Below, piece by piece: positions 1 to 64,000 of a stretch of 64,000 bases of DNA (its first letter is position 1; each line of letters starts with the position of its first letter). Position numbers and translations under genes: made by a program. The notes beneath the pieces are model-generated. The model saw nothing but the letters and a program-made list of their open reading frames with translations, was not told where the DNA came from and did no database searches. This stretch comes from Clostridiales bacterium (lineage in GTDB: Bacteria > Bacillota > Clostridia > Lachnospirales > Lachnospiraceae): the NCBI GenBank assembly GCA_023663185.1, contig JAMPHY010000003.1, forward strand, positions 1 to 64,000. Reading direction: 5' to 3'.

Positions 1-100
1 TTCAGCAATTCATTCAAAAATTTTTATTTTAGGGTTGACTTTTAATAGTTAGTCTCTCCATATGTCAATTATTTTCATGGCGGCTCTGCTGGGCGCAGGC

Positions 101-1642
101 TTATAAAACTTTCCTAAACCGATACTTATATATATCGGAATACATATTGCCGGAAGATTGTGGTGTCAGTCGTCCATTCAAGGTCTCCATATCTACCGCG
201 AACCCGCTGTCAGCCACAGAAAATGCCCCGTTCCTAAACTGAAACTCCGAAGTAAACTCAGGAATCCCCAAGTCGCCACTTATTCTGATATTACCTATGA
301 TGTTTCTCAGCGCATCATTCATTCGCTCTATCTTGGCATTATTCTTTGTCTTGTTGATTAGATTAGCCGCCTTTTGAGGCAATCCCCCAATTTTCCCATC
401 GGGCGTAAGATAAAGGCTTTCTAAGGATATATCTTCTCCCGTAACCCCTTTTAAATAACGACGAACTTCCTGCACGTCCGTTGCGTATTGGTAGTTATTA
501 GCAGATAAATTCCCCACGCTATCCGCAATCCCTATATAATACTGATACATCTGTTCACTGTACTTTCCTACCAGTTTTTGCACCTGTTCCTGAACGGCTC
601 TATCGTCTATCTCGTCCACAGTCACATCTCCATTACTGCCAATTTTTACACGCATACCCTCTATGTCGTTATGAGATATACCCCTGCTTTCCAGTTCCTT
701 TACAAAATTTTCTGAAAATACGTTTTTCAACTCTGCCTTCTGTTGCGCCTTTTCTATGTCTTGTAAATTAGCAAAAATCTTCACATATTCCAACTCTGCA
801 CTACTTAAATCTTTCCCCTCTGTCATATCCGACAGCAGTTCATCAACTGTACGCCCGCCTCTATACTGTTTTTCTTCCGGCAGACTTTCAAACTGTCTCT
901 GGTGGAGCTGCTCCATCTCCTTTATGTAATTTTTCTCCGTTTCCTGCAAAACTGCATTATATTTATCAAGGTATTCCCGCCAGTTCTCATCTTTTCGGCT
1001 ATACGCGCTCTGCAACGCCCCGAATGCTTCTCTTATGGCGTCCGTCTTTTCATGCTCCTTATTTTCGGAAACATGAAAGCTGATATTGTAATAATTATCT
1101 GTGGAAACTTCTGCCCCGTTTCCGTTTTCTATCTTGATACAATATCGGTTGGTCTCAATATCCCAATTAGGAATGTTCAGCTTCTTCCTACCTTCACCGT
1201 CCCACTCTGCTTTCCCTACCTGATTGCCGTATTCATCATACAGAGTAAGATTATAATCACAGCCCTTCGGCATATCTATATAAACTTCAACGCCAAAGTA
1301 ATTCCGCTGCGTACTCATAAGTGGGATAGAAAAATTATAGAAATCCACATCATTTGCATCACTAAGGTTTCCTTTCAAACTGCTGGTTTCGTCCTTGATT
1401 AAAAAATTCAAATCAAGAAATGCGCTGCCTTTGTCCTTATCGGAAACCTCATAAGTGGTATGCGCCCTACGGTAAGTATCGTTGCCGCTTAGGGTACAGG
1501 TATCTTCCTGCAGCACCATATTTTTCTGTAATTTTCCTTCAAAAAAAGCTTCCGTTTCTTTTCCCGTCATGAAGAATATCGGTTTTTCCCGAAAAGCCGC
1601 TCCCCATGCGGAACTTTGGTCATTTACAGTATTTATTCCCAT
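101..1642 (-). CDS. Large hypothetical protein with a pre-peptidase-like beta region
   Basis: A 513-residue protein I do not recognise as a whole. Residues about 80-195 contain a stretch with the feel of a bacterial pre-peptidase C-terminal beta-sandwich: 'DVDFYNFSIP', then 'YNLTLYDEYGNQVG', then 'NRYCIKIENGNG'. This is followed by a long charged helical region (about 200-330) and a C-terminal part ending 'YKYRFRKVL'. No signal peptide or membrane segment is visible. It follows the DUF6033-like gene at 1645-2370 with only 2 bases between, so the two are probably co-transcribed. An in-frame TTG at 1648 is possible, but ATG at 1642 is preferred; the ribosome site is weak and coupling to the upstream stop is likely. 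Function unknown. Confidence 0.75.
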   Translation of the reverse strand: MGINTVNDQSSAWGAAFREKPIFFMTGKETEAFFEGKLQKNMVLQEDTCTLSGNDTYRRAHTTYEVSDKDKGSAFLDLNFLIKDETSSLKGNLSDANDVDFYNFSIPLMSTQRNYFGVEVYIDMPKGCDYNLTLYDEYGNQVGKAEWDGEGRKKLNIPNWDIETNRYCIKIENGNGAEVSTDNYYNISFHVSENKEHEKTDAIREAFGALQSAYSRKDENWREYLDKYNAVLQETEKNYIKEMEQLHQRQFESLPEEKQYRGGRTVDELLSDMTEGKDLSSAELEYVKIFANLQDIEKAQQKAELKNVFSENFVKELESRGISHNDIEGMRVKIGSNGDVTVDEIDDRAVQEQVQKLVGKYSEQMYQYYIGIADSVGNLSANNYQYATDVQEVRRYLKGVTGEDISLESLYLTPDGKIGGLPQKAANLINKTKNNAKIERMNDALRNIIGNIRISGDLGIPEFTSEFQFRNGAFSVADSGFAVDMETLNGRLTPQSSGNMYSDIYKYRFRKVL

Positions 1643-1644
1643 TG

Positions 1645-2370
1645 TCAAATGTCCGCCGCTTCCATGATGTTCTGTTCATATGCTATGATTACAGAACTCA
1701 TAGCCTCTGGTGTAGCTGTTGTATATGTAAACCTGCTTGTATCCACTACGCGACTAGCAATAGCCTCTGCTATGCTCTGTTTTTTATAAGCTATCTCCAT
1801 CAGTTCTTTTCGTTCCTCTGCCGCTTCTTGACTGCGTTCCAGCATTTCTTTACGCTGTTTTGCTTCTTTTTCTCTTTCAGCTTTGTGGATAGCGTTTACT
1901 TCTGCCACACGTTCCGGAGAATCCGCGCAACCGCTGATATAAGTAACGCTCCCGTCCTCATGGACGACTACGCCGCATGGTTGGTAATCAAGCCCCCTTG
2001 CTGCAAATAATGCCTTCGACATTGGAATATCATTAAAGAAATCATCTATCTTGCCCTCATAGTAAGCCGCCTTTTCTGAATCATTTGCCATCTGTTCCAG
2101 AATGTTCGGTGCAATCACAACATCATTACCGCTCATGCTCTTACCCGCTCTGTCAAGGCTCTGTTGGTCTTTCCCTATGCTTTGGATTTTTACATTGCCA
2201 TACTTTGAGCGGAGATACTCTGTATAAGCATCTACCTTTGACGTATCTGTTGTCTCACATGTTTTCTGCAACTGCTCCGTGAAACTTGCTCCGCTCGTAG
2301 CAGTTTTCTGCGCCTTATTTACATATTGGTATGCACCCGCCAAAGCCCCGTTTACTCCTAAAATACTCAT
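1645..2370 (-). CDS. DUF6033-like family protein, copy 1
   Basis: A 241-residue soluble protein of the family repeated through this island. Visible parts are the N-terminal signature 'MSILGVNGALAGAYQYV', a 'FTEQLQKT' helix, a 'YTEYLRSKYGNV' block, 'VVIAPNILEQMANDSEKA', a Gly-rich turn with 'VVHEDGSVTYISGCADSPE', and a long Lys/Glu/Arg helix from about residue 165 to 215. Unlike copies 2, 3 and 5 it lacks the FDLKA-type C-terminal tail. The start is supported by AAAGGAG about 9 bases before ATG. It is the best match here to what I recall as DUF6033, a Lachnospiraceae family of unknown function. No secretion signal is visible. Confidence 0.75.
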   Translation of the reverse strand: MSILGVNGALAGAYQYVNKAQKTATSGASFTEQLQKTCETTDTSKVDAYTEYLRSKYGNVKIQSIGKDQQSLDRAGKSMSGNDVVIAPNILEQMANDSEKAAYYEGKIDDFFNDIPMSKALFAARGLDYQPCGVVVHEDGSVTYISGCADSPERVAEVNAIHKAEREKEAKQRKEMLERSQEAAEERKELMEIAYKKQSIAEAIASRVVDTSRFTYTTATPEAMSSVIIAYEQNIMEAADI

Positions 2371-2538
2371 AATAAGTTCTCCTTTCTGTTAATTTTTTAC
2401 CATAGCGACAGAATGAACCTGTTGTCTTTCATAATACAGTCCACATCGCCGCCATATTGTACTGTGCACTATATTTATAATACGAGTCAGTACTTTAAAA
2501 AGTTTCATTCTTTTTATTTCTTTTGCCTACTTTCAATA

Positions 2539-2613
2539 ATTGTTTCGGAGTTTAATTTCATGAACTAAACAGATATGTAATGAATTGACCTCTTTCTGCT
2601 ATAAATATTTTCT
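2539..2613. repeat. Direct repeat A, copy 1 (perfect over 53 bp)
   Basis: Bases 2539-2591 are identical to 10261-10313. The match continues with a few mismatches to about 2613 and 10335. Both copies lie upstream of a minus-strand accessory gene and mark the two ends of the paralogue-rich block. The perfect match over non-coding DNA suggests a recent duplication or recombination, or a conserved regulatory site. Confidence 0.85.
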
Positions 2614-2680
2614 GAGAAATCCAATTTTTTGTTTTCTTCTTGTCAAAACAGACATTATTTTCCTGATTGATATAAATCAT
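2558..2680 (-). pseudogene. Remnant of a MIYINQEN-type gene (5' end only)
   Basis: The minus strand from ATG at 2680 reads MIYINQEN and then diverges to a stop after 40 codons. The first eight codons and the bases just before the ATG match the start of the 313-residue gene at 5457-6398 nearly base for base. Past this point no similarity remains, and the reading frame runs into repeat A. The simplest reading is a truncated paralogue whose body was lost by recombination. It could still be translated as a 40-residue peptide, but nothing suggests function. Confidence 0.6.
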
Positions 2681-2696
2681 TTTCTACATAAAAAAG

Positions 2697-2724
2697 GCAC
2701 ATAGACGTTTCATTTTCTATGCAC
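2697..2724 (-). terminator. Rho-independent terminator after the 61-residue gene
   Basis: On the minus strand, GTGCATAG and CTATGTGC pair over 8 bp (two G-U pairs) around a 12-base loop, followed by six T residues. Confidence 0.7.
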
Positions 2725-2766
2725 CCTAACGCTATTACTGTATTTGGTTTTGATTGATATGATTGA

Positions 2767-2952
2767 TTATACCAACTGCATTGTTTGACTTTCTAACTCT
2801 TTTACTGTTTCAAAAGGTAACTTTGTATAATCAGCTATGTCTTGCAATGACATTTTACCTGCCTTAATCATACGGATAGCTATTTCTTTTGCTTTATTTA
2901 ATTCTGCGTTCTGCGCCGCCTCATTTCTCATATCTTCCATAATCTTACACAT
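2767..2952 (-). CDS. Small helix-turn-helix-like protein, Rpn/transposase tail type
   Basis: A 61-residue protein beginning 'MCKIMEDMRNEAAQ' and ending with a putative helix-turn-helix, 'MSLQDIADYTKLPFETVKEL'. Similar short proteins match the C-terminal tail of Rpn-like (PD-(D/E)XK) recombination-promoting proteins, which are abundant in Lachnospiraceae; here the nuclease domain is absent, so it is either a stand-alone tail or a decayed copy. ATG at 2952 is preferred to the longer frame from 2970 because AGGAG lies 8 bases ahead of it. Its leader (2965-3046) is a near copy of the leader of the antitoxin at 3647-3841, so the two genes may share regulation. Confidence 0.6.
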   Translation of the reverse strand: MCKIMEDMRNEAAQNAELNKAKEIAIRMIKAGKMSLQDIADYTKLPFETVKELESQTMQLV

Positions 2953-2964
2953 GATTGCAACTCC

Positions 2965-3046
2965 TAGCATGGCTTTTCTTCAACATTTCATACTTTCCTA
3001 TCTTCATTTTATTATCTTATCGCGGTTAATGCAACAAAACTTTTAT
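2965..3046. repeat. Direct repeat B, copy 1 (82 bp)
   Basis: Matches 3859-3940 over 82 bases with four mismatches and no gaps. The two copies bracket the GNAT toxin-antitoxin pair at a period of 894 bp. Each copy carries the same candidate minus-strand promoter. Confidence 0.9.
3006..3034 (-). promoter_or_regulatory. Candidate promoter in repeat B copy 1
   Basis: Minus strand TTGCAT, a 17-base spacer, then TAAAAT. The same boxes and spacing occur in copy 2 of the repeat. It would drive the 61-residue gene at 2767-2952. Confidence 0.6.
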
Positions 3047-3051
3047 CATTG

Positions 3052-3663
3052 TCAGAGCAACCTTAAAAGTTGTACCAAATCATGTGACTCATTTGTATCT
3101 GACGTGGTCTGTCTGGTGTCAAACTGTGAGAAACGGTTGTTACGATAAAATGATAACAGTTTTTCCTCGTTCTCTGCTTCCAGAAACGCTACCATACCGC
3201 CAAACATATACTGCCCTTCCTCTACTATTGTCCACGCCAACTCTACAAGCTCTTTTCCTGTAATTTCTCTATTTCTACCATTTGTATAATTTTTTCCAAG
3301 CTGTGCAATCAAAAACGCTGACATAGTATATGTATCAGATTTCTTATCCAGCTCACTAACGCGCAACAACTTTCTTTTTGTGGTATTGCTTACTGTTTCA
3401 CCCCTTACTGTCAAAGGCTTTAAAGCAATGGTAAAATAACCGACTAACTTCTTACTGCTTAGCGAAAATACAAGGTATGTAACTGACTGGTTCTTTTTTG
3501 TAAACTCTATTGCATTCTTCTTCAAAAAATGTTCAACATCTGGATTCTTAGGACACGAAAACTCGGAGATTTCCTGAATAAGCCTGTCCTCTCCGAGTTT
3601 TGGATTATCACTGCCTAAATAACGACGAATGCTGGTAACTAAAAATTTATCTTCTGTCCCCAT
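3052..3663 (-). CDS. GNAT-fold acetyltransferase, probable toxin of a toxin-antitoxin pair
   Basis: A 203-residue protein with a GNAT-like pattern: 'SVTYLVFSLSSKKLVGYFTIALKPL' reads as beta strands of the core, a switch of charged residues follows, 'TMSAFLIAQLGKNYTNG' resembles the acceptor to cofactor-binding segment (Q/R-x-x-G-x-G/A-like, here Q-L-G-K-N-Y), and 'LLSFYRNNRFSQF' is the C-terminal helix and strand of the fold. GNAT toxins of the TacT/AtaT type acetylate aminoacyl-tRNA and are paired with a small upstream antitoxin; that arrangement is present, with a 17-base overlap with the gene at 3647-3841. ATG at 3663 has GGGAG 7 bases ahead. The toxin role is inferred from fold and pairing, not from a catalytic motif I can verify. 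Confidence 0.65.
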   Translation of the reverse strand: MGTEDKFLVTSIRRYLGSDNPKLGEDRLIQEISEFSCPKNPDVEHFLKKNAIEFTKKNQSVTYLVFSLSSKKLVGYFTIALKPLTVRGETVSNTTKRKLLRVSELDKKSDTYTMSAFLIAQLGKNYTNGRNREITGKELVELAWTIVEEGQYMFGGMVAFLEAENEEKLLSFYRNNRFSQFDTRQTTSDTNESHDLVQLLRLL

Positions 3664-3841
3664 TCATTTTCTCCCTTTGTTCTAAAAATTCTATCAATTC
3701 CGCTTCATTCCTGACAAACCTTGCTGCCACAGGAGTACGCTCAGGACGGTTTTTGGCAGATTCTTCAATCGCATTGACAAACATCTCCACTTGCTCCTTG
3801 CCGGAAATAACAAAATTTTTCGTGATACTTGAAGTCGCCAT
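3647..3841 (-). CDS. Probable antitoxin of the GNAT pair
   Basis: A 64-residue protein beginning 'MATSSITKNFVISGKEQVE' and ending 'LIEFLEQREKMNGDRR'. The N-terminus resembles a short ribbon-helix-helix DNA-binding arm of the kind seen in antitoxins, and the charged C-terminus would wrap the toxin. The start at 3841 is fixed by GGAGG 7 bases ahead. A longer frame from 3901 would begin inside repeat B and is unlikely. It overlaps the toxin start by 17 bases, which fits coupled translation. Confidence 0.65.
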   Translation of the reverse strand: MATSSITKNFVISGKEQVEMFVNAIEESAKNRPERTPVAARFVRNEAELIEFLEQREKMNGDRR

Positions 3842-3858
3842 AAAAACACCTCCTTTAT

Positions 3859-3940
3859 TAGCATGGCTTTTCTTCAACAATTCATACTTCCCTATCTTCA
3901 TTTTATTATATTATCGCGGTTACTGCAACAAAACTTTTAT
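3859..3940. repeat. Direct repeat B, copy 2 (82 bp)
   Basis: Partner of 2965-3046 (78 of 82 bases identical). It forms the promoter and leader of the toxin-antitoxin pair. Confidence 0.9.
3900..3928 (-). promoter_or_regulatory. Candidate promoter of the toxin-antitoxin pair
   Basis: Minus strand TTGCAG, 17-base spacer, TAAAAT, about 60 bases ahead of the antitoxin start. It is conserved with copy 1 of repeat B. Confidence 0.6.
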
Positions 3941-3978
3941 TAATTTTCTATAACCTCATCATAAACATATGCCCTTTA

Positions 3979-4641
3979 TCAACTAAGCAAAGAAACGCTA
4001 TCTGTAACCGTTTCCGCAATAACATTTGCTTCATAGATATTAGACGCTTTCGACAAAAGCTTTTCATTGTTCCATGACTGTAACAATCGTTGTCTTTCCT
4101 GTTCCTGCTTAGCAATCTTTTTATTCAACATTTCCTGCTGCTGTTTTTTTATCTGCGCTCGTTTTTCAAGATATTCTTCCAAAAATTCTTTTTGACCATC
4201 TTTCTTGTCACTTGTCTTTTTATAAAAACTGTTTTGTGAACGGGCATAAAATTCTGAATCGTTGTTGACAGACCAGCCATTAGCTCTATAATCTTTAGAT
4301 GTTGCTCCTACCGTAATTACCAAAGAGCAATCCGGAGCCGGAGCAACAGAGCCAGTCATATCCCGTCTAATCAAAGATAATATCTTTTCCCTATACTCTG
4401 AATCATCTTTCATATTCTTAAATGCTTCCTCTGATATATTGATTGCCACATTCGCTATTGTTCTATCCCTTGGTATCTTATCAATTTCAGCATAAAATTC
4501 TTTTTTGAAGATTGCCATTTCTTCCGCTTCCGACAATTCCTTTGTGCTGCCTGTTTCTTCTAACGCAAATTTTTCTATACTGTTCACGCTCTTATTTTCT
4601 GTTACATAGTTCTGATAATATCCTATTCCGCTGACACTCAT
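3979..4641 (-). CDS. DUF6033-like paralogue, copy 2 (divergent)
   Basis: A 220-residue protein. It shares the N-terminal signature 'MSVSGIGYYQNYVT' with the copy at 8342-9022, and its leader and ribosome site (GGAGGACATAAAAAATG) are the same as that copy's. The middle has 'VAINISEEAFKNMKDDSEYREKI', equivalent to the 'VVIAPNILEQMANDSE' block of copy 1. From about residue 135 there is a long Gln/Lys/Glu coiled coil. The C-terminus 'ANVIAETVTDSVSLLS' differs from the FDLKA tail of other copies. No signal peptide. Function unknown. Confidence 0.7.
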   Translation of the reverse strand: MSVSGIGYYQNYVTENKSVNSIEKFALEETGSTKELSEAEEMAIFKKEFYAEIDKIPRDRTIANVAINISEEAFKNMKDDSEYREKILSLIRRDMTGSVAPAPDCSLVITVGATSKDYRANGWSVNNDSEFYARSQNSFYKKTSDKKDGQKEFLEEYLEKRAQIKKQQQEMLNKKIAKQEQERQRLLQSWNNEKLLSKASNIYEANVIAETVTDSVSLLS

Positions 4642-4691
4642 TTTTTATGTCCTCCATTGTTAATAATATTTATATAGGAGAAAAACAATAC

Positions 4692-5372
4692 TTACGCCTT
4701 TATATCAAAACTTGCCCCTGTCGGCTCAGATGTACTCAAAGGTGCCGCGATAACTTTCTGCGTAACATCTTTTATGTCCGTACCCGTTGCGCTTACGGTA
4801 TATTCGCCCGTTTCTGTCCCTGCTTCTTCAACTGCTTTTTTCTCTCCACGCCTTTTAATCGCTTTTTCTTTTTCTGCCTCTTTCTCGGCACGTTTTTCTT
4901 GTTCTTTCTTTTCTTCTCTCCGTTCCTTAATCCTTTCTTCCAGTTCTTTCCTTGCTTTTTCCGTTCCCGGATCAACTTCTTCCCTAGTAACAACTTCTGT
5001 CGTCATACTGTCATATCCATTCATAGTGATATTGCAGCTTATCAGTTTTGCACCACGCGCCGCCACCGCTGATTTTATATTATCAACTGCTTTAGGAATC
5101 AAAGATAAATTGTATTCCAACCACTTAGACGTTTTTTCATCACTTGAAGCTTTTGCCAAAAGAGAACTGTTTATTGCCACAGAATAATCAGAATTTTTCA
5201 AGCAATCATATTTTTCTGTTAAATACTCTCTATACTCACGAGTATTACTATATGTTTTTTCTGTTGCCTGATTGTCTGCTACTTTTTTTGCACTTTCAGA
5301 ACTGCCCTTTTGGTTAGTGTCCGTGTAGTAATTGGTATACGATGTATAATCGTTTACTCCTGTAATTGCCAT
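4692..5372 (-). CDS. DUF6033-like paralogue, copy 3
   Basis: A 226-residue protein starting 'MAITGVNDYTSYTNYY'. It has the 'YREYLTEKYDCL' block, 'VAINSSLLAKASSDEKTSKW', a Lys/Glu/Arg helix from about residue 145 to 185, and a C-terminal segment 'EYTVSATGTDIKDVTQKVI' ending FDIKA. This last 45 residues are almost the same as in the copy at 6539-7282, while the middles have diverged, which suggests selection or gene conversion at the tail. ATG at 5372 is chosen because GGAGG lies 9 bases ahead; an upstream ATG at 5390 overlaps that ribosome site. Confidence 0.75.
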   Translation of the reverse strand: MAITGVNDYTSYTNYYTDTNQKGSSESAKKVADNQATEKTYSNTREYREYLTEKYDCLKNSDYSVAINSSLLAKASSDEKTSKWLEYNLSLIPKAVDNIKSAVAARGAKLISCNITMNGYDSMTTEVVTREEVDPGTEKARKELEERIKERREEKKEQEKRAEKEAEKEKAIKRRGEKKAVEEAGTETGEYTVSATGTDIKDVTQKVIAAPLSTSEPTGASFDIKA

Positions 5373-5456
5373 AATTTTTGTCCTCCACAATAAAATTTTA
5401 TATTGCTAGCTCCTCTGTCGGTCAGAGCAGCCTTAAAAAACTGTACTAACTCATAT

Positions 5457-6398
5457 CTACCGCCGTTTAATTATAATTCCGGGTGCAACCCTGTTGATAA
5501 CCAGTTTGTTCAGGAAATCATTATACTGCTTATAGTTTTCTTCCTTTTCGCTGCTGATTCGGCACAAATCTGCGAGATAGAAATAATCTGTACGCTTTCT
5601 TCCTGCCGTCGGCACCTCAAACGGTACATTCAGCCTTTCTGTCCAGTCTTTTCCTCTGACAATAAGCAGGCTATCCTTTGCGCCCATATCCTCTTCTCCC
5701 AAATGATAAAAAAAGGAAAAGCTTTCCGGCGGGATTGCATCCATGTCCATAATCCTTCCTACACCATAAATATTCGCCGCCATAAAATTCCATTTGTCAT
5801 TAAAGTTAGGTTTGCCTGTCAGATAATCACCATTGAAATTTTCATCTCTTCTTGACGCATCTATCTCTACGCCGTATTTTTCACCATATTCTTTTGCAGC
5901 CTCTTGCAAAGCCTTATGTATCTCTTCTGAGCGGTAATAATACTCTGCGTCATAATACGTCATGCCATCTGTTGTAGTTCCTTCTTCTGCCGCTATGGTT
6001 TTCCCCTTGTCAAAGCAGGCATTGACTGCCTCTGTATAATTTACATTCAGAAAAGTTTCATACACATTTAAGATTGTTTTTTCGTCCCTCGCATACATAG
6101 TGCTGCAGTATTCCATAAAGAAACCTTTAATCTCATCTTTACTGATTTCTCCATCATAATATCCTGTCATGACTTCACGCATTTCGCTTCTAATATTTGC
6201 CGCTGGTGTGTCAATGACCGCAAATTTCGTATACTGTGGATATGTAACCTTTTTACAGCCGGATTTTTCAAATACGTCCTGTGTACGTTTTGCCATTTCT
6301 TCCGTACACTGAAATGTCGGTCTATTTCCCCTTATCCTGTCTGCAAGACTTGAATTTTCCGTTACTTTTATTGGGTTCTCTTGATTGATATAAATCAT
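5457..6398 (-). CDS. Hypothetical 313-residue protein (MIYINQEN family)
   Basis: A soluble protein I do not recognise. It begins 'MIYINQENPIKVTENSSL', has a mixed charged sequence with many Tyr and Asp, and includes 'MTGYYDGEISKDEIKGFFMEY', which looks like a paired-helix acidic segment. The C-terminal half contains 'KWNFMAANIYGVGRIMDM' and 'SLLIVRGKDWTERLNVPF'. No signal peptide or membrane helix. Its 5' end is duplicated as a remnant at 2558-2680, so this family has expanded and decayed in the island. It sits between DUF6033-like copies 3 and 4, all in the same direction. The 3' flank (5403-5456) seems to carry a short remnant of a GNAT-toxin 3' end. Confidence 0.7.
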   Translation of the reverse strand: MIYINQENPIKVTENSSLADRIRGNRPTFQCTEEMAKRTQDVFEKSGCKKVTYPQYTKFAVIDTPAANIRSEMREVMTGYYDGEISKDEIKGFFMEYCSTMYARDEKTILNVYETFLNVNYTEAVNACFDKGKTIAAEEGTTTDGMTYYDAEYYYRSEEIHKALQEAAKEYGEKYGVEIDASRRDENFNGDYLTGKPNFNDKWNFMAANIYGVGRIMDMDAIPPESFSFFYHLGEEDMGAKDSLLIVRGKDWTERLNVPFEVPTAGRKRTDYFYLADLCRISSEKEENYKQYNDFLNKLVINRVAPGIIIKRR

Positions 6399-6538
6399 TT
6401 TCTGTCTCCGTTTCTACCGATATTTTGAATGGCGGTTCTTCTGTCATTCAGAACTGCCTTATGCTCCCTCGCAATAAGTCCGAGCAAACCGCAAATGTAC
6501 ATTTTAAGTGCCTCTACAAATATGAAAGAAAAACATAT

Positions 6539-7282
6539 TTACGCTTTTAAATCAAAACTTGCCCCTGTGGGCGCAGATATACCCAAAGACGCAGCGATAA
6601 TTTTCTGCGTAACAGCTTTTATATCCGTACCGGTTGCGCTTACGGTATATTCTTCTATATCTGTCCCTGCTTCTTCGGCTGCTTTTTTCTCTGCACGTTT
6701 TTTATCCGCTTTTTCTTCCTCTGCCTTTTTCTCTGCACGTCTTTTCGCTGCCTTTTCCTCTGCCGCCTTTTTCTCCTGTGCTTTTCTTTTCGCATTTTCT
6801 TTGGCTATCTTTCCGTCCGGATCGTTTGTACAGCCACTCATGCCTGTGATATTACCATTGTCATCAATATAGTAAGCTGCATATGTACAAACAGGACTAC
6901 CGGGCATCGTCTTTGTATAATTGACAAGCGATTTGACGCAGTCAGGAATAGCCGCCAGATTTTCTTCCAAATATTTAGCCTTTTCCGGATTATTCATACA
7001 TTTCTTTAAAAATGCACTCGATACCGACACCGTTGTTGGAACGCCCTGCATGGAAGTAGTTCCCGTATTCATATAGCTGTATTTTCCCTGTAAATATTTG
7101 GAATAGTCATTTACATTACTATATCCTGTTTTAATCTGCTCTGTCTTAGTTCCGCCGTTTGAAGTTTTCAATTCTACTGTACTTGTCGTCACATTGCTTT
7201 CTTTTGTGCTGTCTGCCTTTTTTGCGGAATTTGTGTAGTTATCATAAGTGCTTGTGTAATCTGTTACTCCTGAAATTGCCAT
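6539..7282 (-). CDS. DUF6033-like paralogue, copy 4
   Basis: A 247-residue protein beginning 'MAISGVTDYTSTYDNYT'. The domain block is clear: 'NDYSKYLQGKYSYM', 'TVSVSSAFLKKCMNNPEKAKYLEENLAAIP', then 'YYIDDNGNITGMSGCTNDPD'. A Lys/Ala/Glu helix with a quasi-repeat of 'KKRAEKKAAEEK' type fills about residues 165-205. The C-terminus 'EYTVSATGTDIKAVTQ' ends FDLKA. AGGAGG precedes ATG 7282 by 9 bases. The repeated codons in the helix make it prone to length change by slippage. Confidence 0.75.
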   Translation of the reverse strand: MAISGVTDYTSTYDNYTNSAKKADSTKESNVTTSTVELKTSNGGTKTEQIKTGYSNVNDYSKYLQGKYSYMNTGTTSMQGVPTTVSVSSAFLKKCMNNPEKAKYLEENLAAIPDCVKSLVNYTKTMPGSPVCTYAAYYIDDNGNITGMSGCTNDPDGKIAKENAKRKAQEKKAAEEKAAKRRAEKKAEEEKADKKRAEKKAAEEAGTDIEEYTVSATGTDIKAVTQKIIAASLGISAPTGASFDLKA

Positions 7283-7305
7283 AATTTTAATCCTCCTACT
7301 TACTT

Positions 7306-8247
7306 TTAACGACTGGGATAAATAATTTCTGTTGATGTGAATGTATCATTGGCTGAAACATTAATATGTCCGCTGCTGTCAACGGCATACTCTTTGCCAT
7401 AAACAGAAAATGTATCTCCCTCTTTATAACCAATTTCTATCCAGTTGATGTTGTTCAAATTTTTTATTTCTGCGTCAACATTCATGGCTTCACCGGATTC
7501 CTGCAATATATAGGTATGTTTTCCGGCACCTGCATCTATGGAAAAGAAGCCCGGTGTAATACCGACTTTTTCACAGGTCGATAAAACCTCATCTCTGCTA
7601 TATCCCCACAAGTCTTTTCCCTGCACCAGACATGTCAGAATATTCCCCGCCTTCCGCATTTCCCACTTATAATTTATCCCCTTTTGGTTTGTATTCTCTG
7701 ACAGTAACGACTCCGAAGCCGCCCAGCCAATTTTCCCATTATTGACAGTCCATGCGTATCGGCTGCCGCTTGATGTTGTCCACGAATAATAACTTTTATT
7801 ATTTAGAACCAAAGAATTGTTTATAGCACGAATGCCTGACAGTGAGCTTGTGTTAATCTTCGGCACCGCATAATTTGGCACTACCTGACTGCTACCATTA
7901 TAATCAAAGGAAATGACGCCATAATCCTTAAAATTCGGATTATAACCGCAGGAAACATTCTCACCGAAGTTAATTGCAACCAAAATGGCGTTTGAATTAT
8001 TATAGTTTGCAAAATAAAATGACAACTCACTTGCAGATACATTTGCGCCTTTGTCTATCAATGCAGCTATGGATTCTTTTGAAAAGCTCCTTGCACCACT
8101 GGAAATGCTCAGACTATCGTGCCCGCTGCTGCCCGTTTTCGATAATATCTTAATTGCCTGCTGCTGTCTTGCTATTTTAACCGCTGATTTGGAATGAGGC
8201 TGTGGTTTATGCACTCCATTTACGCCTGTTAAATCTGTTTTAACCAT
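7306..8247 (-). CDS. Hypothetical 313-residue protein, Ser/Asn-rich
   Basis: An unrecognised protein beginning 'MVKTDLTGVNGVHKPQ'. An early motif 'GHDSLSISSGARSFSK' resembles the 'DQVTISQEGRDRLE' segment of the protein at 9545-10189, which may point to a common export or docking signal in this island. The middle is rich in Ser, Asn, Tyr and Trp ('KSYYSWTTSSGSRYAWTV'), a beta-structure composition. The C-terminal part has 'GKEYAVDSSGHINVSAND'. There is no classical signal peptide. GGGAGG 7 bases ahead supports the start. It ends 23 bases before copy 4 of the DUF6033-like family and is likely co-transcribed. Confidence 0.7.
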   Translation of the reverse strand: MVKTDLTGVNGVHKPQPHSKSAVKIARQQQAIKILSKTGSSGHDSLSISSGARSFSKESIAALIDKGANVSASELSFYFANYNNSNAILVAINFGENVSCGYNPNFKDYGVISFDYNGSSQVVPNYAVPKINTSSLSGIRAINNSLVLNNKSYYSWTTSSGSRYAWTVNNGKIGWAASESLLSENTNQKGINYKWEMRKAGNILTCLVQGKDLWGYSRDEVLSTCEKVGITPGFFSIDAGAGKHTYILQESGEAMNVDAEIKNLNNINWIEIGYKEGDTFSVYGKEYAVDSSGHINVSANDTFTSTEIIYPSR

Positions 8248-8341
8248 TTTCGCCCTCCCGCTGCTCTATAATCGTTTCAAATAATATGTAAAAATACATT
8301 TTATAAACCTCTCTGCAAAATTATGTGTGAAGAAACACTAC

Positions 8342-9022
8342 TTATGCTTTTAGGTCGAAACCTGCTACTGTCAGCGCAGATGTACCTGCTGAAATATCAG
8401 CCGTATCTTTTCTGTCTGCACTCAAAGCACTTGCGGTATATTCGTTCGTATATATCCTTGCTTCGACAACAGCTTTTCTCTCTGCTCGCTTTTCTTCTGC
8501 CTTTTTTTCCGCCCGTTTCTTTTCTACCTTTTTCTCCGCCCGCTTCTTAGCTGCTTTTTCTTCTAAGATTTTTCTTTCCTCTCGCTTTTTCTCTAATCTT
8601 TCTTTTTGTTTCTTTTCCGTATTCTGTGTAGTTGAACTTTGTTTTGTACCGCTGGTTCTTGTCATACCGCCGCAAGTAACGGAAACATTCCCATCGGCAT
8701 CCATCACAGCCGTGACACCATGTATAACTGCGTTATCTGCCTTAGCTCGTGCAAACATATTATTTTGTCCCGAAACTACACCGCTTAAATTAAACTCCAC
8801 TTTTTTTGCAAATTCCGGATCATTTGCCATTTTCTCCAGACATTGACTGGAAAGATTTAATACAACTTTATTTTCATTTCCACTCATAAGACTACCGCTT
8901 GTATTAAAAGTAATTTTCGGAAACTTTTTGCACAATTTCTCAAAATATTCTTGTACATTGTCTTTGCTACTTGTTGTTACATAGTTCTGATAATAATTTT
9001 CTCCAATTCCGCTAACGCTCAT
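8342..9022 (-). CDS. DUF6033-like paralogue, copy 5
   Basis: A 226-residue protein starting 'MSVSGIGENYYQNYVTT', almost the same N-terminus as copy 2. It has 'KVVLNLSSQCLEKMANDPEFAKKVEFNL' and 'VMDADGNVSVTCGGM', matching the core of copies 1 and 4. A very basic helix of 'KKRAEKKAEEKRAERK' type covers about residues 145-180. The C-terminus ends FDLKA. The ribosome site and leader (AAGGAGGACATAAAAAATG) copy those of copy 2. No secretion signal is visible. Confidence 0.75.
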   Translation of the reverse strand: MSVSGIGENYYQNYVTTSSKDNVQEYFEKLCKKFPKITFNTSGSLMSGNENKVVLNLSSQCLEKMANDPEFAKKVEFNLSGVVSGQNNMFARAKADNAVIHGVTAVMDADGNVSVTCGGMTRTSGTKQSSTTQNTEKKQKERLEKKREERKILEEKAAKKRAEKKVEKKRAEKKAEEKRAERKAVVEARIYTNEYTASALSADRKDTADISAGTSALTVAGFDLKA

Positions 9023-9044
9023 TTTTTATGTCCTCCTTATGTTA

Positions 9045-9572
9045 TCAGCACTTTTTCATAATATCTGACAAAATGCTTACTGCTGTTCCTTTTTTGTAGT
9101 TTATATTTTCATAGGCAGCCAAAAACTTCTCTCTAGCCTGTTCCATGATTTCTACTGCGGTTTTCTGATATTGTGTATCAGGCATTTGAACTCTATCTTG
9201 TGTCTTTACTTCATTTTGAGAATCATTTCTACAGAAATACCATGAACTGTCTGGATTTTCAAAGGCTTTATTGGTTTGTTGACAGGTAATATATCCTTCT
9301 AAATTTGCCAACCTCATCTTAAAGGCTTCGTTAAGTCCGGCTAAATCTTCGTCAAGTGTCAATGACCTTTTCCCCGTAAGTTCGTAAGAAACTTCACGAT
9401 TTCCATTTTCATGTTTTTCTACGATTTCATTATAACGGGTTTAGTATGTATCCATTATAGATTTCATCACATCTTCCACATTATAATTTCCATCTTTTAA
9501 CGTCTGACTGCTAATGCTTCGCATTGCTGTGTAGTGTTCCCAAGCTACTTCATTTGTATAAGTGTATCCAAT
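9045..9572 (-). pseudogene. Hypothetical gene broken by an in-frame stop
   Basis: A 105-residue open frame (9362 to 9045) begins 'MTLDEDLAGLNEAF', but the same frame stays open and protein-like further upstream: 'EHYTAMRSISSQTLKDG' and 'VEDVMKSIMDTY', then one TAA codon at 9441-9443, then 'TRYNEIVEKHENGNREVSYE' leading into the 105-residue part. This looks like one gene with a nonsense mutation, and its 5' end is lost at the junction with the gene at 9545-10189. The MTLDED frame has no good ribosome site. If the stop were a sequencing error the gene would still lack a start. Function unknown. Confidence 0.65.
9304..9334. repeat. Direct repeat C, copy 1 (about 31 bp)
   Basis: Codes for 'LNEAFKMRLAN' in the broken gene. 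It is repeated at 10214-10245, on the far side of the gene at 9545-10189, with one mismatch and one inserted base. Confidence 0.75.
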
Positions 9573-10189
9573 TTATCTTTTACAGCCTGTTTTGCAATTT
9601 TATCCATCTCATCTACTGTCTTGGTTCCGCCAGATGAAGCCAGGGCATACGAATCGTTCAGCGCCACATTGGAGCCGGTAAACATCGCCCAAAGCTGATG
9701 ATGTGTCCACTGTCTCTCCTGCTTCGGCATACTGGGATCAAAATAATCCGACCAGTCGCATAAATATTTTCCAGAGATAAACGTCAGACTATCAATTGGA
9801 GCGGAAGCAGCTTCTTTATAAGCCTCTGCATAATAGGCTTTGATAGTATCTTCCTGTTCTTTCAACTGTCCTAAATAAGATTCAAAGTAGGTTTTTCTAG
9901 CGATTGAACCATCAGGATCAACTTTCCGGTAATTATCAACCTCAAGCTTGGTCTGGTTTTCACTTTTCCATGTCTTAAGCATATCCATGAAATCTTCTCT
10001 TGTCATGGCTTCAAACTTTTCCACTGTCTTATCCGCCAGAACTTCTAAACGGTCACGTCCTTCCTGAGATATTGTGACCTGATCTCTGTTAGCGGCATGA
10101 GCCGCCATATTTTTATCCTCTGCTGTTGCAAAATGGATAGCTCTCATAGAAGAGAAGCGAGAATGTTCAGAATTTAATGTAATGTTCAT
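9545..10189 (-). CDS. Hypothetical 214-residue protein
   Basis: Begins 'MNITLNSEHSRFSSMRAI'. Contains 'RDQVTISQEGRDRLEVLADK', a helical region with many Lys and Glu, and a C-terminal part 'HHQLWAMFTGSNVALNDSY' ending 'KDKLDTLIQMK'. No signal peptide, membrane segment or known motif. The start is chosen by CAGGAGG 6 bases ahead; a longer frame from 10228 includes a remnant of the neighbouring broken gene and is not used. It is bracketed by repeat C, so it may have been inserted into or recombined with the broken gene. Its 3' end overlaps that gene's open frame. Confidence 0.65.
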   Translation of the reverse strand: MNITLNSEHSRFSSMRAIHFATAEDKNMAAHAANRDQVTISQEGRDRLEVLADKTVEKFEAMTREDFMDMLKTWKSENQTKLEVDNYRKVDPDGSIARKTYFESYLGQLKEQEDTIKAYYAEAYKEAASAPIDSLTFISGKYLCDWSDYFDPSMPKQERQWTHHQLWAMFTGSNVALNDSYALASSGGTKTVDEMDKIAKQAVKDKLDTLIQMK

Positions 10190-10213
10190 AAAAACCTCCT
10201 GTGTTCTGTGACT

Positions 10214-10245
10214 ATTTGCCAACCTCATATTAAAGGCTTCGTCTA
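10214..10245. repeat. Direct repeat C, copy 2
   Basis: Near copy of 9304-9334, reading 'LDEAFNMRLAN' on the minus strand. It is not part of an intact gene and looks like leftover coding sequence. Confidence 0.75.
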
Positions 10246-10260
10246 ATCGTATTCTTAATT

Positions 10261-10335
10261 ATTGTTTCGGAGTTTAATTTCATGAACTAAACAGATATGT
10301 AATGAATTGACCTTTTTATGCTACGAATATTTCCC
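10261..10335. repeat. Direct repeat A, copy 2
   Basis: Partner of 2539-2613. The first 53 bases are identical. Confidence 0.85.
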
Positions 10336-10347
10336 TTAAAAATCAAA

Positions 10348-10374
10348 CAAGAGAAAGCGCTTTACTTTCCCTTG
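10348..10374 (-). terminator. Terminator after the AlbA_2-type gene
   Basis: On the minus strand, CAAGGGAAAG pairs with CTTTCTCTTG (10 bp, one G-U pair) around a 7-base loop. A broken T-run follows. Confidence 0.6.
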
Positions 10375-10396
10375 CATAATAATTTTCCTTGCTTGC

Positions 10397-11724
10397 CTAT
10401 TCGTGAAGTTCCCAATAACCATATCGCTTGCCGCCCTTACGCTCTACTACCCCTCTACCCTTCAACACTTCCAAACCTCTCTGAATAGTTCGCCTGTTAA
10501 CAGATAGCTGTTTTGCCATTTCAGTAGTTGTAATAGATGCATTTTCTTTAAGCAAAGCTAATATTTTAATTTCCATTGTGACATCTTTTGTGACATTTAG
10601 GGCTTTAAAATCTGATATTCTGGCACTTTGAAGTGCTGAGAATTTTACCATAATATCTTCGCCATGAATAATATACTCTGGTTCTTCCGCCCCAAGATTT
10701 TTGCAGGCATCTCGGATTTTCTGAATGCCGCGTCCCCAGCTTTCAATATAACCTGCACGATAAAATACTCTTGCAATATCTGGATTATATGGCTTTGATA
10801 CATGAGTTCCTAAAAGGGTTTCTGCCGTCCAGCCAAAAGGCAACGTACTACAGTTGCTGATATACATAGCATCATCTTCAATACGTATCTGTAAGGAACA
10901 TTATCAGCCCAATTGCAATGGATTAGTGCATTATAAACAGCTTCACGCACAGCATCACGTGCAAAAGGATAAGTCTCCACTCGTGTTTCTTTGTAATAAG
11001 AAATTGCCGCTTTCAAATATTTCAGATAAATAAGGTCAATCACCCTGTCTGCTAAAATAATCAGAGAACCATGTACTTCATCCTGATATAATAATTCGCT
11101 GCCCTCAAATCTGCCTATTTTCACATAACATCCACTAATCACTTTTTCCGGTTTTCGATAAAAACACATTGCACCTGCGCGTTTAAGCTTTCCATCTGCT
11201 ATTAAGTTCAGTTTTTCTAACAGTTCGGCATCCGCAATATTCAAATCTTCTTTTGACATTCGTCCGCTTCGCAAAGCTTCCCTTCTAAAAATATCAAAAC
11301 TCTCCCTGTCCAACTCATTAATCCCAATATCAGATATGGTTGCGGCATCCCATTTTAATCCTGTCTTTGTCATTAAAAAATTAGTCAGTACATTTCCCCT
11401 GAGCATCTGCTTTGTACTGCCGCTTCTATAATGATATTCTCCATTGTAGTTTACAGGAAAAGACCATGGTTCAACTACAATCTCAATGTAATCCAATCCT
11501 CCTTCTGTAAGAAGGTTCACATCTGCCATAATTCCTAATTTATTTTGAATCTTATTAGGGATATCCTCCATGAGATTCTTAGAATTATTAACTCCAATTA
11601 TCGTTCCGTCATCCCGTGCTCCAATATATATTTTACCTCCCTGCGCATTGGCAAAGCCACATATCCATTTAAGATATTCATCACGCCATGACTCTTTCCA
11701 CTCTATATTTTGACTTTCTGCCAT
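10397..11724 (-). pseudogene. AlbA_2-domain ATP-binding regulator, frameshifted
   Basis: Two frames together encode one protein of about 440 residues. The first (11724 to about 10890) starts 'MAESQNIEWKESWRDEYLKW', the AlbA_2 (Schlafen-like) nucleic-acid-binding domain, with 'GFANAQGGKIYIGARDDGTI'. It continues through an ATPase-like segment 'DAVREAVYNALIHCNW'. The second (to 10397) continues with 'MYISNCSTLPFGWT', 'YIESWGRGIQKIRDACKN' and a C-terminal winged helix ('SITTTEMAKQLSVNRRTIQR'). Near 10889-10893 one base is missing: adding one would restore 'VPYRIRIEDDAMYIS'. Proteins of this class are putative transcription regulators, often next to mobile or defence genes. Start from GGAGG 8 bases before ATG 11724. 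A sequencing error cannot be excluded. Confidence 0.8.
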
Positions 11725-11801
11725 CTTATGAGCCTCCACTCTTTAAATCGAATTGTATTTCTTATCTACTTTATACTCCTGCTTTTAATTCGCGATGAAA
11801 C

Positions 11802-13295
11802 TCATGACTGTATCCCCTTTTTTCTTCTCTTATCAGCATACATCATCTGGTCGGCAGCATCGCGGAAATTTTCATTCTCTAACAGGCTGTAACCGATGGC
11901 ATAACTGATTGGAACCGCACACTCCTTATTGTAATCTTTACATAGCTTTTCCAAATCACAGATAAAAGTCTGCGCATCCTTCTCATACAAAACGGCAAAC
12001 TCATCTCCGCCCTGACGATAAGCCCTGCCTTCCTCTCCGGCAGCGTCCGTAAGCATAACGGCAAAATCCTGCAGCAGTTTATCACCTGCAGAATGTCCGA
12101 TGGTATCGTTTACGATTTTTAAATTGTTCAAATCCGCAAGTAAATAACTTAGCGATTTATTTTCCTGTTGGTTTGCCAAATCACGCTCTAGCGCATTACG
12201 ATTATAAATATTAGTCAAATAATCAATATAAGCCAGACGGCTTCCGGACTCCGTGCAAAAAGAAATAATATTACGCATGCAGCTATACTTCGTATCAACA
12301 TCACTACCTGTCAGAAGTTTCGTCTCGATACTAATATTTTCCGAACCATACTTATCCTCTATTTTCTGTTTGATTTTCTCCAATGCCGCTGCAAGCCGCT
12401 CTTTCGCACTACCACTACCTATAAATACCACGCCGTTTTCGCCTGTCCTATATCCATACAGACGATATTGTTTTAATTCTTTATAAATATCATTTAGAAT
12501 CAGCACATCTTGTTTCCAATCCATGCTGTTCTCCGTTTTGCAGAAACACAGCACCGCTGCAACAATTTTCTGCTTTTCAAAATCATGGTCTTCTAGTACA
12601 GTTTCAAAAGCATATTGGTTGAACAAGGCAGTTTTCTCGTCCAGATATTTTGCCACATTCTCATTGCTAAGTATCAAGCCCAAAAGGATAAGCGTCGAGC
12701 ATACCACCACCAGCAGCGTTTCCGGAATCATCATCTGTATCAGCGCAGTAACAACAAAAAGCGGCACGGCAAGTATGATTGCAACTCTTTTTTCCCCATC
12801 TAAGATTTTCCAATAGCGCAGGCAGTAATATAAAATCAATATCAGATATATCACTAGGCTTCCATACAGCGCATACGCCTTCGCCCCCAGAGAATACGCG
12901 GTCGTGTTGCCCTGTACATAGGTAATTGGCAGTATGAAAATGCCAATAGTAGACAACACCAAAGGCAGACTATGTAAAAATCTCGTCTGTTTGGAGAATT
13001 TCAGATTTGCTTCCAAATAGCTCCGCATATATAAAAATAATAGAAAAACAAATCCCAATATAGACAACAAATAAACAATGTGCACCGCCAAATTCACAAA
13101 TTCAGGCACTATATCCCTATTATTTACCGTACAGAGCGTAATCAAGTCAAAAGAGGAATTGAGTAACGCCACAATAATAAGGCATTGAAATATTTTCGTT
13201 GACTTAATCGGAATATGCGGCTTGCGATAATAAAAGCTAACCATATAAATTGTAAATAAAATACATGCAATCGGTGTCTTAACTAAAGCTAACAT
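11802..13295 (-). CDS. Membrane-bound diguanylate cyclase (GGDEF)
   Basis: A 497-residue protein. The first about 220 residues hold six or seven hydrophobic segments ('IACILFTIYMVSFYY', 'YLLSILGFVFLLFLYM', 'LVIYLILILYYCL', 'LLVVVCSTLILLGLIL'), a sensor-like membrane domain. A GAF-like linker follows. The GGDEF domain fills about 345-497: 'DYLTNIYNRNALERDL', then 'LADLNNLKIVNDTIGHSAGD' and 'YRQGGDEFAVLYEK', so the GTP- and metal-binding residues are intact. No RxxD inhibitory site is seen before GGDEF, so product inhibition may be absent. It should make cyclic di-GMP. ATG at 13295 is preferred to a TTG at 13319; AGAGGAG lies 11 bases ahead. Confidence 0.9.
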   Translation of the reverse strand: MLALVKTPIACILFTIYMVSFYYRKPHIPIKSTKIFQCLIIVALLNSSFDLITLCTVNNRDIVPEFVNLAVHIVYLLSILGFVFLLFLYMRSYLEANLKFSKQTRFLHSLPLVLSTIGIFILPITYVQGNTTAYSLGAKAYALYGSLVIYLILILYYCLRYWKILDGEKRVAIILAVPLFVVTALIQMMIPETLLVVVCSTLILLGLILSNENVAKYLDEKTALFNQYAFETVLEDHDFEKQKIVAAVLCFCKTENSMDWKQDVLILNDIYKELKQYRLYGYRTGENGVVFIGSGSAKERLAAALEKIKQKIEDKYGSENISIETKLLTGSDVDTKYSCMRNIISFCTESGSRLAYIDYLTNIYNRNALERDLANQQENKSLSYLLADLNNLKIVNDTIGHSAGDKLLQDFAVMLTDAAGEEGRAYRQGGDEFAVLYEKDAQTFICDLEKLCKDYNKECAVPISYAIGYSLLENENFRDAADQMMYADKRRKKGIQS

Positions 13296-13494
13296 ATCGG
13301 ACTGCACTCCTCTCTGCAAATTATCATCTTTTAATCTTATGATTTGAGTTGCACAAAACCTATATATAATTATATTTGTTATACTGTTACTGTGTCAATT
13401 GCCAAGTTATTTATGCAGATATACTTTCTTAAATATTGCAAGATACAAAGATTTCAAGTTGTAGTTTTCAAGTATCAGCCTAAAATATAAAAAA

Positions 13495-13518
13495 GGAAAA
13501 TTATTAAATAAATTTTCC
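13495..13518 (-). terminator. Terminator of the three-gene cassette
   Basis: On the minus strand GGAAAATT and AATTTTCC form an 8-bp perfect stem with an 8-base loop, followed by six T residues. It lies about 40 bases past the stop of the gene at 13558. The rest of 13296-13557 is AT-rich and shows no gene. Confidence 0.75.
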
Positions 13519-13557
13519 CCATGAAATAGTAGCGTTGTAAACTTGCAAATATTGTTT

Positions 13558-13947
13558 CTATACTTGCCTGACTTCCGGTTCATAAACTACAACATCCGAA
13601 CTATCCGCCAAAATCAAGGCTTTTAACTGCCCCAGTGGAACTTTATCTTCATTTTCAAAAATTTCTGCATGATAGACATTAAATGATGTTTCCGGAATGA
13701 CAGCCATATTGTTATCAATACATACTTTAGCTCCAACTTTTACTAATCCTTTAAATCTTCTATCGAAACGCTCTCTAAATGTTTTAATAATTACTTCTTC
13801 ATTTCTGCCCCCGTCTCTGTCTACCGAAACACCATCATCCTGTTTAAAAAGAGCAGATGTTGGTCTCCCGTTTTTATCCATAGAATCCGGCTGGGATCTT
13901 TTTATTACTCTATATAGCATTTCATTTCTCTGTACTGTTTCTTCCAT
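13558..13947 (-). CDS. Hypothetical 129-residue protein, third gene of the cassette
   Basis: Reads 'MLYRVIKRSQPDSMDKNGRP' from residue 10, then 'TSALFKQDDGVSVDRDGG', a block of conserved appearance with a Ser-Val-Asp-Arg-Asp core, and ends 'ILADSSDVVVYEPEVRQV'. The motif RPTSALFK...GVSVDRDG looks like a real family signature, but I cannot name it. No membrane segment or signal. It overlaps the gene before it (13922-14482) by 26 bases, which implies coupled translation. ATG 13947 has GGAG about 17 bases ahead, so ATG 13923 (MLYRV) is an alternative start. Last gene before the terminator at 13495-13518. Confidence 0.7.
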   Translation of the reverse strand: MEETVQRNEMLYRVIKRSQPDSMDKNGRPTSALFKQDDGVSVDRDGGRNEEVIIKTFRERFDRRFKGLVKVGAKVCIDNNMAVIPETSFNVYHAEIFENEDKVPLGQLKALILADSSDVVVYEPEVRQV

Positions 13948-14482
13948 AAAAATTATCTACGATCTCCTTAATACGATTATCTTCTGAATCTGTTAATTCT
14001 AATTCTATTGCATCTGAATATATCCTTTTAGGAACTTGCAAACACATAGTCTTGTTTTCAAAAATTTCAAATTCCAAATAACTTCTATCACTCAATTCGT
14101 ACTGAAATTGTATACTGCTTCTTCCTGTTGGACAAATTAACGGTTGTACAGAAAGCGTTCCTACTATTCTTTCGCACTTATCAATTAACATACTGGAAAA
14201 AGGCTTTGCTCCATATCCATTCCAGTCAAACGGTAAACTTTCTATATCACGCAATCGTTTAATACTCTTAATAACTTCTGGTTCCATAAACAGTAATCCA
14301 CTTCTGCCATTGTAAATAAATATCACAATAGATTCCATAGTTTTACTCATACTATAGCTTATACTATTTCCAATATTCATACTACTTTTTAAAATTTCAG
14401 AATATGTATTATTAATATTTACTTCATTACTACTTCTAAAAAAATTAGCATCATTTGATAGTCTTACGCAATTTGTTACCAT
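13922..14482 (-). CDS. Hypothetical 186-residue protein with W-G-x-GAKP motif, second gene of the cassette
   Basis: The N-terminal 60 residues are Ser/Asn-rich. The core is 'SLPFDWNGYGAKPFSSMLID', followed by 'PLICPTGRSSIQFQYELSDR' and 'YLEFEIFENKTMCLQVPK'. The pattern W-(N/D)-G-x-G-A-x-P, then a P-T-G/S segment and an L-E-x-E-I strand, recurs in uncharacterised bacterial proteins as I recall, but no function is known to me. No signal peptide. It starts 3 bases after the stop of the gene at 14486-14887 and overlaps the next gene by 26 bases, so the three genes form one tight operon. Confidence 0.7.
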   Translation of the reverse strand: MVTNCVRLSNDANFFRSSNEVNINNTYSEILKSSMNIGNSISYSMSKTMESIVIFIYNGRSGLLFMEPEVIKSIKRLRDIESLPFDWNGYGAKPFSSMLIDKCERIVGTLSVQPLICPTGRSSIQFQYELSDRSYLEFEIFENKTMCLQVPKRIYSDAIELELTDSEDNRIKEIVDNFYGRNSTEK

Positions 14483-14485
14483 ACC

Positions 14486-14887
14486 TTATTCATTCTTCCC
14501 TTTTGCAAATATATAATATTCACCCATGCTTGTTCCATCTAATACTATTTCTGTTGAATATAAACCTGACTTCTTAAAATTAACGTTTTGCAATCCTGCC
14601 GCTATATTAATTCCCTTCTGTTCATCAGGCAAATTACTATTTCTATCTTTTTCATATAATACTATTGCATTATCAATCCCTGCAATCACTTCTTTCTCAG
14701 GATCTTTAAACTTAACGACAAAAGAATGCTCTCCTTCGGCAATACCCAGCAATGTAAAACTAATAGAAAAAGAAAAAAGCCCTGGAATATATTCTGGAGT
14801 CATAGCATTTAATATTCCCACTATATCAGTTCTTCCATCCACTGTATCAACATTCAAAGAATACACAAAATTTTTAATTTCTGCCAT
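14486..14887 (-). CDS. DUF6941-like protein, first gene of the cassette
   Basis: A 133-residue protein: 'MAEIKNFVYSLNVDTVDGRT', 'VGILNAMTPEYIPGLFSFSI', then a strand-rich middle ('HSFVVKFKDPEKEV') and 'GLYSTEIVLDGTSMGEYYIFAKGK' at the end. This layout matches what I recall as DUF6941, a small all-beta domain of unknown role often found in cassettes of accessory genes. Ribosome site AAGGAG 8 bases before ATG 14887. It heads the operon with 13922-14482 and 13558-13947. The upstream 100 bases hold the ppdK terminator, so it must use its own promoter. Confidence 0.65.
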   Translation of the reverse strand: MAEIKNFVYSLNVDTVDGRTDIVGILNAMTPEYIPGLFSFSISFTLLGIAEGEHSFVVKFKDPEKEVIAGIDNAIVLYEKDRNSNLPDEQKGINIAAGLQNVNFKKSGLYSTEIVLDGTSMGEYYIFAKGKNE

Positions 14888-14990
14888 AATAATGCTCCTT
14901 AATTATTCTTGCAAACTTATCTTTATATTAGCATATTTTTTCAACACCCTAACATTTTCATAATCCATGTCCAAAAATAATATTATAATA

Positions 14991-15035
14991 AACAACAATC
15001 TATCAAAGTATGTTATATATTGATAGATTGTTGTT
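14991..15035 (-). terminator. Terminator of ppdK
   Basis: A 16-bp perfect inverted repeat (14991-15006 with 15020-15035) and a 13-base loop, ten bases past the ppdK stop. It is AT-rich, followed by a T/A-rich stretch, and could act on both strands. Confidence 0.75.
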
Positions 15036-15044
15036 ATATCAATA

Positions 15045-17669
15045 TTACTTCATATCGTTAATCGCCGCCTGCGCCGCCGCAAGTCGTGCGATAGGCACAC
15101 GGAACGGTGAGCAAGATACATAAGTAAGTCCTACTTTGTGGCAGAACTCAACTGATGATGGATCGCCGCCATGTTCGCCGCAGATACCAAGCTTGATATC
15201 CGGTCTTACCAAACGTCCTTTTTCCGCCGCCATCTGTACCAACTGTCCTACGCCGCTCTGGTCAAGCCTTGCAAACGGATCTGACTCATAAATCTTATTC
15301 TTGTAGTAGTCGCCTAAGAATTTGCCTGCGTCATCACGCGAGAAGCCAAAGGTCATCTGTGTCAAATCGTTGGTTCCGAATGAGAAGAACTCTGCTTCTT
15401 CTGCAATTTCATTGGCAAGCAGCGCCGCCCTCGGAATCTCAATCATAGTGCCAACATGATATTTGATATCGGAATTTTTCTCTTTCTTAACCTGCTCGGC
15501 TACTTCTACTACGACGTCTTTTACGAATTTTAATTCCTTCTTCTCGCCAACCAGCGGAATCATGATTTCCGGTACGATGTCGAAGCCTTTTTCTTCTTTA
15601 ACTTCAATCGCCGCTTCCATAACCGCTCTGGTCTGCATTTTGGCTATTTCAGGATAGGTAACGGCAAGTCGGCAGCCGCGATGTCCCATCATGGGATTGA
15701 ACTCATGCAGAGAATCGCAGATTTCCTGTACCTCTTCTGCTGTCATCATCATTTCTACTGCTAAATCGTCTATATCATCTTTCTCTGTCGGTACAAATTC
15801 ATGGAGCGGCGGATCTAAGAAACGGATTGTAACCGGTCTGCCTTCCATTACTTCATATAATGCTTTGAAATCTCCCTTTTGGAAAGGAATAAGCGCGTTC
15901 AAAGCTTTCTCTCTCTGTTCTACCGTCCTTGCGAGAATCATCTGGCGAATCTTGGGGATTCTGTCAGGCTCAAAGAACATATGCTCAGTACGGCAAAGCC
16001 CGATGCCCTCAGCGCCATATTTTACAGCATTCGCTGCATCAGCCGGAGTATCGGCATTAGTGCGTACCTGAAGTTTACGGTACTCGTCAGCCCATGCCAT
16101 AATACGTCCGAAATTGCCGCTTACGGTAGCTTCTACGGTCTTAATGTCACCTTTATAGATTTTTCCGGTAGAGCCGTCCAACGAAATATAGTCGCCTTCG
16201 TGGAATACTTCTCCGCCTAACTGAAATACTTTATCTGTTTCATTTATCGCTATATCGCCGCAGCCCGATACGCAAGCCGTACCCATACCGCGCGCTACAA
16301 CGGCTGCATGTGACGTCATACCGCCCCTTACGGTCAGTATTCCTTCCGCCGCGTGCATACCTTCAATGTCTTCTGGTGAAGTCTCAAGGCGCACCAGAAT
16401 TACTCTTTCGCCTTTTTCATGCGCCGCCTTAGCTTCTTGCGCGGTAAAATATACCTTGCCTGCCGCCGCGCCGGGAGAGGCGGGAAGCGCCTGTCCGATA
16501 ACTTGTCCGGCTTTCAAAGCGTCTGTATCGAATGCAGGGTGTAAAAGCTGGTCTAAGGACTTCGCTTCTATCCTAAGCACCGCTTCCTGCGGCGTAATTT
16601 TTCCTTCGTCCACAAGGTCACAGGCAATCTGGATTGCCGCCGGCGCAGTTCTCTTGCCGTTACGAGTCTGTAAGAAGAAAAGCTTGCTGTTTTCAATGGT
16701 AAATTCCATATCCTGCATATCGCGGTAATGTTCTTCCAATTTATTAGCAATTTCCATAAATTTCTTATAGCATTCCGGTAAATCCTGCTCTAGTTTGGTA
16801 ATCGGCTGAGGCGTGCGGATACCTGCAACAACGTCCTCACCCTGCGCATTAATAAGGTACTCGCCATAGATGCCTTTCGCTCCGGTAGACGGATTTCTCG
16901 TAAATGCAACGCCGGTTCCCGATGTGTCGCCCATATTTCCGAATACCATTGCCTGTACATTAACAGCAGTACCCCAGTCGCCCGGAATATCATTCATTCT
17001 TCTATATACGATTGCCCTCTCATTATCCCATGAACGAAAAACAGCCTTAACCGCTTCCATAAGCTGTACTTTGGGCTCCTGCGGGAATTCTTCGCCCTTA
17101 TTCTCTTTATATATCGCCTTAAATCTTACGATAATCTCCTTCATATCGTCCGCCGTCAAATCGGTATCATATTTAACGCCTTTGGATTCTTTAATCTCGT
17201 CCAAAATTCTTTCAAAATATGACTTGGGAATTTCCATTACAACATCAGAGAACATCTGAATAAATCTTCTGTAAGAATCGTATGCGAATCTCGGATTGCC
17301 TGTCTTTTGGGCAAAGCCTTCAACTGCAATGTCGTTAAGACCTAAATTTAGAATCGTATCCATCATACCCGGCATAGACGCCCTTGCACCTGAACGTACA
17401 GATACTAAAAGCGGATTCTCGGTATCGCCAAACTTCTTGCCCTGTCTTCCTTCCAAAATCTCCAGTGCATCAAAAATCTGTTTCTGAATTTCTTCTGAAA
17501 TCTGTTTTCCGTTATTGTAATAGTCTGTGCATGCTTCCGTTGTAACAGTAAAGCCCTGCGGAATCGGCAGACCAAGATTAGTCATTTCTGCAAGATTTGC
17601 TCCCTTTCCGCCAAGAAGATTACGCATATCCGCGTTGCCTTCTTCAAATAAGTACACCCATTTCGCCAT
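15045..17669 (-). CDS. ppdK: Pyruvate, phosphate dikinase
   Basis: An 874-residue cytoplasmic enzyme, the usual length. It interconverts pyruvate, ATP and phosphate with phosphoenolpyruvate, AMP and pyrophosphate; in clostridia it can serve glycolysis or gluconeogenesis. The N-terminal nucleotide-binding domain has 'GGKGANLAEMTNLGLPIPQG'. The swivelling phosphohistidine domain has 'VRGGMTSHAAVVARGMG' around residue 455, with the catalytic His in TSH. The C-terminal PEP domain has 'GLCRTEHMFFEPDRIP', 'MGHRGCRLAVTYPE' and 'GICGEHGGDPSSVEF', which carries the catalytic Cys. ATG 17669 follows AGGAG by 10 bases. Its own terminator follows at 14991-15035. Confidence 0.98.
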   Translation of the reverse strand: MAKWVYLFEEGNADMRNLLGGKGANLAEMTNLGLPIPQGFTVTTEACTDYYNNGKQISEEIQKQIFDALEILEGRQGKKFGDTENPLLVSVRSGARASMPGMMDTILNLGLNDIAVEGFAQKTGNPRFAYDSYRRFIQMFSDVVMEIPKSYFERILDEIKESKGVKYDTDLTADDMKEIIVRFKAIYKENKGEEFPQEPKVQLMEAVKAVFRSWDNERAIVYRRMNDIPGDWGTAVNVQAMVFGNMGDTSGTGVAFTRNPSTGAKGIYGEYLINAQGEDVVAGIRTPQPITKLEQDLPECYKKFMEIANKLEEHYRDMQDMEFTIENSKLFFLQTRNGKRTAPAAIQIACDLVDEGKITPQEAVLRIEAKSLDQLLHPAFDTDALKAGQVIGQALPASPGAAAGKVYFTAQEAKAAHEKGERVILVRLETSPEDIEGMHAAEGILTVRGGMTSHAAVVARGMGTACVSGCGDIAINETDKVFQLGGEVFHEGDYISLDGSTGKIYKGDIKTVEATVSGNFGRIMAWADEYRKLQVRTNADTPADAANAVKYGAEGIGLCRTEHMFFEPDRIPKIRQMILARTVEQREKALNALIPFQKGDFKALYEVMEGRPVTIRFLDPPLHEFVPTEKDDIDDLAVEMMMTAEEVQEICDSLHEFNPMMGHRGCRLAVTYPEIAKMQTRAVMEAAIEVKEEKGFDIVPEIMIPLVGEKKELKFVKDVVVEVAEQVKKEKNSDIKYHVGTMIEIPRAALLANEIAEEAEFFSFGTNDLTQMTFGFSRDDAGKFLGDYYKNKIYESDPFARLDQSGVGQLVQMAAEKGRLVRPDIKLGICGEHGGDPSSVEFCHKVGLTYVSCSPFRVPIARLAAAQAAINDMK

Positions 17670-17729
17670 AACATTCTTTCTCCTTTTTTATTCATTATAT
17701 ACAACATGTATCATCTACCAATAAATATA

Positions 17730-18617
17730 TCATACATTTTGGTAATACGCACCATTTTTTTTATTTATTTTGAAGCCTTTTTTTGTATTTTCGGGAATAA
17801 AACTGTCAAAAATGAACAAATCGAAGTCATTCTCAAGGCTTTCCAACTGATTTTGGCTCTTTACCGTCCATGCCACAGACAGATTTTTGTATAAACTGCG
17901 GCATATCCGCCTGCCTGATTCTCTTTTAAAATTGCAGTTATACGCGATAAAATCCGGTCTGGTAATGCAGTTAGTCAAAAGGTGCGTAAGCAGAAAATAA
18001 AATACGTTTCTATATCCGCCGTCTCTTCTAAAATTCGTAGACAACTGCCCGCGCATAACTTTTGCATGATTTTTACGATACCATAAAAGCGCCAGCGGAT
18101 TAAAGGATTCAATACAGTAAATCCCCTTATATTCAGAAAGCAGCTTATCCACCACCGGACATAAAGCAAGATTAGTCCATTCGATTTTTAGTTCCACGAT
18201 TAAAGGCACTTTACCGTCTACCATTGTTAAAAATTCTTTAAGCGTCGGAATTTTTTCATCTGTATTAAGAAGTGTTAGTTCTTGTAACTGCTCATAGGTC
18301 ATATTCTCGACTTTTTCAGGCACGCCGCACATGCGCTCTAAAGTAAAGTCATGGAAAATGACCGGCACGCCGTCTTTGCTAAGCTGTACGTCCAGCTCTA
18401 TGCCGAAGCCTTCTTCCACCGCCATTCTAAAAGCCTTCATAGAATTCTCCGGTGCTAAACCTTTGTTATCATATAACCCGCGGTGCGCATAAAATACTCC
18501 CATGTAGCAAGACTTTTGCGCCCGATTCAATATCCTCGGCGTAATCATAAATAAATATAACAATAGCAGAATCAGTATACATACTGTTATAATTATAATC
18601 ATTTTTGGGGTTATCAT
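17730..18617 (-). CDS. Glycerophosphodiester phosphodiesterase, membrane-anchored
   Basis: A 295-residue GDPD-family enzyme that hydrolyses glycerophosphodiesters to glycerol 3-phosphate and an alcohol. A single N-terminal membrane segment ('IIIITVCILILLLLYLFMI', about 5-25) anchors it, probably facing outward. Catalytic motifs follow: 'YAHRGLYDNKGLAPENSMKA' (HR, and the N of PENS), 'IELDVQLSKDGVPVIFHDFT' (E-x-D metal ligands and HD) and 'VPLIVELKIE'. The family fold runs to about residue 285, so it is complete. It lies upstream of ppdK with about 60 bases between, and diverges from the ABC-F gene at 18812. Confidence 0.93.
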   Translation of the reverse strand: MITPKMIIIITVCILILLLLYLFMITPRILNRAQKSCYMGVFYAHRGLYDNKGLAPENSMKAFRMAVEEGFGIELDVQLSKDGVPVIFHDFTLERMCGVPEKVENMTYEQLQELTLLNTDEKIPTLKEFLTMVDGKVPLIVELKIEWTNLALCPVVDKLLSEYKGIYCIESFNPLALLWYRKNHAKVMRGQLSTNFRRDGGYRNVFYFLLTHLLTNCITRPDFIAYNCNFKRESGRRICRSLYKNLSVAWTVKSQNQLESLENDFDLFIFDSFIPENTKKGFKINKKNGAYYQNV

Positions 18618-18733
18618 ACTCTTTTACTACTGCCTTTCTAAATACTACCTATATATAATATATCCATTTATGATTATAGTACCTAAATCAAAAACTTCAA
18701 GTAACTATATATAAATATACACATATTTTTATC

Positions 18734-18761
18734 TTGAAAACACATATCTTTTGTGTATAAT
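18734..18761 (+). promoter_or_regulatory. Promoter of the ABC-F gene
   Basis: TTGAAA, 16-base spacer, TATAAT, about 50 bases before ATG 18812. Both boxes are close to the housekeeping sigma consensus. Confidence 0.75.
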
Positions 18762-18811
18762 AAAATGAGCGAGTTGTAAACGCAAACTATAGGAAAATAT
18801 GAGGGCTTAAC

Positions 18812-20461
18812 ATGATTAGTGCAAACAATGTAACTTATAGAGTCGGCAAGAAGGCGCTCTTTGAAGATGTCAATATCAAATTCACCGAAGGCAACTGCTA
18901 TGGGCTTATCGGCGCTAACGGTACGGGAAAGTCTACTTTTCTGAAAATTCTTTCAGGCGCATTGGAGACTACAAACGGAGATATCGCCATCACTCCCGGA
19001 CAGCGCCTTTCAGTGCTTGAGCAGGACCATTTCAAATATGACGCATATCCCGTTATGGACGTCGTCATCATGGGGAATGAGCGTCTATACCAGATTATGA
19101 AGGAAAAAGACGCCATCTATGCCAAAGAGGACTTTTCCGACGAGGACGGCATTCGCGCCAGTGAACTTGAGGCGGATTTTGCGGAAATGGACGGCTGGGA
19201 CGCGGAATCCAACGCCGCCATGCTCTTAAACGGGCTCGGTATCGACACGGAGCTCCATTACAGTACAATGGGGGATTTAAACAGTAATGAAAAGGTAAAA
19301 ATCCTGCTTGCAAAGGCGCTTTTTGGCAATCCCGACATACTGCTGCTTGACGAGCCGACGAACCATTTGGATTTGGACGCTATTGCATGGTTTGAAGACT
19401 TTTTAATTGATTTTGAAAATACGGTAATCGTGGTATCCCACGACCGTTATTTCTTAAATAAGGTGTGTACGCATATCGCGGATATAGATTATGGTAAAAT
19501 TCAGTTATTTGCCGGAAACTATGATTTTTGGTATGAGTCCAGCCAGTTGATTATCAAGCAGCGCAAGGAAGCCAACAAAAAGAAGGAAGAACAGATTAAG
19601 GAGCTGCAGGAATTTATTTCACGTTTCTCTGCCAACGCTTCCAAATCCAAGCAGGCTACTTCGAGAAAACGTGCGCTTGAAAAAATCGAGCTCGACGATA
19701 TCAAACCCTCAAGCCGTAAATATCCTTATATTGATTTCAGACCGGAGCGCGAAATCGGTAACGAAGTTCTTACTGTGGAAGGTATTAGTAAGAGTATAAA
19801 CGGTGAAAAAGTCTTAGACAATATTTCCTTCATTGTCGGACATGATGATAAAATCGCCTTTGTCGGCGGCAACGAACTTGCCAAGACGACTTTATTCAAG
19901 ATTTTGGTTGGGGAACTGGAACCCGACGAGGGCACTTATAAATGGGGCGTTACGACTTCTCAGGCGTATTTTCCGAAGGATAACACCGACGAGTTTAACA
20001 ACGATTATAACATTACCGAATGGCTGACCGGCTATTCCGAGATTAAAGACGTCACCTATGTCCGCGGTTTCTTAGGACGTATGCTCTTTGCAGGCGAGGA
20101 CGGAATTAAGAAGGTCAAGGTGCTCTCCGGTGGCGAGAAGGTACGCTGTCTGCTTTCTAAAATGATGATAAGCGGGGCAAACTGTCTGATTTTCGACGAG
20201 CCGACCAACCATCTCGATATGGAAGCGATTACGGCGCTCAACGAGGGCATGATGAAATTTAAGGGTGTGGAGCTTTTCTCCTGTCACGACCATCAGGTTG
20301 TACAGACTACCGCCAATCGCATTATGGAAATTCTGCCGGACGGCTCCTTAGTCGATAAGATAACCACTTACGACGAATATCTTGCCAATGACGAGATGGC
20401 AAGAAAGAGAACCGTTTATACCAGCACGGCAACAGATGAGGAAGATTATGAAGCAGATTGA
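18812..20461 (+). CDS. ABC-F family ATPase, YbiT-like
   Basis: A 549-residue soluble protein with two ABC ATPase domains and no membrane part, so an ABC-F ribosome-associated factor, not a transporter. Domain 1 has Walker A 'GANGTGKSTFLKIL' and Walker B 'ILLLDEPTNHLDLDAIAW'; its signature is degenerate. The linker (about 235-310) is Lys-rich. Domain 2 has 'VLSGGEKVRCLLSKMM' and 'CLIFDEPTNHLDMEA', but its Walker A reads 'GGNELAKTTLFKIL', with Ala in place of the usual last Gly. That variant is, I believe, common in clostridial YbiT-like proteins. GAGGG 6 bases ahead fixes the start. The next gene overlaps its end by 14 bases. Confidence 0.93.
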   Translation: MISANNVTYRVGKKALFEDVNIKFTEGNCYGLIGANGTGKSTFLKILSGALETTNGDIAITPGQRLSVLEQDHFKYDAYPVMDVVIMGNERLYQIMKEKDAIYAKEDFSDEDGIRASELEADFAEMDGWDAESNAAMLLNGLGIDTELHYSTMGDLNSNEKVKILLAKALFGNPDILLLDEPTNHLDLDAIAWFEDFLIDFENTVIVVSHDRYFLNKVCTHIADIDYGKIQLFAGNYDFWYESSQLIIKQRKEANKKKEEQIKELQEFISRFSANASKSKQATSRKRALEKIELDDIKPSSRKYPYIDFRPEREIGNEVLTVEGISKSINGEKVLDNISFIVGHDDKIAFVGGNELAKTTLFKILVGELEPDEGTYKWGVTTSQAYFPKDNTDEFNNDYNITEWLTGYSEIKDVTYVRGFLGRMLFAGEDGIKKVKVLSGGEKVRCLLSKMMISGANCLIFDEPTNHLDMEAITALNEGMMKFKGVELFSCHDHQVVQTTANRIMEILPDGSLVDKITTYDEYLANDEMARKRTVYTSTATDEEDYEAD

Positions 20462-21293
20462 TTTACATGTGCATTCAAATAAATCGGACGGAACCTATAC
20501 CCCTGCCGAGCTTGTAGATTATGCTCTTGCAAAAGGTCTTGCGGCATTCGCGCTGACAGACCATGATACAACGGCTGGTCTTGAGGAGGCGCACTCTTAT
20601 GGTAAGGATAAACCGATTGAAATAATTTCGGGCATTGAGTTTTCTACCGAGCACGAAGGAAAAGACGTCCATGTGGTAGGGCTTTATATAAAGTATGACG
20701 CGCCCGCTTTTCAGGCGAAGCTGCAAGCCTTTGTTGACTCGCGTATAAACCGCAATATTAAAATGTGCCGCAACCTACAGGAAGCCGGTATCGACATAAC
20801 CTATGACAAGCTATGCGCGGAAAATCCCGGCGCAGTTATTACAAGGGCGCACTATGCCGCTTATCTAACAAACCATAAGTATGTAACAAGCCGCGCGGAC
20901 GCTTTTGCCAAATATGTAGGCGACCATTGCAAATACTATGTACCAAGAGAAAAAATCACTCCTGCGCAGGCAGTTGAATTAATTCTTGAAGCAGGCGGCG
21001 TTCCGATTCTTGCGCACCCGCCGCTTTATCATATGGGAAATGAGCGTCTTGACAAGCTGGTAGGAAATCTTAAAGATGCGGGGCTTATGGGTATCGAAGC
21101 GATATACAGCACTTACAGTAATCAGGACGAACGCGATATGCGCAGGCTTGCTATTAAATACGACCTTTTGTTAAGCGGCGGTTCCGACTTCCACGGTGGT
21201 AATAAGCCGGGACTTGACTTGGGTACGGGGTATGGAAAGCTGTTTGTGCCGTATGAGTTGCTTGAAAAAATAAAAGAAGCTGCTGCTAAGTAG
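20448..21293 (+). CDS. PHP-domain phosphoesterase, TrpH/YciV-like
   Basis: A 281-residue PHP-family metal-dependent phosphoesterase. Metal ligands are visible in 'MKQIDLHVHSNKSDGTYTPA' (H-x-H), 'ALTDHDTTAGLEEA' (D-H-D), 'GVPILAHPPLY' and 'LLSGGSDFHGGNKPG' (S-D-F-H). This is the pattern of the TrpH/YciV group, 3',5'-nucleotide bisphosphate phosphatases that also trim RNA 5' ends. ATG 20448 is chosen since GAGGAAG lies just ahead of it and the product then starts at the conserved MKQIDLHVHS. It overlaps the ABC-F gene by 14 bases, so they share a transcript. The palindromic element R1 follows at once. Confidence 0.92.
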   Translation: MKQIDLHVHSNKSDGTYTPAELVDYALAKGLAAFALTDHDTTAGLEEAHSYGKDKPIEIISGIEFSTEHEGKDVHVVGLYIKYDAPAFQAKLQAFVDSRINRNIKMCRNLQEAGIDITYDKLCAENPGAVITRAHYAAYLTNHKYVTSRADAFAKYVGDHCKYYVPREKITPAQAVELILEAGGVPILAHPPLYHMGNERLDKLVGNLKDAGLMGIEAIYSTYSNQDERDMRRLAIKYDLLLSGGSDFHGGNKPGLDLGTGYGKLFVPYELLEKIKEAAAK

Positions 21294-21429
21294 CGCATGA
21301 ACGCATATGCTTCCACTTGAGGCACGCTCTCGCTCCGTGTAAAATCGCAGCGGTACTAAGCTCGAAAATACCTCGCTAAGTACCGGCGTTTTACAAGGAC
21401 CTCAAGAGGAAACATATGCGTTCATGCGC
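21293..21429. repeat. Palindromic element R1 (137 bp, orientation A)
   Basis: Ends are inverted repeats of 17 bp (GCGCATGAACGCATATG and its complement). The interior contains the family core: CACGCTCTCGCTCCGTG and TAAAATCGCAGCGGTACT on one side and GGCGTTTTACAAGGACCTC on the other. It lies between the PHP gene and the HAD gene and overlaps the stop codon of the PHP gene. Confidence 0.9.
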
Positions 21430-21466
21430 CCAAGTATCAAACCATTACAGAAATAAGGGAGCTGGC

Positions 21467-22276
21467 ATGAAAATATTATTCACCGACTTAGACGGAACGC
21501 TATTAAACAAACAGAGCATGGTATCGGAGAATACCAAATCTTTTTTAGACGAATTTATACATGCGGGCAATAAGCTTGTACTCTCTTCCGGCAGACCGCT
21601 TGGAAGCATTCTGGAAGTGAAGGAAAATGCGGGGCTCACGCAGCCCGGAATCCTCATAATCGCTTATAATGGAGCGTTAATATACGATTGCGATTCTAGG
21701 TCTGCTATTTTAGAAAAAAGGCTTCCGCTTGCCTATATATCGTATTTGCAATCGCAGGCAAAAGCCCACGGAATCCATATGCATACCTACACTGACGACG
21801 CCGTAGTAAATGATTCTGACGATGAAGAAACCAAATTTTATCGCATACGTATCCATCTCCCGCTGATTATCGCGGACGACTACGCTTCTTTTCTTACAAA
21901 AGAGCCGTTTAAAATGCTCGCCATCAATCTAAAGGACCGCAGTAAACTCACGGCTTTTTGCGACTCCATTGCGGATTGGGCATCTGATAAAATCCAGTAT
22001 ATCTTTTCAAACGATTATTATCTTGAGTTGTTTAACAAAGACGCAGGCAAAGGCAACGCCGTCCGTTATGTCTGCGATTATTTTAACGTACCCGTTTCCG
22101 ATACTTATGCCGCAGGCGACGCCGAGAACGATATCTCGATGATTAAAGCCGCGGGCTGCGGAATCGCGATGCTAAACGCGGAGTCTAAAGTAAAAGAAGC
22201 CGCCGACGTCATTACCGATAAAGATAACGACAACGACGGCCTAATCTCGTGTTTAAAAACTATTATTCAATTATAA
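21467..22276 (+). CDS. HAD-superfamily Cof-type phosphatase
   Basis: A 269-residue cytoplasmic hydrolase. Motif I is 'MKILFTDLDGTLLNKQS' with the nucleophile Asp and its partner (D-x-D-G-T). Motif II lies in 'NKLVLSSGRPLGSIL'. A C2-type cap follows. Motif IV is 'YAAGDAENDISMIKAAG', with the metal-binding Asp pair. This is the Cof/IIB group, which dephosphorylates sugar phosphates and related small molecules; the substrate cannot be told. The start at 21467 follows GGGAG by 5 bases and matches the usual family N-terminus; a longer frame from 21416 begins inside R1. Confidence 0.93.
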   Translation: MKILFTDLDGTLLNKQSMVSENTKSFLDEFIHAGNKLVLSSGRPLGSILEVKENAGLTQPGILIIAYNGALIYDCDSRSAILEKRLPLAYISYLQSQAKAHGIHMHTYTDDAVVNDSDDEETKFYRIRIHLPLIIADDYASFLTKEPFKMLAINLKDRSKLTAFCDSIADWASDKIQYIFSNDYYLELFNKDAGKGNAVRYVCDYFNVPVSDTYAAGDAENDISMIKAAGCGIAMLNAESKVKEAADVITDKDNDNDGLISCLKTIIQL

Positions 22277-22390
22277 GCCAGCATGACATTTCTAATCCTC
22301 GTATTTAATTTCCATACCTAATACCATTAATATATCCGGAATGAGACTAAATACAAAAAGACGCACTTGTGATTTCTATCCCTATCACTA

Positions 22391-22648
22391 TCAGCCCTCG
22401 ACAATCAAATAACGCCCATCTCCTATATCGAAGACTTCATCTGCTTCCAGAATTTCTTCCTCATTCCCTTCCTCTACATCGTAGCCTTCTTCGTCGAAAT
22501 ACTCCCATATTTCCTGCACCGAATCAACTACAACCGCCATACATTCTTCCAGAAAATCGTCCGCCTCTTCCATAGTCGAAGCCACGTCCTCTGGAAACAG
22601 TTGCCCCTGATTTTTCAAAAAACATTTTAATACCGCATCATCAAACAT
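22391..22648 (-). CDS. Small acidic hypothetical protein after maf
   Basis: An 85-residue protein beginning 'MFDDAVLKCFLKNQGQLFPE' with a strongly acidic middle ('EYFDEEGYDVEEGNEEEILE') and the end 'VFDIGDGRYLIVEG'. No domain I can name. The start has a strong GGGGGG ribosome site. It begins 12 bases after the maf stop, so it is in one operon with it. It converges with the HAD gene, whose stop is about 115 bases away; nothing else is in that gap. Confidence 0.7.
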   Translation of the reverse strand: MFDDAVLKCFLKNQGQLFPEDVASTMEEADDFLEECMAVVVDSVQEIWEYFDEEGYDVEEGNEEEILEADEVFDIGDGRYLIVEG

Positions 22649-22660
22649 ATTCTTACCCCC

Positions 22661-23248
22661 CTATATTAAATTTCTGCTCTTAAGCTCCTGATACACCCTG
22701 CCTACTGGCAACCCTACCACTGTGGTATAGTCTCCGCATATTCCTTGAATATATGCGGCAAAACGTCCCTGAATCGCATATGCCCCCGCCTTATCCATCG
22801 GTTCGCCTGAGTTTACATAATTATCTATTTCTTCCTCCGTCATCGGATACACGGTAACGTCAGTACATTCATGAAAGGTATGAAACATCGCCGGAGTGTC
22901 CTTATACTTCCACGCAAGTGTAACTCCTGTATATACCTGATGACTCTTCCCCTGAAGCTGTGTAAGCATCTGACAGGCGTCCTCTTTATCCTTAGGCTTC
23001 CCCATAATCTTACCCCAGCATGCAACCACTGTGTCGGCGCCTATCACGACGAAATCTTCCTTTGCTTCGTCCGCTAACTGCCCGCAGATATCCACCGCCT
23101 TCTGATATGACAATTCTTCCACAACCTCTGCCGGTTCCGTCTTAGTAATTTTCTCTTCCTTCACACTCGGCATAACCTTAAACGATATCCCAGCCTGCTT
23201 TAAAAGCTCTTTCCGCCTCGGAGAAGCCGACGCTAAAATAATTTTCAT
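22661..23248 (-). CDS. maf: Maf-family nucleotide pyrophosphatase
   Basis: A 195-residue enzyme of the Maf/ITPase-like group, hydrolysing dTTP, UTP and modified nucleotides to monophosphates; also linked to septum inhibition. The N-terminus 'MKIILASASPRRKELLKQAG' is the S-x-S-P-R-R nucleotide site. 'VVIGADTVVACWGKIMGKPKD' follows, holding the catalytic Asp. Later come 'HQVYTGVTL', 'YAIQGRFAAYIQGICGDYTT' and 'VVGLPVGRV', so the fold is complete. ATG 23248 is chosen by homology; the GAAAGG site lies 12 bases ahead. A frame from 23305 would be too long. Confidence 0.95.
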   Translation of the reverse strand: MKIILASASPRRKELLKQAGISFKVMPSVKEEKITKTEPAEVVEELSYQKAVDICGQLADEAKEDFVVIGADTVVACWGKIMGKPKDKEDACQMLTQLQGKSHQVYTGVTLAWKYKDTPAMFHTFHECTDVTVYPMTEEEIDNYVNSGEPMDKAGAYAIQGRFAAYIQGICGDYTTVVGLPVGRVYQELKSRNLI

Positions 23249-23290
23249 ATAAACATTATACCTTTCTCTATTCTTATTCACAACTCTTAG

Positions 23291-23441
23291 GCGACATGGA
23301 CTCATATGCTTCTACTTGAGGTCCTTGTAAAACGCCGGTACTTAGTGAAAAAGCTGCTTTTTAGCTTTTGAACTTAGTACCGCTGCGATTTTACACGGAA
23401 CGAGAGTGTGCCTCAAGTGGAAGCATATGAGTTCATGTCGC
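23291..23441. repeat. Palindromic element R2 (151 bp, orientation B)
   Basis: Terminal inverted repeats GCGACATG and CATGTCGC, each with an adjoining CTCATATGCTT-type arm. The interior is the reverse of R1. It lies between ppk (stop at 23477) and maf, both on the minus strand. Confidence 0.9.
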
Positions 23442-23476
23442 ATCCAGCCGCATTCAGTCACAATATAAGCAAATCC

Positions 23477-25603
23477 TCACTTATGATTCATCTCCGGAAT
23501 AAACACCCGCCCAGTAAGCGTAGTCTTCTTTTTCTTAGCCTCTTCCACCGCTTCCCTGCCGAATGTAAGCTGCGAATTAAACTCATTCTTCTTATTTCCC
23601 ACAGCCTTTTCATAAGTATCATCAGGAAGCAATATATGCGCCTTAACCGTGTCTTTTAACTGGCACTGTAAAATGTGCATGATTTTATCCTGAAGCGCAG
23701 GCTTCTCAATCGGGAACATAATCTCCACGCGCCTGTCTAAGTTTCTTGGCATCCAGTCCGCGCTCGCGCAATAATATTCGGGTTTTCCGTCGTTTTCAAA
23801 ATAGAAAATCCTTGCATGCTCCAAATAGTTGCCTACGATAGAGCGCACGCTTATATTCTCGCTGATTCCGGGCTGCCCGACTCTCAAACAGCAAATTCCC
23901 CTGACGATGAGCTCTATCTTCACTCCTGCCGCGCTCGCCTCATAGAGAGCTTGTATGATATCCTTATCGCAGAGCGCATTCATCTTGGCAATTATCCTAG
24001 CGTTTCTTCCCTGACTTGCATACTCCTTTTCCCTGCCTATCAGATATAAAAATCTCTCTTTAAGCCAGAGCGGTGCCAAAGACAGCTTATTCCATGAGCG
24101 CGGCTCGGAATAGCCTGAGAGCATGTTAAAGACCGCCGTAGCGTCCTCCCCTATCGCTTCCGAACATGTAAGAAGCCCTAAATCAGTATAAAGCTTCGCT
24201 GTGGAATCATTGTAGTTGCCTGTGCCAAGATGTACATACCGCCGTATGCCCTGCTCTTCCCTGCGCACCACCAGCGTAATCTTACTATGGGTTTTTAAGC
24301 CGACCAGTCCGTATATAACATGGCAGCCCGCTTTTTCAAGCCTTCTCGCCCATACAATATTGTTTTCTTCATCAAATCTTGCCTTTAGTTCCACCAATAC
24401 GGACACCTGCTTACCATTATCCGCCGCCTGTTCAAGCGCCGCGATAATTGGCGAGTTGCCGCTGACTCTGTAAAGCGTCTGTTTAATAGCAAGCACATTG
24501 GGGTCTTTTGCCGCCTGAGCGATGAAACGCACCACCGGTTCAAAGGTCTGATACGGGTGAAACATTAAAATGTCGTCTTCCCTTATCTTTCCGAATATGT
24601 CTTCGTCCTCCGGCAGCTCCGGTACCGGCTGTGGCTCGGCATACCCCCGCTCTTTAAAATCGTCGAAGCCTTCCATCGCATACATTTTCATAAGGAAAGT
24701 TAAATCCAACGGTCCATTAATCGGATATATATCCTCTTCTCCGATATGCAAATCAGACAAGATAATCTTAAGCAGCCGCTCGTCCATTCCTGCTTCGACT
24801 TCGAGACGAATCGCTTCGCCCCACTGTCTTTTCTTAAGCTGCCTTTCAATCTCCTCCAGCAAATCTTCCGTCTCTTCTTCCTCTATCGACAAATCGGCGT
24901 TTCTCATGATACGGAACGGATAGGCGCACACAATGTCATAGTTTAGGAACAACTTGCGGATATTACGCTCAATCACTTCCTCTAAAAGAATGATTCTGCA
25001 CCGCTCGTCGCCCGGTATAGTAACGATTCTTGAAAGAACGCTCGGCACCTGAACGGTTGCAAACTCAAGTTCTTCCTCCCCGCTCTTTTTGCGCACCAAC
25101 GCGCCTATATTTAAGGATTTATTGCGAATCAGCGGAAACGGTCTGGAAGAATCCACCGCCATCGGCGTTAAAACCGGATATATATTATCCGCAAAATACT
25201 TATCAACATAAGCGCCCTCTTTCTCGGTAAGGTCCTCATGATGCGTAATAAGCCGGATTCCGTTTTCCATAAGCTGCGGGAGCAGACAGTGATTGTATGT
25301 ATCGTACTGCTGCGCTACCAGTTCATGCGTCTGCCTGTTTACTTTCTCAAGCTGTTTATCGGGCGTGAGTCCTGCTATATCCTTTTTTATATATCCGGCG
25401 TTTACCATGTCTTTTAGCGAAGCGACGCGCACCATGAAAAATTCGTCCAGATTGGACGCGCTTATGCTAAGGAACTTAAGCCGCTCAAACAGCGGAAGCC
25501 GTGCATCCATCGCCTCGCTTAACACCCTCTTATCAAAAAGCAGCCAGCTTAATTCGCGGTTTGTATAATTTTTTGCGTCAGCAAAATTTGTCGTTTCTGC
25601 CAT
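23477..25603 (-). CDS. ppk1: Polyphosphate kinase 1
   Basis: A 708-residue enzyme, the usual length, which builds polyphosphate from ATP. The N domain begins 'YTNRELSWLLFDKRVLSEA' and 'FLSISASNLDEFFMVRV'. The catalytic core has the two phospholipase-D-like halves with 'THSKITLVVRRE' (the phosphorylated His) and 'HLGTGNYNDSTAKLYTDLGL'; the second His site is near 'YLEHARIFYFENDGKPEYY'. Start: ATG 25603 gives MAETTNF; AAAGGGG lies 13 bases ahead. An in-frame ATG at 25615 is closer than usual to that site. It starts 20 bases after the ppx stop, so polyphosphate synthesis and breakdown genes are in one operon. Confidence 0.96.
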   Translation of the reverse strand: MAETTNFADAKNYTNRELSWLLFDKRVLSEAMDARLPLFERLKFLSISASNLDEFFMVRVASLKDMVNAGYIKKDIAGLTPDKQLEKVNRQTHELVAQQYDTYNHCLLPQLMENGIRLITHHEDLTEKEGAYVDKYFADNIYPVLTPMAVDSSRPFPLIRNKSLNIGALVRKKSGEEELEFATVQVPSVLSRIVTIPGDERCRIILLEEVIERNIRKLFLNYDIVCAYPFRIMRNADLSIEEEETEDLLEEIERQLKKRQWGEAIRLEVEAGMDERLLKIILSDLHIGEEDIYPINGPLDLTFLMKMYAMEGFDDFKERGYAEPQPVPELPEDEDIFGKIREDDILMFHPYQTFEPVVRFIAQAAKDPNVLAIKQTLYRVSGNSPIIAALEQAADNGKQVSVLVELKARFDEENNIVWARRLEKAGCHVIYGLVGLKTHSKITLVVRREEQGIRRYVHLGTGNYNDSTAKLYTDLGLLTCSEAIGEDATAVFNMLSGYSEPRSWNKLSLAPLWLKERFLYLIGREKEYASQGRNARIIAKMNALCDKDIIQALYEASAAGVKIELIVRGICCLRVGQPGISENISVRSIVGNYLEHARIFYFENDGKPEYYCASADWMPRNLDRRVEIMFPIEKPALQDKIMHILQCQLKDTVKAHILLPDDTYEKAVGNKKNEFNSQLTFGREAVEEAKKKKTTLTGRVFIPEMNHK

Positions 25604-25622
25604 ACTAATATACATGCCCCTT

Positions 25623-27161
25623 TCAGATATTGTCATTCTTCTGTCTGATAACCGGTTTCACGCTAAATACTTCTTCAAAGAAATCCGCCCGCCTATAAAA
25701 CAACCCTTTTTCCAGCGTAATGTCTACCGGCGTGTCTATCGTAATAATAAGCTGTTCCCCCTGAAGCAGCGTTTTTACGTCTTTAAATTTCTGCTTATGG
25801 CTCCTGTCAAGCCCATTGGCAATCTTAAGTATCGCGGTCAGCTTTGCAATCTTTAGATACGCTTCTTTATCCAAATTTATATCCTGACCGATTATACCAT
25901 AATAACTAAAGTCCATATGGTTGTATTTTACTACATTTGCCACAATTTCTCTCTCCATATGGGAGAGTCCTATAATTTCGGTTGACATAATTATATTATA
26001 TGAACATTCGCCCAGATTCACAAGGCTGATATATTTGCCGCAGTCATGCAGAATCGTGGCAAGTTGTAATAAAAGCCGCTCTCTTTTTCCCAGACCGTGT
26101 ACCTTCTTCATACTATCATAAATCGTCAGGGCAATCTTCTCAAGCGTCTCACCTCTGCGCCTGCTTCCCATATAGCGCCTGCTGATATTTTTCGCGCACT
26201 CGATGATATCCTGTTCAAAATTGTGCGCCGCCTTTATCAGCTTACTGTTCTCCGCGTATTCATACGCCATTCCATCGCACAGCGTCACTCCGGGCACCCA
26301 TATCAATTTTGCCCCCATCACTTTTGACACTCTGTTAAGAAGTACACTGGAAATATATAAAAGCGGTATGCTCTCTTCTGGCATATCCAATATCCTTGCC
26401 GCTTCAACGGTTGACGTTGTGCCTACTTTTTCCACAAAAGACTGCATTTCGGACGCCTCAATACAATCGTCAGCCATACGCACGATTCTATGTTCCACAA
26501 CTGCGGAGATGTAATCGTCAACGACTATTATATTCTCAATCTCACGGTCTTTAAGGTACAGCTTCTTAAAAACGGCAAGCTGGGAACTGATAAATTCATC
26601 AATAATATTTTCATACTGGCTGGGCTTTAAGTTCAGATGGCTCATTCTGTCCTGAATACGCAGGACTCCCAGCTTAAGATTCTGCGTCGTCACTAATGAA
26701 TCTTTGACAAACAAAGAAATCTGTATGCTTCCGCCGCCGATATCCAAAATTGCAGTCTCTTTTTCTATAATCTTATTAAAAGCTTTCCCCTTAGATGCTA
26801 CCGACTTATAATCTAGAAATCTCTGCTCTGAATTGCTTAAGACTGATATATGAATGCCTGTGCGCTGCTCAATCTGGTCTAACACTATCAGAGTGTTGTC
26901 CATCTCGCGAAATGCACTGGTTCCATACGCCTTATAAGCGTCAACCTTATAACCCTCCATTATATTTTTATATTCCCTTAATACCCGACAGAGTTCGTCT
27001 ACCTTGACATAACTGATTTTCCCCGTCGCATAGGTATCCGTCCCCAAATCAATGCGGTGCCTTATACAGTCAATCTGCTTTAATCCGCTCTGCTTGGAAA
27101 CCTCGAATATTTTCATCGCCAGTTCATATGAGCCGACGTCGATTGCCGCGAATACCTTCAT
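25623..27161 (-). CDS. ppx: Exopolyphosphatase / guanosine pentaphosphatase (Ppx/GppA)
   Basis: A 512-residue enzyme of the actin-like Ppx/GppA family. Motifs: 'FAAIDVGSYELAMKIFEVS' (phosphate loop 1), 'GTSAFREMDNT' and 'AILDIGGGSIQISLF' (loop 2). The C-terminal part is an HD-type helical domain ('LLLQLATILHDCGKYISLV'). It trims phosphate from polyphosphate ends or from pppGpp. Loop 1 has Y in place of the more common N or S-K pair, so substrate preference is uncertain. GGAAGGAG is 8 bases ahead. It lies between the ATPase gene at 27178 and ppk1 with gaps of about 17 and 20 bases. Confidence 0.93.
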   Translation of the reverse strand: MKVFAAIDVGSYELAMKIFEVSKQSGLKQIDCIRHRIDLGTDTYATGKISYVKVDELCRVLREYKNIMEGYKVDAYKAYGTSAFREMDNTLIVLDQIEQRTGIHISVLSNSEQRFLDYKSVASKGKAFNKIIEKETAILDIGGGSIQISLFVKDSLVTTQNLKLGVLRIQDRMSHLNLKPSQYENIIDEFISSQLAVFKKLYLKDREIENIIVVDDYISAVVEHRIVRMADDCIEASEMQSFVEKVGTTSTVEAARILDMPEESIPLLYISSVLLNRVSKVMGAKLIWVPGVTLCDGMAYEYAENSKLIKAAHNFEQDIIECAKNISRRYMGSRRRGETLEKIALTIYDSMKKVHGLGKRERLLLQLATILHDCGKYISLVNLGECSYNIIMSTEIIGLSHMEREIVANVVKYNHMDFSYYGIIGQDINLDKEAYLKIAKLTAILKIANGLDRSHKQKFKDVKTLLQGEQLIITIDTPVDITLEKGLFYRRADFFEEVFSVKPVIRQKNDNI

Positions 27162-27177
27162 ACTGAATACTCCTTCC

Positions 27178-28458
27178 TTATCTTCCGGCTTGTCCTAACA
27201 GATAATCTATGAACTGCTGCGCCGTCCTGCCCGACAGTCCGCCATGCGAAAGCTCCCATTTATTTGCCTCGGCAAGCAGTTCTTCCTCCGCCATCTCCAC
27301 GCCGCCGCGCCGCGCTAAAGTTCTTACTATCTGTTCAAACTGCTTTTTATCAGGAGACGTAAAGAAAATCGTCACGCCGAAGCGGTAAGCCAATGAGAGC
27401 TTTTCCTGCACCGTATCGCTTGTATGCAGTTCGTCGTCTCTGTCCGCCTTGTCGCTGAAATTCTCCCGCACCAGATGTCTTCTGTTAGATGTAGCGTATA
27501 TAAGCACATTTTCCGGCTTCTTCTCCAAACCGCCCTCAATTACCGCTTTCAGATATTTATATTCCGTCTCAAAAGTCTCAAAACTCAAGTCGTCCATATA
27601 AATTATAAACTTATAATTCCGATTTTTAATCTGTGAAATAACATCATTCAACTCGCTGAACTGATGCTTGTATATCTCAATTATACGCAGTCCCCTATCG
27701 TAATATTCATTGGCGATTGCCTTAACGCACGACGACTTTCCCGTACCCGCGTCGCCAAACAAAAGGCAGTTGTTAGCTTTTCTGCCGCTTACAAAAGCTT
27801 CCGTATTATCAATCAACTTCTTCTTAGGGATTTCATACCCCACTAAATCATCAAGATGCACATGCGCGATATTTAAGATAGGCTCTATCATAGCGCCCTC
27901 TTCCCCATGCCTTATGCGAAAAGCCTTATGCAGTCCGAGTTTCCCCACGCCGTAGTCTTTATAAAACTCCGTCAGACTCGCTTTCATCTCCTCCGCGGTA
28001 TTATCATGGTTGAATTTCTCGGCAAGCTTGCATATACGGTCGCGTATACGCGCATTATATACCTTGCTTTCCTGAAAGCTTGCTTCATACGACAGCGCCA
28101 TATTCAGTTCAGGAGCCGATAGCACCTGCATCATATCTGTAAAGTCATAATCGTACAATTCCTTAAAAATCTTTATGTCGTGCAAGGCAAGCTGATTAAT
28201 CGTCCCCGTCACATTTCCCCTTATCTCGCACGCCATACTGTAACCGTTCTCATTATTGACAAGCAGATTAGTTAAAAATACATGCCAGATATTACCGTAA
28301 AACCCATGCGACGCGGCAAACTCCATCAGTTTGTGCATACACTCATAAAGAAGCTCCTTGTCGGGACGCTCTCTGTAATGTGCCATAAGCCCCACCATGT
28401 TGTGAAGCAGTTCTCCGTCCTCAAAATCCCTATATAAAAGTAATTCTTCTATCCTCAT
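27178..28458 (-). CDS. DUF815-family AAA+ ATPase
   Basis: A 426-residue protein of the DUF815 ATPase group. Walker A is 'NCLLFGDAGTGKSSCVKA' around residue 232, Walker B 'KFIIYMDDLSFE', and sensor 'VLIYATSNRRHLV'. The N-terminal 150 residues are helical and specific to the group. Members bind ATP but have no assigned role, although clostridial copies often lie near folate or polyphosphate genes. The start could be GTG 28470 or ATG 28458. ATG is preferred since the AAAAAAGG site is only 2 bases from GTG. It sits between pheA and ppx in what reads as a four-gene operon. Confidence 0.88.
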   Translation of the reverse strand: MRIEELLLYRDFEDGELLHNMVGLMAHYRERPDKELLYECMHKLMEFAASHGFYGNIWHVFLTNLLVNNENGYSMACEIRGNVTGTINQLALHDIKIFKELYDYDFTDMMQVLSAPELNMALSYEASFQESKVYNARIRDRICKLAEKFNHDNTAEEMKASLTEFYKDYGVGKLGLHKAFRIRHGEEGAMIEPILNIAHVHLDDLVGYEIPKKKLIDNTEAFVSGRKANNCLLFGDAGTGKSSCVKAIANEYYDRGLRIIEIYKHQFSELNDVISQIKNRNYKFIIYMDDLSFETFETEYKYLKAVIEGGLEKKPENVLIYATSNRRHLVRENFSDKADRDDELHTSDTVQEKLSLAYRFGVTIFFTSPDKKQFEQIVRTLARRGGVEMAEEELLAEANKWELSHGGLSGRTAQQFIDYLLGQAGR

Positions 28459-28516
28459 ATTTGTATCCACGCCTTTTTTAGTTAATTCTTATTAAGTATT
28501 TTTATACCGTGTTTTC

Positions 28517-29644
28517 TTAGTAGTTCCCTAAAATCTTCATATTCCGCGCATCGTCGCGAATCGCACGCAGGGCGTTTTTCACCGCGCTATCGGCAAGGTT
28601 GCCTTCAAAGTCAATGAAAAAGCGGTATTCCCAGTTGCGATTTTCCAATGGTCTGCTCTCTATATGTGTTATATTCAGATTATTATATATAAAATGCGAA
28701 ATCGTATGATATAACGAACCGCTGACATGCGGCAGTTCAAAACATATGCTGACCTTATGCGCAGCTTTTAAAAATATTTTCTGGTTAGTCACTATAATAA
28801 ACCTTGTCGAATTACTGTTTGAATGATTCACGCCTTTTTCCAGAATTTGAAGCCCGTAGCTTTTTGCCGCCTGCTCTCCTGCTATTGCCGCTTGGCTCAT
28901 ATCCCCATCTTCCATAACCTTCCTTGCCGCAAAAGCATTATTCTGCATACTTATCTGCTGCCATGAAGGGTGCGCCGCCAGATAATATGAACTCTGCATA
29001 AGCGACTGCGGGTGTGAATAAACCGTACGAATCTGCCCGATATCTGTTCCCGGCACTCCCATCAGACAATGCTCAATCTTTATAATCTGCTCGCCCACTA
29101 TGTAGTTTTCAAATTCCACCAGCATATCATATATTTCATTAACTATTCCCGCCGTGGAATTTTCAATCGGAAGTACTGCAAAATCCGCGCTCCCTTCATC
29201 AATCGCGCTCATTGCCATTCTGAAAGTGTCCACATGATAGCAGTTTACGTTCTCTCCGAAAAACTCCTTCATCGCCATCTGCGAATATGCGCCTTCCGCG
29301 CCCTGAAAAACCACCCGCGCATTATCTTTATCCAATGAATCAACCGCTGTGAATGGCAGCTTGCCAAGACAGCCATTATCCGCAAGCTTCTTATACTGGA
29401 GCTTTCTGCTCATGGACATAATCTGTTCAAACAGCTCCTGAACGCCTTTAGCGTTGAAGTCATTATGCGTCAGACTTCTAACTTTCTGCAATTTTTGCAG
29501 TTCTCTGTCCTTGTCGAAAACATTTTTGCCGTTCTCTATCTTATAATCCGCTACCTGTGAAGATATATCCATACGCTTCTCGTATAGGTTCACAATCTGC
29601 TCGTCAATCTCGTCAATCTGGTCTCTTAATACTCCTAAATCCAT
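28517..29644 (-). CDS. pheA: Bifunctional chorismate mutase / prephenate dehydratase
   Basis: A 375-residue enzyme that makes prephenate from chorismate and then phenylpyruvate, the route to phenylalanine. Chorismate mutase (residues 1-85): 'LRDQIDEIDEQIVNLYEKRM'. Prephenate dehydratase (about 105-285): 'VVFQGAEGAYSQMAMKEFFG', 'FAVLPIENSTAGIVNEIYD' and the catalytic 'SNSTRFIIV' (T-R-F). ACT domain (about 295-375): 'ISICFELPHVSGSLY'-type strand and 'THIESRPLENRNWEYRF' with the E-S-R-P feedback site, so it should respond to Phe. AGAGGGG 3-4 bases ahead of ATG 29644. Confidence 0.96.
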   Translation of the reverse strand: MDLGVLRDQIDEIDEQIVNLYEKRMDISSQVADYKIENGKNVFDKDRELQKLQKVRSLTHNDFNAKGVQELFEQIMSMSRKLQYKKLADNGCLGKLPFTAVDSLDKDNARVVFQGAEGAYSQMAMKEFFGENVNCYHVDTFRMAMSAIDEGSADFAVLPIENSTAGIVNEIYDMLVEFENYIVGEQIIKIEHCLMGVPGTDIGQIRTVYSHPQSLMQSSYYLAAHPSWQQISMQNNAFAARKVMEDGDMSQAAIAGEQAAKSYGLQILEKGVNHSNSNSTRFIIVTNQKIFLKAAHKVSICFELPHVSGSLYHTISHFIYNNLNITHIESRPLENRNWEYRFFIDFEGNLADSAVKNALRAIRDDARNMKILGNY

Positions 29645-29705
29645 AAGCCCCTCTTAAGCCTCCGTATTATATGTCTTTTTTATGAATAATTAACAGTTCA
29701 ACTCC

Positions 29706-29859
29706 GGCGGCATGGACACATATACTTCCTCTTGAGGCACGCTCTCGCTCCGTGTAAAATCGCAACGGTACTAAGCTCAAAAGCCATAAAGCAGGCTTTT
29801 TCGCTAAGGACCGGCGTTTTCCAAGGACCTCAAGAGGAAGTATATGTGCCCATGCCGCC
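29706..29859. repeat. Palindromic element R3 (154 bp, orientation A)
   Basis: Terminal repeats GGCGGCATGG and its partial complement CCATGCCGCC, then ACACATATACTTCC matched by GGAAGTATATGTG. Same core as R1. It lies upstream of pheA, within about 60 bases of its start. Confidence 0.9.
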
Positions 29860-30016
29860 TCATCGAGCTGTTACCCTTTTTTAAATATATTATACCAAAA
29901 CCCTCTTGATAGCAAGCGAGTTTAAGATTATACTATATTTATAAAAAATACAAATTTCATAACATGATACATACTAATGATACATACTATTCACTATTCC
30001 TTTTTCACAGCCTTCG

Positions 30017-30167
30017 GCGGCATGAACTCATATATTTCCATGAGTGGTCCTTGTAAAACGCCGGTCCTTAGTGAAAAAGACGCAAAGCGGCTTTTGAACT
30101 TAGTACCGCTGCGATTTTCCACGGAGCGAGAGCGTGTCACTCAGGGAAATATATGAGTTCATGCCGC
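30017..30167. repeat. Palindromic element R4 (151 bp, orientation B)
   Basis: Terminal repeats GCGGCATGAACTCATAT and its complement. The core matches R2 and R5. It is inverted relative to R3. Confidence 0.9.
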
Positions 30168-30280
30168 ACCAACCACTGTGAACAGTAATGCTACATATGA
30201 TTATGAAATCAATTATACCAAAGTGTGCAAGGTATAAATTGTACAACATGATATTACTATAAAGTAAAGGAGCCCTACAT

Positions 30281-31321
30281 ATGTCATCTGCAAAAAAGAA
30301 TATCATAATAATATGCTCAGCAGCCGCCGTATTAATAATACTTATCACCATCTCCCTCTTCGTCGGCAAAATTCCGATGAACGACGAAAGCACCACCGGC
30401 AACACAGCCGGCAACCTCAATAATAGTGGACTTTTCTGCGAAACGGACGATAAGGTGTACTTCGCAAACGCCTATGATAACTATTCGCTCTATTCAATGA
30501 ATCCCGACGAAAGCGAGATAGAGAAAATCGGCGTCAATCAGGTTTCGTCAATAAATGCAGGCGGCGATTACCTTTATTACTATATGCAGAGCGGCACATC
30601 GGGCGGCAAGGGGCTTGGCTATATGGGACGCACGGCGGGAATCTACCGCAGTAAAAAAGACGGCAGCCAAGTAAAGTGTCTTGAGCGAACCTATGCCGAT
30701 ATCATGCAGTTATGCGGCAATTATCTTTATTATCAGGCTTACAACAATAAAAATGGGCTTAAACTCAACAAGGTAAAAATAGATAAATCCGAAATGACCA
30801 CGATTGTAGATTACTTTATCAATCCCGCTTCCTATGCTAACGGCAGGATTTATTACCACGGCACACAAGAGGACCATTATCTCTATACTTTAGATACGGC
30901 TACGGACAGAGTGACTACTCTATGGCAGGGCAATGTATGGAATCCGGTATACTCTGACGGATACATATATTTTATGGACCTTTCAAACAATTATGGACTA
31001 AGCCGCTATTCTATCTATGACAATGTGGTGGAGATATTAACCAATGACCGCGTGGATTATTTCAATGTATATGACTATTATATCTATTATCAGACCAGCG
31101 CGGCGTCAAACCCTGCGCTTAAGCGAATGTATGTTGACGGCAGTTACTTGGAAACCGTTGCAGAAGGCATATACGAAAATATAAATATTACCTCGCAGTA
31201 TGTATATTTCAACGAATACGATAAACCCACTCCGGTGTATAAAACAAGCACCTTCGGCGTTGCAAATGTCACTACGTTTGACGCTGCCGCAAATGCCGCG
31301 CTTGAAAACGCGAGCAACTAA
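30281..31321 (+). CDS. DUF5050-type surface protein with N-terminal membrane anchor
   Basis: A 346-residue protein. A membrane segment ('IIIICSAAAVLIILITISLFV', about 7-27) is followed by repeated beta-blade units such as 'CETDDKVYFANAYDNYSLYS', 'GGDYLYYYMQSGTSGGKGLG', 'GNYLYYQAYNNKNG' and 'GYIYFMDLSNNYG'. The pattern of G-x-Y-x-Y-Y and D/N is that of DUF5050, a beta-propeller-like domain of unknown function common on clostridial surfaces. It is probably anchored in the membrane and exposed outside. AAAGGAG is 8 bases ahead. The following gene starts 18 bases after its stop. Confidence 0.85.
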   Translation: MSSAKKNIIIICSAAAVLIILITISLFVGKIPMNDESTTGNTAGNLNNSGLFCETDDKVYFANAYDNYSLYSMNPDESEIEKIGVNQVSSINAGGDYLYYYMQSGTSGGKGLGYMGRTAGIYRSKKDGSQVKCLERTYADIMQLCGNYLYYQAYNNKNGLKLNKVKIDKSEMTTIVDYFINPASYANGRIYYHGTQEDHYLYTLDTATDRVTTLWQGNVWNPVYSDGYIYFMDLSNNYGLSRYSIYDNVVEILTNDRVDYFNVYDYYIYYQTSAASNPALKRMYVDGSYLETVAEGIYENINITSQYVYFNEYDKPTPVYKTSTFGVANVTTFDAAANAALENASN

Positions 31322-31339
31322 AGAAAGGGCATAGAGAAA

Positions 31340-32035
31340 ATGAGAGGTCTTTTACTTATCAACTGGAGAGGCGGCGTTATATTTCAGCTTATTGATGAAC
31401 TGAAAAAGAAACCGAATCCTACGCCCGCAGAAAAAAATGCTATAAAAGCATTTAACAGAATAATTATCGGCACGCTTATATTGTGCTTTATTATGGTAAT
31501 TGCGCTTATCATAACCATGAGCGTTCCATTGTTTACGGGTTCCATAAGCGCGCGCGGCGACAGACGGTACGGAACCGTTCAGGACGACGGCAGAATCCAC
31601 TATACACAGGGCACACATCAATATGCAACACAAGAAGAACTTGGATTAGAACAATATCAACTGACGCAAGGCGATAAAGTTGTGCTGTTTTTTGATTCCG
31701 TAACAGAAGAATTGATAAGCGCTTATCCGGAAAATATATCAACGGCTTCCGAGAATAAATGGGCAATCAGCCTGCTGTCCGTATTGGTTATAAGCATTAT
31801 TATCCTGATTTTTTATGCTATGTTCATCTGCCGTGCGACATCATGGGGCAGCCCGCTCTATCAATGGCTTAATACACAACCAAGATGGCTTGAGGTTAAA
31901 AACGGAAACAAGGACTGGCAACAAATGCCTCTCTGGCTTAAACTTGTTGTCGCAGTCCTCGTTCTTATACTTGCTTCAATTATTCTCGCTCCGCAGTTGA
32001 TGGAGATTATCGAGAAAAACTCTAGCGTTTTTTAA
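31340..32035 (+). CDS. Hypothetical membrane protein with three helices
   Basis: A 231-residue protein: membrane segments at about 44-70 ('IIGTLILCFIMVIALIITM'), 140-165 ('WAISLLSVLVISIIILIFYAM') and 200-222 ('LWLKLVVAVLVLILASIIL'). Between helices 1 and 2 lies a soluble loop of about 70 residues ('GSISARGDRRYGTVQDDGRI'). No known family. It is probably in an operon with the DUF5050 gene. Its 3' end overlaps by 14 bases the end of the gene on the other strand (32022-34322), so the two converge without a terminator between them. Confidence 0.7.
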   Translation: MRGLLLINWRGGVIFQLIDELKKKPNPTPAEKNAIKAFNRIIIGTLILCFIMVIALIITMSVPLFTGSISARGDRRYGTVQDDGRIHYTQGTHQYATQEELGLEQYQLTQGDKVVLFFDSVTEELISAYPENISTASENKWAISLLSVLVISIIILIFYAMFICRATSWGSPLYQWLNTQPRWLEVKNGNKDWQQMPLWLKLVVAVLVLILASIILAPQLMEIIEKNSSVF

Positions 32036-34322
32036 CTACTTCCTTCTTTCTTAACTGTTTTACCTCATACAACTTCTCGTCTGCCTGCGTAAGCGCCTCG
32101 GATAAAGATAGCGTATCGTCCGCTCTTAGCAGGTAGGCTCCGGCGGAGACCGTTACGTTATATTCCTTATCGCTGCTTAAGTTAAATGTATCAAACCTGT
32201 CGTAAATCGCCTGCAGTATAAGGCTTTCGTCGTCATTCTCCTTATATTCAACCAGACAGGCAAATTCGTCGCCGCCTATCCTTCCGGCAACGCCTTTTCC
32301 TTCCACTGATTCTACAAGAATATCGCTGATAAGCTTCAGGGAGAAATCGCCTTCTTCATGTCCGTATCTGTCGTTGATGATTTTCAGATTATTCATATCC
32401 ACATATACGGCAAGGACTGGCTCTCCGCTCGCCTTGTTTTTATCTAACAGCTTCTGCGCCGAATCATAGAAGCCTCTTCTATTTAATATGCCCGTCAATC
32501 CGTCCGACTTAGACAGGGTATCAAGCGCGATATTATTCGCGTTAAGGGTAGCAAGGCTTTCTTCTAACTGCTGCTGAATTTCCTCATTGGTACGCAGCAT
32601 GTCAATCATCTTCGCCGCCGAGCCCATCTGATATACAAGAAACTCACCGTTTACAAAAAGGCTGGTCGTTAAATCGCACAATATCAGACCATAGAGCATC
32701 TCGTTTGAAAATAGCGGCATCATCACGAGATTATACTTTTCATCATCACTCATAAACCGATTATGAAAGATGTCGCTTAAGGGAAGCTTCTGTTCAATCG
32801 AAGGCACCGCATTAGCTTTTCCCTCACATAAATAAGCTTTTAGGTAAAGCAACTTGGGGGCTGTAAAGCTTTCTTTATATAAGTGCATTATCGGCTTCTC
32901 AAATGTATATATATACGCATTCTTAATGCCAACCCAGTCCAGATTGCCAAGCAGGAAAGAATAACTCTGGTCGTTTCCCTTTTCAAATTGAAGCATGTCG
33001 CGTATACAAAGCTTCATGAAATAATTTGTGGTACTGTCGTTTTCCCTGATTACGCCCATCTGACGATTCATATCCAGAATTATTTCCCGATATATAGCAA
33101 AAAAGAACTCGCTAATCTCCGCTCTTTTATCAGACTGCTTATGTTTATTTTTCAGCCGTCTGAACACTCTTTCCAAAAAGGCAAGCAGATTATCCACGTC
33201 CGCATATTTCACACAGTCCGCCGCCAGAAAATCGTCCACCAGCTTCTTAAGAGTATGGTAATCATGCGCTTCAATCTCTTCACCTTCGGATAATTCCACT
33301 AATTTTGCAGACATCGCCATGAAGTAATCTCTAATGGACTCCAGTTTATCAATATTTTCGTCATACTTATTGCCATAGAAAACTTTTTCAAAGGCATCCT
33401 CCAGATTAATAGACCTATGCCCGCTCCCGCCCTCTTCTTCAACCTTTACGAAGGAGTTACGCCTGATAAATCTGGTCGGTATGAGGCTGTTGCTCACCTC
33501 TTCGCCGTTTAACATTCTCATAAGCAGTCTGAAAGATTCCGCACCAACCTCAATCATATCCGCACGCACGGAGGAAAGCGGCGGATCAGCTAACATCGCC
33601 TCCGGCGTATCGTCATATCCGAATACTGAGATATCCTTGCCGGGACGTATATTTCTCTTTTTAAGTTCCTCATATAGTCCAATCGACGTAACATCGTTTA
33701 CACAGAATATTGCCTCGATTCCGGGATTATTATCAAGCAGCTTCGCCGCTTTAGCCTGAGAATTTTTAGAAAGGTTCCCTTCTACATACATATCGTCGCG
33801 AAATTCAAGTCCGTGTTTTTCAAGATTATTTATAAACGCCTGCTTCCGCTCGTCAGAATCGGTATTTCCTTTCGTACCGCCTATCATGCCGAATTTAGTA
33901 CAGCCGACTTCTTCAATCAGATAACTCATCGCCTCGTTAATTCCGGTAGGATTGTCGAAATTCACTCCTACATATCCTTCTAGCTTGGAAGCCGCAGTCA
34001 CACAGGGTATCTTAGCGTATTTCTTCATTAACTTCATAACCCTGTCCCTTGTTGTTAAGCAGCCCACAAAATCAGCCGCCACAATCAAGCCGTCCACATT
34101 TTCCGGCTTCGGATAATAAAACAGTGTATTATATTGGTATTCATATAGGATTTCTCTGTTATCCGACAAATCCCTGTCCAGATATTTTCCGGGTAATAAA
34201 ACCAGATTTACATCTTCCTTAGCCGCAGCGCGCCTCGCTCCCAAATATACCGCCTTGTTAGCGTCGTCTGTTATACCGCTGACAACAATTCCTATTGTAA
34301 GTTTTCTTTTTTTATCTCTCAT
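32022..34322 (-). CDS. LacI-like sugar-sensor domain fused to a diguanylate cyclase
   Basis: A 766-residue cytoplasmic protein. Residues 8-290 are a periplasmic-binding-like domain of the LacI type ('TIGIVVSGITDDANKAVYLG', 'IEAIFCVNDVTSIGLYEEL', 'DISVFGYDDTPEAMLADPPL'), but without the N-terminal DNA-binding helix-turn-helix and without a signal peptide. Residues about 300-580 form a helical and GAF-like linker. A coiled coil ('EEIQQQLEESLATLNANNIA') leads to the GGDEF domain: 'SDGLTGILNRRGFYDSA', 'VYVDMNNLKIINDRYGHEEGD' and 'GRIGGDEFACLVEYKEN', with catalytic residues intact and no RxxD inhibitory site. It should make cyclic di-GMP in answer to a small ligand, probably a sugar. GAAGGA 12 bases before ATG 34322. 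Confidence 0.9.
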   Translation of the reverse strand: MRDKKRKLTIGIVVSGITDDANKAVYLGARRAAAKEDVNLVLLPGKYLDRDLSDNREILYEYQYNTLFYYPKPENVDGLIVAADFVGCLTTRDRVMKLMKKYAKIPCVTAASKLEGYVGVNFDNPTGINEAMSYLIEEVGCTKFGMIGGTKGNTDSDERKQAFINNLEKHGLEFRDDMYVEGNLSKNSQAKAAKLLDNNPGIEAIFCVNDVTSIGLYEELKKRNIRPGKDISVFGYDDTPEAMLADPPLSSVRADMIEVGAESFRLLMRMLNGEEVSNSLIPTRFIRRNSFVKVEEEGGSGHRSINLEDAFEKVFYGNKYDENIDKLESIRDYFMAMSAKLVELSEGEEIEAHDYHTLKKLVDDFLAADCVKYADVDNLLAFLERVFRRLKNKHKQSDKRAEISEFFFAIYREIILDMNRQMGVIRENDSTTNYFMKLCIRDMLQFEKGNDQSYSFLLGNLDWVGIKNAYIYTFEKPIMHLYKESFTAPKLLYLKAYLCEGKANAVPSIEQKLPLSDIFHNRFMSDDEKYNLVMMPLFSNEMLYGLILCDLTTSLFVNGEFLVYQMGSAAKMIDMLRTNEEIQQQLEESLATLNANNIALDTLSKSDGLTGILNRRGFYDSAQKLLDKNKASGEPVLAVYVDMNNLKIINDRYGHEEGDFSLKLISDILVESVEGKGVAGRIGGDEFACLVEYKENDDESLILQAIYDRFDTFNLSSDKEYNVTVSAGAYLLRADDTLSLSEALTQADEKLYEVKQLRKKEVVKKR

Positions 34323-34366
34323 TCAACTATTGTTTCCTTCTTGATATTTTATAGAAAGTATACAAA

Positions 34367-35209
34367 TTATGAAGCGGTAACATGCTTCTCACCAAAGGTA
34401 AGTATCTCCTCATAGAGCTGCCGCACCGTTTTACCAAGCGCCTGATGCTTCACATACGGCGCAATCTGAGCTAAAGGCTCCAGCACAAAATCCCTGTTCT
34501 GCATATCTTTATGCGGAATCGTCAAATCCTCCGTATCCATTACCAAATCATCATAAAAAATAATATCTAAATCCAAAGTCCGCGGTCCCCAATGTATATC
34601 CCGCTTCCTGCCTGCCGCCTGCTCTATCTCATGAAGCCTTGCAAGCAGTTCATGCGGCGTATACAAAGTCTTAATCATCACCGCTCCGTTTAAGAAGTCC
34701 TCCTGCTCTACTCCGCCATATGCCGTAGACTTAACAAGGTCAGATTTTTTAACTAATCTGCATTTTACATCATTAGCCAAAGCGTCTATGGCTTCATCAA
34801 TATACTTCTCTTTATCGCCAATATTAGAGCCAAGCGCCACACACGCCATATGCCATACGCGAGTAATCTTAACAGATACCGACTGAAATTCAAGCCCGAT
34901 AGGCGCTTCCGGCTTGCGAATTTCTAATGTAATCCCATGAAGTAACGGAAATTCCAATAGCACAGCCTCGGCAGTCCTTTCAGCCACGGTTTCAATCAGG
35001 CTGTATACATTTTCAGCCACTAATTTATGAAGAAATCTGCATACCTTTCCATAATCCGTCGTAAGCTCCAGATTATCCCCTTTGCCTGCGGCTGCGGTAT
35101 CCGTATATAAGACGGCGTTTATATAAAAGTTCTGTCCTTTTTCGTTTTCTTCTTTATATACGCCGTGATGTGCATATACCCGCAGATTTTCAATAATGAT
35201 TTCGTCCAT
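34367..35209 (-). CDS. folBK: Fused dihydroneopterin aldolase and HPPK
   Basis: A 280-residue fusion covering two consecutive folate steps. FolB part (1-118): 'MDEIIIENLRVYAHHGVYKE', then 'TTDYGKVCRFLHKLV' and 'LIETVAERTAEAVLL'. FolK part (about 122-280): 'VALGSNIGDKEKYIDEAIDA', 'QEDFLNGAVMIKT' and 'GPRTLDLDIIFYDDLVM', with the pterin- and ATP-binding residues intact. ATG 35209 follows GGGG by 6 bases and gives the conserved start; a longer frame from 35287 would run into element R5. It is the last gene of the folate operon, but R5 (171 bp) lies between it and folP. Confidence 0.95.
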   Translation of the reverse strand: MDEIIIENLRVYAHHGVYKEENEKGQNFYINAVLYTDTAAAGKGDNLELTTDYGKVCRFLHKLVAENVYSLIETVAERTAEAVLLEFPLLHGITLEIRKPEAPIGLEFQSVSVKITRVWHMACVALGSNIGDKEKYIDEAIDALANDVKCRLVKKSDLVKSTAYGGVEQEDFLNGAVMIKTLYTPHELLARLHEIEQAAGRKRDIHWGPRTLDLDIIFYDDLVMDTEDLTIPHKDMQNRDFVLEPLAQIAPYVKHQALGKTVRQLYEEILTFGEKHVTAS

Positions 35210-35230
35210 GTCAATCCCCACAATCTTTGG

Positions 35231-35401
35231 GCGGCATGAACTCATATGCTTCCATTTGAGGTCCTTGTAAAACGCAGACCACTGCAAGTGGTCTTGTACT
35301 TTAGCGAAAAAGTCTGCTTTTCGACTTTTGAGCTTAGTACCGCTGCGATTTTACACGGAGCGAGAGCGTGCCTCAAGTGAAAGCATATGAGTTCATGCCG
35401 C
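35231..35401. repeat. Palindromic element R5 (171 bp, orientation B), inside the fol operon
   Basis: Terminal repeats GCGGCATGAACTCATATGC and complement. It is larger than the others since it has an inner insert with its own small hairpin (AAGACCACTTGC and complement). It lies between folP and folBK. Confidence 0.9.
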
Positions 35402-35416
35402 TTCGCACCGTGCGCT

Positions 35417-36229
35417 TTAATCGTTTCTTCTAAGAATAGCCTCAGTCATCTTAATAGCCCTTGCATTTTCCTTTACATCATGCACACGTACAAACAGCGC
35501 GCCCTTCTTTACCGCAAATACGGTCGTAACCAACGTTCCCTCCACACGCTCTGACTCAGGCAGTCCAAGCGCCTCGCCAATCACTGACTTCCTGCTGGTG
35601 CCAAGCATAATCGGATAGCCAAAGCTGTGAAGAATTTCCAGCCTGTCGATTAATTCCAGACTGTTTTTATAGGACTTCCCAAAACCAACGCCGGGGTCTA
35701 TAATAATCTTTTCTCCTGCAATGCCTGTCTTAGCCGCAAGTTCAACCGTCTCTTCAAGGTCTGCTAAAACCTCTTTTAAGAAATTAGTATACTCTGCGTT
35801 CCGTCTGCTATGCGTTATACAGCATGGCACGCCAGCCTTCGCTATTACCTGCGCCAAATCCTCATCATATTTAAGACCTGATACATCATTAATCATATCC
35901 GCCCCGGCAGCGATTCCCGCGCGCGCTACCTTGCTTTTATATGTATCAAGGGAAATCGGCACGTCAAACCGGCTTTTTACCGCTTCGATTACCGGCGTCA
36001 CCCTGTTTATCTCCTCTTCTTCGGATATTATCGTATATCCCGGTCTCGTGGACTCTCCGCCTATATCCACTATGTCCATGCCGTCTCTTAACATCTCTTC
36101 CACATGATAGAGCGCATCGTCCAACTTCACATACTTACCGCCGTCCGAAAAAGAATCCGGCGTTACGTTCAGAATCCCCATGATGTAAGTATGCCCTTTC
36201 AAATCAAAATCCTTAGTTCCAATCCTCAT
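35417..36229 (-). CDS. folP: Dihydropteroate synthase
   Basis: A 270-residue cytoplasmic enzyme that joins pterin pyrophosphate with p-aminobenzoate. Motifs: 'YIMGILNVTPDSFSDGGKYV' (N, D-S-F), 'IVDIGGESTRPGYTIISEEE', 'ISLDTYKSKVARAGIAAGAD', 'MINDVSGLKYD', 'IIIDPGVGFGKSYKNSLEL' and 'VRVHDVKENARAI'. The fold is complete. GGAGAAGGG lies 5 bases ahead of ATG 36229. Its stop lies 16 bases from R5. Confidence 0.97.
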   Translation of the reverse strand: MRIGTKDFDLKGHTYIMGILNVTPDSFSDGGKYVKLDDALYHVEEMLRDGMDIVDIGGESTRPGYTIISEEEEINRVTPVIEAVKSRFDVPISLDTYKSKVARAGIAAGADMINDVSGLKYDEDLAQVIAKAGVPCCITHSRRNAEYTNFLKEVLADLEETVELAAKTGIAGEKIIIDPGVGFGKSYKNSLELIDRLEILHSFGYPIMLGTSRKSVIGEALGLPESERVEGTLVTTVFAVKKGALFVRVHDVKENARAIKMTEAILRRND

Positions 36230-36243
36230 TTTCCCTTCTCCTC

Positions 36244-36831
36244 CTATTCTTCATTACTCTCGCCTGTAATTTTGCCAAGATTCAGCATTCTAAAGAAATC
36301 GTCCTGCAGTTTTTCGTCTTCTTCAAAACAGCCTCTTCTAGCTATAGTAACGGTCTTGCTGCCCGTTTTTTTCACTCCGCGCATCATCATGCACATATGT
36401 CCTGCTTCTAACATCACCATAACACCCTGCGGTGCCAGATATTCCATCAGCGCGTCAGCTATCTGCGCCGTCATTTGTTCTTGAATCTGCGGTCTGGCGG
36501 CGTACACTTCCACAGTCCTTGATAACTTGCTTAAGCCAACCACTCTGTTATTCGGCATATACGCAATATGCGCTTTGCCATAAAAAGGCAGCAGATGATG
36601 CTCGCATACCGAATAAAAATCAATATCTTTCTCCATTACGATTTCATTATGTTCTATAGGAAAGGTCTTCGATAAATGCTGCGACGCATTTTCTCCGATT
36701 CCTGCAAAAATTTCCGTACACATACGCGCCACTCGCTCCGGCGTATCTTTAAGTCCCTCTCTAGCGGCGTCTTCCCCGATACCCTCTAAAAATAATGCAA
36801 CCGCCTGCTTAATCTTATTCTGATCTACCAT
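36244..36831 (-). CDS. folE: GTP cyclohydrolase I
   Basis: A 195-residue enzyme, the first step of folate synthesis. The zinc site is '[20 protein letters not shown]' with Cys and His, and the second Cys is in '[13 protein letters not shown]'. '[20 protein letters not shown]' and '[11 protein letters not shown]' are typical. AAGGGAG 7 bases before ATG 36831. The start overlaps the end of folC by 17 bases. Confidence 0.97.
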
Positions 36832-38140
36832 GAAAATCTCCCTTAAGAGCGTCTCTATGCTCTACAATATATATAAGCTCGCCCAGATATGAGAGCGAAC
36901 CAAATGCAATAATCACCGTATCGCTGTCTTTTCCCGCAAGCAGATAAGCCATCTCTACCGCTTCCGATATACTGTCCGCCACAGTCACGCTGTTATGATA
37001 CTCTTTAAGCGCAGCCGCTAATTCATAGGCGTCAAGCGCTCTGGCGTTGTGCGGCGGCTTTATGGCAATAATATGCTGCGCCAGCTCATAAGTCTCACTG
37101 ATAATCTTATCATATTCTTTATCAGCTAATACTCCCATTATATAAATAATTCTCTTATTTGTAAAATAAAACCTTACGGATTCTGCCAATCTTTTCGCCG
37201 CATCTTCATTATGCGCCCCGTCTATTATAAAAAGCGGCTTTTTACCGATAACGCTAAACCGTCCAAGCCATTTCGTAAGCAATAATCCCTGACGGAGTTT
37301 ATCCTCTGATATCTTAAAGCCTTCGTCTTGTAAGGCGTTAATGACTTCAAGGGCAAGAACCGCATTATCTATCTGATACTCACCAGACATAGTTATCTCA
37401 AGCTTCTTATATTTGCCATAGGAAAAAGACTGTTTGCTCAAGCCATACTTAATATGCGACGCCATAGCCGAATCCGCCACTGTCAGCCTAGCGCCGTGCG
37501 CTTTCGCAGTATCTTCTATGACCTTAGCTGCCTCAAGCTTCTGTCTGCATGATACTACACGACAATTATCTTTGATAATCCCCGCTTTCTGCTTAGCAAT
37601 CTCTTCAAGCGACTTTCCCAATACAGCCATATGGTCCATGCTTATCGAAGTAAGCACGGCGCACACAGTCGTGCTTATGATATTGGTAGCGTCAAGCCTT
37701 CCGCCAAGTCCTGTTTCCAGCACGACAATATCACATTTTTTATCCGCAAAATATAAAAACGCTATCGCTGTCTCAATCTCAAACGGCGTCGGGTGTGAAA
37801 GCCCCTCCGCTTCCATCTGCCATACCGCCTGCTTTACCTGTTCTAAATATGCACAGAACTTAGTCTTAGCAATAGATTTGCCGTTTATCTGAAACCGTTC
37901 CCTATAATCCTGTATCGTCGGGGAAATATACCTGCCGACTTTATAGCCCGCGGTCCAAAGCACCGTAGATACATAGGCAAGCACGGAGCCTTTGCCATTC
38001 GTCCCTGCGATATGCACGAACTTAAGGCTCTCCTGCGGGTTGCCAAGCCGCTCACACAAGCGCTGCATATTTTGAAGCCCCAGCACGCTGCCGTAGCGCT
38101 GTATGGAGCCTATGTACTCCATTGCTTCTATGTAATTCAT
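36815..38140 (-). CDS. folC: Folylpolyglutamate / dihydrofolate synthase
   Basis: A 441-residue Mur-ligase-type enzyme that adds glutamate to folates. Motifs: '[19 protein letters not shown]' (ATP loop), '[20 protein letters not shown]', '[15 protein letters not shown]', '[20 protein letters not shown]' and '[19 protein letters not shown]'. The length and motif order are those of the family. AAGGAG 7 bases ahead of ATG 38140. First gene of folC-folE-folP-folBK, and diverges from the gene at 38212. Confidence 0.96.
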
Positions 38141-38211
38141 TTTATTCTCCTTGTCGCGAGTTTAGCAATTATTTAATGTATAATCTGTGAACCACAGGAC
38201 ATACTAACAGC

Positions 38212-38634
38212 ATGAAAAATTTTATTCACAACTTCCTCCACTGTGGGCTGCTTGGCTGGTGCTTAGAAATCCTCTTTACAGCTTTTAATTCCTTTAGGAA
38301 AAGGGACTTCAAATTATCCGGAGCTACTTCGCTCTGGATGTTCCTCATATATGGACTTGCCGCCTTCTTAGCGCCCGTAAGCCGCCTTTTAAAAGGCAGA
38401 AACTTTATATTCCGCGGTTTTGTATATGCCGGCATTATATTCTCATGCGAATATGTGTCGGGAATGCTGTTACGCAAAAAAGGCATGTGCCCGTGGAACT
38501 ATGAACGCTCCCGCTGGAACATTGGCAAAGTCATACGCCTTGACTATCTGCCCTGCTGGTTCTTTTCAGGACTTCTTTTTGAACGCCTTTTATTAGAAAG
38601 CGAGCAGCTATCCACAGCAAAACGTCGCAAATGA
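38212..38634 (+). CDS. Putative ABC-transporter type IV (CmpB-like) membrane protein
   Basis: A 140-residue integral membrane protein. It begins 'MKNFIHNFLHCGLLGWCLEI', with further helices at about 45-60 ('SLWMFLIYGLAAFLAPV'), 68-88 ('FIFRGFVYAGIIFSCEYVSG') and 110-128. The 'G-W-x-x-E' and 'P-W-N-Y' (in 'MCPWNYERSRWN') motifs are those of the putative ABC-transporter type IV family (PF06541), of unknown role. It lacks a strong ribosome site. It is the only gene reading right between folC and the PH-domain gene. Confidence 0.75.
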   Translation: MKNFIHNFLHCGLLGWCLEILFTAFNSFRKRDFKLSGATSLWMFLIYGLAAFLAPVSRLLKGRNFIFRGFVYAGIIFSCEYVSGMLLRKKGMCPWNYERSRWNIGKVIRLDYLPCWFFSGLLFERLLLESEQLSTAKRRK

Positions 38635-38654
38635 TGATTTTTCATGCACAGTAA

Positions 38655-39026
38655 TTAATCCATATCGTCTAAATCAAGCGAACCTGAGCCTATATCAAGC
38701 GTATTTAAGGTGCGGCGTTTCCTCCTCGCCTCTTCGGACTGCTTTAGAATATAATCCTTGATTTCTTTAGCGTTCTTAATATGCTCTATCATCAGCTTAG
38801 GGTGCGTAGTATCGCCCGTATAGCAGACGATAGTGCCAAGCTTGAATACTCTTTCTACAAGACTTGTAAGCAATTCCACATCTTGTACTTTATACATATA
38901 ACAGTCGTTCTCACAGGTATGGAGCAGGCCGGAATTAACAGTAATTACGTCCTCTCCAATCGTATACTTCGTAAAAGTAAACGGAAGCCCTAAAAACAAC
39001 CATCTTTTTCTCTCTTGATATTCCAT
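38655..39026 (-). CDS. Bacterial PH-domain protein
   Basis: A 123-residue protein with a single bPH-like fold: 'WLFLGLPFTFTKYTIGEDVI', 'SGLLHTCENDCYMYKVQDVE', and 'GTIVCYTGDTTHPKLMIEHIKNAKEIKDYI' split across strands. This is the YdbT/YdbS type of pleckstrin-like domain. Bacterial members are usually membrane-bound, but here there is no membrane helix, so it may act as a cytoplasmic lipid- or protein-binding module. C-terminus charged: 'ARRKRRTLNTLDIG' and an acidic tail. GAGG 7 bases ahead of ATG 39026. Confidence 0.75.
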   Translation of the reverse strand: MEYQERKRWLFLGLPFTFTKYTIGEDVITVNSGLLHTCENDCYMYKVQDVELLTSLVERVFKLGTIVCYTGDTTHPKLMIEHIKNAKEIKDYILKQSEEARRKRRTLNTLDIGSGSLDLDDMD

Positions 39027-39157
39027 AATACAACCTCGCTCTCTTTTGATTCTCTTTAATAGTTGTGATTCTTTCTCCTTTTACTATAACATATAATCAA
39101 GGAATCTACAACTTTATGCTGATATAGGTTTTAAATTAAAAATTTCTCCGATTTACA

Positions 39158-39186
39158 TTGAAACCTTTTCTGCTTTGTGGTATGAT
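39158..39186 (+). promoter_or_regulatory. Promoter of the nitroreductase gene
   Basis: TTGAAA, 17-base spacer, TATGAT, about 55 bases before ATG 39241. Confidence 0.75.
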
Positions 39187-39240
39187 ATACAAAATATAGT
39201 AATAATAATTATAAATGGCACAAGAACAAGGAGGTATTCA

Positions 39241-39783
39241 ATGACAGCCAAAGAATGTATCAAAGGGCGCAGAAGCATACGTCAGTTTAAATCCGACAAA
39301 ATTGAGCACGAGCTGCTTGCAGAAATTGTTGAAGCGGCGTCCTATGCTCCCAGTTGGAAAAATACGCAGATAACACGTTATATTGCCGTGGAAGGTGCAA
39401 TGAAGGATAAAATTGCCGCAGAAGGAACCACTCCTTATCCGGGCAACGGAAAAATTATTGAAAATGCGCCGGTCTTAATTGCCGTTACCGTTATCAAGAA
39501 TAGATGCGGATATGAACGCGACGGCTCTTTTACCACACCGCGCCGCGATACATGGCAGATGTTTGATGCAGGCATTGCTTCACAAACTTTCTGTCTTGCC
39601 GCATATGAAAAAGGCGTCGGCTCCGTAATCTTAGGTATATTTGACCGTGAAAAGATTGAAGAACTGTTAGAACTTCCGCAGGACCGTGAACTTGTCGCTT
39701 TGATTCCTATCGGTTATCCTGCTGAAGAACCTGTTGCTCCCAAGCGGAAAACGGTAGACGAGCTATTGTCTTTTAAATTATAG
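39241..39783 (+). CDS. Nitroreductase-family flavoprotein
   Basis: A 180-residue FMN-dependent oxidoreductase. 'IKGRRSIRQFKSDKIEHELL' is the family N-terminal FMN-binding arm, then 'AASYAPSWKNTQITRYIAVE', 'DAGIASQTFCLAAYEKGVGS', and 'LVALIPIGYPAEEPVAPKRK' at the end. Length fits a single nitroreductase domain. The substrate cannot be told. AGGAGG 7 bases before ATG 39241. A hairpin with a T-run follows at 39792-39816. Confidence 0.93.
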   Translation: MTAKECIKGRRSIRQFKSDKIEHELLAEIVEAASYAPSWKNTQITRYIAVEGAMKDKIAAEGTTPYPGNGKIIENAPVLIAVTVIKNRCGYERDGSFTTPRRDTWQMFDAGIASQTFCLAAYEKGVGSVILGIFDREKIEELLELPQDRELVALIPIGYPAEEPVAPKRKTVDELLSFKL

Positions 39784-39791
39784 CATATTTA

Positions 39792-39816
39792 ATAGAAGAG
39801 ATATTTTCTCTTCTAT
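39792..39816 (+). terminator. Terminator between the nitroreductase gene and pyrB
   Basis: ATAGAAGAGA and TCTCTTCTAT form a 10-bp perfect stem, 5-base loop, followed by seven T residues. It lies 47 bases before pyrB, so it could also be an attenuator of pyrBI. No anti-terminator stem was identified. Confidence 0.7.
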
Positions 39817-39862
39817 TTTTTTGAGTATATTGAGTTAAAAATTGAAAGGAGCAATTTTGCTA

Positions 39863-40780
39863 ATGAGACACTTAATGAATCCGCTTGACTTTACAATCGG
39901 GGAACTGGACGCCCTCTTTGATTTGGCAAACGATATCGAACAACACCCCGACAAATATGCACACGCCTGCGAGGGCAAGAAACTCGCTACCTGCTTCTAT
40001 GAGCCAAGCACACGCACACGTTTAAGCTTCGAGGCGGCAATGCTTAATCTAGGTGGAAAGGTTATCGGCTTTTCGGACGCCGGTTCTTCTTCCGCCGCTA
40101 AAGGTGAGAGCGTTTCCGATACCATACGGGTTATCTCCTGCTTCGCCGATATCTGCGCTATGCGCCACCCTAAAGAAGGCGCGCCTATGGTAGCCGCCAG
40201 CAAATCAGGCATTCCCGTTATCAATGCAGGCGACGGCGGACACCAGCACCCGACTCAGACTTTGACTGATTTACTGACTATCCGCTCATTAAAAGGACGA
40301 CTCGGACATTTTACCATCGGTTTGTGCGGCGATTTAAAATTCGGCAGAACGGTGCATTCCCTGATTAATGCACTCGTGCGCTACTGCGATATCCACTTCA
40401 TTTTCATTTCTCCGCCGGAGCTTAAAGTTCCCGATTACATTACGGACATGCTGAATGAAATGAATATTTCCTATGAGGAAGTAATACGCCTTGAAGAATG
40501 TATGCCGAACCTTGACCTGCTATATATGACGCGCGTTCAGAAGGAGCGTTTCTTCAACGAAGAAGATTATGTGAGATTGAAGGACTTCTATATTTTGAAT
40601 AAAGAAAAAATGGCGCTTGCCAAAGACGACATGCTAGTGCTGCACCCACTCCCCCGCGTCAACGAGATATCCGTGGAGGTGGACGATGATCCGCGTGCCG
40701 TATATTTTAAACAGGTTCAGTACGGCGTGTATGTAAGAATGGCGTTGATTCTTACGCTGCTGGATATTAAAGTACCATAA
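39863..40780 (+). CDS. pyrB: Aspartate carbamoyltransferase, catalytic chain
   Basis: A 305-residue enzyme that joins carbamoyl phosphate and aspartate, the committed pyrimidine step. '[20 protein letters not shown]' is the carbamoyl-phosphate site, '[18 protein letters not shown]' the second and '[19 protein letters not shown]' the aspartate site. The start is ATG 39863, with AAAGGAG 11 bases ahead; the longer TTG frame overlaps that site. It is followed by pyrI after 70 bases, so this is the regulated class of the enzyme. Confidence 0.97.
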
Positions 40781-40850
40781 GTTGTCATTTGCCATGGTTA
40801 TGAAAATAGAGTTTTGCAATTATCAAATATCAATGAAGAGGAGATAAAAT

Positions 40851-41282
40851 ATGTTAAACGTTGGAAAAATCGAAGAGGGCTTCGTCCTTGATCATATCGA
40901 GGCGGGCAAGAGCCTGTCCATATACCACCATTTGCAGCTTGATAAGCTGGACTGCACGGTTGCCATCATCAAAAACGCCCGCAGCGAAAAAATGGAGAAA
41001 AAGGATATCCTGAAAGTAGAATGCGATATCAATACTCTGAATCTGGACGTCCTCGCCTTCATAGACCATAATATCACGGTAAATGTCATCAAAGACGGAG
41101 AAATCGTGGATAAAAAGGAACTTGTGCTTCCTAAAGAAATAAAGAATATCATTAAGTGTAAAAACCCAAGATGTATAACCTCGATTGAGCAGGAGCTTCC
41201 GCACATCTTCTTCCTCGCCGATGAAAAAGCGGAAATCTACCGCTGCAAATATTGTGAGGAGAAGTATGGGGAGAGGTTGTAA
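40851..41282 (+). CDS. pyrI: Aspartate carbamoyltransferase, regulatory chain
   Basis: A 143-residue regulatory subunit. It has the nucleotide-binding domain ('MLNVGKIEEGFVLDHIEAGK', 'ILKVECDINTLNLDVLAFID') and the C-terminal zinc-binding domain with four Cys ('IIKCKNPRCITSIEQ' and 'IYRCKYCEEKYGERL'). It gives allosteric control by nucleotides to PyrB. GAGGAG 7 bases ahead. No other pyr gene is in the window. Confidence 0.97.
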   Translation: MLNVGKIEEGFVLDHIEAGKSLSIYHHLQLDKLDCTVAIIKNARSEKMEKKDILKVECDINTLNLDVLAFIDHNITVNVIKDGEIVDKKELVLPKEIKNIIKCKNPRCITSIEQELPHIFFLADEKAEIYRCKYCEEKYGERL

Positions 41283-41719
41283 AAGTTCTAAAAATGGAAA
41301 CAGACCAGTGCAAAACGCTGGTCTGTTAGTTTAATGCAATTTTTAAAAATATGCTATATACATCTCTTCTTGATCTTATCAAATTTTCCGCAATTTGTTT
41401 ATAATTAAATTTTATTATATGATCAATAGTCGCATATACAATCAAGGTCCCTAAACAATTAGTTGACAAATTGCCTAATACCTGAAGAAACAACTCCTTA
41501 GTTCCAATTTGACCTATATTAAATAATTCAATTTCCCCCTAATAACTATAAGTATTATTTTCCAACGTTTATATGAATTTTTCCATATGTCTGTAATTTT
41601 TTTGTTCATATTTTCGATTATTTTATTCATATCTTTCTCTCTAATCTATTCTATTTTTATACACATACCCACCATAATACCATCATAACATCGCTATTTT
41701 TCCACATCAACAATCATAC
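41283..41719. other. Gap between pyrI and the glycan locus, with a possible gene fragment
   Basis: This 437-base gap begins with the pyrBI terminator. On the minus strand from about 41538 to 41326 an open frame of about 70 codons reads 'LFNIGQIGTKELFLQ' and 'ENLIRSRRDVYSIFLKIALN', with protein-like use but no start or ribosome site; it could be the tail of a lost gene. The rest is very AT-rich, with no gene. Confidence 0.4.
41300..41326 (+). terminator. Terminator of pyrBI
   Basis: ACAGACCAG and CTGGTCTGT form a 9-bp perfect stem with a 9-base loop, followed by a short T-rich tail, 18 bases past the pyrI stop. Confidence 0.75.
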
Positions 41720-42718
41720 TTATTTTTCAAAACCTGATTTATCTGGGTACTTCTTCTGAAATGCCTCAAGCAGCATTTCTATTTCTTCATCTATATTCTC
41801 CTTTGTATCATTATCATTAATACATATTTCCTTATAAGTTTCATTATTTATTGCATTAATTAACAATTCTGAATTTTCTCCTAAGACAAATAATTTTTGC
41901 TTTTTCATTTTATTAGCCGGAGAAAATATTCCATTAACCAATTGCCAGTACTGTATTAACCATTGATTAACATCTTTATAGTGCCTGAACTTATGATGAC
42001 AAACATTATCCAAATACTCCCCCTCTATGTCCCAAATATTTTCAAAAGAAGATTTTAAAAATGCCACTGACATATGCGCCTGCTTAAATCCGGGATATAT
42101 TTTGGAAATCAATAAGCCAATATTTTTTATATTACTAATAATACCATATTTTAAATTAAATATATTCTTCTTTTTTAGTCCTTTAGTTGAAAAATGCCTA
42201 TTGATTATTCCCACATTATTAAAATCTTTATAACAATAATCAGAATCCACATTATAGTTCCACAAATATTCCATAACTAACATTTGCTTTGGTAATCCGG
42301 ATTTTGAGAAATAAAACTTTTTATCAATTTTAGAAATCATAAAAATATCATCATTCATATATATAAAATGTTCTGCCAAACCCTTAATCCTATGAATATT
42401 CATTTCTATTACACTAGAATTAAATGTAGGCAGGTATTCATGAGGGATAAAATCTTTATGATTTACCACGACTAATCTTGGGTTATCAATATCCAGCCAC
42501 ACAGGTAAATGCCCAAAAGTTACAAAAAATATTTTATGAAACCAGTTCATATTTTTTTCAACTGCCCTAAACCAATATCTCATTAACCCATAGTCTCTAT
42601 ACCTGCTAGGTTGATTCAAACACTGATTATCATATTTCCTTTTTTCATTCAGCCATACTATGTCATTTCCATCTACCCATGGAATAACAATGTCTATATC
42701 AAAATTATACTCCATCAT
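41720..42718 (-). CDS. Stealth-family sugar-phosphate transferase
   Basis: A 332-residue member of the Stealth family, which transfers sugar 1-phosphate to make phosphodiester-linked capsular glycans. Conserved regions: CR1 'DIDIVIPWVDGNDIVWLNEK'; CR2 'YRDYGLMRYWFRAVEKNMNW' with 'FFVTFGHLPVWLD'; CR3 'AEHFIYMNDDIFMISKI'; CR4 near 'QYWQLVNGIF'. All core regions are present. AGGAGG is 3 and 6 bases before the two adjacent ATG codons, and the second (42715) may be used. It starts right after the stop of the deacetylase gene. Very AT-rich compared with pyrI. Confidence 0.9.
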   Translation of the reverse strand: MMEYNFDIDIVIPWVDGNDIVWLNEKRKYDNQCLNQPSRYRDYGLMRYWFRAVEKNMNWFHKIFFVTFGHLPVWLDIDNPRLVVVNHKDFIPHEYLPTFNSSVIEMNIHRIKGLAEHFIYMNDDIFMISKIDKKFYFSKSGLPKQMLVMEYLWNYNVDSDYCYKDFNNVGIINRHFSTKGLKKKNIFNLKYGIISNIKNIGLLISKIYPGFKQAHMSVAFLKSSFENIWDIEGEYLDNVCHHKFRHYKDVNQWLIQYWQLVNGIFSPANKMKKQKLFVLGENSELLINAINNETYKEICINDNDTKENIDEEIEMLLEAFQKKYPDKSGFEK

Positions 42719-44104
42719 TTACCTCCTCTTATGAAATGTCCATCTGCAGCCTAAACGATAGCAGACACGCTCTATTAATGTTATTATTTTTACCCCAAAA
42801 TTGACAGACGCTTTTCCACAACTTTCTTCAAAATACTGAACAGGGAGCAATTTCAAATCTTTTTCTAATTCTTCAAATATTTCAATTTCAGATATGCCAA
42901 CTATGCCTGAGCAATCCTTTAAACAAATTTCTATAGTATCTGTTTGTATCGAATTAGCAAAGCAAAATTCTTTCCCACTAAAATCTGTAAATACTTTTCC
43001 TGTGTGGAATACACTATTTTCTTTTAATTTGATAGTTATATCTCTGATATCTCCACTCTTTATACAACCACAATATAAAACCATTTTGTTTACCCTTTTT
43101 TCACTATCAAAATGAATAAAGATTTTTCTTTCCACATCCATCTGTTCTGGAATCCACATACAGTTAGACCATACAGTATCTTTTTTTCTAACATCTTCTG
43201 TATCTACAATCTTAAAATCGTTTATGTATTTTGAATCACCAGACGAAACCCTTATATCCGCATGAAACAGTAAATTATCTGTCCGCCTAATCCAACATAT
43301 ATAATCAGCATTAATAATTCTTGCTGCGGCAACCCAGCCATGCTGTGATTTGTGTTCTTTTATCGCTTTATATAATTTATTATTCAGCAAAAACAAAGTA
43401 TTACATTCAGCCGGTACAGCAAACCTCAATCTATCATTCCACGCAAAAGCCGGATTTCGAGTTTTATTCTTATCTATAAAAGTATTTAATGTCTCTAATC
43501 TCGGAAGAATAAAATAATCATCTTCCCCTTGCCATAAACCATTATAAGCAAATTTTTTTAAAACAATCGGTTGATACCCATTTTTTTCCTTCAATATTTC
43601 TCCCAGACATTCGTCCAAAAACAAAGATGTTGCCATATGCTCTTGATGGTCATCAAGATCAACCCCAAGAATCACATCCGGACATTTCCATAATATTACA
43701 CTCTTTAAATCTTCAATATAGTTTTCTCTTCTAAATTCATGGTGAATCCCTTTTCTACAATAACAATACTCAGCATGATGTGGTAATGCATGGGTAGTCG
43801 TATCGCCTCTCTTTGACTTACAGAGTTCATTATTCTTTGTATTATAAATATTACCTCCTTCCCAACCATTTCCATATCCAAGAAAAATTATGTTACTCTC
43901 TTTTAGACCTAATACTTTTAGTGCGGCAACTGCTTCGTTCATTCTTGTCTCCGGCTGTTCATAAATAGATGCTCCTTCAGTTGTATAAACAATATATACC
44001 TCCCATTCAGATGATTGAATAAACTGATATAGTAATGAACCGCCTACAAGTAATTCATCATCCTGATGGGGTACAATTTCCATCATTATTTTTTTATCTT
44101 CCAT
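42719..44104 (-). CDS. PIG-L-family deacetylase with C-terminal beta domain
   Basis: A 461-residue protein. The N-terminal part is a PIG-L/LmbE-like zinc deacetylase: 'MMEIVPHQDDELLVGGSLLY' (H-Q-D-D), 'YIVYTTEGASIYEQPETRM' and 'VILGVDLDDHQEHMATSLFL' (H-x-x-H). Such enzymes remove acetyl from N-acetylglucosamine on glycans or glycolipids. The C-terminal half (about 250-440) resembles a sugar-binding beta sandwich ('DTVWSNCMWIPEQMDVERK'). No signal peptide, so it may act on lipid-linked precursors in the cytoplasm. AAGGG 9 bases before ATG 44104. Stop touches the Stealth gene. Confidence 0.88.
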   Translation of the reverse strand: MEDKKIMMEIVPHQDDELLVGGSLLYQFIQSSEWEVYIVYTTEGASIYEQPETRMNEAVAALKVLGLKESNIIFLGYGNGWEGGNIYNTKNNELCKSKRGDTTTHALPHHAEYCYCRKGIHHEFRRENYIEDLKSVILWKCPDVILGVDLDDHQEHMATSLFLDECLGEILKEKNGYQPIVLKKFAYNGLWQGEDDYFILPRLETLNTFIDKNKTRNPAFAWNDRLRFAVPAECNTLFLLNNKLYKAIKEHKSQHGWVAAARIINADYICWIRRTDNLLFHADIRVSSGDSKYINDFKIVDTEDVRKKDTVWSNCMWIPEQMDVERKIFIHFDSEKRVNKMVLYCGCIKSGDIRDITIKLKENSVFHTGKVFTDFSGKEFCFANSIQTDTIEICLKDCSGIVGISEIEIFEELEKDLKLLPVQYFEESCGKASVNFGVKIITLIERVCYRLGCRWTFHKRR

Positions 44105-45610
44105 TTATTTCACCCTTATTAATTCATTTATCACTTCAAAATCTTTTCTAAAGAAAATATAATTTACGCCAATTACCGCAAAACCAAAAATCGAAACAAT
44201 GATTAGTGCATATAACAGCCATTGTTCATACGAATTAACCGTGCATTTTACATTACTAGCAATAAACACCAGACCAATTCCGGCAGCTAAATTTACAATA
44301 AATTTTCTAAAAAAAATATTCACCGGTCTGAACATAATGTTATTTTTCAGATAATATACATATTGTATACATCTAAATAACATCGCTGCCAGTGTTCCTA
44401 TCGCAACACCTTCCATACCAATAATATTTACCAGACTTACCGATATTAAAATATTAATCCCTGCTTCCCAAAATGCACCGGTTTTAGTCTGCTTAAAATG
44501 TCCGGCAGCAAATATTACCATATCATATGGATTTCTTAATCCATACATAGCCTCAGCTAAAACTATTAATATTGCAAAATACGGTCTGATATAATTAACA
44601 TCATTAATTCCCGAAGTATAAATTTTAACAAATGGAACTATCAATACTATAGCGCAACTATAAAGAACTGTAGTCATAATAAAATTTAATGTTTCATATT
44701 CACTTATTACTTTCTTTAGTTTCTCCGTTTCGCCTAAGGCAATTATATTTCCCACACTGGCTTTTATCCCTGCTGTAACAGAATTCACAATCTTATACAC
44801 ATTAGAAATGATATTGTAATATACTGAATATACAGAAACTTCTAATACATTTGTGAAAATTGTCAGTACCGTTATATCTGTATTATAATGAATTATAAAT
44901 GCAATATGATGAGCAAGACCATCCCATTTTTGTTTGATTACTTCCTTATCATATGCAATTTTTAGATTAATACTATATTTCTTTTTTACATATACATTCA
45001 ATAGCACCGGACGTATTACATATACACCTGCACATATTATTTTCAACATGTGTATAGATATGCCTATTTTAATTGAAACAATAGTAATTATAAGCACTAA
45101 TACATAGGTAACACTTTGCAGCATTGCTACAATCCAACTTTTTTGATCTGCTTCAATCAAGATTTGATATGTAACTCCAAAATAATATTGTGCAAATGTA
45201 CTTACACTTAAAATTATCACCAAAGAAAAAGTAAATAAAAAACCCATTTCTTTTTCTACAATGTAAGGATAAGCTATTGCCACAAATAGTAAGTATACTA
45301 AAAATATGTAAGCTAATTTTTTAAAAAACCTATTTGCTGAAACGACAATTTTACTTAACTGAATTTTATCATTACTTGCTAATGGTTGGTAAAGAGCTGA
45401 CGTTATAACGCTTCCTACACCAGATTCTAATAATGTTATATAGTTCAAAAACTGAGTGATAGAAGATATTACACCATTTACAGCTGAACCATAACACCTT
45501 ATTATCAACGCCGGGGCAATTAATCCATAAATGACAGCAATAATTTGTTGAACCAAAAGCCAAAACATATTTTTTATCGATTTTGATTTTCTATCCGTTT
45601 GTCGCAACAT
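44105..45610 (-). CDS. Polysaccharide flippase, Wzx-like
   Basis: A 501-residue membrane protein with 12-14 hydrophobic helices of the polysaccharide export (MATE/MOP, Wzx) type. The N-terminus reads 'SIKNMFWLLVQQIIAVIYGL' and 'IIRCYGSAVNGVISSITQFL', the usual start of the family; later helices include 'YFAILIVLAEAMYGLRNPYD' and 'LLYALIIVSIFGFAVIGVNYIF' in part. It would move lipid-linked repeat units across the membrane. A ribosome site GGAAGG is about 16 bases ahead of ATG 45610, so translation may be coupled to the preceding glycosyltransferase gene. Confidence 0.9.
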   Translation of the reverse strand: MLRQTDRKSKSIKNMFWLLVQQIIAVIYGLIAPALIIRCYGSAVNGVISSITQFLNYITLLESGVGSVITSALYQPLASNDKIQLSKIVVSANRFFKKLAYIFLVYLLFVAIAYPYIVEKEMGFLFTFSLVIILSVSTFAQYYFGVTYQILIEADQKSWIVAMLQSVTYVLVLIITIVSIKIGISIHMLKIICAGVYVIRPVLLNVYVKKKYSINLKIAYDKEVIKQKWDGLAHHIAFIIHYNTDITVLTIFTNVLEVSVYSVYYNIISNVYKIVNSVTAGIKASVGNIIALGETEKLKKVISEYETLNFIMTTVLYSCAIVLIVPFVKIYTSGINDVNYIRPYFAILIVLAEAMYGLRNPYDMVIFAAGHFKQTKTGAFWEAGINILISVSLVNIIGMEGVAIGTLAAMLFRCIQYVYYLKNNIMFRPVNIFFRKFIVNLAAGIGLVFIASNVKCTVNSYEQWLLYALIIVSIFGFAVIGVNYIFFRKDFEVINELIRVK

Positions 45611-45614
45611 ATTT

Positions 45615-46583
45615 CTATTTAAGCAACCTTCCTTTTATTCTATATAAAACCAAATCTTTTCGATGTTTCCTTTTCCATTCATCAATATACTCATCTATTT
45701 TAGTGTCATCCACAATAATCGAATTATCAATATTATCTCTAAACAATATATTAGTCCGCCTTATATTCTCCACTAGTTCTTCTTTAGAGGAAACTTTAAG
45801 CAAGTAATGGTTTACCGCTTGAAAATAATATCGTTTTGAAAATACATAAACTATTTCATCTTTTATTCCGTATACTTTAGCTAAATCTTTAAATGCCTTG
45901 TATATTTCAAAAGATATATAATCCATATCAGGATAAAATTTACTACAGAGTCCTTGAAAATTAATAACATGATTATAAACATATTTATCAATTAACCGTA
46001 TCTTATTGCTCTTTTCTAAATAATTAAATATGAAAATTGTATCCTCGCCATATGAAATATTTTTGCGAAAGGTCAATTTATTATCTTTGATGATATTATT
46101 ACGAAATATTTTTCCCCATGGACCGGCAAAATTCATATAATATTTATCAAAAGTTTCTAACATGCTATTTACTGCCATTGTACTATTTTCAATTTTATGC
46201 TTCTTTTTTAATTTCAATTTTGTTTCAACATACGCCCCACATACTAAGTCTATATCATCCCCCATCGCCTTTTCCATATCATATATGGCATTGGCAGGTA
46301 ATAAATCATCACTATCTACAAAACATAACAGTTCACCATTTGCCTCCATAATCCCCCTGTTTCTTGTTTCACTTACTCCCGTATTATTTTTGTAAATATA
46401 TTTTATTCTTTTATCACTCTTCATTAGTCTTTTACATATTGCTTTTGTTAAATCATTAGAACCATCATCAATTATAATTATTTCAATTTCTTTATATGTC
46501 TGATTTATTAAACTTAATATCGTAGATTCTATTGTTTTTTCTGCGTTGTATGCAGGAACTACTATTGATATTAATTTAAACAT
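45615..46583 (-). CDS. Family 2 glycosyltransferase
   Basis: A 322-residue GT-A enzyme. 'ISIVVPAYNAEKTIESTILS' begins the fold; 'IIIIDDGSNDLTKAICKRL' and 'ELLCFVDSDDLLPANAIYDM' (D-S-D-D) hold the nucleotide and metal site; 'ISYGEDTIFIFNYLEKS' has the catalytic E-D. No membrane helix. Substrate unknown. Ribosome site AGAGG 8 bases before ATG 46583. Confidence 0.92.
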   Translation of the reverse strand: MFKLISIVVPAYNAEKTIESTILSLINQTYKEIEIIIIDDGSNDLTKAICKRLMKSDKRIKYIYKNNTGVSETRNRGIMEANGELLCFVDSDDLLPANAIYDMEKAMGDDIDLVCGAYVETKLKLKKKHKIENSTMAVNSMLETFDKYYMNFAGPWGKIFRNNIIKDNKLTFRKNISYGEDTIFIFNYLEKSNKIRLIDKYVYNHVINFQGLCSKFYPDMDYISFEIYKAFKDLAKVYGIKDEIVYVFSKRYYFQAVNHYLLKVSSKEELVENIRRTNILFRDNIDNSIIVDDTKIDEYIDEWKRKHRKDLVLYRIKGRLLK

Positions 46584-46593
46584 AAATGTACCT

Positions 46594-47139
46594 CTATCTA
46601 AAATGTGGATTCCAGTTATCTTGATATTCAGTAGTCAATCTTCTTTGCCGTATAAATTTGGCAGGATTTCCCCCATATACATTGTTCGCTTCATATATCC
46701 CTTTTTTCACTACACTTCCGGCTGCTATTACTGCCTTATCATTTATCACAGTTCCGGGTAGTATAATTGCACCTGCAAAGACAGCACAATTTTTTCCTAT
46801 GCTTACTTTTTGTTCCAAATACATAAAGTCTGTTGAATCAATATCATGTGAACCAGTTATTATTTTGGAAAAGAATGCTATCGAAGTATTAGATCCTATT
46901 TCTATCCCTCCTCTTCCATCTAATAGGCATCTTTCATTAACGTATACATGGTCTCCCAATTTTATTTTCCATGGATGAATAATCTGTGTTTTCATTAAAA
47001 TCTTAGTTCCTTTACCTATTTTCATTCCAAACATCCTATAAATAACACGTCTTAGCAGCCCAATCGGAATATTACAAACAAAGTAATTTAAGAAAATGAA
47101 AATAAGTTCATCAGCCAACCCTCTAATCTTTTTAAGCAT
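46594..47139 (-). CDS. Hexapeptide-repeat acetyltransferase (LbH)
   Basis: A 181-residue left-handed beta-helix acyltransferase: 'IGKGTKILMKTQIIHPWKIK', 'LGDHVYVNERCLLDGRGG', 'IGSNTSIAFFSKIITGSHDI' (catalytic His in GSHD), 'IGKNCAVFAGAIILPGTVI' and 'VIAAGSVVKKGIYEANNVYG'. It is of the maltose/colanic acid O-acetyltransferase kind and would acetylate a sugar of the glycan. GGGAAG ahead of ATG 47139. Confidence 0.92.
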   Translation of the reverse strand: MLKKIRGLADELIFIFLNYFVCNIPIGLLRRVIYRMFGMKIGKGTKILMKTQIIHPWKIKLGDHVYVNERCLLDGRGGIEIGSNTSIAFFSKIITGSHDIDSTDFMYLEQKVSIGKNCAVFAGAIILPGTVINDKAVIAAGSVVKKGIYEANNVYGGNPAKFIRQRRLTTEYQDNWNPHFR

Positions 47140-47187
47140 ATATTTCTTCCCATCACCTTCATCAAATTTATACTTTTATTATAAATA

Positions 47188-48960
47188 TTACCTATGGTTT
47201 ATTTGAAACAGTTTATAAGTTTCGCTATCCATCACAAAGTTATATTCTTCATCCATTATAAGTTTTTGTGCAAGTTCGCTATTTATATATGTAATAATAA
47301 ATGCACCGTCCTCTATTTCATCTATCTCTTCCGGAAAAATAACATACATAGGATAATCCTTTATAAATACCTGCATACGCTGATAAAAACTACCATATTT
47401 ATATGGCTCATATATAAAATAAATTTTCTGTTGCTGCATATTTTCCACTATATAATCTGAAATATATAAGTCAGATGAAAGTTTATTATTTGTCTCGTTA
47501 ATCCGCCACAATCCTTCTTTTGCATTCAAAATAAAAGCACATAATACAATTAGGGGAATTAATATTCTTTTCAAATACACCTTCTGTAAACAAATATATA
47601 ATACAAAGCAAATTGATGTTATAATAATAAGAAAATATATTATTGAAAAGTAATTCTCATTATATTTAATCGAATATGATATTCCCGACATTCTAACCGG
47701 ATCTATCTCAATCCATTCGTTATCTACAAAATCAGTCAGCTTTTGTGATAATATCCCTGCACAGATAATAATTATATTAACTATTAATTTATTAATGATA
47801 TTTATATTATTGATCAAATAAAAAACACCCATTATTACTATTGGTAATATACAATATTCATAGTACCTGCCATAAAACATCGCTGCATAAGTTGAACCTA
47901 TACCATTTACACAACAAGCTATATACATCAGCAAAAAAACCAGGAAAAAATAGCATTTCAATATGTCTATAGCATCTGTTTTCTGAAACTTTCTTTTAAT
48001 CATCATTTTAACCTCAGATATTACATAAATGATGCCAAAAATAGCTGTTCCCACTGTAGAAACCGCAATATAAAAGAATTTTCCGATTGCGCATAAAATA
48101 TACATTTTTATGTTGCCCAAAAACCAGCCTGCCCTATCCAAAAAATAATTAATAGATAGAAGATTGCCTACTTCCCCATTATTTAATTGTGAGGCTATAT
48201 GCCCAGTATTTAATGCACTTATAAAATTTCTTTTTAAAATGTACAATAACACAAATAATAATAAAAAACTAAACATAAAGGCTATTATATTATTTTTAGA
48301 TATCCATTTCTTCCACAATGACATGAAAAAAAGAATACAGACTCCCGCAATAACTACAAGTGCCCTTGTATGAATAAAAAAAATATAGGCAGTAGTAACT
48401 CCTAATCCTAAATACCAAATTATTTTTTGTGTTTTTACCGCTTTATATAAAAAAGCAGCAATAACCAAATACCAACAATATAAAAAAACTTCACAATAAA
48501 TAAATGACGATGTATTAACAAGATATGGATAAAAACATGTAACAAAGGACACAAAAATAACTACTTTTTTTTGCTTGTCATACATTTTTGATATTAAATA
48601 AACTTGAAGCACATATATAATAACCACACATATCGAATTAACTATCATGCAGCCTCTAATCAATGATATCCCTGTTTTGCATATATAGAATAAAGGAATT
48701 AATAATAACGAATATCCATAATTGTAAAACATTGCGGAATTACTAAATACATCCTGCCAGTTAAAAGCAGAAAATTGAGACGCATTATATAAATATCCTC
48801 CTTCATCCGGCATTTGCCACATCATAGATACGAGGTTTAAAGATTTAAATAAATACAAAAACGCGATAATAACGCCTCCTGCAAATAACATTAATTTTAC
48901 GGAGATCCTATTTTCAATAAAACCTTCTCTGTGTCTTTTTGTATGCGTATTATAATTCAT
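47188..48960 (-). CDS. Large multi-membrane protein, GT-C-like
   Basis: A 590-residue integral membrane protein with about 12 helices. 'WQMPDEGGYLYNASQFSA', early and outside the membrane, fits the acidic loop of GT-C lipid-linked sugar transferases (ArnT/PMT-like). 'SAMFYNYGYSLLLIPLFYI' is nearly matched by 'NTWYSYGYGLLIYPFMKM' in the protein at 57076-58848. A soluble tail of about 100 residues follows the last helix. No function beyond membrane glycosyl or polymer handling can be claimed. AAGGA 8 bases before ATG 48960. Confidence 0.75.
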   Translation of the reverse strand: MNYNTHTKRHREGFIENRISVKLMLFAGGVIIAFLYLFKSLNLVSMMWQMPDEGGYLYNASQFSAFNWQDVFSNSAMFYNYGYSLLLIPLFYICKTGISLIRGCMIVNSICVVIIYVLQVYLISKMYDKQKKVVIFVSFVTCFYPYLVNTSSFIYCEVFLYCWYLVIAAFLYKAVKTQKIIWYLGLGVTTAYIFFIHTRALVVIAGVCILFFMSLWKKWISKNNIIAFMFSFLLLFVLLYILKRNFISALNTGHIASQLNNGEVGNLLSINYFLDRAGWFLGNIKMYILCAIGKFFYIAVSTVGTAIFGIIYVISEVKMMIKRKFQKTDAIDILKCYFFLVFLLMYIACCVNGIGSTYAAMFYGRYYEYCILPIVIMGVFYLINNINIINKLIVNIIIICAGILSQKLTDFVDNEWIEIDPVRMSGISYSIKYNENYFSIIYFLIIITSICFVLYICLQKVYLKRILIPLIVLCAFILNAKEGLWRINETNNKLSSDLYISDYIVENMQQQKIYFIYEPYKYGSFYQRMQVFIKDYPMYVIFPEEIDEIEDGAFIITYINSELAQKLIMDEEYNFVMDSETYKLFQINHR

Positions 48961-49030
48961 AAAGTAATCCTTATAATTAAAAGTATCTCAACTAGTTTTA
49001 CCATAGAAATACATTTATATTTCCAGCTGC

Positions 49031-50158
49031 CTAACAATCTTGTTCTATAACATTTTTCAAATCCGCTAAATAATTCTGAGTGCAATACTTACTCTTAAAT
49101 ATATCTCTGATATTTGAATTAAATTTTTTCATTTTATTATTAATAATATTCTCATTAATATTATTAATAAATTCATCTGCTGTATTGCATTCAAAAATGC
49201 CTTCTGTTTCATTTATATCATATCCCTCTAATGCCTCATGTGACGCAAAAATCACTTTCCCATACATAAGAGCTTCTGCTGTTTTCACCTTCATTCCTCC
49301 CCCCATAAACACAGGAATTACCACAGCATCAGCTTGAAAGTAATAATCCTTCAAATTATCTACTGTACCAATCACTTTCACATTTTCCGGTATTGATATT
49401 TTATTTCTTAACTTCTCCATATTCCTGCCAACAATATAAAGAACTGCATCAACATAACTCATTACATTCTCTATAAACCATGATAACCCTGTAATATTGT
49501 GGGCATAGTATGAACCAACATATAATAAAGAATAGGCAGCTGATTTATTATCAATGCCATCCTGTAATTGTGTTTCATCCAAGAAGTCATCAAAAGTTAT
49601 CGGTAAAATCATATCTGGGGATCTTTTATAAAACTTACTAATTAAATTAGCATCCCTACTATTTAAACAAATAATTTTATTTCCAAACTTCGCCATTTTT
49701 CTTTCATTATAGCGATTTGAAAAATATCTAAATATACATAATATACTATAACCTCTTACTTGTTCCCACGCATATTGCCGCTCAACATTGTGAAAAAAAA
49801 CAACGCTGTTTCTTCTATAAATATTACGCTTACTAATAACTTGTCCAAACGTAGAACCATCATAAAAAATCAAATCTGCATTATGTTTAAGTATACAATT
49901 GATAATCTTCCTTTCAACGCTTCTTGGAATATCTTTAAGAAAAAGATAATTAAAATATCTTTTTAATACATTATGTTTTATATTTATATATGTTACCTTT
50001 CCCTCACTGTTCTTTTCTTTTTCAGTTAAAATACATAGAAACACATTCTCTTTACCATATATTTCTGACAACATGCTATAATTTCTATATGAACATAACA
50101 GTCCACCGTCATCTTTATTATCTGAAAAATCAAACCTAGTAATAAATAATATTTTCAT
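49031..50158 (-). CDS. GT-B glycosyltransferase (family 4-like)
   Basis: A 375-residue protein beginning 'MKILFITRFDFSDNKDDGGL'. It has a C-terminal nucleotide-sugar domain with 'SLLYVGSYYAHNITGLSWFI', 'KVIGTVDNLKDYYFQADAVV' and 'VFMGGGMKVKTAEALMYGKV', the usual E-x7-E region of GT1/GT4. Start at 50158 preceded by AAGGG; a longer frame from 50185 is not used. It overlaps the end of the GT2 gene at 50136 by 23 bases. Confidence 0.88.
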   Translation of the reverse strand: MKILFITRFDFSDNKDDGGLLCSYRNYSMLSEIYGKENVFLCILTEKEKNSEGKVTYINIKHNVLKRYFNYLFLKDIPRSVERKIINCILKHNADLIFYDGSTFGQVISKRNIYRRNSVVFFHNVERQYAWEQVRGYSILCIFRYFSNRYNERKMAKFGNKIICLNSRDANLISKFYKRSPDMILPITFDDFLDETQLQDGIDNKSAAYSLLYVGSYYAHNITGLSWFIENVMSYVDAVLYIVGRNMEKLRNKISIPENVKVIGTVDNLKDYYFQADAVVIPVFMGGGMKVKTAEALMYGKVIFASHEALEGYDINETEGIFECNTADEFINNINENIINNKMKKFNSNIRDIFKSKYCTQNYLADLKNVIEQDC

Positions 50159-51002
50159 ATATACCCTTCCGCAAATTACTCTCATCTGAAATACTTACAT
50201 ATTTTTTTATATTTACTTTATAATATTTCTTCATTTTACTAAGCATTTTTTCGGGCAATATCTTTACCATTAACATTTTTATATATTGAATTGCCAATCC
50301 ATACAAAAAAACAATTTTACTACTACTTTTATATCCATGAGAAGATATCACTTTATTCTTTTCTCTATATCTAGTTACAAAATCAGTAGATGAAATGCCT
50401 GTTAACTCAAACACTGATATAATATTTTCTATCAAATAAAAATCTGTACCAGCATCATAAATATCTAAAATATTATTATAGTCAGCCGCAATTTTAAAAT
50501 TTATGTCAAAAGGAATTTTTAATAACAGTTCTTTCTTTATAAAACAACTCTGATGACAAAATGGCATTTTCTTTTTTATTAAACTAATATTTGCCTTCCA
50601 TACCATATCGTCAGACATATCACGCACTATTGCGTCTCCATACAAGACTCCTGATGAAATAAATTCCGGTTCTTTCAAAAAAACATTTTCCAAAACTTTA
50701 GAATTATAAAATGCATCCCCACTATTTATAAATATCACCCAGTTTCCAGAACAATATGAAACTGCTTGATTCATTGCATCATATATTCCTTTATCTTTCG
50801 AGCTTATTAATTTTATATTTCTCTGCGAATAAGCCTCTTTGATTTCTGATATTACATTTAAAGTTCCGTCAGTAGACATACCATCTTTTATTATGTATTC
50901 AAAGTCATTAAAAGTTTGCTGCAATACCGATTTCATGGTATGTTCAATCTTTTTATAATCATTCATCACAATAGTGACAACCGAAACTTTTATTTGTCCC
51001 AC
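50136..51002 (-). CDS. Family 2 glycosyltransferase, GTG start
   Basis: A 288-residue WcaA-like GT2: 'KVSVVTIVMNDYKKIEHTMK', 'TFNDFEYIIKDGMSTDGTLN' (the D-G-M-S-T-D-G-T segment), 'KDKGIYDAMNQAVSYCSGNW' and 'VIFINSGDAFYNSKVLENVF'. The C-terminal third is helical. The only suitable start is GTG at 51002, with GAGGTG 7 bases ahead. Substrate unknown. Confidence 0.9.
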   Translation of the reverse strand: MGQIKVSVVTIVMNDYKKIEHTMKSVLQQTFNDFEYIIKDGMSTDGTLNVISEIKEAYSQRNIKLISSKDKGIYDAMNQAVSYCSGNWVIFINSGDAFYNSKVLENVFLKEPEFISSGVLYGDAIVRDMSDDMVWKANISLIKKKMPFCHQSCFIKKELLLKIPFDINFKIAADYNNILDIYDAGTDFYLIENIISVFELTGISSTDFVTRYREKNKVISSHGYKSSSKIVFLYGLAIQYIKMLMVKILPEKMLSKMKKYYKVNIKKYVSISDESNLRKGIYENIIYY

Positions 51003-51013
51003 TTAACAACACC

Positions 51014-51694
51014 TCAACACTTAATAACTTTTTCATAAAAATAGAAATCAGACCATGACGTATTCTCTCTATCTTTACTATCATATGGAAATCTATTTGG
51101 TACTTTTTTTATCAATTCCCAATCTGGTTCATTTTTTTCAATATAATCTGTAAATTTTCTACATCTTACATGTTGTTCATGTTTTTTATCAAAATTACAT
51201 GAATAGATACAAACATATTTACTACTAGATAAAAAAAGCTGCTTCATATACTTTTCAAATATATCATCTTCTACCAAGTGATAGATAACATCTAAGGATA
51301 ATGCCAAATCATATTCCCTGCCCCCCCCAAATACATTTTGAGGTAGTTCGCCATTATTATTACAATAAAACTTCTTTGAATTATCATTTCGAAATAATGC
51401 TTTACATATTTCAACTGCTTTATGAGAAACGTCAATCCCTACATACTCTTGATACCGTGCTAGTTTTAATTGATTTCCATCACCACATCCCCACTCAATC
51501 ACTGAGTTAATACTATTCTGCTTTACAAAGTCATTAATAATCTCTGCTTTAAACAATGCTAATCTGTTATATGAACCCGCGCCAGAATCACAGCCCATAT
51601 TATATCTTCTTTCCCAATAGTCTGTACTATTTTCCCATTTATGCATCTTAAGTATAAAACGCTGAATTTTTTTAACTACATTATTTGCATTCAT
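51014..51694 (-). CDS. Class I SAM-dependent methyltransferase
   Basis: A 226-residue enzyme. 'INSVIEWGCGDGNQLKLARY' (E/D-x-G-C-G-x-G) is motif I, 'YVGIDVSHKAVEICKALFRN' the ribose-binding acid, and 'YDLALSLDVIYHLVEDDIFE' motif II/IV. It would methylate a sugar in the glycan. ATG 51694 follows GGGGGA by 7 bases; the longer TTG frame overlaps that site. Within the gene a run of eight G (minus strand, near 51321-51328) codes for Gly-Gly-Gly just before 'REYDLALS'. Confidence 0.9.
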   Translation of the reverse strand: MNANNVVKKIQRFILKMHKWENSTDYWERRYNMGCDSGAGSYNRLALFKAEIINDFVKQNSINSVIEWGCGDGNQLKLARYQEYVGIDVSHKAVEICKALFRNDNSKKFYCNNNGELPQNVFGGGREYDLALSLDVIYHLVEDDIFEKYMKQLFLSSSKYVCIYSCNFDKKHEQHVRCRKFTDYIEKNEPDWELIKKVPNRFPYDSKDRENTSWSDFYFYEKVIKC

Positions 51695-51755
51695 TTTGTC
51701 TTCCCCCAACCTAAAATTAATTAAATGTTTACAAACACCATAAAACCGATTCTAC

Positions 51756-52826
51756 CTACATGTCTATATCATTCCAAATTAGAGTTTTATATTTTTCCGC
51801 AACCGCCTTCCCTGTACACTCTGTTTTTACATATTCTTGTGCTGTTGCTTTTATATTACGATAATTATCATAGTGATTTATAATATCATTCAATAAATCA
51901 GCTAAATCCTTTACAGACTCCGGTTCATACAAAATTCCACTAATACCGTCTTTGACAGCATCCGATATCCCCTGCATATTGGCGGCAACAACTAGGCAGC
52001 CCGCTGCCGCTGCCTCAACAGCTACCATTCCATATCCTTCTACATCATTTTCCACATAAATATTAGGCATAAGAAAAATATCCGAATGCGCATATAAATC
52101 TGCTAATTCTTGCTCTGTTACCCTTCCCAGCAAGTTTACCCGATTATCATGTGTATTGTTTATAGCTTCTTGTATAGGGCTTTCCATATATCCACTTCCT
52201 GCAACCAGATAAACAAGTTTAGAATAATTTATTTTGGGCAGCACGTTATAAATAAACCATTCAACACCTTTACGCTTTACTAATCTCCCAACTGTACAAA
52301 TCACAAAAGTATCTTTCGGCAAACCGTACTTTTGGTAAAATTCTTTTTTCGTACAAATATGTGTATCGTTTATATTATTATTTATCGTTGCAGGCGGAAT
52401 TACATGGCATGGGTGATATCCATTTTTTTCTGCCACGCTTCTTGTATAAGAACTATTTGGCACATAGGCATCAAAATCATGTGAAAATAATCTCAAATAT
52501 ATCTGGTATATTGGATTGGAATAAGTAATGTCCAAGCCATGTATTGTGACAATAACCTTAACTTTTCGGTTAATTTTCTTTGCCAGCCAGCCTATTCCGC
52601 ATAACAACATATCACCTAACTGAATAACATCAAATTTTCGTGCATTAAATAATACATATATCAGGCAATATGGATAAAACCAAAGTAAATGTATCTGTTT
52701 CTTGCCCAATGCTTTAAGTACATAGTCTCCATCATAATTTGATATCAAGTTGTAACTATATGATTCCATTCCACCCTTCATTGGAGGATATTTTCTGGTT
52801 ATAAAAAGAACCGTCCTTGAATCCAT
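51756..52826 (-). CDS. Family 4 glycosyltransferase
   Basis: A 356-residue GT-B enzyme: 'VLFITRKYPPMKGGMESYSY' (the G-G-M/I-E acceptor loop), 'VIVTIHGLDITYSNPIYQIY', 'TFVICTVGRLVKRKGVEWFI' (R and K for the nucleotide), and 'EGYGMVAVEAAAAGCLVVAA' (E-x7-E). All parts are present. It is the first gene of the low-GC block in the direction of transcription, about 160 bases after the terminator at 52911-52954. Confidence 0.93.
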   Translation of the reverse strand: MDSRTVLFITRKYPPMKGGMESYSYNLISNYDGDYVLKALGKKQIHLLWFYPYCLIYVLFNARKFDVIQLGDMLLCGIGWLAKKINRKVKVIVTIHGLDITYSNPIYQIYLRLFSHDFDAYVPNSSYTRSVAEKNGYHPCHVIPPATINNNINDTHICTKKEFYQKYGLPKDTFVICTVGRLVKRKGVEWFIYNVLPKINYSKLVYLVAGSGYMESPIQEAINNTHDNRVNLLGRVTEQELADLYAHSDIFLMPNIYVENDVEGYGMVAVEAAAAGCLVVAANMQGISDAVKDGISGILYEPESVKDLADLLNDIINHYDNYRNIKATAQEYVKTECTGKAVAEKYKTLIWNDIDM

Positions 52827-52910
52827 AAATATCTATCGCCTGCCTAAAATTAATATATTTTTATATGTAGCATTTCGCCAATCTATATTTACAAATTATG
52901 TTTTCATAAA

Positions 52911-52954
52911 AAACTCCCAACATAAGACAATTCCATATCTTACATTGGGAGTTT
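52911..52954 (-). terminator. Strong terminator after the coiled-coil gene
   Basis: AAACTCCCAA and its complement form a 10-bp perfect outer stem with an inner partial stem (GTAAGATA and TCTTATG); on the minus strand a run of T residues follows. Confidence 0.85.
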
Positions 52955-52989
52955 ATCATTTTATCCTGCTATTCTATTTCTGCTTATTT

Positions 52990-53325
52990 TTATACGGATA
53001 GATTCATCAGTTCCTGACTATGTCTAGTAACAGTGGTGTTTAAATTATTAATGTCTATTCTCATTTCACCTATAAGGCCCATAGTATCCTTGTAACGATT
53101 TTCTGTTCTATCATAGTTCTTCATTACAGTGTCTACCAGTTGCACTACACTGTTGTATTTCGCATCCACTTCTATACTATGCAAGCGTGGAAAAATATTG
53201 TTATCAATTATGTTTACCCTGACAAACTCTATATCCTTTTCCAGCTTATCCAGCCGTTTATAAACCGGCTCCAGCTTCTCTTCCATCAAATCTGATATTT
53301 CTGTCAACATTTCTTTGTCTATCAT
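52990..53325 (-). CDS. Coiled-coil protein, paralogue 1
   Basis: A 111-residue protein starting 'MIDKEMLTEISDLMEEKLEP', then 'VYKRLDKLEKDIEFVRVNII' and ending 'NTTVTRHSQELMNLSV'. It is helical all through with heptad-like Leu/Ile spacing. It is a clear paralogue of the gene at 53504-53899. No membrane or DNA-binding part. Proteins like this occur in several copies in Lachnospiraceae and have no known role. Start: AAGGAGGACGAG ahead of ATG 53325. Confidence 0.75.
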   Translation of the reverse strand: MIDKEMLTEISDLMEEKLEPVYKRLDKLEKDIEFVRVNIIDNNIFPRLHSIEVDAKYNSVVQLVDTVMKNYDRTENRYKDTMGLIGEMRIDINNLNTTVTRHSQELMNLSV

Positions 53326-53403
53326 TTTCTCGTCCTCCTTTATCGTGTGCAGTTCTAAGATTCCTCTTTCTGACTGCATGTGTTATTAGTGATTTCATGT
53401 TTT

Positions 53404-53432
53404 ACTTTATCACAACCCAAAAGAAAACGCAA
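53404..53432 (-). promoter_or_regulatory. Candidate promoter of coiled-coil paralogue 1
   Basis: Minus strand TTGCGT, 17-base spacer, TAAAGT. The same -35 and spacing are found ahead of paralogue 2. Confidence 0.6.
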
Positions 53433-53503
53433 TGATATTTTTTCAAAAACGCTTTTTCGTTTATTATCATTTTATCCTGCTATTATATCTCTACCTATCT
53501 TTC

Positions 53504-53899
53504 TTATACCGATATTTTATTCAACATCTCGCTGTGTCTCGTGACAGTAATGTTTAAAATATCAATATCACTTTTCATCTGTTCTATATCTTCCGAACTA
53601 TGCAGAAACTTATCAGAAGCAGGCACATAACATCCTTCTATCGTCTTAAGACGCGGTATTACATCGTTTTCTAGCTGCACTACTCTTACATACTTCATGT
53701 CGTTTTCCAGCTTATCCAGCCGTTTGTAAATTGGCGTCAGTTTTTTTTCAAACTTGCTTTCCAATTTCTCTTCCAGTTTGCTTTCCAGCTTGCTTTCCAT
53801 TTTCTCTTCCAGTTTACTTTCCAGCTTGCTTTCCAGCTTACTTTCCAGTTTCTCTTCCAGCAAATCCGATATTGCTGTCAACATTTCTTTGTCTACCAT
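53504..53899 (-). CDS. Coiled-coil protein, paralogue 2, with KLES tandem repeats
   Basis: A 131-residue helical protein. It starts 'MVDKEMLTAISDLLEEKLES' and then holds about nine units of four residues of the type KLES/KLEE (12-bp DNA repeats, about 53750-53855). It continues 'PIYKRLDKLENDMKYVRVVQ' and ends 'ITVTRHSEMLNKISV'. Paralogue 1 has just one such unit at the same place, so the difference is a tandem expansion. ATG 53899 has AAGGAGGACG ahead; a frame from 54016 is not used. Role unknown. Confidence 0.75.
   Translation of the reverse strand: MVDKEMLTAISDLLEEKLESKLESKLESKLEEKMESKLESKLEEKLESKFEKKLTPIYKRLDKLENDMKYVRVVQLENDVIPRLKTIEGCYVPASDKFLHSSEDIEQMKSDIDILNITVTRHSEMLNKISV
53750..53855. 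repeat. 12-bp tandem repeats in coiled-coil paralogue 2
   Basis: About nine imperfect copies of a 12-bp unit of the form CTTGCTTTCCAG (plus strand). In frame, each adds four residues and more than half a heptad of helix. The number of copies is likely to vary among strains. Confidence 0.8.
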
Positions 53900-54010
53900 T
53901 CTTTCGTCCTCCTTGAGTGTGTACAGTCGGAAGGAATCCTCTTTCCGCCTGCATATATTATTAGTGTCATGAATCTTGGCGAAAAGCCGGACACCGAAAT
54001 ATTCGGTGCA

Positions 54011-54043
54011 TCGCACATATAGATGTTAGAATATATTGTGCGA
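54011..54043. other. Hairpin in the leader of coiled-coil paralogue 2
   Basis: TCGCACA and TGTGCGA form a 7-bp stem with an AT-rich loop. No T-run follows, so it is not a standard terminator. Confidence 0.4.
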
Positions 54044-54062
54044 GAACAGATTTCATGCTTTT

Positions 54063-54091
54063 ACTCTATCACACTTTAAGGAGAAACGCAA
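54063..54091 (-). promoter_or_regulatory. Candidate promoter of coiled-coil paralogue 2
   Basis: Minus strand TTGCGT, 17-base spacer, TAGAGT. It matches the promoter of paralogue 1, showing that the upstream region was duplicated with the gene. Confidence 0.6.
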
Positions 54092-54184
54092 GTATAAATT
54101 TTAAAAAACGTTTTTTAGTTTATTATCACTTTTCCGCTATCCAATGTAAGATATAAAATTGTCAAGGTACATTTTTAAAGCCTT

Positions 54185-55168
54185 TTATGTTCTGGCTGCC
54201 TCTTTTTCAATCTTCTTCTGCATATAAATTGCTTCATATTCAGAACGTCTGGCATGATACTGTGTATCCTGTAGCAGTTTTCTGTTAGCCGCTATGACAT
54301 CCGCCATCAAACCTATCATAAAGGTCAAAAATCCTATGATAATCAAAGTACAGCCTAAAATCAGCGACTGTACGTGTCCGCTTGCGGAACCATGCGCCAT
54401 ATAATACAAAAATCTAAATCCTATCATAAGTCCGGTAAACATAGGCACTCCTGCCAGATACGTAAAGCACTTAAGCGGCTTGTACATCATATAGGCGCGT
54501 AAGATAGTCAGCATGCTTTTTTTAACATAGCCTATGATACTGTTAAAAAGCCTTGATGGTCTAAGTTCGGCGTTAGTGCGTATAGGCACGCTTGTAATCG
54601 CCATTTTTTCCCGCCCTGCCTGCACTATGGTTTCAAGCGTATATGTATAATCATTTACCACATTAATGTGCATTGCCGCTTCCCTGCTCATAGCGCGGAA
54701 ACCGCTTGGTGCATCGGGAATATCCGTATTTGAAGCTTTTCTTACTACCCAGCTTCCAAAATGCTGCAATTTTTTCTTAATATATGAAAAATGTTCAGTA
54801 TCATCAATAGGTCTTGCCCCGATTACCATATCTGCCTTTCCTTCCAAAATCGGCTTAATTAGTTTCTGAATATCCTCACCACAGTATTGATTGTCAGCGT
54901 CGGTATTGACGATAATATCCGCACCGTTTCTAAGGCAGCCGTCCAGTCCGGCCATAAATCCTTTGGCAAGCCCCTTATTCTGCTTAAAATTTACAATATG
55001 GTGCACGCCCCAATTTCTAGCAACTTCCACCGTGTTATCCTGACTTCCATCATTTATAATCAGATATTCAATTTCGTCTACTCCATCTAGTTCTTTGGGC
55101 AAATCGTTTAAGGCAATCTCCAACGTTTCCGCCTCGTTATAACATGGTATCTGGATAATAAGCTTCAT
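54185..55168 (-). CDS. Polyprenyl-phosphate-type glycosyltransferase (GT2, membrane)
   Basis: A 327-residue DPMS/GtrB-like GT2 enzyme. 'LIIQIPCYNEAETLEIALND' and 'EYLIINDGSQDNTVEVARNW' open the domain, 'GADIIVNTDADNQYCGEDIQ' has the D-A-D metal site, and 'DAPSGFRAMSREAAMHINVV' the acceptor loop. Two membrane helices lie at about 235-255 ('FTYLAGVPMFTGLMIGFRFL') and 270-292. It would place a sugar on undecaprenyl phosphate. AAGGAG about 12 bases ahead of ATG 55168. Confidence 0.92.
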   Translation of the reverse strand: MKLIIQIPCYNEAETLEIALNDLPKELDGVDEIEYLIINDGSQDNTVEVARNWGVHHIVNFKQNKGLAKGFMAGLDGCLRNGADIIVNTDADNQYCGEDIQKLIKPILEGKADMVIGARPIDDTEHFSYIKKKLQHFGSWVVRKASNTDIPDAPSGFRAMSREAAMHINVVNDYTYTLETIVQAGREKMAITSVPIRTNAELRPSRLFNSIIGYVKKSMLTILRAYMMYKPLKCFTYLAGVPMFTGLMIGFRFLYYMAHGSASGHVQSLILGCTLIIIGFLTFMIGLMADVIAANRKLLQDTQYHARRSEYEAIYMQKKIEKEAART

Positions 55169-55203
55169 AATGCTGCCATGTCTCCTTCCCGAAATTGAAA
55201 ATA

Positions 55204-56049
55204 TTAGTCATCGTCCAAATCCATTATTTCAATATCTTCTTCACCAATATCATACACGTTATCTTCATCAACTTCCTCTTCCCCAATATCATAGGATTTA
55301 TCCTCATCTGTTTCCTCTTCATCATTATCATAGGACATATCTTCCTCAGCTCCCTCTTCATCAATGTCATATGATATATATTCATCTATCCCCTCTTCAT
55401 CAATATCATAGGATTTATCTTCGCCATCTTCCCCTTCATTGTCATCAGGCTTCTTATAATCCTTTATTATCTGTATAATGGCGTAAACAACTATAACGAC
55501 AACCAGCGTCACTATAATTAATATGGAGAAAATATTCGTCTGTTTATCAGTCTGCCCCTCTTGTATACCAGCATCTTCGTTATCTGCTTCTATTGATGTT
55601 TCATCATTATCATTTAGCTGATTATCTGTATCTTCCTGTGCAGTTTCCGCCGTATCAGTTAATTCAAGCGGCTCCGGCTCCGGTTCTGAGGCAATCCAAA
55701 TATCCATATTTTCAAATACTGCCAGAAAATCTCCTCTTATATATCCGGTTTCACCTAAATATACTACTCTGTACCAGCCCTCGTCGGTCAGCTCGACCGC
55801 AAAGATATGCTCACCCGCCGCAAGCTTTCCCATGATTTCTGATGATGTATTCGGTTCCTTTCTTACATTTACTTCTTTAACCGCATACATCATGGTTGTA
55901 GTCGAAATCTCTACTCCGGTAACAGTTGAAGCTTCTCCTTGCGCCGGCGTCTGTTCTGCCGCTACCGTTCTTATGCCGCAAATATATACAATAGATAAAA
56001 GCATTGCCAGAGATAATATTTTTTTAAAACGACCTGTAGCTAATTTCAT
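55204..56049 (-). CDS. Envelope SH3-domain protein with acidic repeat tail
   Basis: A 281-residue protein. Signal peptide at 1-31 ('FKKILSLAMLLSIVYICGI', then AAEQ). An SH3b domain at about 55-112: 'VKEVNVRKEPNTSSEIMGKL', 'GWYRVVYLGETGYIRGDFLA', the wall-binding type. An acidic spacer follows. A membrane helix at about 172-194 ('IFSILIIVTLVVVIVVYAII'), then a cytoplasmic tail with about six repeats of 12-14 residues of form 'SYDIDEEGIDEYI'. The tail is almost all Asp and Glu. It may tie the cell wall to a basic cytoplasmic partner. It overlaps the stop of the gene before by 4 bases (ATGA). Confidence 0.8.
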   Translation of the reverse strand: MKLATGRFKKILSLAMLLSIVYICGIRTVAAEQTPAQGEASTVTGVEISTTTMMYAVKEVNVRKEPNTSSEIMGKLAAGEHIFAVELTDEGWYRVVYLGETGYIRGDFLAVFENMDIWIASEPEPEPLELTDTAETAQEDTDNQLNDNDETSIEADNEDAGIQEGQTDKQTNIFSILIIVTLVVVIVVYAIIQIIKDYKKPDDNEGEDGEDKSYDIDEEGIDEYISYDIDEEGAEEDMSYDNDEEETDEDKSYDIGEEEVDEDNVYDIGEEDIEIMDLDDD

Positions 56050-57089
56050 CTTTCCATCTTTTCCTTCCTGCCATTGTCTATATTGCTTATATAATTTCTA
56101 CTATTTCCACATAAGGCTATCGCCAGCAGCACTATATAAATCGGCGCTGTTACAAACTGTATACTGAAAAAAAGCGACTGTATAAGATACATGATAAATA
56201 ATACAACAAAAAGGGAGTTTACCCTTTTCCCACATATCTGTTTCTGCATTTTCTTTATTGCGGCAACAACTATACAGATAAGTACTGCACCGCCAGCCAT
56301 TCCAAACCGTGCCATTACATCATAAAAAGTTCCGTTATGCCCTGTGGCATATCCTCTTAGTTCTGCTGAAAACTGCGTTAATACTGCTATTCCTTTTCCA
56401 CCATCTATACTTTCAAGTCTGTTTCCCATAGTTAAAAGCAGAAAAAGTATAATGCCTGTCCCCGCAAGAATCCATTTAACAGCATTCCGGAATTCATGCA
56501 GCAGTCTGTCTTCGTCTTGCGAAAGCCTGTCCCAAAAACTGAAAAATAACACTCCTGCTGAGGCTATAATAAGGTCCAGATAGACTCCGTTTTCCAGACT
56601 ATATCTACACTCGACCAAGATAAGCGTAGTATAATTTATAATAAGAGACATGTTGCTAAGCATAAAGAAATACACAAACGCCATCTGCATAATTCTTTTC
56701 ACATATTCTTTTTGCGGCTCATACACAAGCAGGAACAGCATAAAGCCTATCCCCATTAGTACAATGCTTATTACATTCTCATTTATAAACAAAAGAAAAT
56801 ATCCCACTAACGCAATGATTAAATAAAGCTTCTGCTTCGTATCATCTTTTGCGTCACAATATTTTCCTGTTGCTATCACATTAAAAAGCAGTAAAAATGA
56901 AGCCAGCGCCTGCTCATTTTCAATAAGCGTAAATAACATAAATGAATATGCGACGTCCACCATAAAATGCCATAGCAGCCCCACATACACTATAAATGCG
57001 TATATAAGACTTATATCCAGCAGATAAGCCGTTATTTTTCGCGTTCTCTTCCCTTTACTTCTTGTTTTCTTCTTTTTAATCAAATTCAT
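56046..57089 (-). CDS. O-antigen polymerase-like (Wzy) membrane protein
   Basis: A 347-residue protein with about 10 hydrophobic helices. A basic N-terminus ('MNLIKKKKTRSKGKRTRK') precedes helix 1. A periplasmic loop near residue 250-275 reads 'LRGYATGHNGTFYDVMARFG', with the H-N-x-F/Y segment typical of the Wzy/WaaL group, followed by the helix 'MAGGAVLICIVVAAI'. I call it polymerase-like, not certain. The start is uncertain: ATG 57089 overlaps the gene before by 14 bases; a longer frame from 57167 also exists, and neither has a strong ribosome site. Confidence 0.7.
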   Translation of the reverse strand: MNLIKKKKTRSKGKRTRKITAYLLDISLIYAFIVYVGLLWHFMVDVAYSFMLFTLIENEQALASFLLLFNVIATGKYCDAKDDTKQKLYLIIALVGYFLLFINENVISIVLMGIGFMLFLLVYEPQKEYVKRIMQMAFVYFFMLSNMSLIINYTTLILVECRYSLENGVYLDLIIASAGVLFFSFWDRLSQDEDRLLHEFRNAVKWILAGTGIILFLLLTMGNRLESIDGGKGIAVLTQFSAELRGYATGHNGTFYDVMARFGMAGGAVLICIVVAAIKKMQKQICGKRVNSLFVVLFIMYLIQSLFFSIQFVTAPIYIVLLAIALCGNSRNYISNIDNGRKEKMER

Positions 57090-58848
57090 TGTAGTAGATT
57101 CTGTAATGTGGCGATTCCAAAACATTTGTATAATATATAGACAATTCTCTCTCCATTTCATCTCCATTTTGTGTTATCACAAACAAATCTGCGTCCGCGC
57201 TGCGTATCTTATCTTTAGAACATATCTTTAGCGAAATATCATTCAGCATATATTGCGCCAGATATGCCGTCATTTCATTATCATCATATAAATAAAGCGC
57301 TTTATCTTCTTTTCTTAAGTCAATCATCTGTCTAACCTGACTAAGAAGCTGCATATCTTCCTTCTGCGAAGCATTGGCGTCAAAAATATAGTTTTTATTC
57401 GTATATAATGTCAAAACAAGCTGTAAAAGACAAATGCCGGATAGAAGTCCCCTTCGCTTCTTTCCGCCGTCAGTCAGCCATGCAATGCCAAGTATCAAAA
57501 TACCACCAATTTCTCCGGCAATACAGGCGTAAAAAACCGCCCATTTAGAATATCCGTCTGCAAAATCCAGCGCATACAATATACCCATTACAGAATCCCT
57601 ATTGAAATATATTATGCTTCCAGTATCAATCAGACTGTATACCAAAAACATAAGCAGATTCGATAACACTAAAAGTTGTAACAGACGCTTTTTTATTGCA
57701 GGCTTCTTAAGAAGACCCGCTATCCCAAACGCTATGATAAGCGGTATGGTATTTTCATGATATCTTCCATATAATATACCATCCAGTCTGTTTCCCCTAA
57801 GCCAGTAAATTGACGATATTACAATCGCTGATATATGTGAAAGCAGACACCAGACAAAAAAACAATCTTTCCATGAAGAGTTTTTCTTTTTTATAAGGCA
57901 TATCAGAAATTCTTCCACTTTCTTAAACAAAAACGCCATTCCCCAGTAGTACAATCCAAAGCTTGCGCAGCCAAGATAAAGAATCTTGCCTGCAAGTCCT
58001 GTTAGAAATTGATATATGCCTTCAAACGAACACAAAAACTTAAGTTTTTCCCACTGTCCTGAATAGTCGTTTACTGACGTCATTTTTCCATACTGTTCCG
58101 ACGATATAATATTTATTGCCCTTTCTTTGAGTACTCCTGCCAAAAAAATCAATGCAACGGTAAGCGCCGCTATTGATAGAACAATTAATACGGTTTTTCG
58201 CACATTTTTTCTTTCTGTCTTAAATAGCGCCGCCATAAACATACACGCAACCGCTGCCAGAAAAATCCCTATTGTGCGCATATGTACCGTATACATATAC
58301 CACGAAGCCAGGATAACCAGAAGCCCGCTCCATAATTCCTGATATTTAAACCATCTATACAGTCCATACGCCGTAAGCAGATATAAAAAAGTAAGCAATA
58401 CCTCCGGAATAGTCGTCTGCGCATATGTGATATAAGAGACATAGCAGATGGAAGAACCGCTGATAAAAGCGGCAATCCCTGTCTTCATATCGGTAAATAT
58501 CAACATAAGCAGCTTATATACAATAAGTATACATATTCCCAATAATATGAAATTGACTGCAACCATGCACCTGTATGCTATAAGCGGATTGGAAAACATT
58601 TTCATAAACGGATAAATAAGCAGTCCATAACCATAAGAATACCATGTATTTAAAGACACAGTCTCTTTCCAGTCCATGCCTGCCATATCCGCCGCATGCG
58701 CCCAATAGCCGAATTCCATTTTCACCATTGTTGCAGGACCGTAAATTTTCGGTAGAACTGCCAGCATAATACCAAGCAGCAGGCAAAAGAAGCTTCCTAA
58801 TATCAAATATGGCGTTTTTTTCTTTTGAAATTTCTCATGTACTTTCAT
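57076..58848 (-). CDS. Large multi-membrane protein, GT-C-like, paralogue of 47188-48960
   Basis: A 590-residue integral membrane protein with about 11 helices and a C-terminal soluble tail of about 100 residues. 'VKMEFGYWAHAADMAGMDW' is an early outside loop, and 'NTWYSYGYGLLIYPFMKMFS' matches 'NYGYSLLLIPLFYI' in the other copy. The tail ends 'YYTNVLESPHYRIYYNEFD'. It is of the same size and plan as the other copy but much diverged. Start ATG 58848 is preferred to GTG 58863; no strong ribosome site is seen at either. Membrane glycosyltransferase role inferred only. Confidence 0.75.
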   Translation of the reverse strand: MKVHEKFQKKKTPYLILGSFFCLLLGIMLAVLPKIYGPATMVKMEFGYWAHAADMAGMDWKETVSLNTWYSYGYGLLIYPFMKMFSNPLIAYRCMVAVNFILLGICILIVYKLLMLIFTDMKTGIAAFISGSSICYVSYITYAQTTIPEVLLTFLYLLTAYGLYRWFKYQELWSGLLVILASWYMYTVHMRTIGIFLAAVACMFMAALFKTERKNVRKTVLIVLSIAALTVALIFLAGVLKERAINIISSEQYGKMTSVNDYSGQWEKLKFLCSFEGIYQFLTGLAGKILYLGCASFGLYYWGMAFLFKKVEEFLICLIKKKNSSWKDCFFVWCLLSHISAIVISSIYWLRGNRLDGILYGRYHENTIPLIIAFGIAGLLKKPAIKKRLLQLLVLSNLLMFLVYSLIDTGSIIYFNRDSVMGILYALDFADGYSKWAVFYACIAGEIGGILILGIAWLTDGGKKRRGLLSGICLLQLVLTLYTNKNYIFDANASQKEDMQLLSQVRQMIDLRKEDKALYLYDDNEMTAYLAQYMLNDISLKICSKDKIRSADADLFVITQNGDEMERELSIYYTNVLESPHYRIYYNEFD

Positions 58849-58877
58849 ACTGTACGCCGTCACAAGACTTACAGGAA

Positions 58878-58905
58878 AATAGTTAGCAGCTTCCCGCTAA
58901 CTATT
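58878..58905 (-). terminator. Hairpin after the secreted-protein gene
   Basis: AATAGTTAGC and GCTAACTATT form a 10-bp perfect stem with an 8-base loop. Only a short T-run follows on the minus strand, so read-through into the glycan genes is possible. Confidence 0.6.
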
Positions 58906-58926
58906 CCCTCATAAGCTTATGTTTTC

Positions 58927-59679
58927 CTATCTGTATTTGTCAAAGCTTCCGGTAGGCGCTTTTACGAGAACGTAAACGCCAAATCCTTTGGAATTAACAG
59001 CAACTACATTAGGATCAGCTGATAAATTAGGCAGAATGCTGACTCTTCCGCCTTCCTGAATAAGCAATACTGCATAGTCGCAGCCTGCCTGTCTGAAAGA
59101 TGCGGGTAAACCTACAGCAATACCGAGCGGTTGATTTAAGTCAATCACTTTTTTGCCATTCAGGAATGCGTTAAGGTCAAGCTCAGGACCTTTAACTGCT
59201 GCCACATTATCTGCAGCCAATACAGCCATTCCATAATTGATGCTGACTGTCGCAGCCGGGCCATGCTTGGAATCTACTGCATCCATTCTGACAGAACCGA
59301 TGCTTGACGCGCCAAATGCCGTAAGTACATCCGCTGTCGGTGTCACTACTGCAACGCCGTCTACTGATTTTGCATTGTAAACACCGTTTACCGTAGAAAC
59401 CAGTTTAGCTCCTGTTGATGTAACTACTGCTTTGCTTGTCAATGCCACACTCGCAGCAGCTGTAGAGCCTGTGCTCTCAGATGAGCTTGAACTAGAGCTT
59501 GATGACGTACTTGCTATTGAGTTTGACGATACGCTTGGTGTTAAACTGTGTACATTATGCACATTAGCTTTAGCAGCCTGACTTCCTGCACTAGCGTTTG
59601 CAGCTAAAGCGGGCGTTGCCACCAACATAGCGGTCATGGCAAATACACCGATGTTCTTAAGAACCTTCTTACTAACCAT
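58927..59679 (-). CDS. Secreted Ser-rich protein next to the recombinase
   Basis: A 250-residue exported protein. Signal peptide at 1-27 ('VLKNIGVFAMTAMLVATPA', cut after ALA). A Ser run of about 20 residues lies at about 50-75, a flexible linker. The C-terminal part (about 80-250) is a beta-rich domain: 'TVSINYGMAVLAADNVAAVK', 'NAFLNGKKVIDLNQPLGIAV', 'YAVLLIQEGGRVSILPNLSA' and 'KGFGVYVLVKAPTGSF'. I do not know its function; similar proteins occur near exopolysaccharide genes, as I recall. AAGGAGG 9 bases before ATG 59679. The upstream 100 bases reach the left inverted repeat of the recombinase segment; no good promoter was found there. Confidence 0.8.
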   Translation of the reverse strand: MVSKKVLKNIGVFAMTAMLVATPALAANASAGSQAAKANVHNVHSLTPSVSSNSIASTSSSSSSSSSESTGSTAAASVALTSKAVVTSTGAKLVSTVNGVYNAKSVDGVAVVTPTADVLTAFGASSIGSVRMDAVDSKHGPAATVSINYGMAVLAADNVAAVKGPELDLNAFLNGKKVIDLNQPLGIAVGLPASFRQAGCDYAVLLIQEGGRVSILPNLSADPNVVAVNSKGFGVYVLVKAPTGSFDKYR

Positions 59680-59779
59680 TTCTTTTTACCTCCTTATTAA
59701 ATTTATATATAACGGAGACAAAATCTCCAATATATATACATTTACCGTTTTCCATACATTACCGGTATTGGTTAATATG

Positions 59780-59811
59780 TTTCGTGAAATATATACATTT
59801 ATGAAATGTAT
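59780..59811. repeat. Left inverted repeat, recombinase core site
   Basis: A 32-bp sequence that recurs inverted at 61226-61257 with one mismatch. It can be read as arms TTTCGTGAAA and ATTTATGAAA (the second a near inverted match of the first) around the spacer TATATAC. This is the form of a tyrosine-recombinase crossover site. Confidence 0.85.
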
Positions 59812-59856
59812 GTGAAGCTTATGAAGCTTACGGCGTGTAATCAAACTGTCATGTCA

Positions 59857-59886
59857 TGACCACTATTTTGACGGCTTAAATTTTAT
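59857..59886. repeat. Direct repeat D, copy 1
   Basis: TGACCACTATTTTGACGGCT followed by an AT-rich tail, at the 3' end of the recombinase gene. It matches 61013-61042 in 18 of the first 20 bases. It could be an accessory binding site of the recombinase. Confidence 0.65.
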
Positions 59887-60994
59887 GCACATCAAATACT
59901 TTATTCATTAACACCCGTTTTTGATTTATGGTTGAATGCACATACAGATTCAGCGTAATCTGTATATTAGCATGTCCAAGTATTTCGCTTAAGCTCTTTA
60001 TATCTACCCCTTCTCTGATACACAGGCTGGCAAAATAATGACGCAGCATATGGAATTTAAAATGTTCTATACCGCATTTTTTGAGGATTGCTGCAAATCG
60101 ATATTGCAATGTCCTTGTTTCCGCCCATTCCTTCCTTTTTCCTACTATTAAATAGTCTGTATCCGCTTTTCTGTTTTCCTTTAAAATCTTCATAAGAATA
60201 TCGGGAATGGGAATCCTTCGCGCAGAAGTAACAGTCTTAGGCTCTTGTACCTTTATTGTCGTAGCGGCTGTTTCTACGTCAAATTTCTTTATCCTCTGCA
60301 TATTTTTATCAATTTTTAACACACCTTCCATAAAATCTATATCTCCCCATTTCAATGCGCACAACTCTCCAATACGTATTCCGGTATAGAATGCAGTCAA
60401 AATTCCTATACATGTTGAATCATCTGTATGCGAATATAAATATTTCGTCAGTTTCTTCATAGTATCGTCCGATGGAAGTTCCTGACATTTAGTACAGCTT
60501 GATATTTTTTTATTCACAAGAACCGGAAGATTATAGTTATATTCTGCGGAAACATATGAAAATGCCTGTCTGAAAATCCCGCCTATATTACGCGCATATG
60601 AGGCGGAAATCTTTGAACCGTCACTTATTTTTCTGATACTGCCAAGATACTCATTATAAGCGGCATTGCTAAAACTTTCAGCCTTCTGCATGGCTATATC
60701 GTTTCTCATATAAAGTTTGATAAGCTGTTTATAACATGCGCATGTTGATTCCTTCCATACATACCTTTTATCATTTATCCAAATATTTACGACCTGGGCT
60801 ATTGTAAATGTGCATTTCCCGATATTGCTTTCTTGTTCTGACATCAAATCCATCATTTTTTCCTTGCATTCTCTATAAGTGCTTCCATATACGGAACGAT
60901 ATTTTTTAATTCCGGATTTCACAACAGTCTGGCGTATGCGCCCTTCCCACCTTCCGTCCTTTCTTTTATATATATTTAAACCTCTTTTTGACAT
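59876..60994 (-). CDS. Tyrosine recombinase between inverted repeats
   Basis: A 372-residue integrase-family enzyme. The N-terminal arm ('LNIYKRKDGRWEGRIRQ') resembles the arm-binding domain of Tn916-type integrases, and a core-binding helical domain follows (about 60-160). The catalytic domain has Arg in 'FYTGIRIGELCALKWGDIDF', H-x-x-R in 'FKFHMLRHYFASLCIREGVD', G-H in 'LSEILGHANIQITLNLY', and the final Tyr in that segment, so all catalytic residues are present. AGGAGG 7 bases before ATG 60994. There are no phage or conjugation genes nearby and no tRNA, so it is not part of a visible prophage or ICE. The flanking inverted sites suggest an invertase. Confidence 0.93.
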   Translation of the reverse strand: MSKRGLNIYKRKDGRWEGRIRQTVVKSGIKKYRSVYGSTYRECKEKMMDLMSEQESNIGKCTFTIAQVVNIWINDKRYVWKESTCACYKQLIKLYMRNDIAMQKAESFSNAAYNEYLGSIRKISDGSKISASYARNIGGIFRQAFSYVSAEYNYNLPVLVNKKISSCTKCQELPSDDTMKKLTKYLYSHTDDSTCIGILTAFYTGIRIGELCALKWGDIDFMEGVLKIDKNMQRIKKFDVETAATTIKVQEPKTVTSARRIPIPDILMKILKENRKADTDYLIVGKRKEWAETRTLQYRFAAILKKCGIEHFKFHMLRHYFASLCIREGVDIKSLSEILGHANIQITLNLYVHSTINQKRVLMNKVFDVHKI

Positions 60995-61012
60995 AATTTT
61001 ACCTCCTAAATC

Positions 61013-61042
61013 TGACCAGTTTTTTGACGGCTATAAATTTAT
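61013..61042. repeat. Direct repeat D, copy 2
   Basis: TGACCAGTTTTTTGACGGCT plus AT-rich tail, just ahead of the recombinase ribosome site. Partner of 59857-59886 in the same orientation. Confidence 0.65.
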
Positions 61043-61153
61043 AATTGTTAGTTGTTATCCGTCTTCCGTTCTTATTTTACAACATTTTGTTGTGTCGCAA
61101 TGTTCTGCTATCCGCTTATAGCAAATTTTCATCAATTTTTTTATAAAAAAGTA

Positions 61154-61182
61154 TTGTAATACGGAACGCAAGATGGTATTAT
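61154..61182 (+). promoter_or_regulatory. Outward-facing promoter inside the invertible segment
   Basis: TTGTAA, 17-base spacer, TATTAT (4 of 6 and 5 of 6 consensus bases). It points away from the recombinase, through the right inverted repeat, to a terminator. After inversion it would point at the secreted-protein gene. Confidence 0.6.
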
Positions 61183-61225
61183 ATCTTAAGATTGAGTTGT
61201 TGTATAAAGTTGTTTCGGATAGAAA

Positions 61226-61257
61226 ATACATTTCATAAATGTATATATTTTACGAAA
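61226..61257. repeat. Right inverted repeat, recombinase core site
   Basis: Inverted copy of 59780-59811, with 31 of 32 bases identical. The 7-bp spacer TATATAC is the same in both when read in the matching direction. Confidence 0.85.
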
Positions 61258-61288
61258 TACTGTAGCATAGATAATCTATAATCATAAA

Positions 61289-61325
61289 AAGACCGTTTGA
61301 AGTAATCACCACTCCAAACGGTCTT
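61289..61325 (-). terminator. Terminator of the LacI-family gene
   Basis: AAGACCGTTTG and CAAACGGTCTT form an 11-bp perfect stem with a 15-base loop; on the minus strand five T residues follow. It also stands in the path of the outward promoter at 61154-61182. Confidence 0.85.
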
Positions 61326-61375
61326 AATTATTATCTTACATTATAAAATTGTATACCAAGCATAGCCTCTATTCC

Positions 61376-62398
61376 CTACTCACGCACCGTCCCCACCGAC
61401 TGTCCGGGCGACACTTTACCCTGCACGCGAATCCTTTTAGGCTCGGACGCCTTAGGGTGTTCGATAAGCAGGACTATGTTCTGCGCAATCGCCTCACCCA
61501 TCTTGTCTAAATCCTGCTCAAGTGTAGTCAGTTCAGGCGTAACCGCCTTTGAGAGCGGTATTCCGTCATAGCCCGCTACTGATATGTCGTCTGGGATTAC
61601 AAGCTTTCTTTCATATATCTCCCCGATTCCGCCCAGCGCAGAAAAATCATTCGGATATAAAATACAGGTAGGCGGATTAGGCAAATCCAAAAGCTCTGCC
61701 GTCAGGCTCTTTGCTTTGCGGAAATTCAGGTATTCTCCCTCTTTCACATATTCGTCCGGCACTGTGAGCCCAAACTCTGCCATTGTGGTATAGAAGCTGT
61801 CCACGCGCTCTTTCGTAACACTGTAAGTATGGGCTCCTTCTCCATGTATATATGCGATTTTCTTATGCCCTTTCGCATGGATATATGTGAGCAAATCCTT
61901 AATTCCCTCTGCGTAGTCATAACATACGGACGTCTTTTTTTCAAAAACGCAGTCTACTGTCACTAGCGGAAAATCACTCTCAATCAGCTCAATTATCTCC
62001 GGATCTTCGCGCTCCGTATACGCCATCACTATTCCGTCCACATCACGATACCTGCAATGCTCTAAATAGGTCATGTTATGATTTCCAATTCTTTTATTGA
62101 TAAAGATAATTTCATATCCCCTTTTTTCCACTGATTTTTTCAGGGAATTGATTATCTTTGGGAAAAATTCGTCCGTCAGTCCTGTGCCTTCTTCATCGCC
62201 AATCAATACGCCGATACTGTAACTGTGCTTCGAGCGCAGCGCCCTTGCCGTAGCGCTTGGAAGATATCCCATCTCGTCTGCGATTTTCCGGATTCTTATT
62301 TTAGTCTCTTCGCCGATATCGGACTTTCCATTCAGCGCCTTACTGACGGTAGCAACAGATACCCCGCAGCTTTTTGCCACTTCTTTTATTGAAACCAT
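61376..62398 (-). CDS. LacI-family transcription regulator
   Basis: A 340-residue regulator. The N-terminal helix-turn-helix 'MVSIKEVAKSCGVSVATVSK' and hinge helix 'SATARALRSKHSYSIGVLIG' are intact. The ligand domain (about 60-335) contains 'KGHKKIAYIHGEGAHTYSVT', 'PTCILYPNDFSALGGIGEIY' and 'ISVAGYDGIPLSKAVTPELT'. It should bind an operator under control of a sugar or other small effector. AGGATAG ahead of ATG 62398. It lies 53 bases after purA, on the same strand. Target genes cannot be told from this window. Confidence 0.95.
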   Translation of the reverse strand: MVSIKEVAKSCGVSVATVSKALNGKSDIGEETKIRIRKIADEMGYLPSATARALRSKHSYSIGVLIGDEEGTGLTDEFFPKIINSLKKSVEKRGYEIIFINKRIGNHNMTYLEHCRYRDVDGIVMAYTEREDPEIIELIESDFPLVTVDCVFEKKTSVCYDYAEGIKDLLTYIHAKGHKKIAYIHGEGAHTYSVTKERVDSFYTTMAEFGLTVPDEYVKEGEYLNFRKAKSLTAELLDLPNPPTCILYPNDFSALGGIGEIYERKLVIPDDISVAGYDGIPLSKAVTPELTTLEQDLDKMGEAIAQNIVLLIEHPKASEPKRIRVQGKVSPGQSVGTVRE

Positions 62399-62451
62399 AC
62401 GCTTCTATCCTATATAAATTATCTGCTTAACGTACTCTTGCGGTACATAAA

Positions 62452-63744
62452 CTATTTGCTAAACTTACTCTTACGATATATAATATCGTCGCGCCCCGGA
62501 CCGTTTGACACCATCGTAATCGGATAGCCGATTTGTTCTTCGATAAATTCTATATAATTACGGCAGTTTTCCGGCAGCTCTTCGTAGTTCTTGATACCGC
62601 GTATCTCGCATTTCCAGCCCGGAAGCGTCTTTAATACGGGTTTTGCCTTTTCAAGTTTAACGGTAACAGGGAAGTCGGTTGTTACTTCTCCATCTATTTC
62701 ATATCCTACGCAGACCGGAATCTCATCAAGATAACCGAGCACGTCTAATACCGTAAATGCCACGTCGGTTGCTCCCTGTAATCTGCAGCCGTATTTGGAA
62801 GCCACGCAGTCAAACCAACCCATACGTCTCGGACGTCCGGTAGTTGCGCCGTATTCACCGCCGTCTCCGCCGCGTCGTCTAAGTTCGTCCGCTTCATCGC
62901 CGAATATCTCCGATACGAAAGCTCCTGCGCCGACTGCTGAAGAGTACGCCTTGCATACAGTCACAATCTGCTTGATTTCATAAGGCGGAATCCCCGCTCC
63001 TATCGCGCCGTAAGCTGCCAATGTGGAAGATGACGTTACCATCGGATAGATACCGTGGTCTGTATCTTTAAGCGTTCCAAGCTGTCCCTCCAAAAGAATG
63101 GTCTTACCTTCTTTAAGCGCTTTATCAAGATATGCGGAAACATCGCATACATACGGTTTAATGATATCTCTGTACTGGTGCAGCGTATCTAACAGCTCTT
63201 CTTGCACAATCAGCGGTTTGTGGTAAAGATGTTCTAACATAATGTTTTTGGTTACGCATATTCTCTCCACTTTTTCTTTCAAGGTTTCTTCGTCAAACAG
63301 TTCGCTGACCTGAAAGCCGACTTTAGCATATTTATCCGAATAAAACGGGGCAATTCCTGACTTGGTAGAGCCAAAGGATTTACCGCCGAGCCTTTCCTCT
63401 TCATACTGGTCGAACAGTTTATGATAAGGCATTACAATCTGGCATCTGTCGGAAACCAGAATCTTTGGCATCGGCACATTTCTGTCCGTAATCGACTTTA
63501 TTTCATTGAATAAAATCGGAATATCAAGAGCCACTCCATTGCCGATAATGCTTGTAGTATGTCCGTAGAAAACTCCCGACGGCAGTGTATGGAGGGCAAA
63601 CTTTCCATAATTATTGACGATTGTATGTCCGGCGTTGGCGCCACCCTGATAACGAATTACTATGTCCGCCTCTTTCGCCATCATATCGGTAATCTTGCCC
63701 TTGCCTTCGTCTCCCCAGTTAGCGCCTACTATTGCTTTTACCAT
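62452..63744 (-). CDS. purA: Adenylosuccinate synthetase
   Basis: A 430-residue enzyme that makes adenylosuccinate from IMP, GTP and aspartate. 'MVKAIVGANWGDEGKGKITD' is the GTP loop with the catalytic Asp, 'IVIRYQGGANAGHTIV' has the catalytic His, 'GSTKSGIAPFYSDKYAK', 'ILLEGQLGTLKDTDHGIYPM' and 'GATTGRPRRMGWFDCVASKY' are family marks. Complete length. AGGAGGAG 7 bases ahead of ATG 63744. purB is upstream, so the two AMP-synthesis steps are together. Confidence 0.98.
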   Translation of the reverse strand: MVKAIVGANWGDEGKGKITDMMAKEADIVIRYQGGANAGHTIVNNYGKFALHTLPSGVFYGHTTSIIGNGVALDIPILFNEIKSITDRNVPMPKILVSDRCQIVMPYHKLFDQYEEERLGGKSFGSTKSGIAPFYSDKYAKVGFQVSELFDEETLKEKVERICVTKNIMLEHLYHKPLIVQEELLDTLHQYRDIIKPYVCDVSAYLDKALKEGKTILLEGQLGTLKDTDHGIYPMVTSSSTLAAYGAIGAGIPPYEIKQIVTVCKAYSSAVGAGAFVSEIFGDEADELRRRGGDGGEYGATTGRPRRMGWFDCVASKYGCRLQGATDVAFTVLDVLGYLDEIPVCVGYEIDGEVTTDFPVTVKLEKAKPVLKTLPGWKCEIRGIKNYEELPENCRNYIEFIEEQIGYPITMVSNGPGRDDIIYRKSKFSK

Positions 63745-63812
63745 AATATCTCCTCCTGTTTCACATTTTATATTACAATCTACACTTGTAATAAAATATT
63801 AAATAGTATTTA

Positions 63813-64000
63813 CTATACGCTTATCTCCGCCTTAACTCCGAGCAAATCCTTATTCTCTTCAAGAATCGGCTTTACAACTTCTTTAATAAACTTCTCCACC
63901 TGTGCGGGCGCACAGCCTATATATTTAGAAGGCTCCATCGTCTTTTGCAAATCTTCAAGCTTCATATTAAACGCCGGTTCTTCGGCAATCAGCTCTAACA
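63813..64000 (-). CDS. purB: Adenylosuccinate lyase, 3' end only
   Basis: The window ends within this gene. The last about 62 codons read 'ELIAEEPAFNMKLEDLQKTM', 'EPSKYIGCAPAQVEKFIKEV' and end 'LGVKAEISV'. The P-A-F and Y-I/V-G-x-A-P-x-Q segments match the C-terminal domain of adenylosuccinate lyase, which acts next after PurA. The stop lies 68 bases before purA. Catalytic residues are outside the window, so the call rests on the tail and on the context. Confidence 0.85.
   Translation of the reverse strand, partial: LELIAEEPAFNMKLEDLQKTMEPSKYIGCAPAQVEKFIKEVVKPILEENKDLLGVKAEISV

Follow-up and report, generated by a model that had tools for sequence, protein, structure and literature searches.

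A probable invertible promoter cassette with its own integrase-type tyrosine recombinase beside glycan genes of a Lachnospiraceae bacterium

The segment at positions 59780-61257 of the window, the whole 64,000-nucleotide stretch of DNA analyzed here, is in our assessment a self-contained invertible promoter cassette (probability of roughly 80%), in which an integrase-type tyrosine recombinase would control an operon made of a secreted-protein gene and glycan genes. In the proposed mechanism, the recombinase would act on the 7-bp spacers of two inverted repeats, where strand exchange would flip the whole segment, the recombinase gene included. The promoter on the start-codon side of the recombinase gene would point outward and, as sequenced, away from the operon, which would be the OFF state. 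After inversion its -10 box would lie, by arithmetic, at about 59855-59860 on the minus strand, leaving some 175 nt to the start codon of the secreted-protein gene (59679), and the promoter would then drive this gene and the glycan genes behind it (ON). Comparison of related sequences supports flipping in relatives; in the source strain the segment presumably flips, its promoter is presumably transcribed, and the two arm-like motifs that flank the recombinase gene presumably take part. The coordinates of all features are given in Table 1.

Table 1. Features of the putative cassette and its surroundings in the window
Feature	Positions	Strand	Remarks
Co-directional glycan genes behind the first target	41720-58863	-	family scans
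First target, 250-aa predicted secreted protein	58927-59679	-	without known family
Left inverted repeat	59780-59811	+	C-terminal side of the recombinase; crossover site TTCGTGAAA-TATATAC-ATTTATGAA plus 5 nt
Hybrid promoter TTCACA-17-TATATT	59816-59788	-	spans the C-side repeat
Arm-like motif GCCGTCAAAATAGTGGTCA	59857-59875	-	directly after the recombinase stop codon
Tyrosine recombinase, 372 aa	59876-60994	-	ORF scan, PF00589
Arm-like motif GCCGTCAAAAAACTGGTCA	61013-61031	-	before the recombinase ribosome-binding site
Outward sigma-70-like promoter TTGTAA-17-TATTAT	61154-61182	+	TG before the -10; points away from the operon as sequenced
Candidate recombinase promoter TATACA-17-TATAAT	61178-61206	-	shares its -10 region with the outward promoter
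Right inverted repeat	61226-61257	-	start-codon side of the recombinase
Terminator-like hairpin	61289-61325	-	closes the lacI-type gene 61376-62398

The segment measures 1,478 bp and is bounded by 32-nt inverted repeats that are 97% complementary. Their sole mismatch is located in an outer arm, and the TATATAC spacer is identical in the left and right copies. A pattern search that allowed up to three mismatches hit just the two repeat positions in the window and nothing in the 100 shuffles used as background, and a BLAST-type search of the bacterium's own genome returned no further copy. The 7-bp spacer was read by eye, the script having picked a 5-nt register; in the 7-bp register the arms match the family consensus at 6 of 9 positions in the left copy and at 7 of 9 in the right copy. 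Within the segment, the recombinase gene is the single ORF of at least 100 aa. These data agree with the original prediction in its description of two 32-bp inverted repeats with one mismatch, of a spacer common to both, and of one complete tyrosine recombinase between them. Comparison with the segment of genome G007 revealed 37 differences, none of which falls in either repeat, and the 27-nt repeat core is unchanged in both G007 and G064. In the comparison with G064, the repeat core and an arm-like motif are kept where the surrounding DNA differs. A partly repeat-like sequence at 59732-59744 was considered as a third crossover copy and rejected; only its AT run is kept in G064. Separately, the window contains a 25-nt inverted pair (I2, 58576-58600 and 61099-61123, 88%), present in G007 too, with one arm within a polymerase-like gene and the other in the regulatory gap of the cassette.

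The recombinase matches PF00589 with an E-value of 2.8e-30. The residues R207, K253, H315, R318, H341, and Y351, which we take to be the catalytic R, K, H-x-x-R, H, and Y of tyrosine recombinases, are invariant in both family alignments. The AlphaFold2 model (pLDDT 88.3) displays an N-terminal beta-beta-beta-alpha domain, and its best match in the PDB is Tn1549 Int (E 2.1e-16; construct of residues 82-397 according to the structure title), with lambda Int lower down. Phage and plasmid integrases are also among the relatives of the recombinase. An enzyme so similar to integrases would also fit a small mobile element, or an integrase remnant, whose inverted-repeat ends arose by chance. The ends of an integrated element would, however, be direct repeats, whereas those found here are inverted. 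Furthermore, the segment encloses no cargo, no second copy was found in its own genome, and related cassettes neighbor one and the same target gene in several species. We consider an origin of this kind very improbable, and the invertible cassette remains by far the preferred reading.

The paired motif CGTCA-N6-TGGTC occurs on one strand at both sides of the recombinase gene of the window. Across the family we searched for [CG]GTCA-N4-8-[CG]GT[CA], a definition made after inspection of the sequences. On the coding strand, 37 of 70 loci have this motif ahead of the start codon and 26 of 70 have it in the gap that separates the stop codon from the repeat, as against 0 and 0 of 70 on the reverse strand and 15 of 854 control windows. 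The same bias was seen in a further set of loci described below (10/16 before the gene and 7/16 after it; 0 and 0 on the reverse strand). G064 keeps the motif after the stop codon with one change, and the bases between this motif and the repeat core are altered. Arm-type sites are known for the Tn916/Tn1549 and lambda integrases. The paired motifs are probably arm sites of the recombinase, which would serve to build the recombination complex or in autoregulation. Since the N-terminal beta-beta-beta-alpha domain alone gave no significant match in the PDB, and since the profile matches of the recombinase start at residue 65 or beyond, we infer this role rather than observe it.

The arrangement recurs in related genomes. 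Among 77 genomes of the genus (own included), 38 carry a relative of the recombinase at E 1e-40 or better, in 51 places; these and three weaker ones form a genus set of 54 loci. Together with the best 80 named loci this made 134 loci, the window included, of which 132 have distinct recombinase DNA. With a single fixed threshold, the recombinase lies between inverted repeats in 83 of the 134 loci (39/54 genus loci and 44/80 named loci, two of them from Enterococcus), as compared to 3 of 348 placements when displaced positions in the same loci were used as a control. The 51 loci without repeats include 13 near a contig end and 11 with a repeat just below the threshold. Most segments are 1.3-1.6 kb long, the extremes being 1.2 and 2.9 kb; the half-site consensus is approximately TTCGYARAA, and the spacer has 7 nt in 55 of 83 loci. 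In a wider sample from the taxonomic family of the host, 43 of 299 genomes (own included) contain a relative at E 1e-50 or better. Two loci have an unusual layout. In L135, two tandem crossover-like repeat copies lie on each side of the recombinase (3366-4463), within a 73-nt inverted repeat. The genome G075 carries two cassettes (L212 and L213) whose recombinases and repeats are identical, each located ahead of a 460-aa gene; the pair suggests that the cassette can be duplicated and represents either a recent duplication or an assembly duplicate.

The outward promoter of the window scores 9 of 12, with a mean of 8.57 in its own shuffles, and its -10 lies 43 nt from the repeat. Nine promoter-like sites were counted in the region and 8.6 (sd 2.7) in shuffles, so that the promoter of the window taken alone is no evidence and the case rests on comparison. 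Thus, the outward promoter with good boxes put forward in the original prediction is at chance level in the window, and it is the family comparison that sustains it. The same prediction had this promoter face a terminator, which was not confirmed: the hairpin beyond the right repeat has a terminator score on the minus strand alone. There it would end transcription of the lacI-type gene ahead of the segment and thereby insulate the segment. The outward and the candidate recombinase promoters have one -10 region in common (61177-61183), read on opposite strands, so that transcription from the two could be mutually exclusive. The candidate recombinase promoter is tentative because inward promoters are barely above shuffles across the family (8.57 versus 8.31 in 83 loci, p 0.016).

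Across the family, each locus was scored by its best outward sigma-70 match, out of 12, between the repeat and the recombinase start codon, against a dinucleotide-shuffle background. In this start-codon gap the outward promoters of the 83 loci reached a mean of 10.50, versus 8.35 in shuffles (p 4.5e-15); 80 of 83 exceed the mean of their own shuffles, 57 score at least 10, and 25 have the exact TTGACA-N17-TATAAT. In the 43 loci with a score of 11 or more, the -10 and the repeat are separated by a median of 53 nt. In the wider clade of the window, 6 of 15 loci score at least 10. Scores elsewhere, each versus shuffles, were 5.56 versus 5.97 in the gap on the C side (42 loci), 7.80 versus 7.54 at the C junction (p 0.008), 8.14 versus 8.01 in the C flank (p 0.04), and 8.07 versus 7.88 in the N flank (p 0.15). 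We also assembled 29 further loci from other genera, 16 of which have repeats; 11 of these 16 have outward promoters of at least 10, and their mean is 10.45 versus 8.52 in shuffles (p 3e-5). This set is a partial hold-out, as L321 has the same repeat as L123.

The sequenced orientation could instead be the ON state if the target were expressed by read-through out of the recombinase gene or by the hybrid promoter; inversion would then turn the target off. The recombinase and the target are indeed co-directional, and no terminator was found between them inside the segment. The hybrid promoter matches 10/12 in the window, and the C-side junction scores 10.1, each above the outward promoter; the slight excess at C junctions and the commonest orientation in assemblies, in which a gene leads away from the segment on the C side only in 52 of 83 loci and on the N side only in 10 (both sides in 14, neither in 7), point the same way. 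However, the -35 of the hybrid promoter is altered in G007 (TTCACA to CTCACA) and missing in G064, and C junctions reach at least 10 in 5 of 82 loci with no exact match, far from the record of the outward promoter. We regard an ON state as sequenced as unlikely.

Evidence for flipping came from targets that have an orthologue in another locus. By this criterion 36 loci were labelled by hand, of which 31 are OFF-facing and 5 ON-facing, with 5 changes on the recombinase tree. In the five (L060, L061, L070, L052, and L065), orthologous targets lie at the opposite end of the segment from that seen in relatives. The segments of L057 and L060 are 80% identical, and the C flank of one matches the N flank of the other. 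The same flank swap was found for L061 versus L053 and L057, and for L070 versus L058 (two long pieces, 85% and 89%), L052 and L065 being weaker cases. L070, whose recombinase contains stop codons, had been classed as 'neither' by gene direction and was relabelled by orthology. L088, L090, L096, and L123, which are ON by gene direction, were left out of the 36 as they are without an orthologous target. For L198 and L063, ON labels given by gene direction were dropped: L198 is collinear with L045, and the 854-aa target family of L063 is on the C side. In each opposite-orientation pair only one flank is conserved, while both are in two same-orientation pairs; a rearrangement other than a simple inversion is therefore possible. 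Moreover, the contig of L080 opens with 35 nt from the flank on its C side in inverted form, and these run into the repeat and then the N end of the segment. This is the junction expected of the inverted form and supports flipping, although it may be an assembly artefact.

For the target of the window itself, all eight loci (the window, L042, L047-L050, L203, and G064) have their promoter side away from the target; no ON copy was found among them, and G007 has the same orientation as the window. The sequenced state is thus most likely OFF, as had been proposed. Since only OFF-facing copies occur among the window and its seven closest loci, we infer flipping in the source strain from the relatives. 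The proposal that a promoter switch operates here is supported by the recurrence of repeat-flanked recombinases over the displaced control, the family promoter, the occurrence of both orientations, and the L080 junction. The search for the opposite orientation in related genomes, which the original prediction had called for, gave five cases among the 36 labelled loci and none among the eight loci of the window's target.

The uniform orientation of these eight loci, together with the weak promoter of the window (9/12) and stop codons in the recombinases of the relatives G064, L051, and L070, would also suit an ancestral switch that became locked in the lineage of the window. In G064 the stop is in frame near the contig start, and the recombinase is 77% identical to that of the window over residues 81-370. 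Against a relic, the window has an intact recombinase, with 98% identity to that of G007, none of the 37 differences that separate the two segments touches a repeat, and the repeat core is kept in G064. A locked relic is hence quite improbable, and we retain the view of a cassette that probably still inverts.

The predicted secreted protein, the gene of which starts 100 bp from the segment on the C-terminal side of the recombinase, had no Pfam or NCBIfam family; its orthologues adjoin the cassette in L042, L047-L050, L203, and G064. The genes behind it encode glycosyltransferases, a methyltransferase, a hexapeptide transferase, PIG-L and Stealth proteins, several members without a family, and one repeat-unit polymerase match that lies below cut-off. 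Together they presumably form one operon. On the other side of the segment, the lacI-type gene reads toward it. The leader of the secreted-protein gene (59680-59779, minus strand) contains a long hairpin directly before the ribosome-binding site (z -2.97; none of 200 shuffles was equally good). In G064, 16 of its 20 pairs are kept, with no two-sided changes. Post-initiation control by this hairpin is possible.

In relatives, 17 flanking proteins chosen by eye were scanned for families. They comprise CpsB/CapC, a Wzz/AAA chain-length protein, LytR-CpsA-Psr, a glycosyltransferase, a LytTR response regulator, a Trans_reg_C regulator followed by a MucBP protein (Enterococcus), a BspA-type leucine-rich-repeat protein, an FHA protein, a helicase, and a second integrase; no family was assigned to another three, and two gave matches below cut-off only. 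Beside the switch of L145, the gene at 11445-12284 encodes a second, different tyrosine recombinase (PF00589). Its homologue lies on the N side of L154, so that the two are on opposite cassette sides. In one subfamily of 12 loci the target is TnpB/Cas12f-like, with PF07282 in the two that were scanned. The gene lies at L053:7699-9039 and L060:6970-8367, with homologues in L052, L056-L059, L061, L065, L067, L103, and L121. Acidic residues at what we take to be the RuvC motifs appear to be lost: GID is replaced by GIR, GIH, or GIL, the E motif by YLPKL, and the last D by E or K. Glycan-type genes follow the TnpB-like gene in L057 and L058. Judged from its sequence, this target is perhaps a phase-variable, TldR-like RNA-guided regulator heading a glycan operon.

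Switches of related design are known. The invertible H segment of Salmonella contains an outward promoter, and in the window, too, the recombinase gene and the outward promoter both lie within the segment that would flip. The gene of the Salmonella recombinase, Hin, lies inside the H segment (PMC5903667). Hin belongs to the serine recombinases and works with an enhancer bound by Fis (PMC3798978, PMC11868660), unlike the window enzyme, which is a PF00589 tyrosine recombinase with arm-like motifs. PMC5903667 also describes a putative invertible segment at fimbrial genes of Providencia stuartii; it resembles the window's in enclosing a recombinase ORF within a small segment beside surface genes, but differs in its proteobacterial host, its length of 844 bp, and its 14-bp imperfect repeats. 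The same paper reports that RecV of C. difficile is a tyrosine recombinase that inverts short segments before surface genes (cwpV, flgB); it acts on several switches elsewhere in the genome, whereas the recombinase of the window sits inside its own segment. In a section of a 2025 survey (PMC11892184), inverton group 139 (32/33 Clostridia) is listed with a nearby tyrosine-type recombinase, invertase group 35, and this section does not state that the gene is inside the segment. Judged by this description, these groups may be the same family as the cassettes studied here.

In fold, the recombinase of the window is like the Tn916/Tn1549 and lambda integrases. These, however, integrate and excise elements, whereas the sites in the window are inverted and no element is carried. 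Among the matches listed in the open-access PMC literature, no recognizable description of the cassette family, of its arm-like motifs, or of its promoter side was found. Self-contained invertible segments are already known in principle from Hin and Providencia; the cassette of the window would work like Hin but is built on a tyrosine recombinase of the integrase type.

A broader reading is that the cassettes form a distinct class of autonomous phase switches, widespread in Clostridia, in which an arm-site integrase of the lambda/Tn916 type has been domesticated into an invertase. The invertase would be carried by the very segment that it flips. Through the arm sites on either side of its gene, one direction of inversion would be favored (the majority of assemblies face OFF), and the arm site next to the start codon would allow autorepression by the enzyme. 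Taken with directional bias and self-repression, we hold this proposal as tentative, short of an even chance. If true, members of the class would control EPS genes, LytTR regulators, and nuclease-dead-looking TnpB-like proteins that head glycan operons.

The familiar examples of phase variation come from Bacteroides, enterics, and C. difficile. Our data point to commensal Clostridia as hosts of a sizeable family of switches of the self-contained type. As the sequence itself shows where the crossover sites, the promoter, and the target are, existing metagenomes could be used to call whether surface-glycan operons are ON or OFF. The cassette would moreover be a case of inversion by an integrase that has arm-like sites, which raises a testable question, namely how such an enzyme is kept to flipping.
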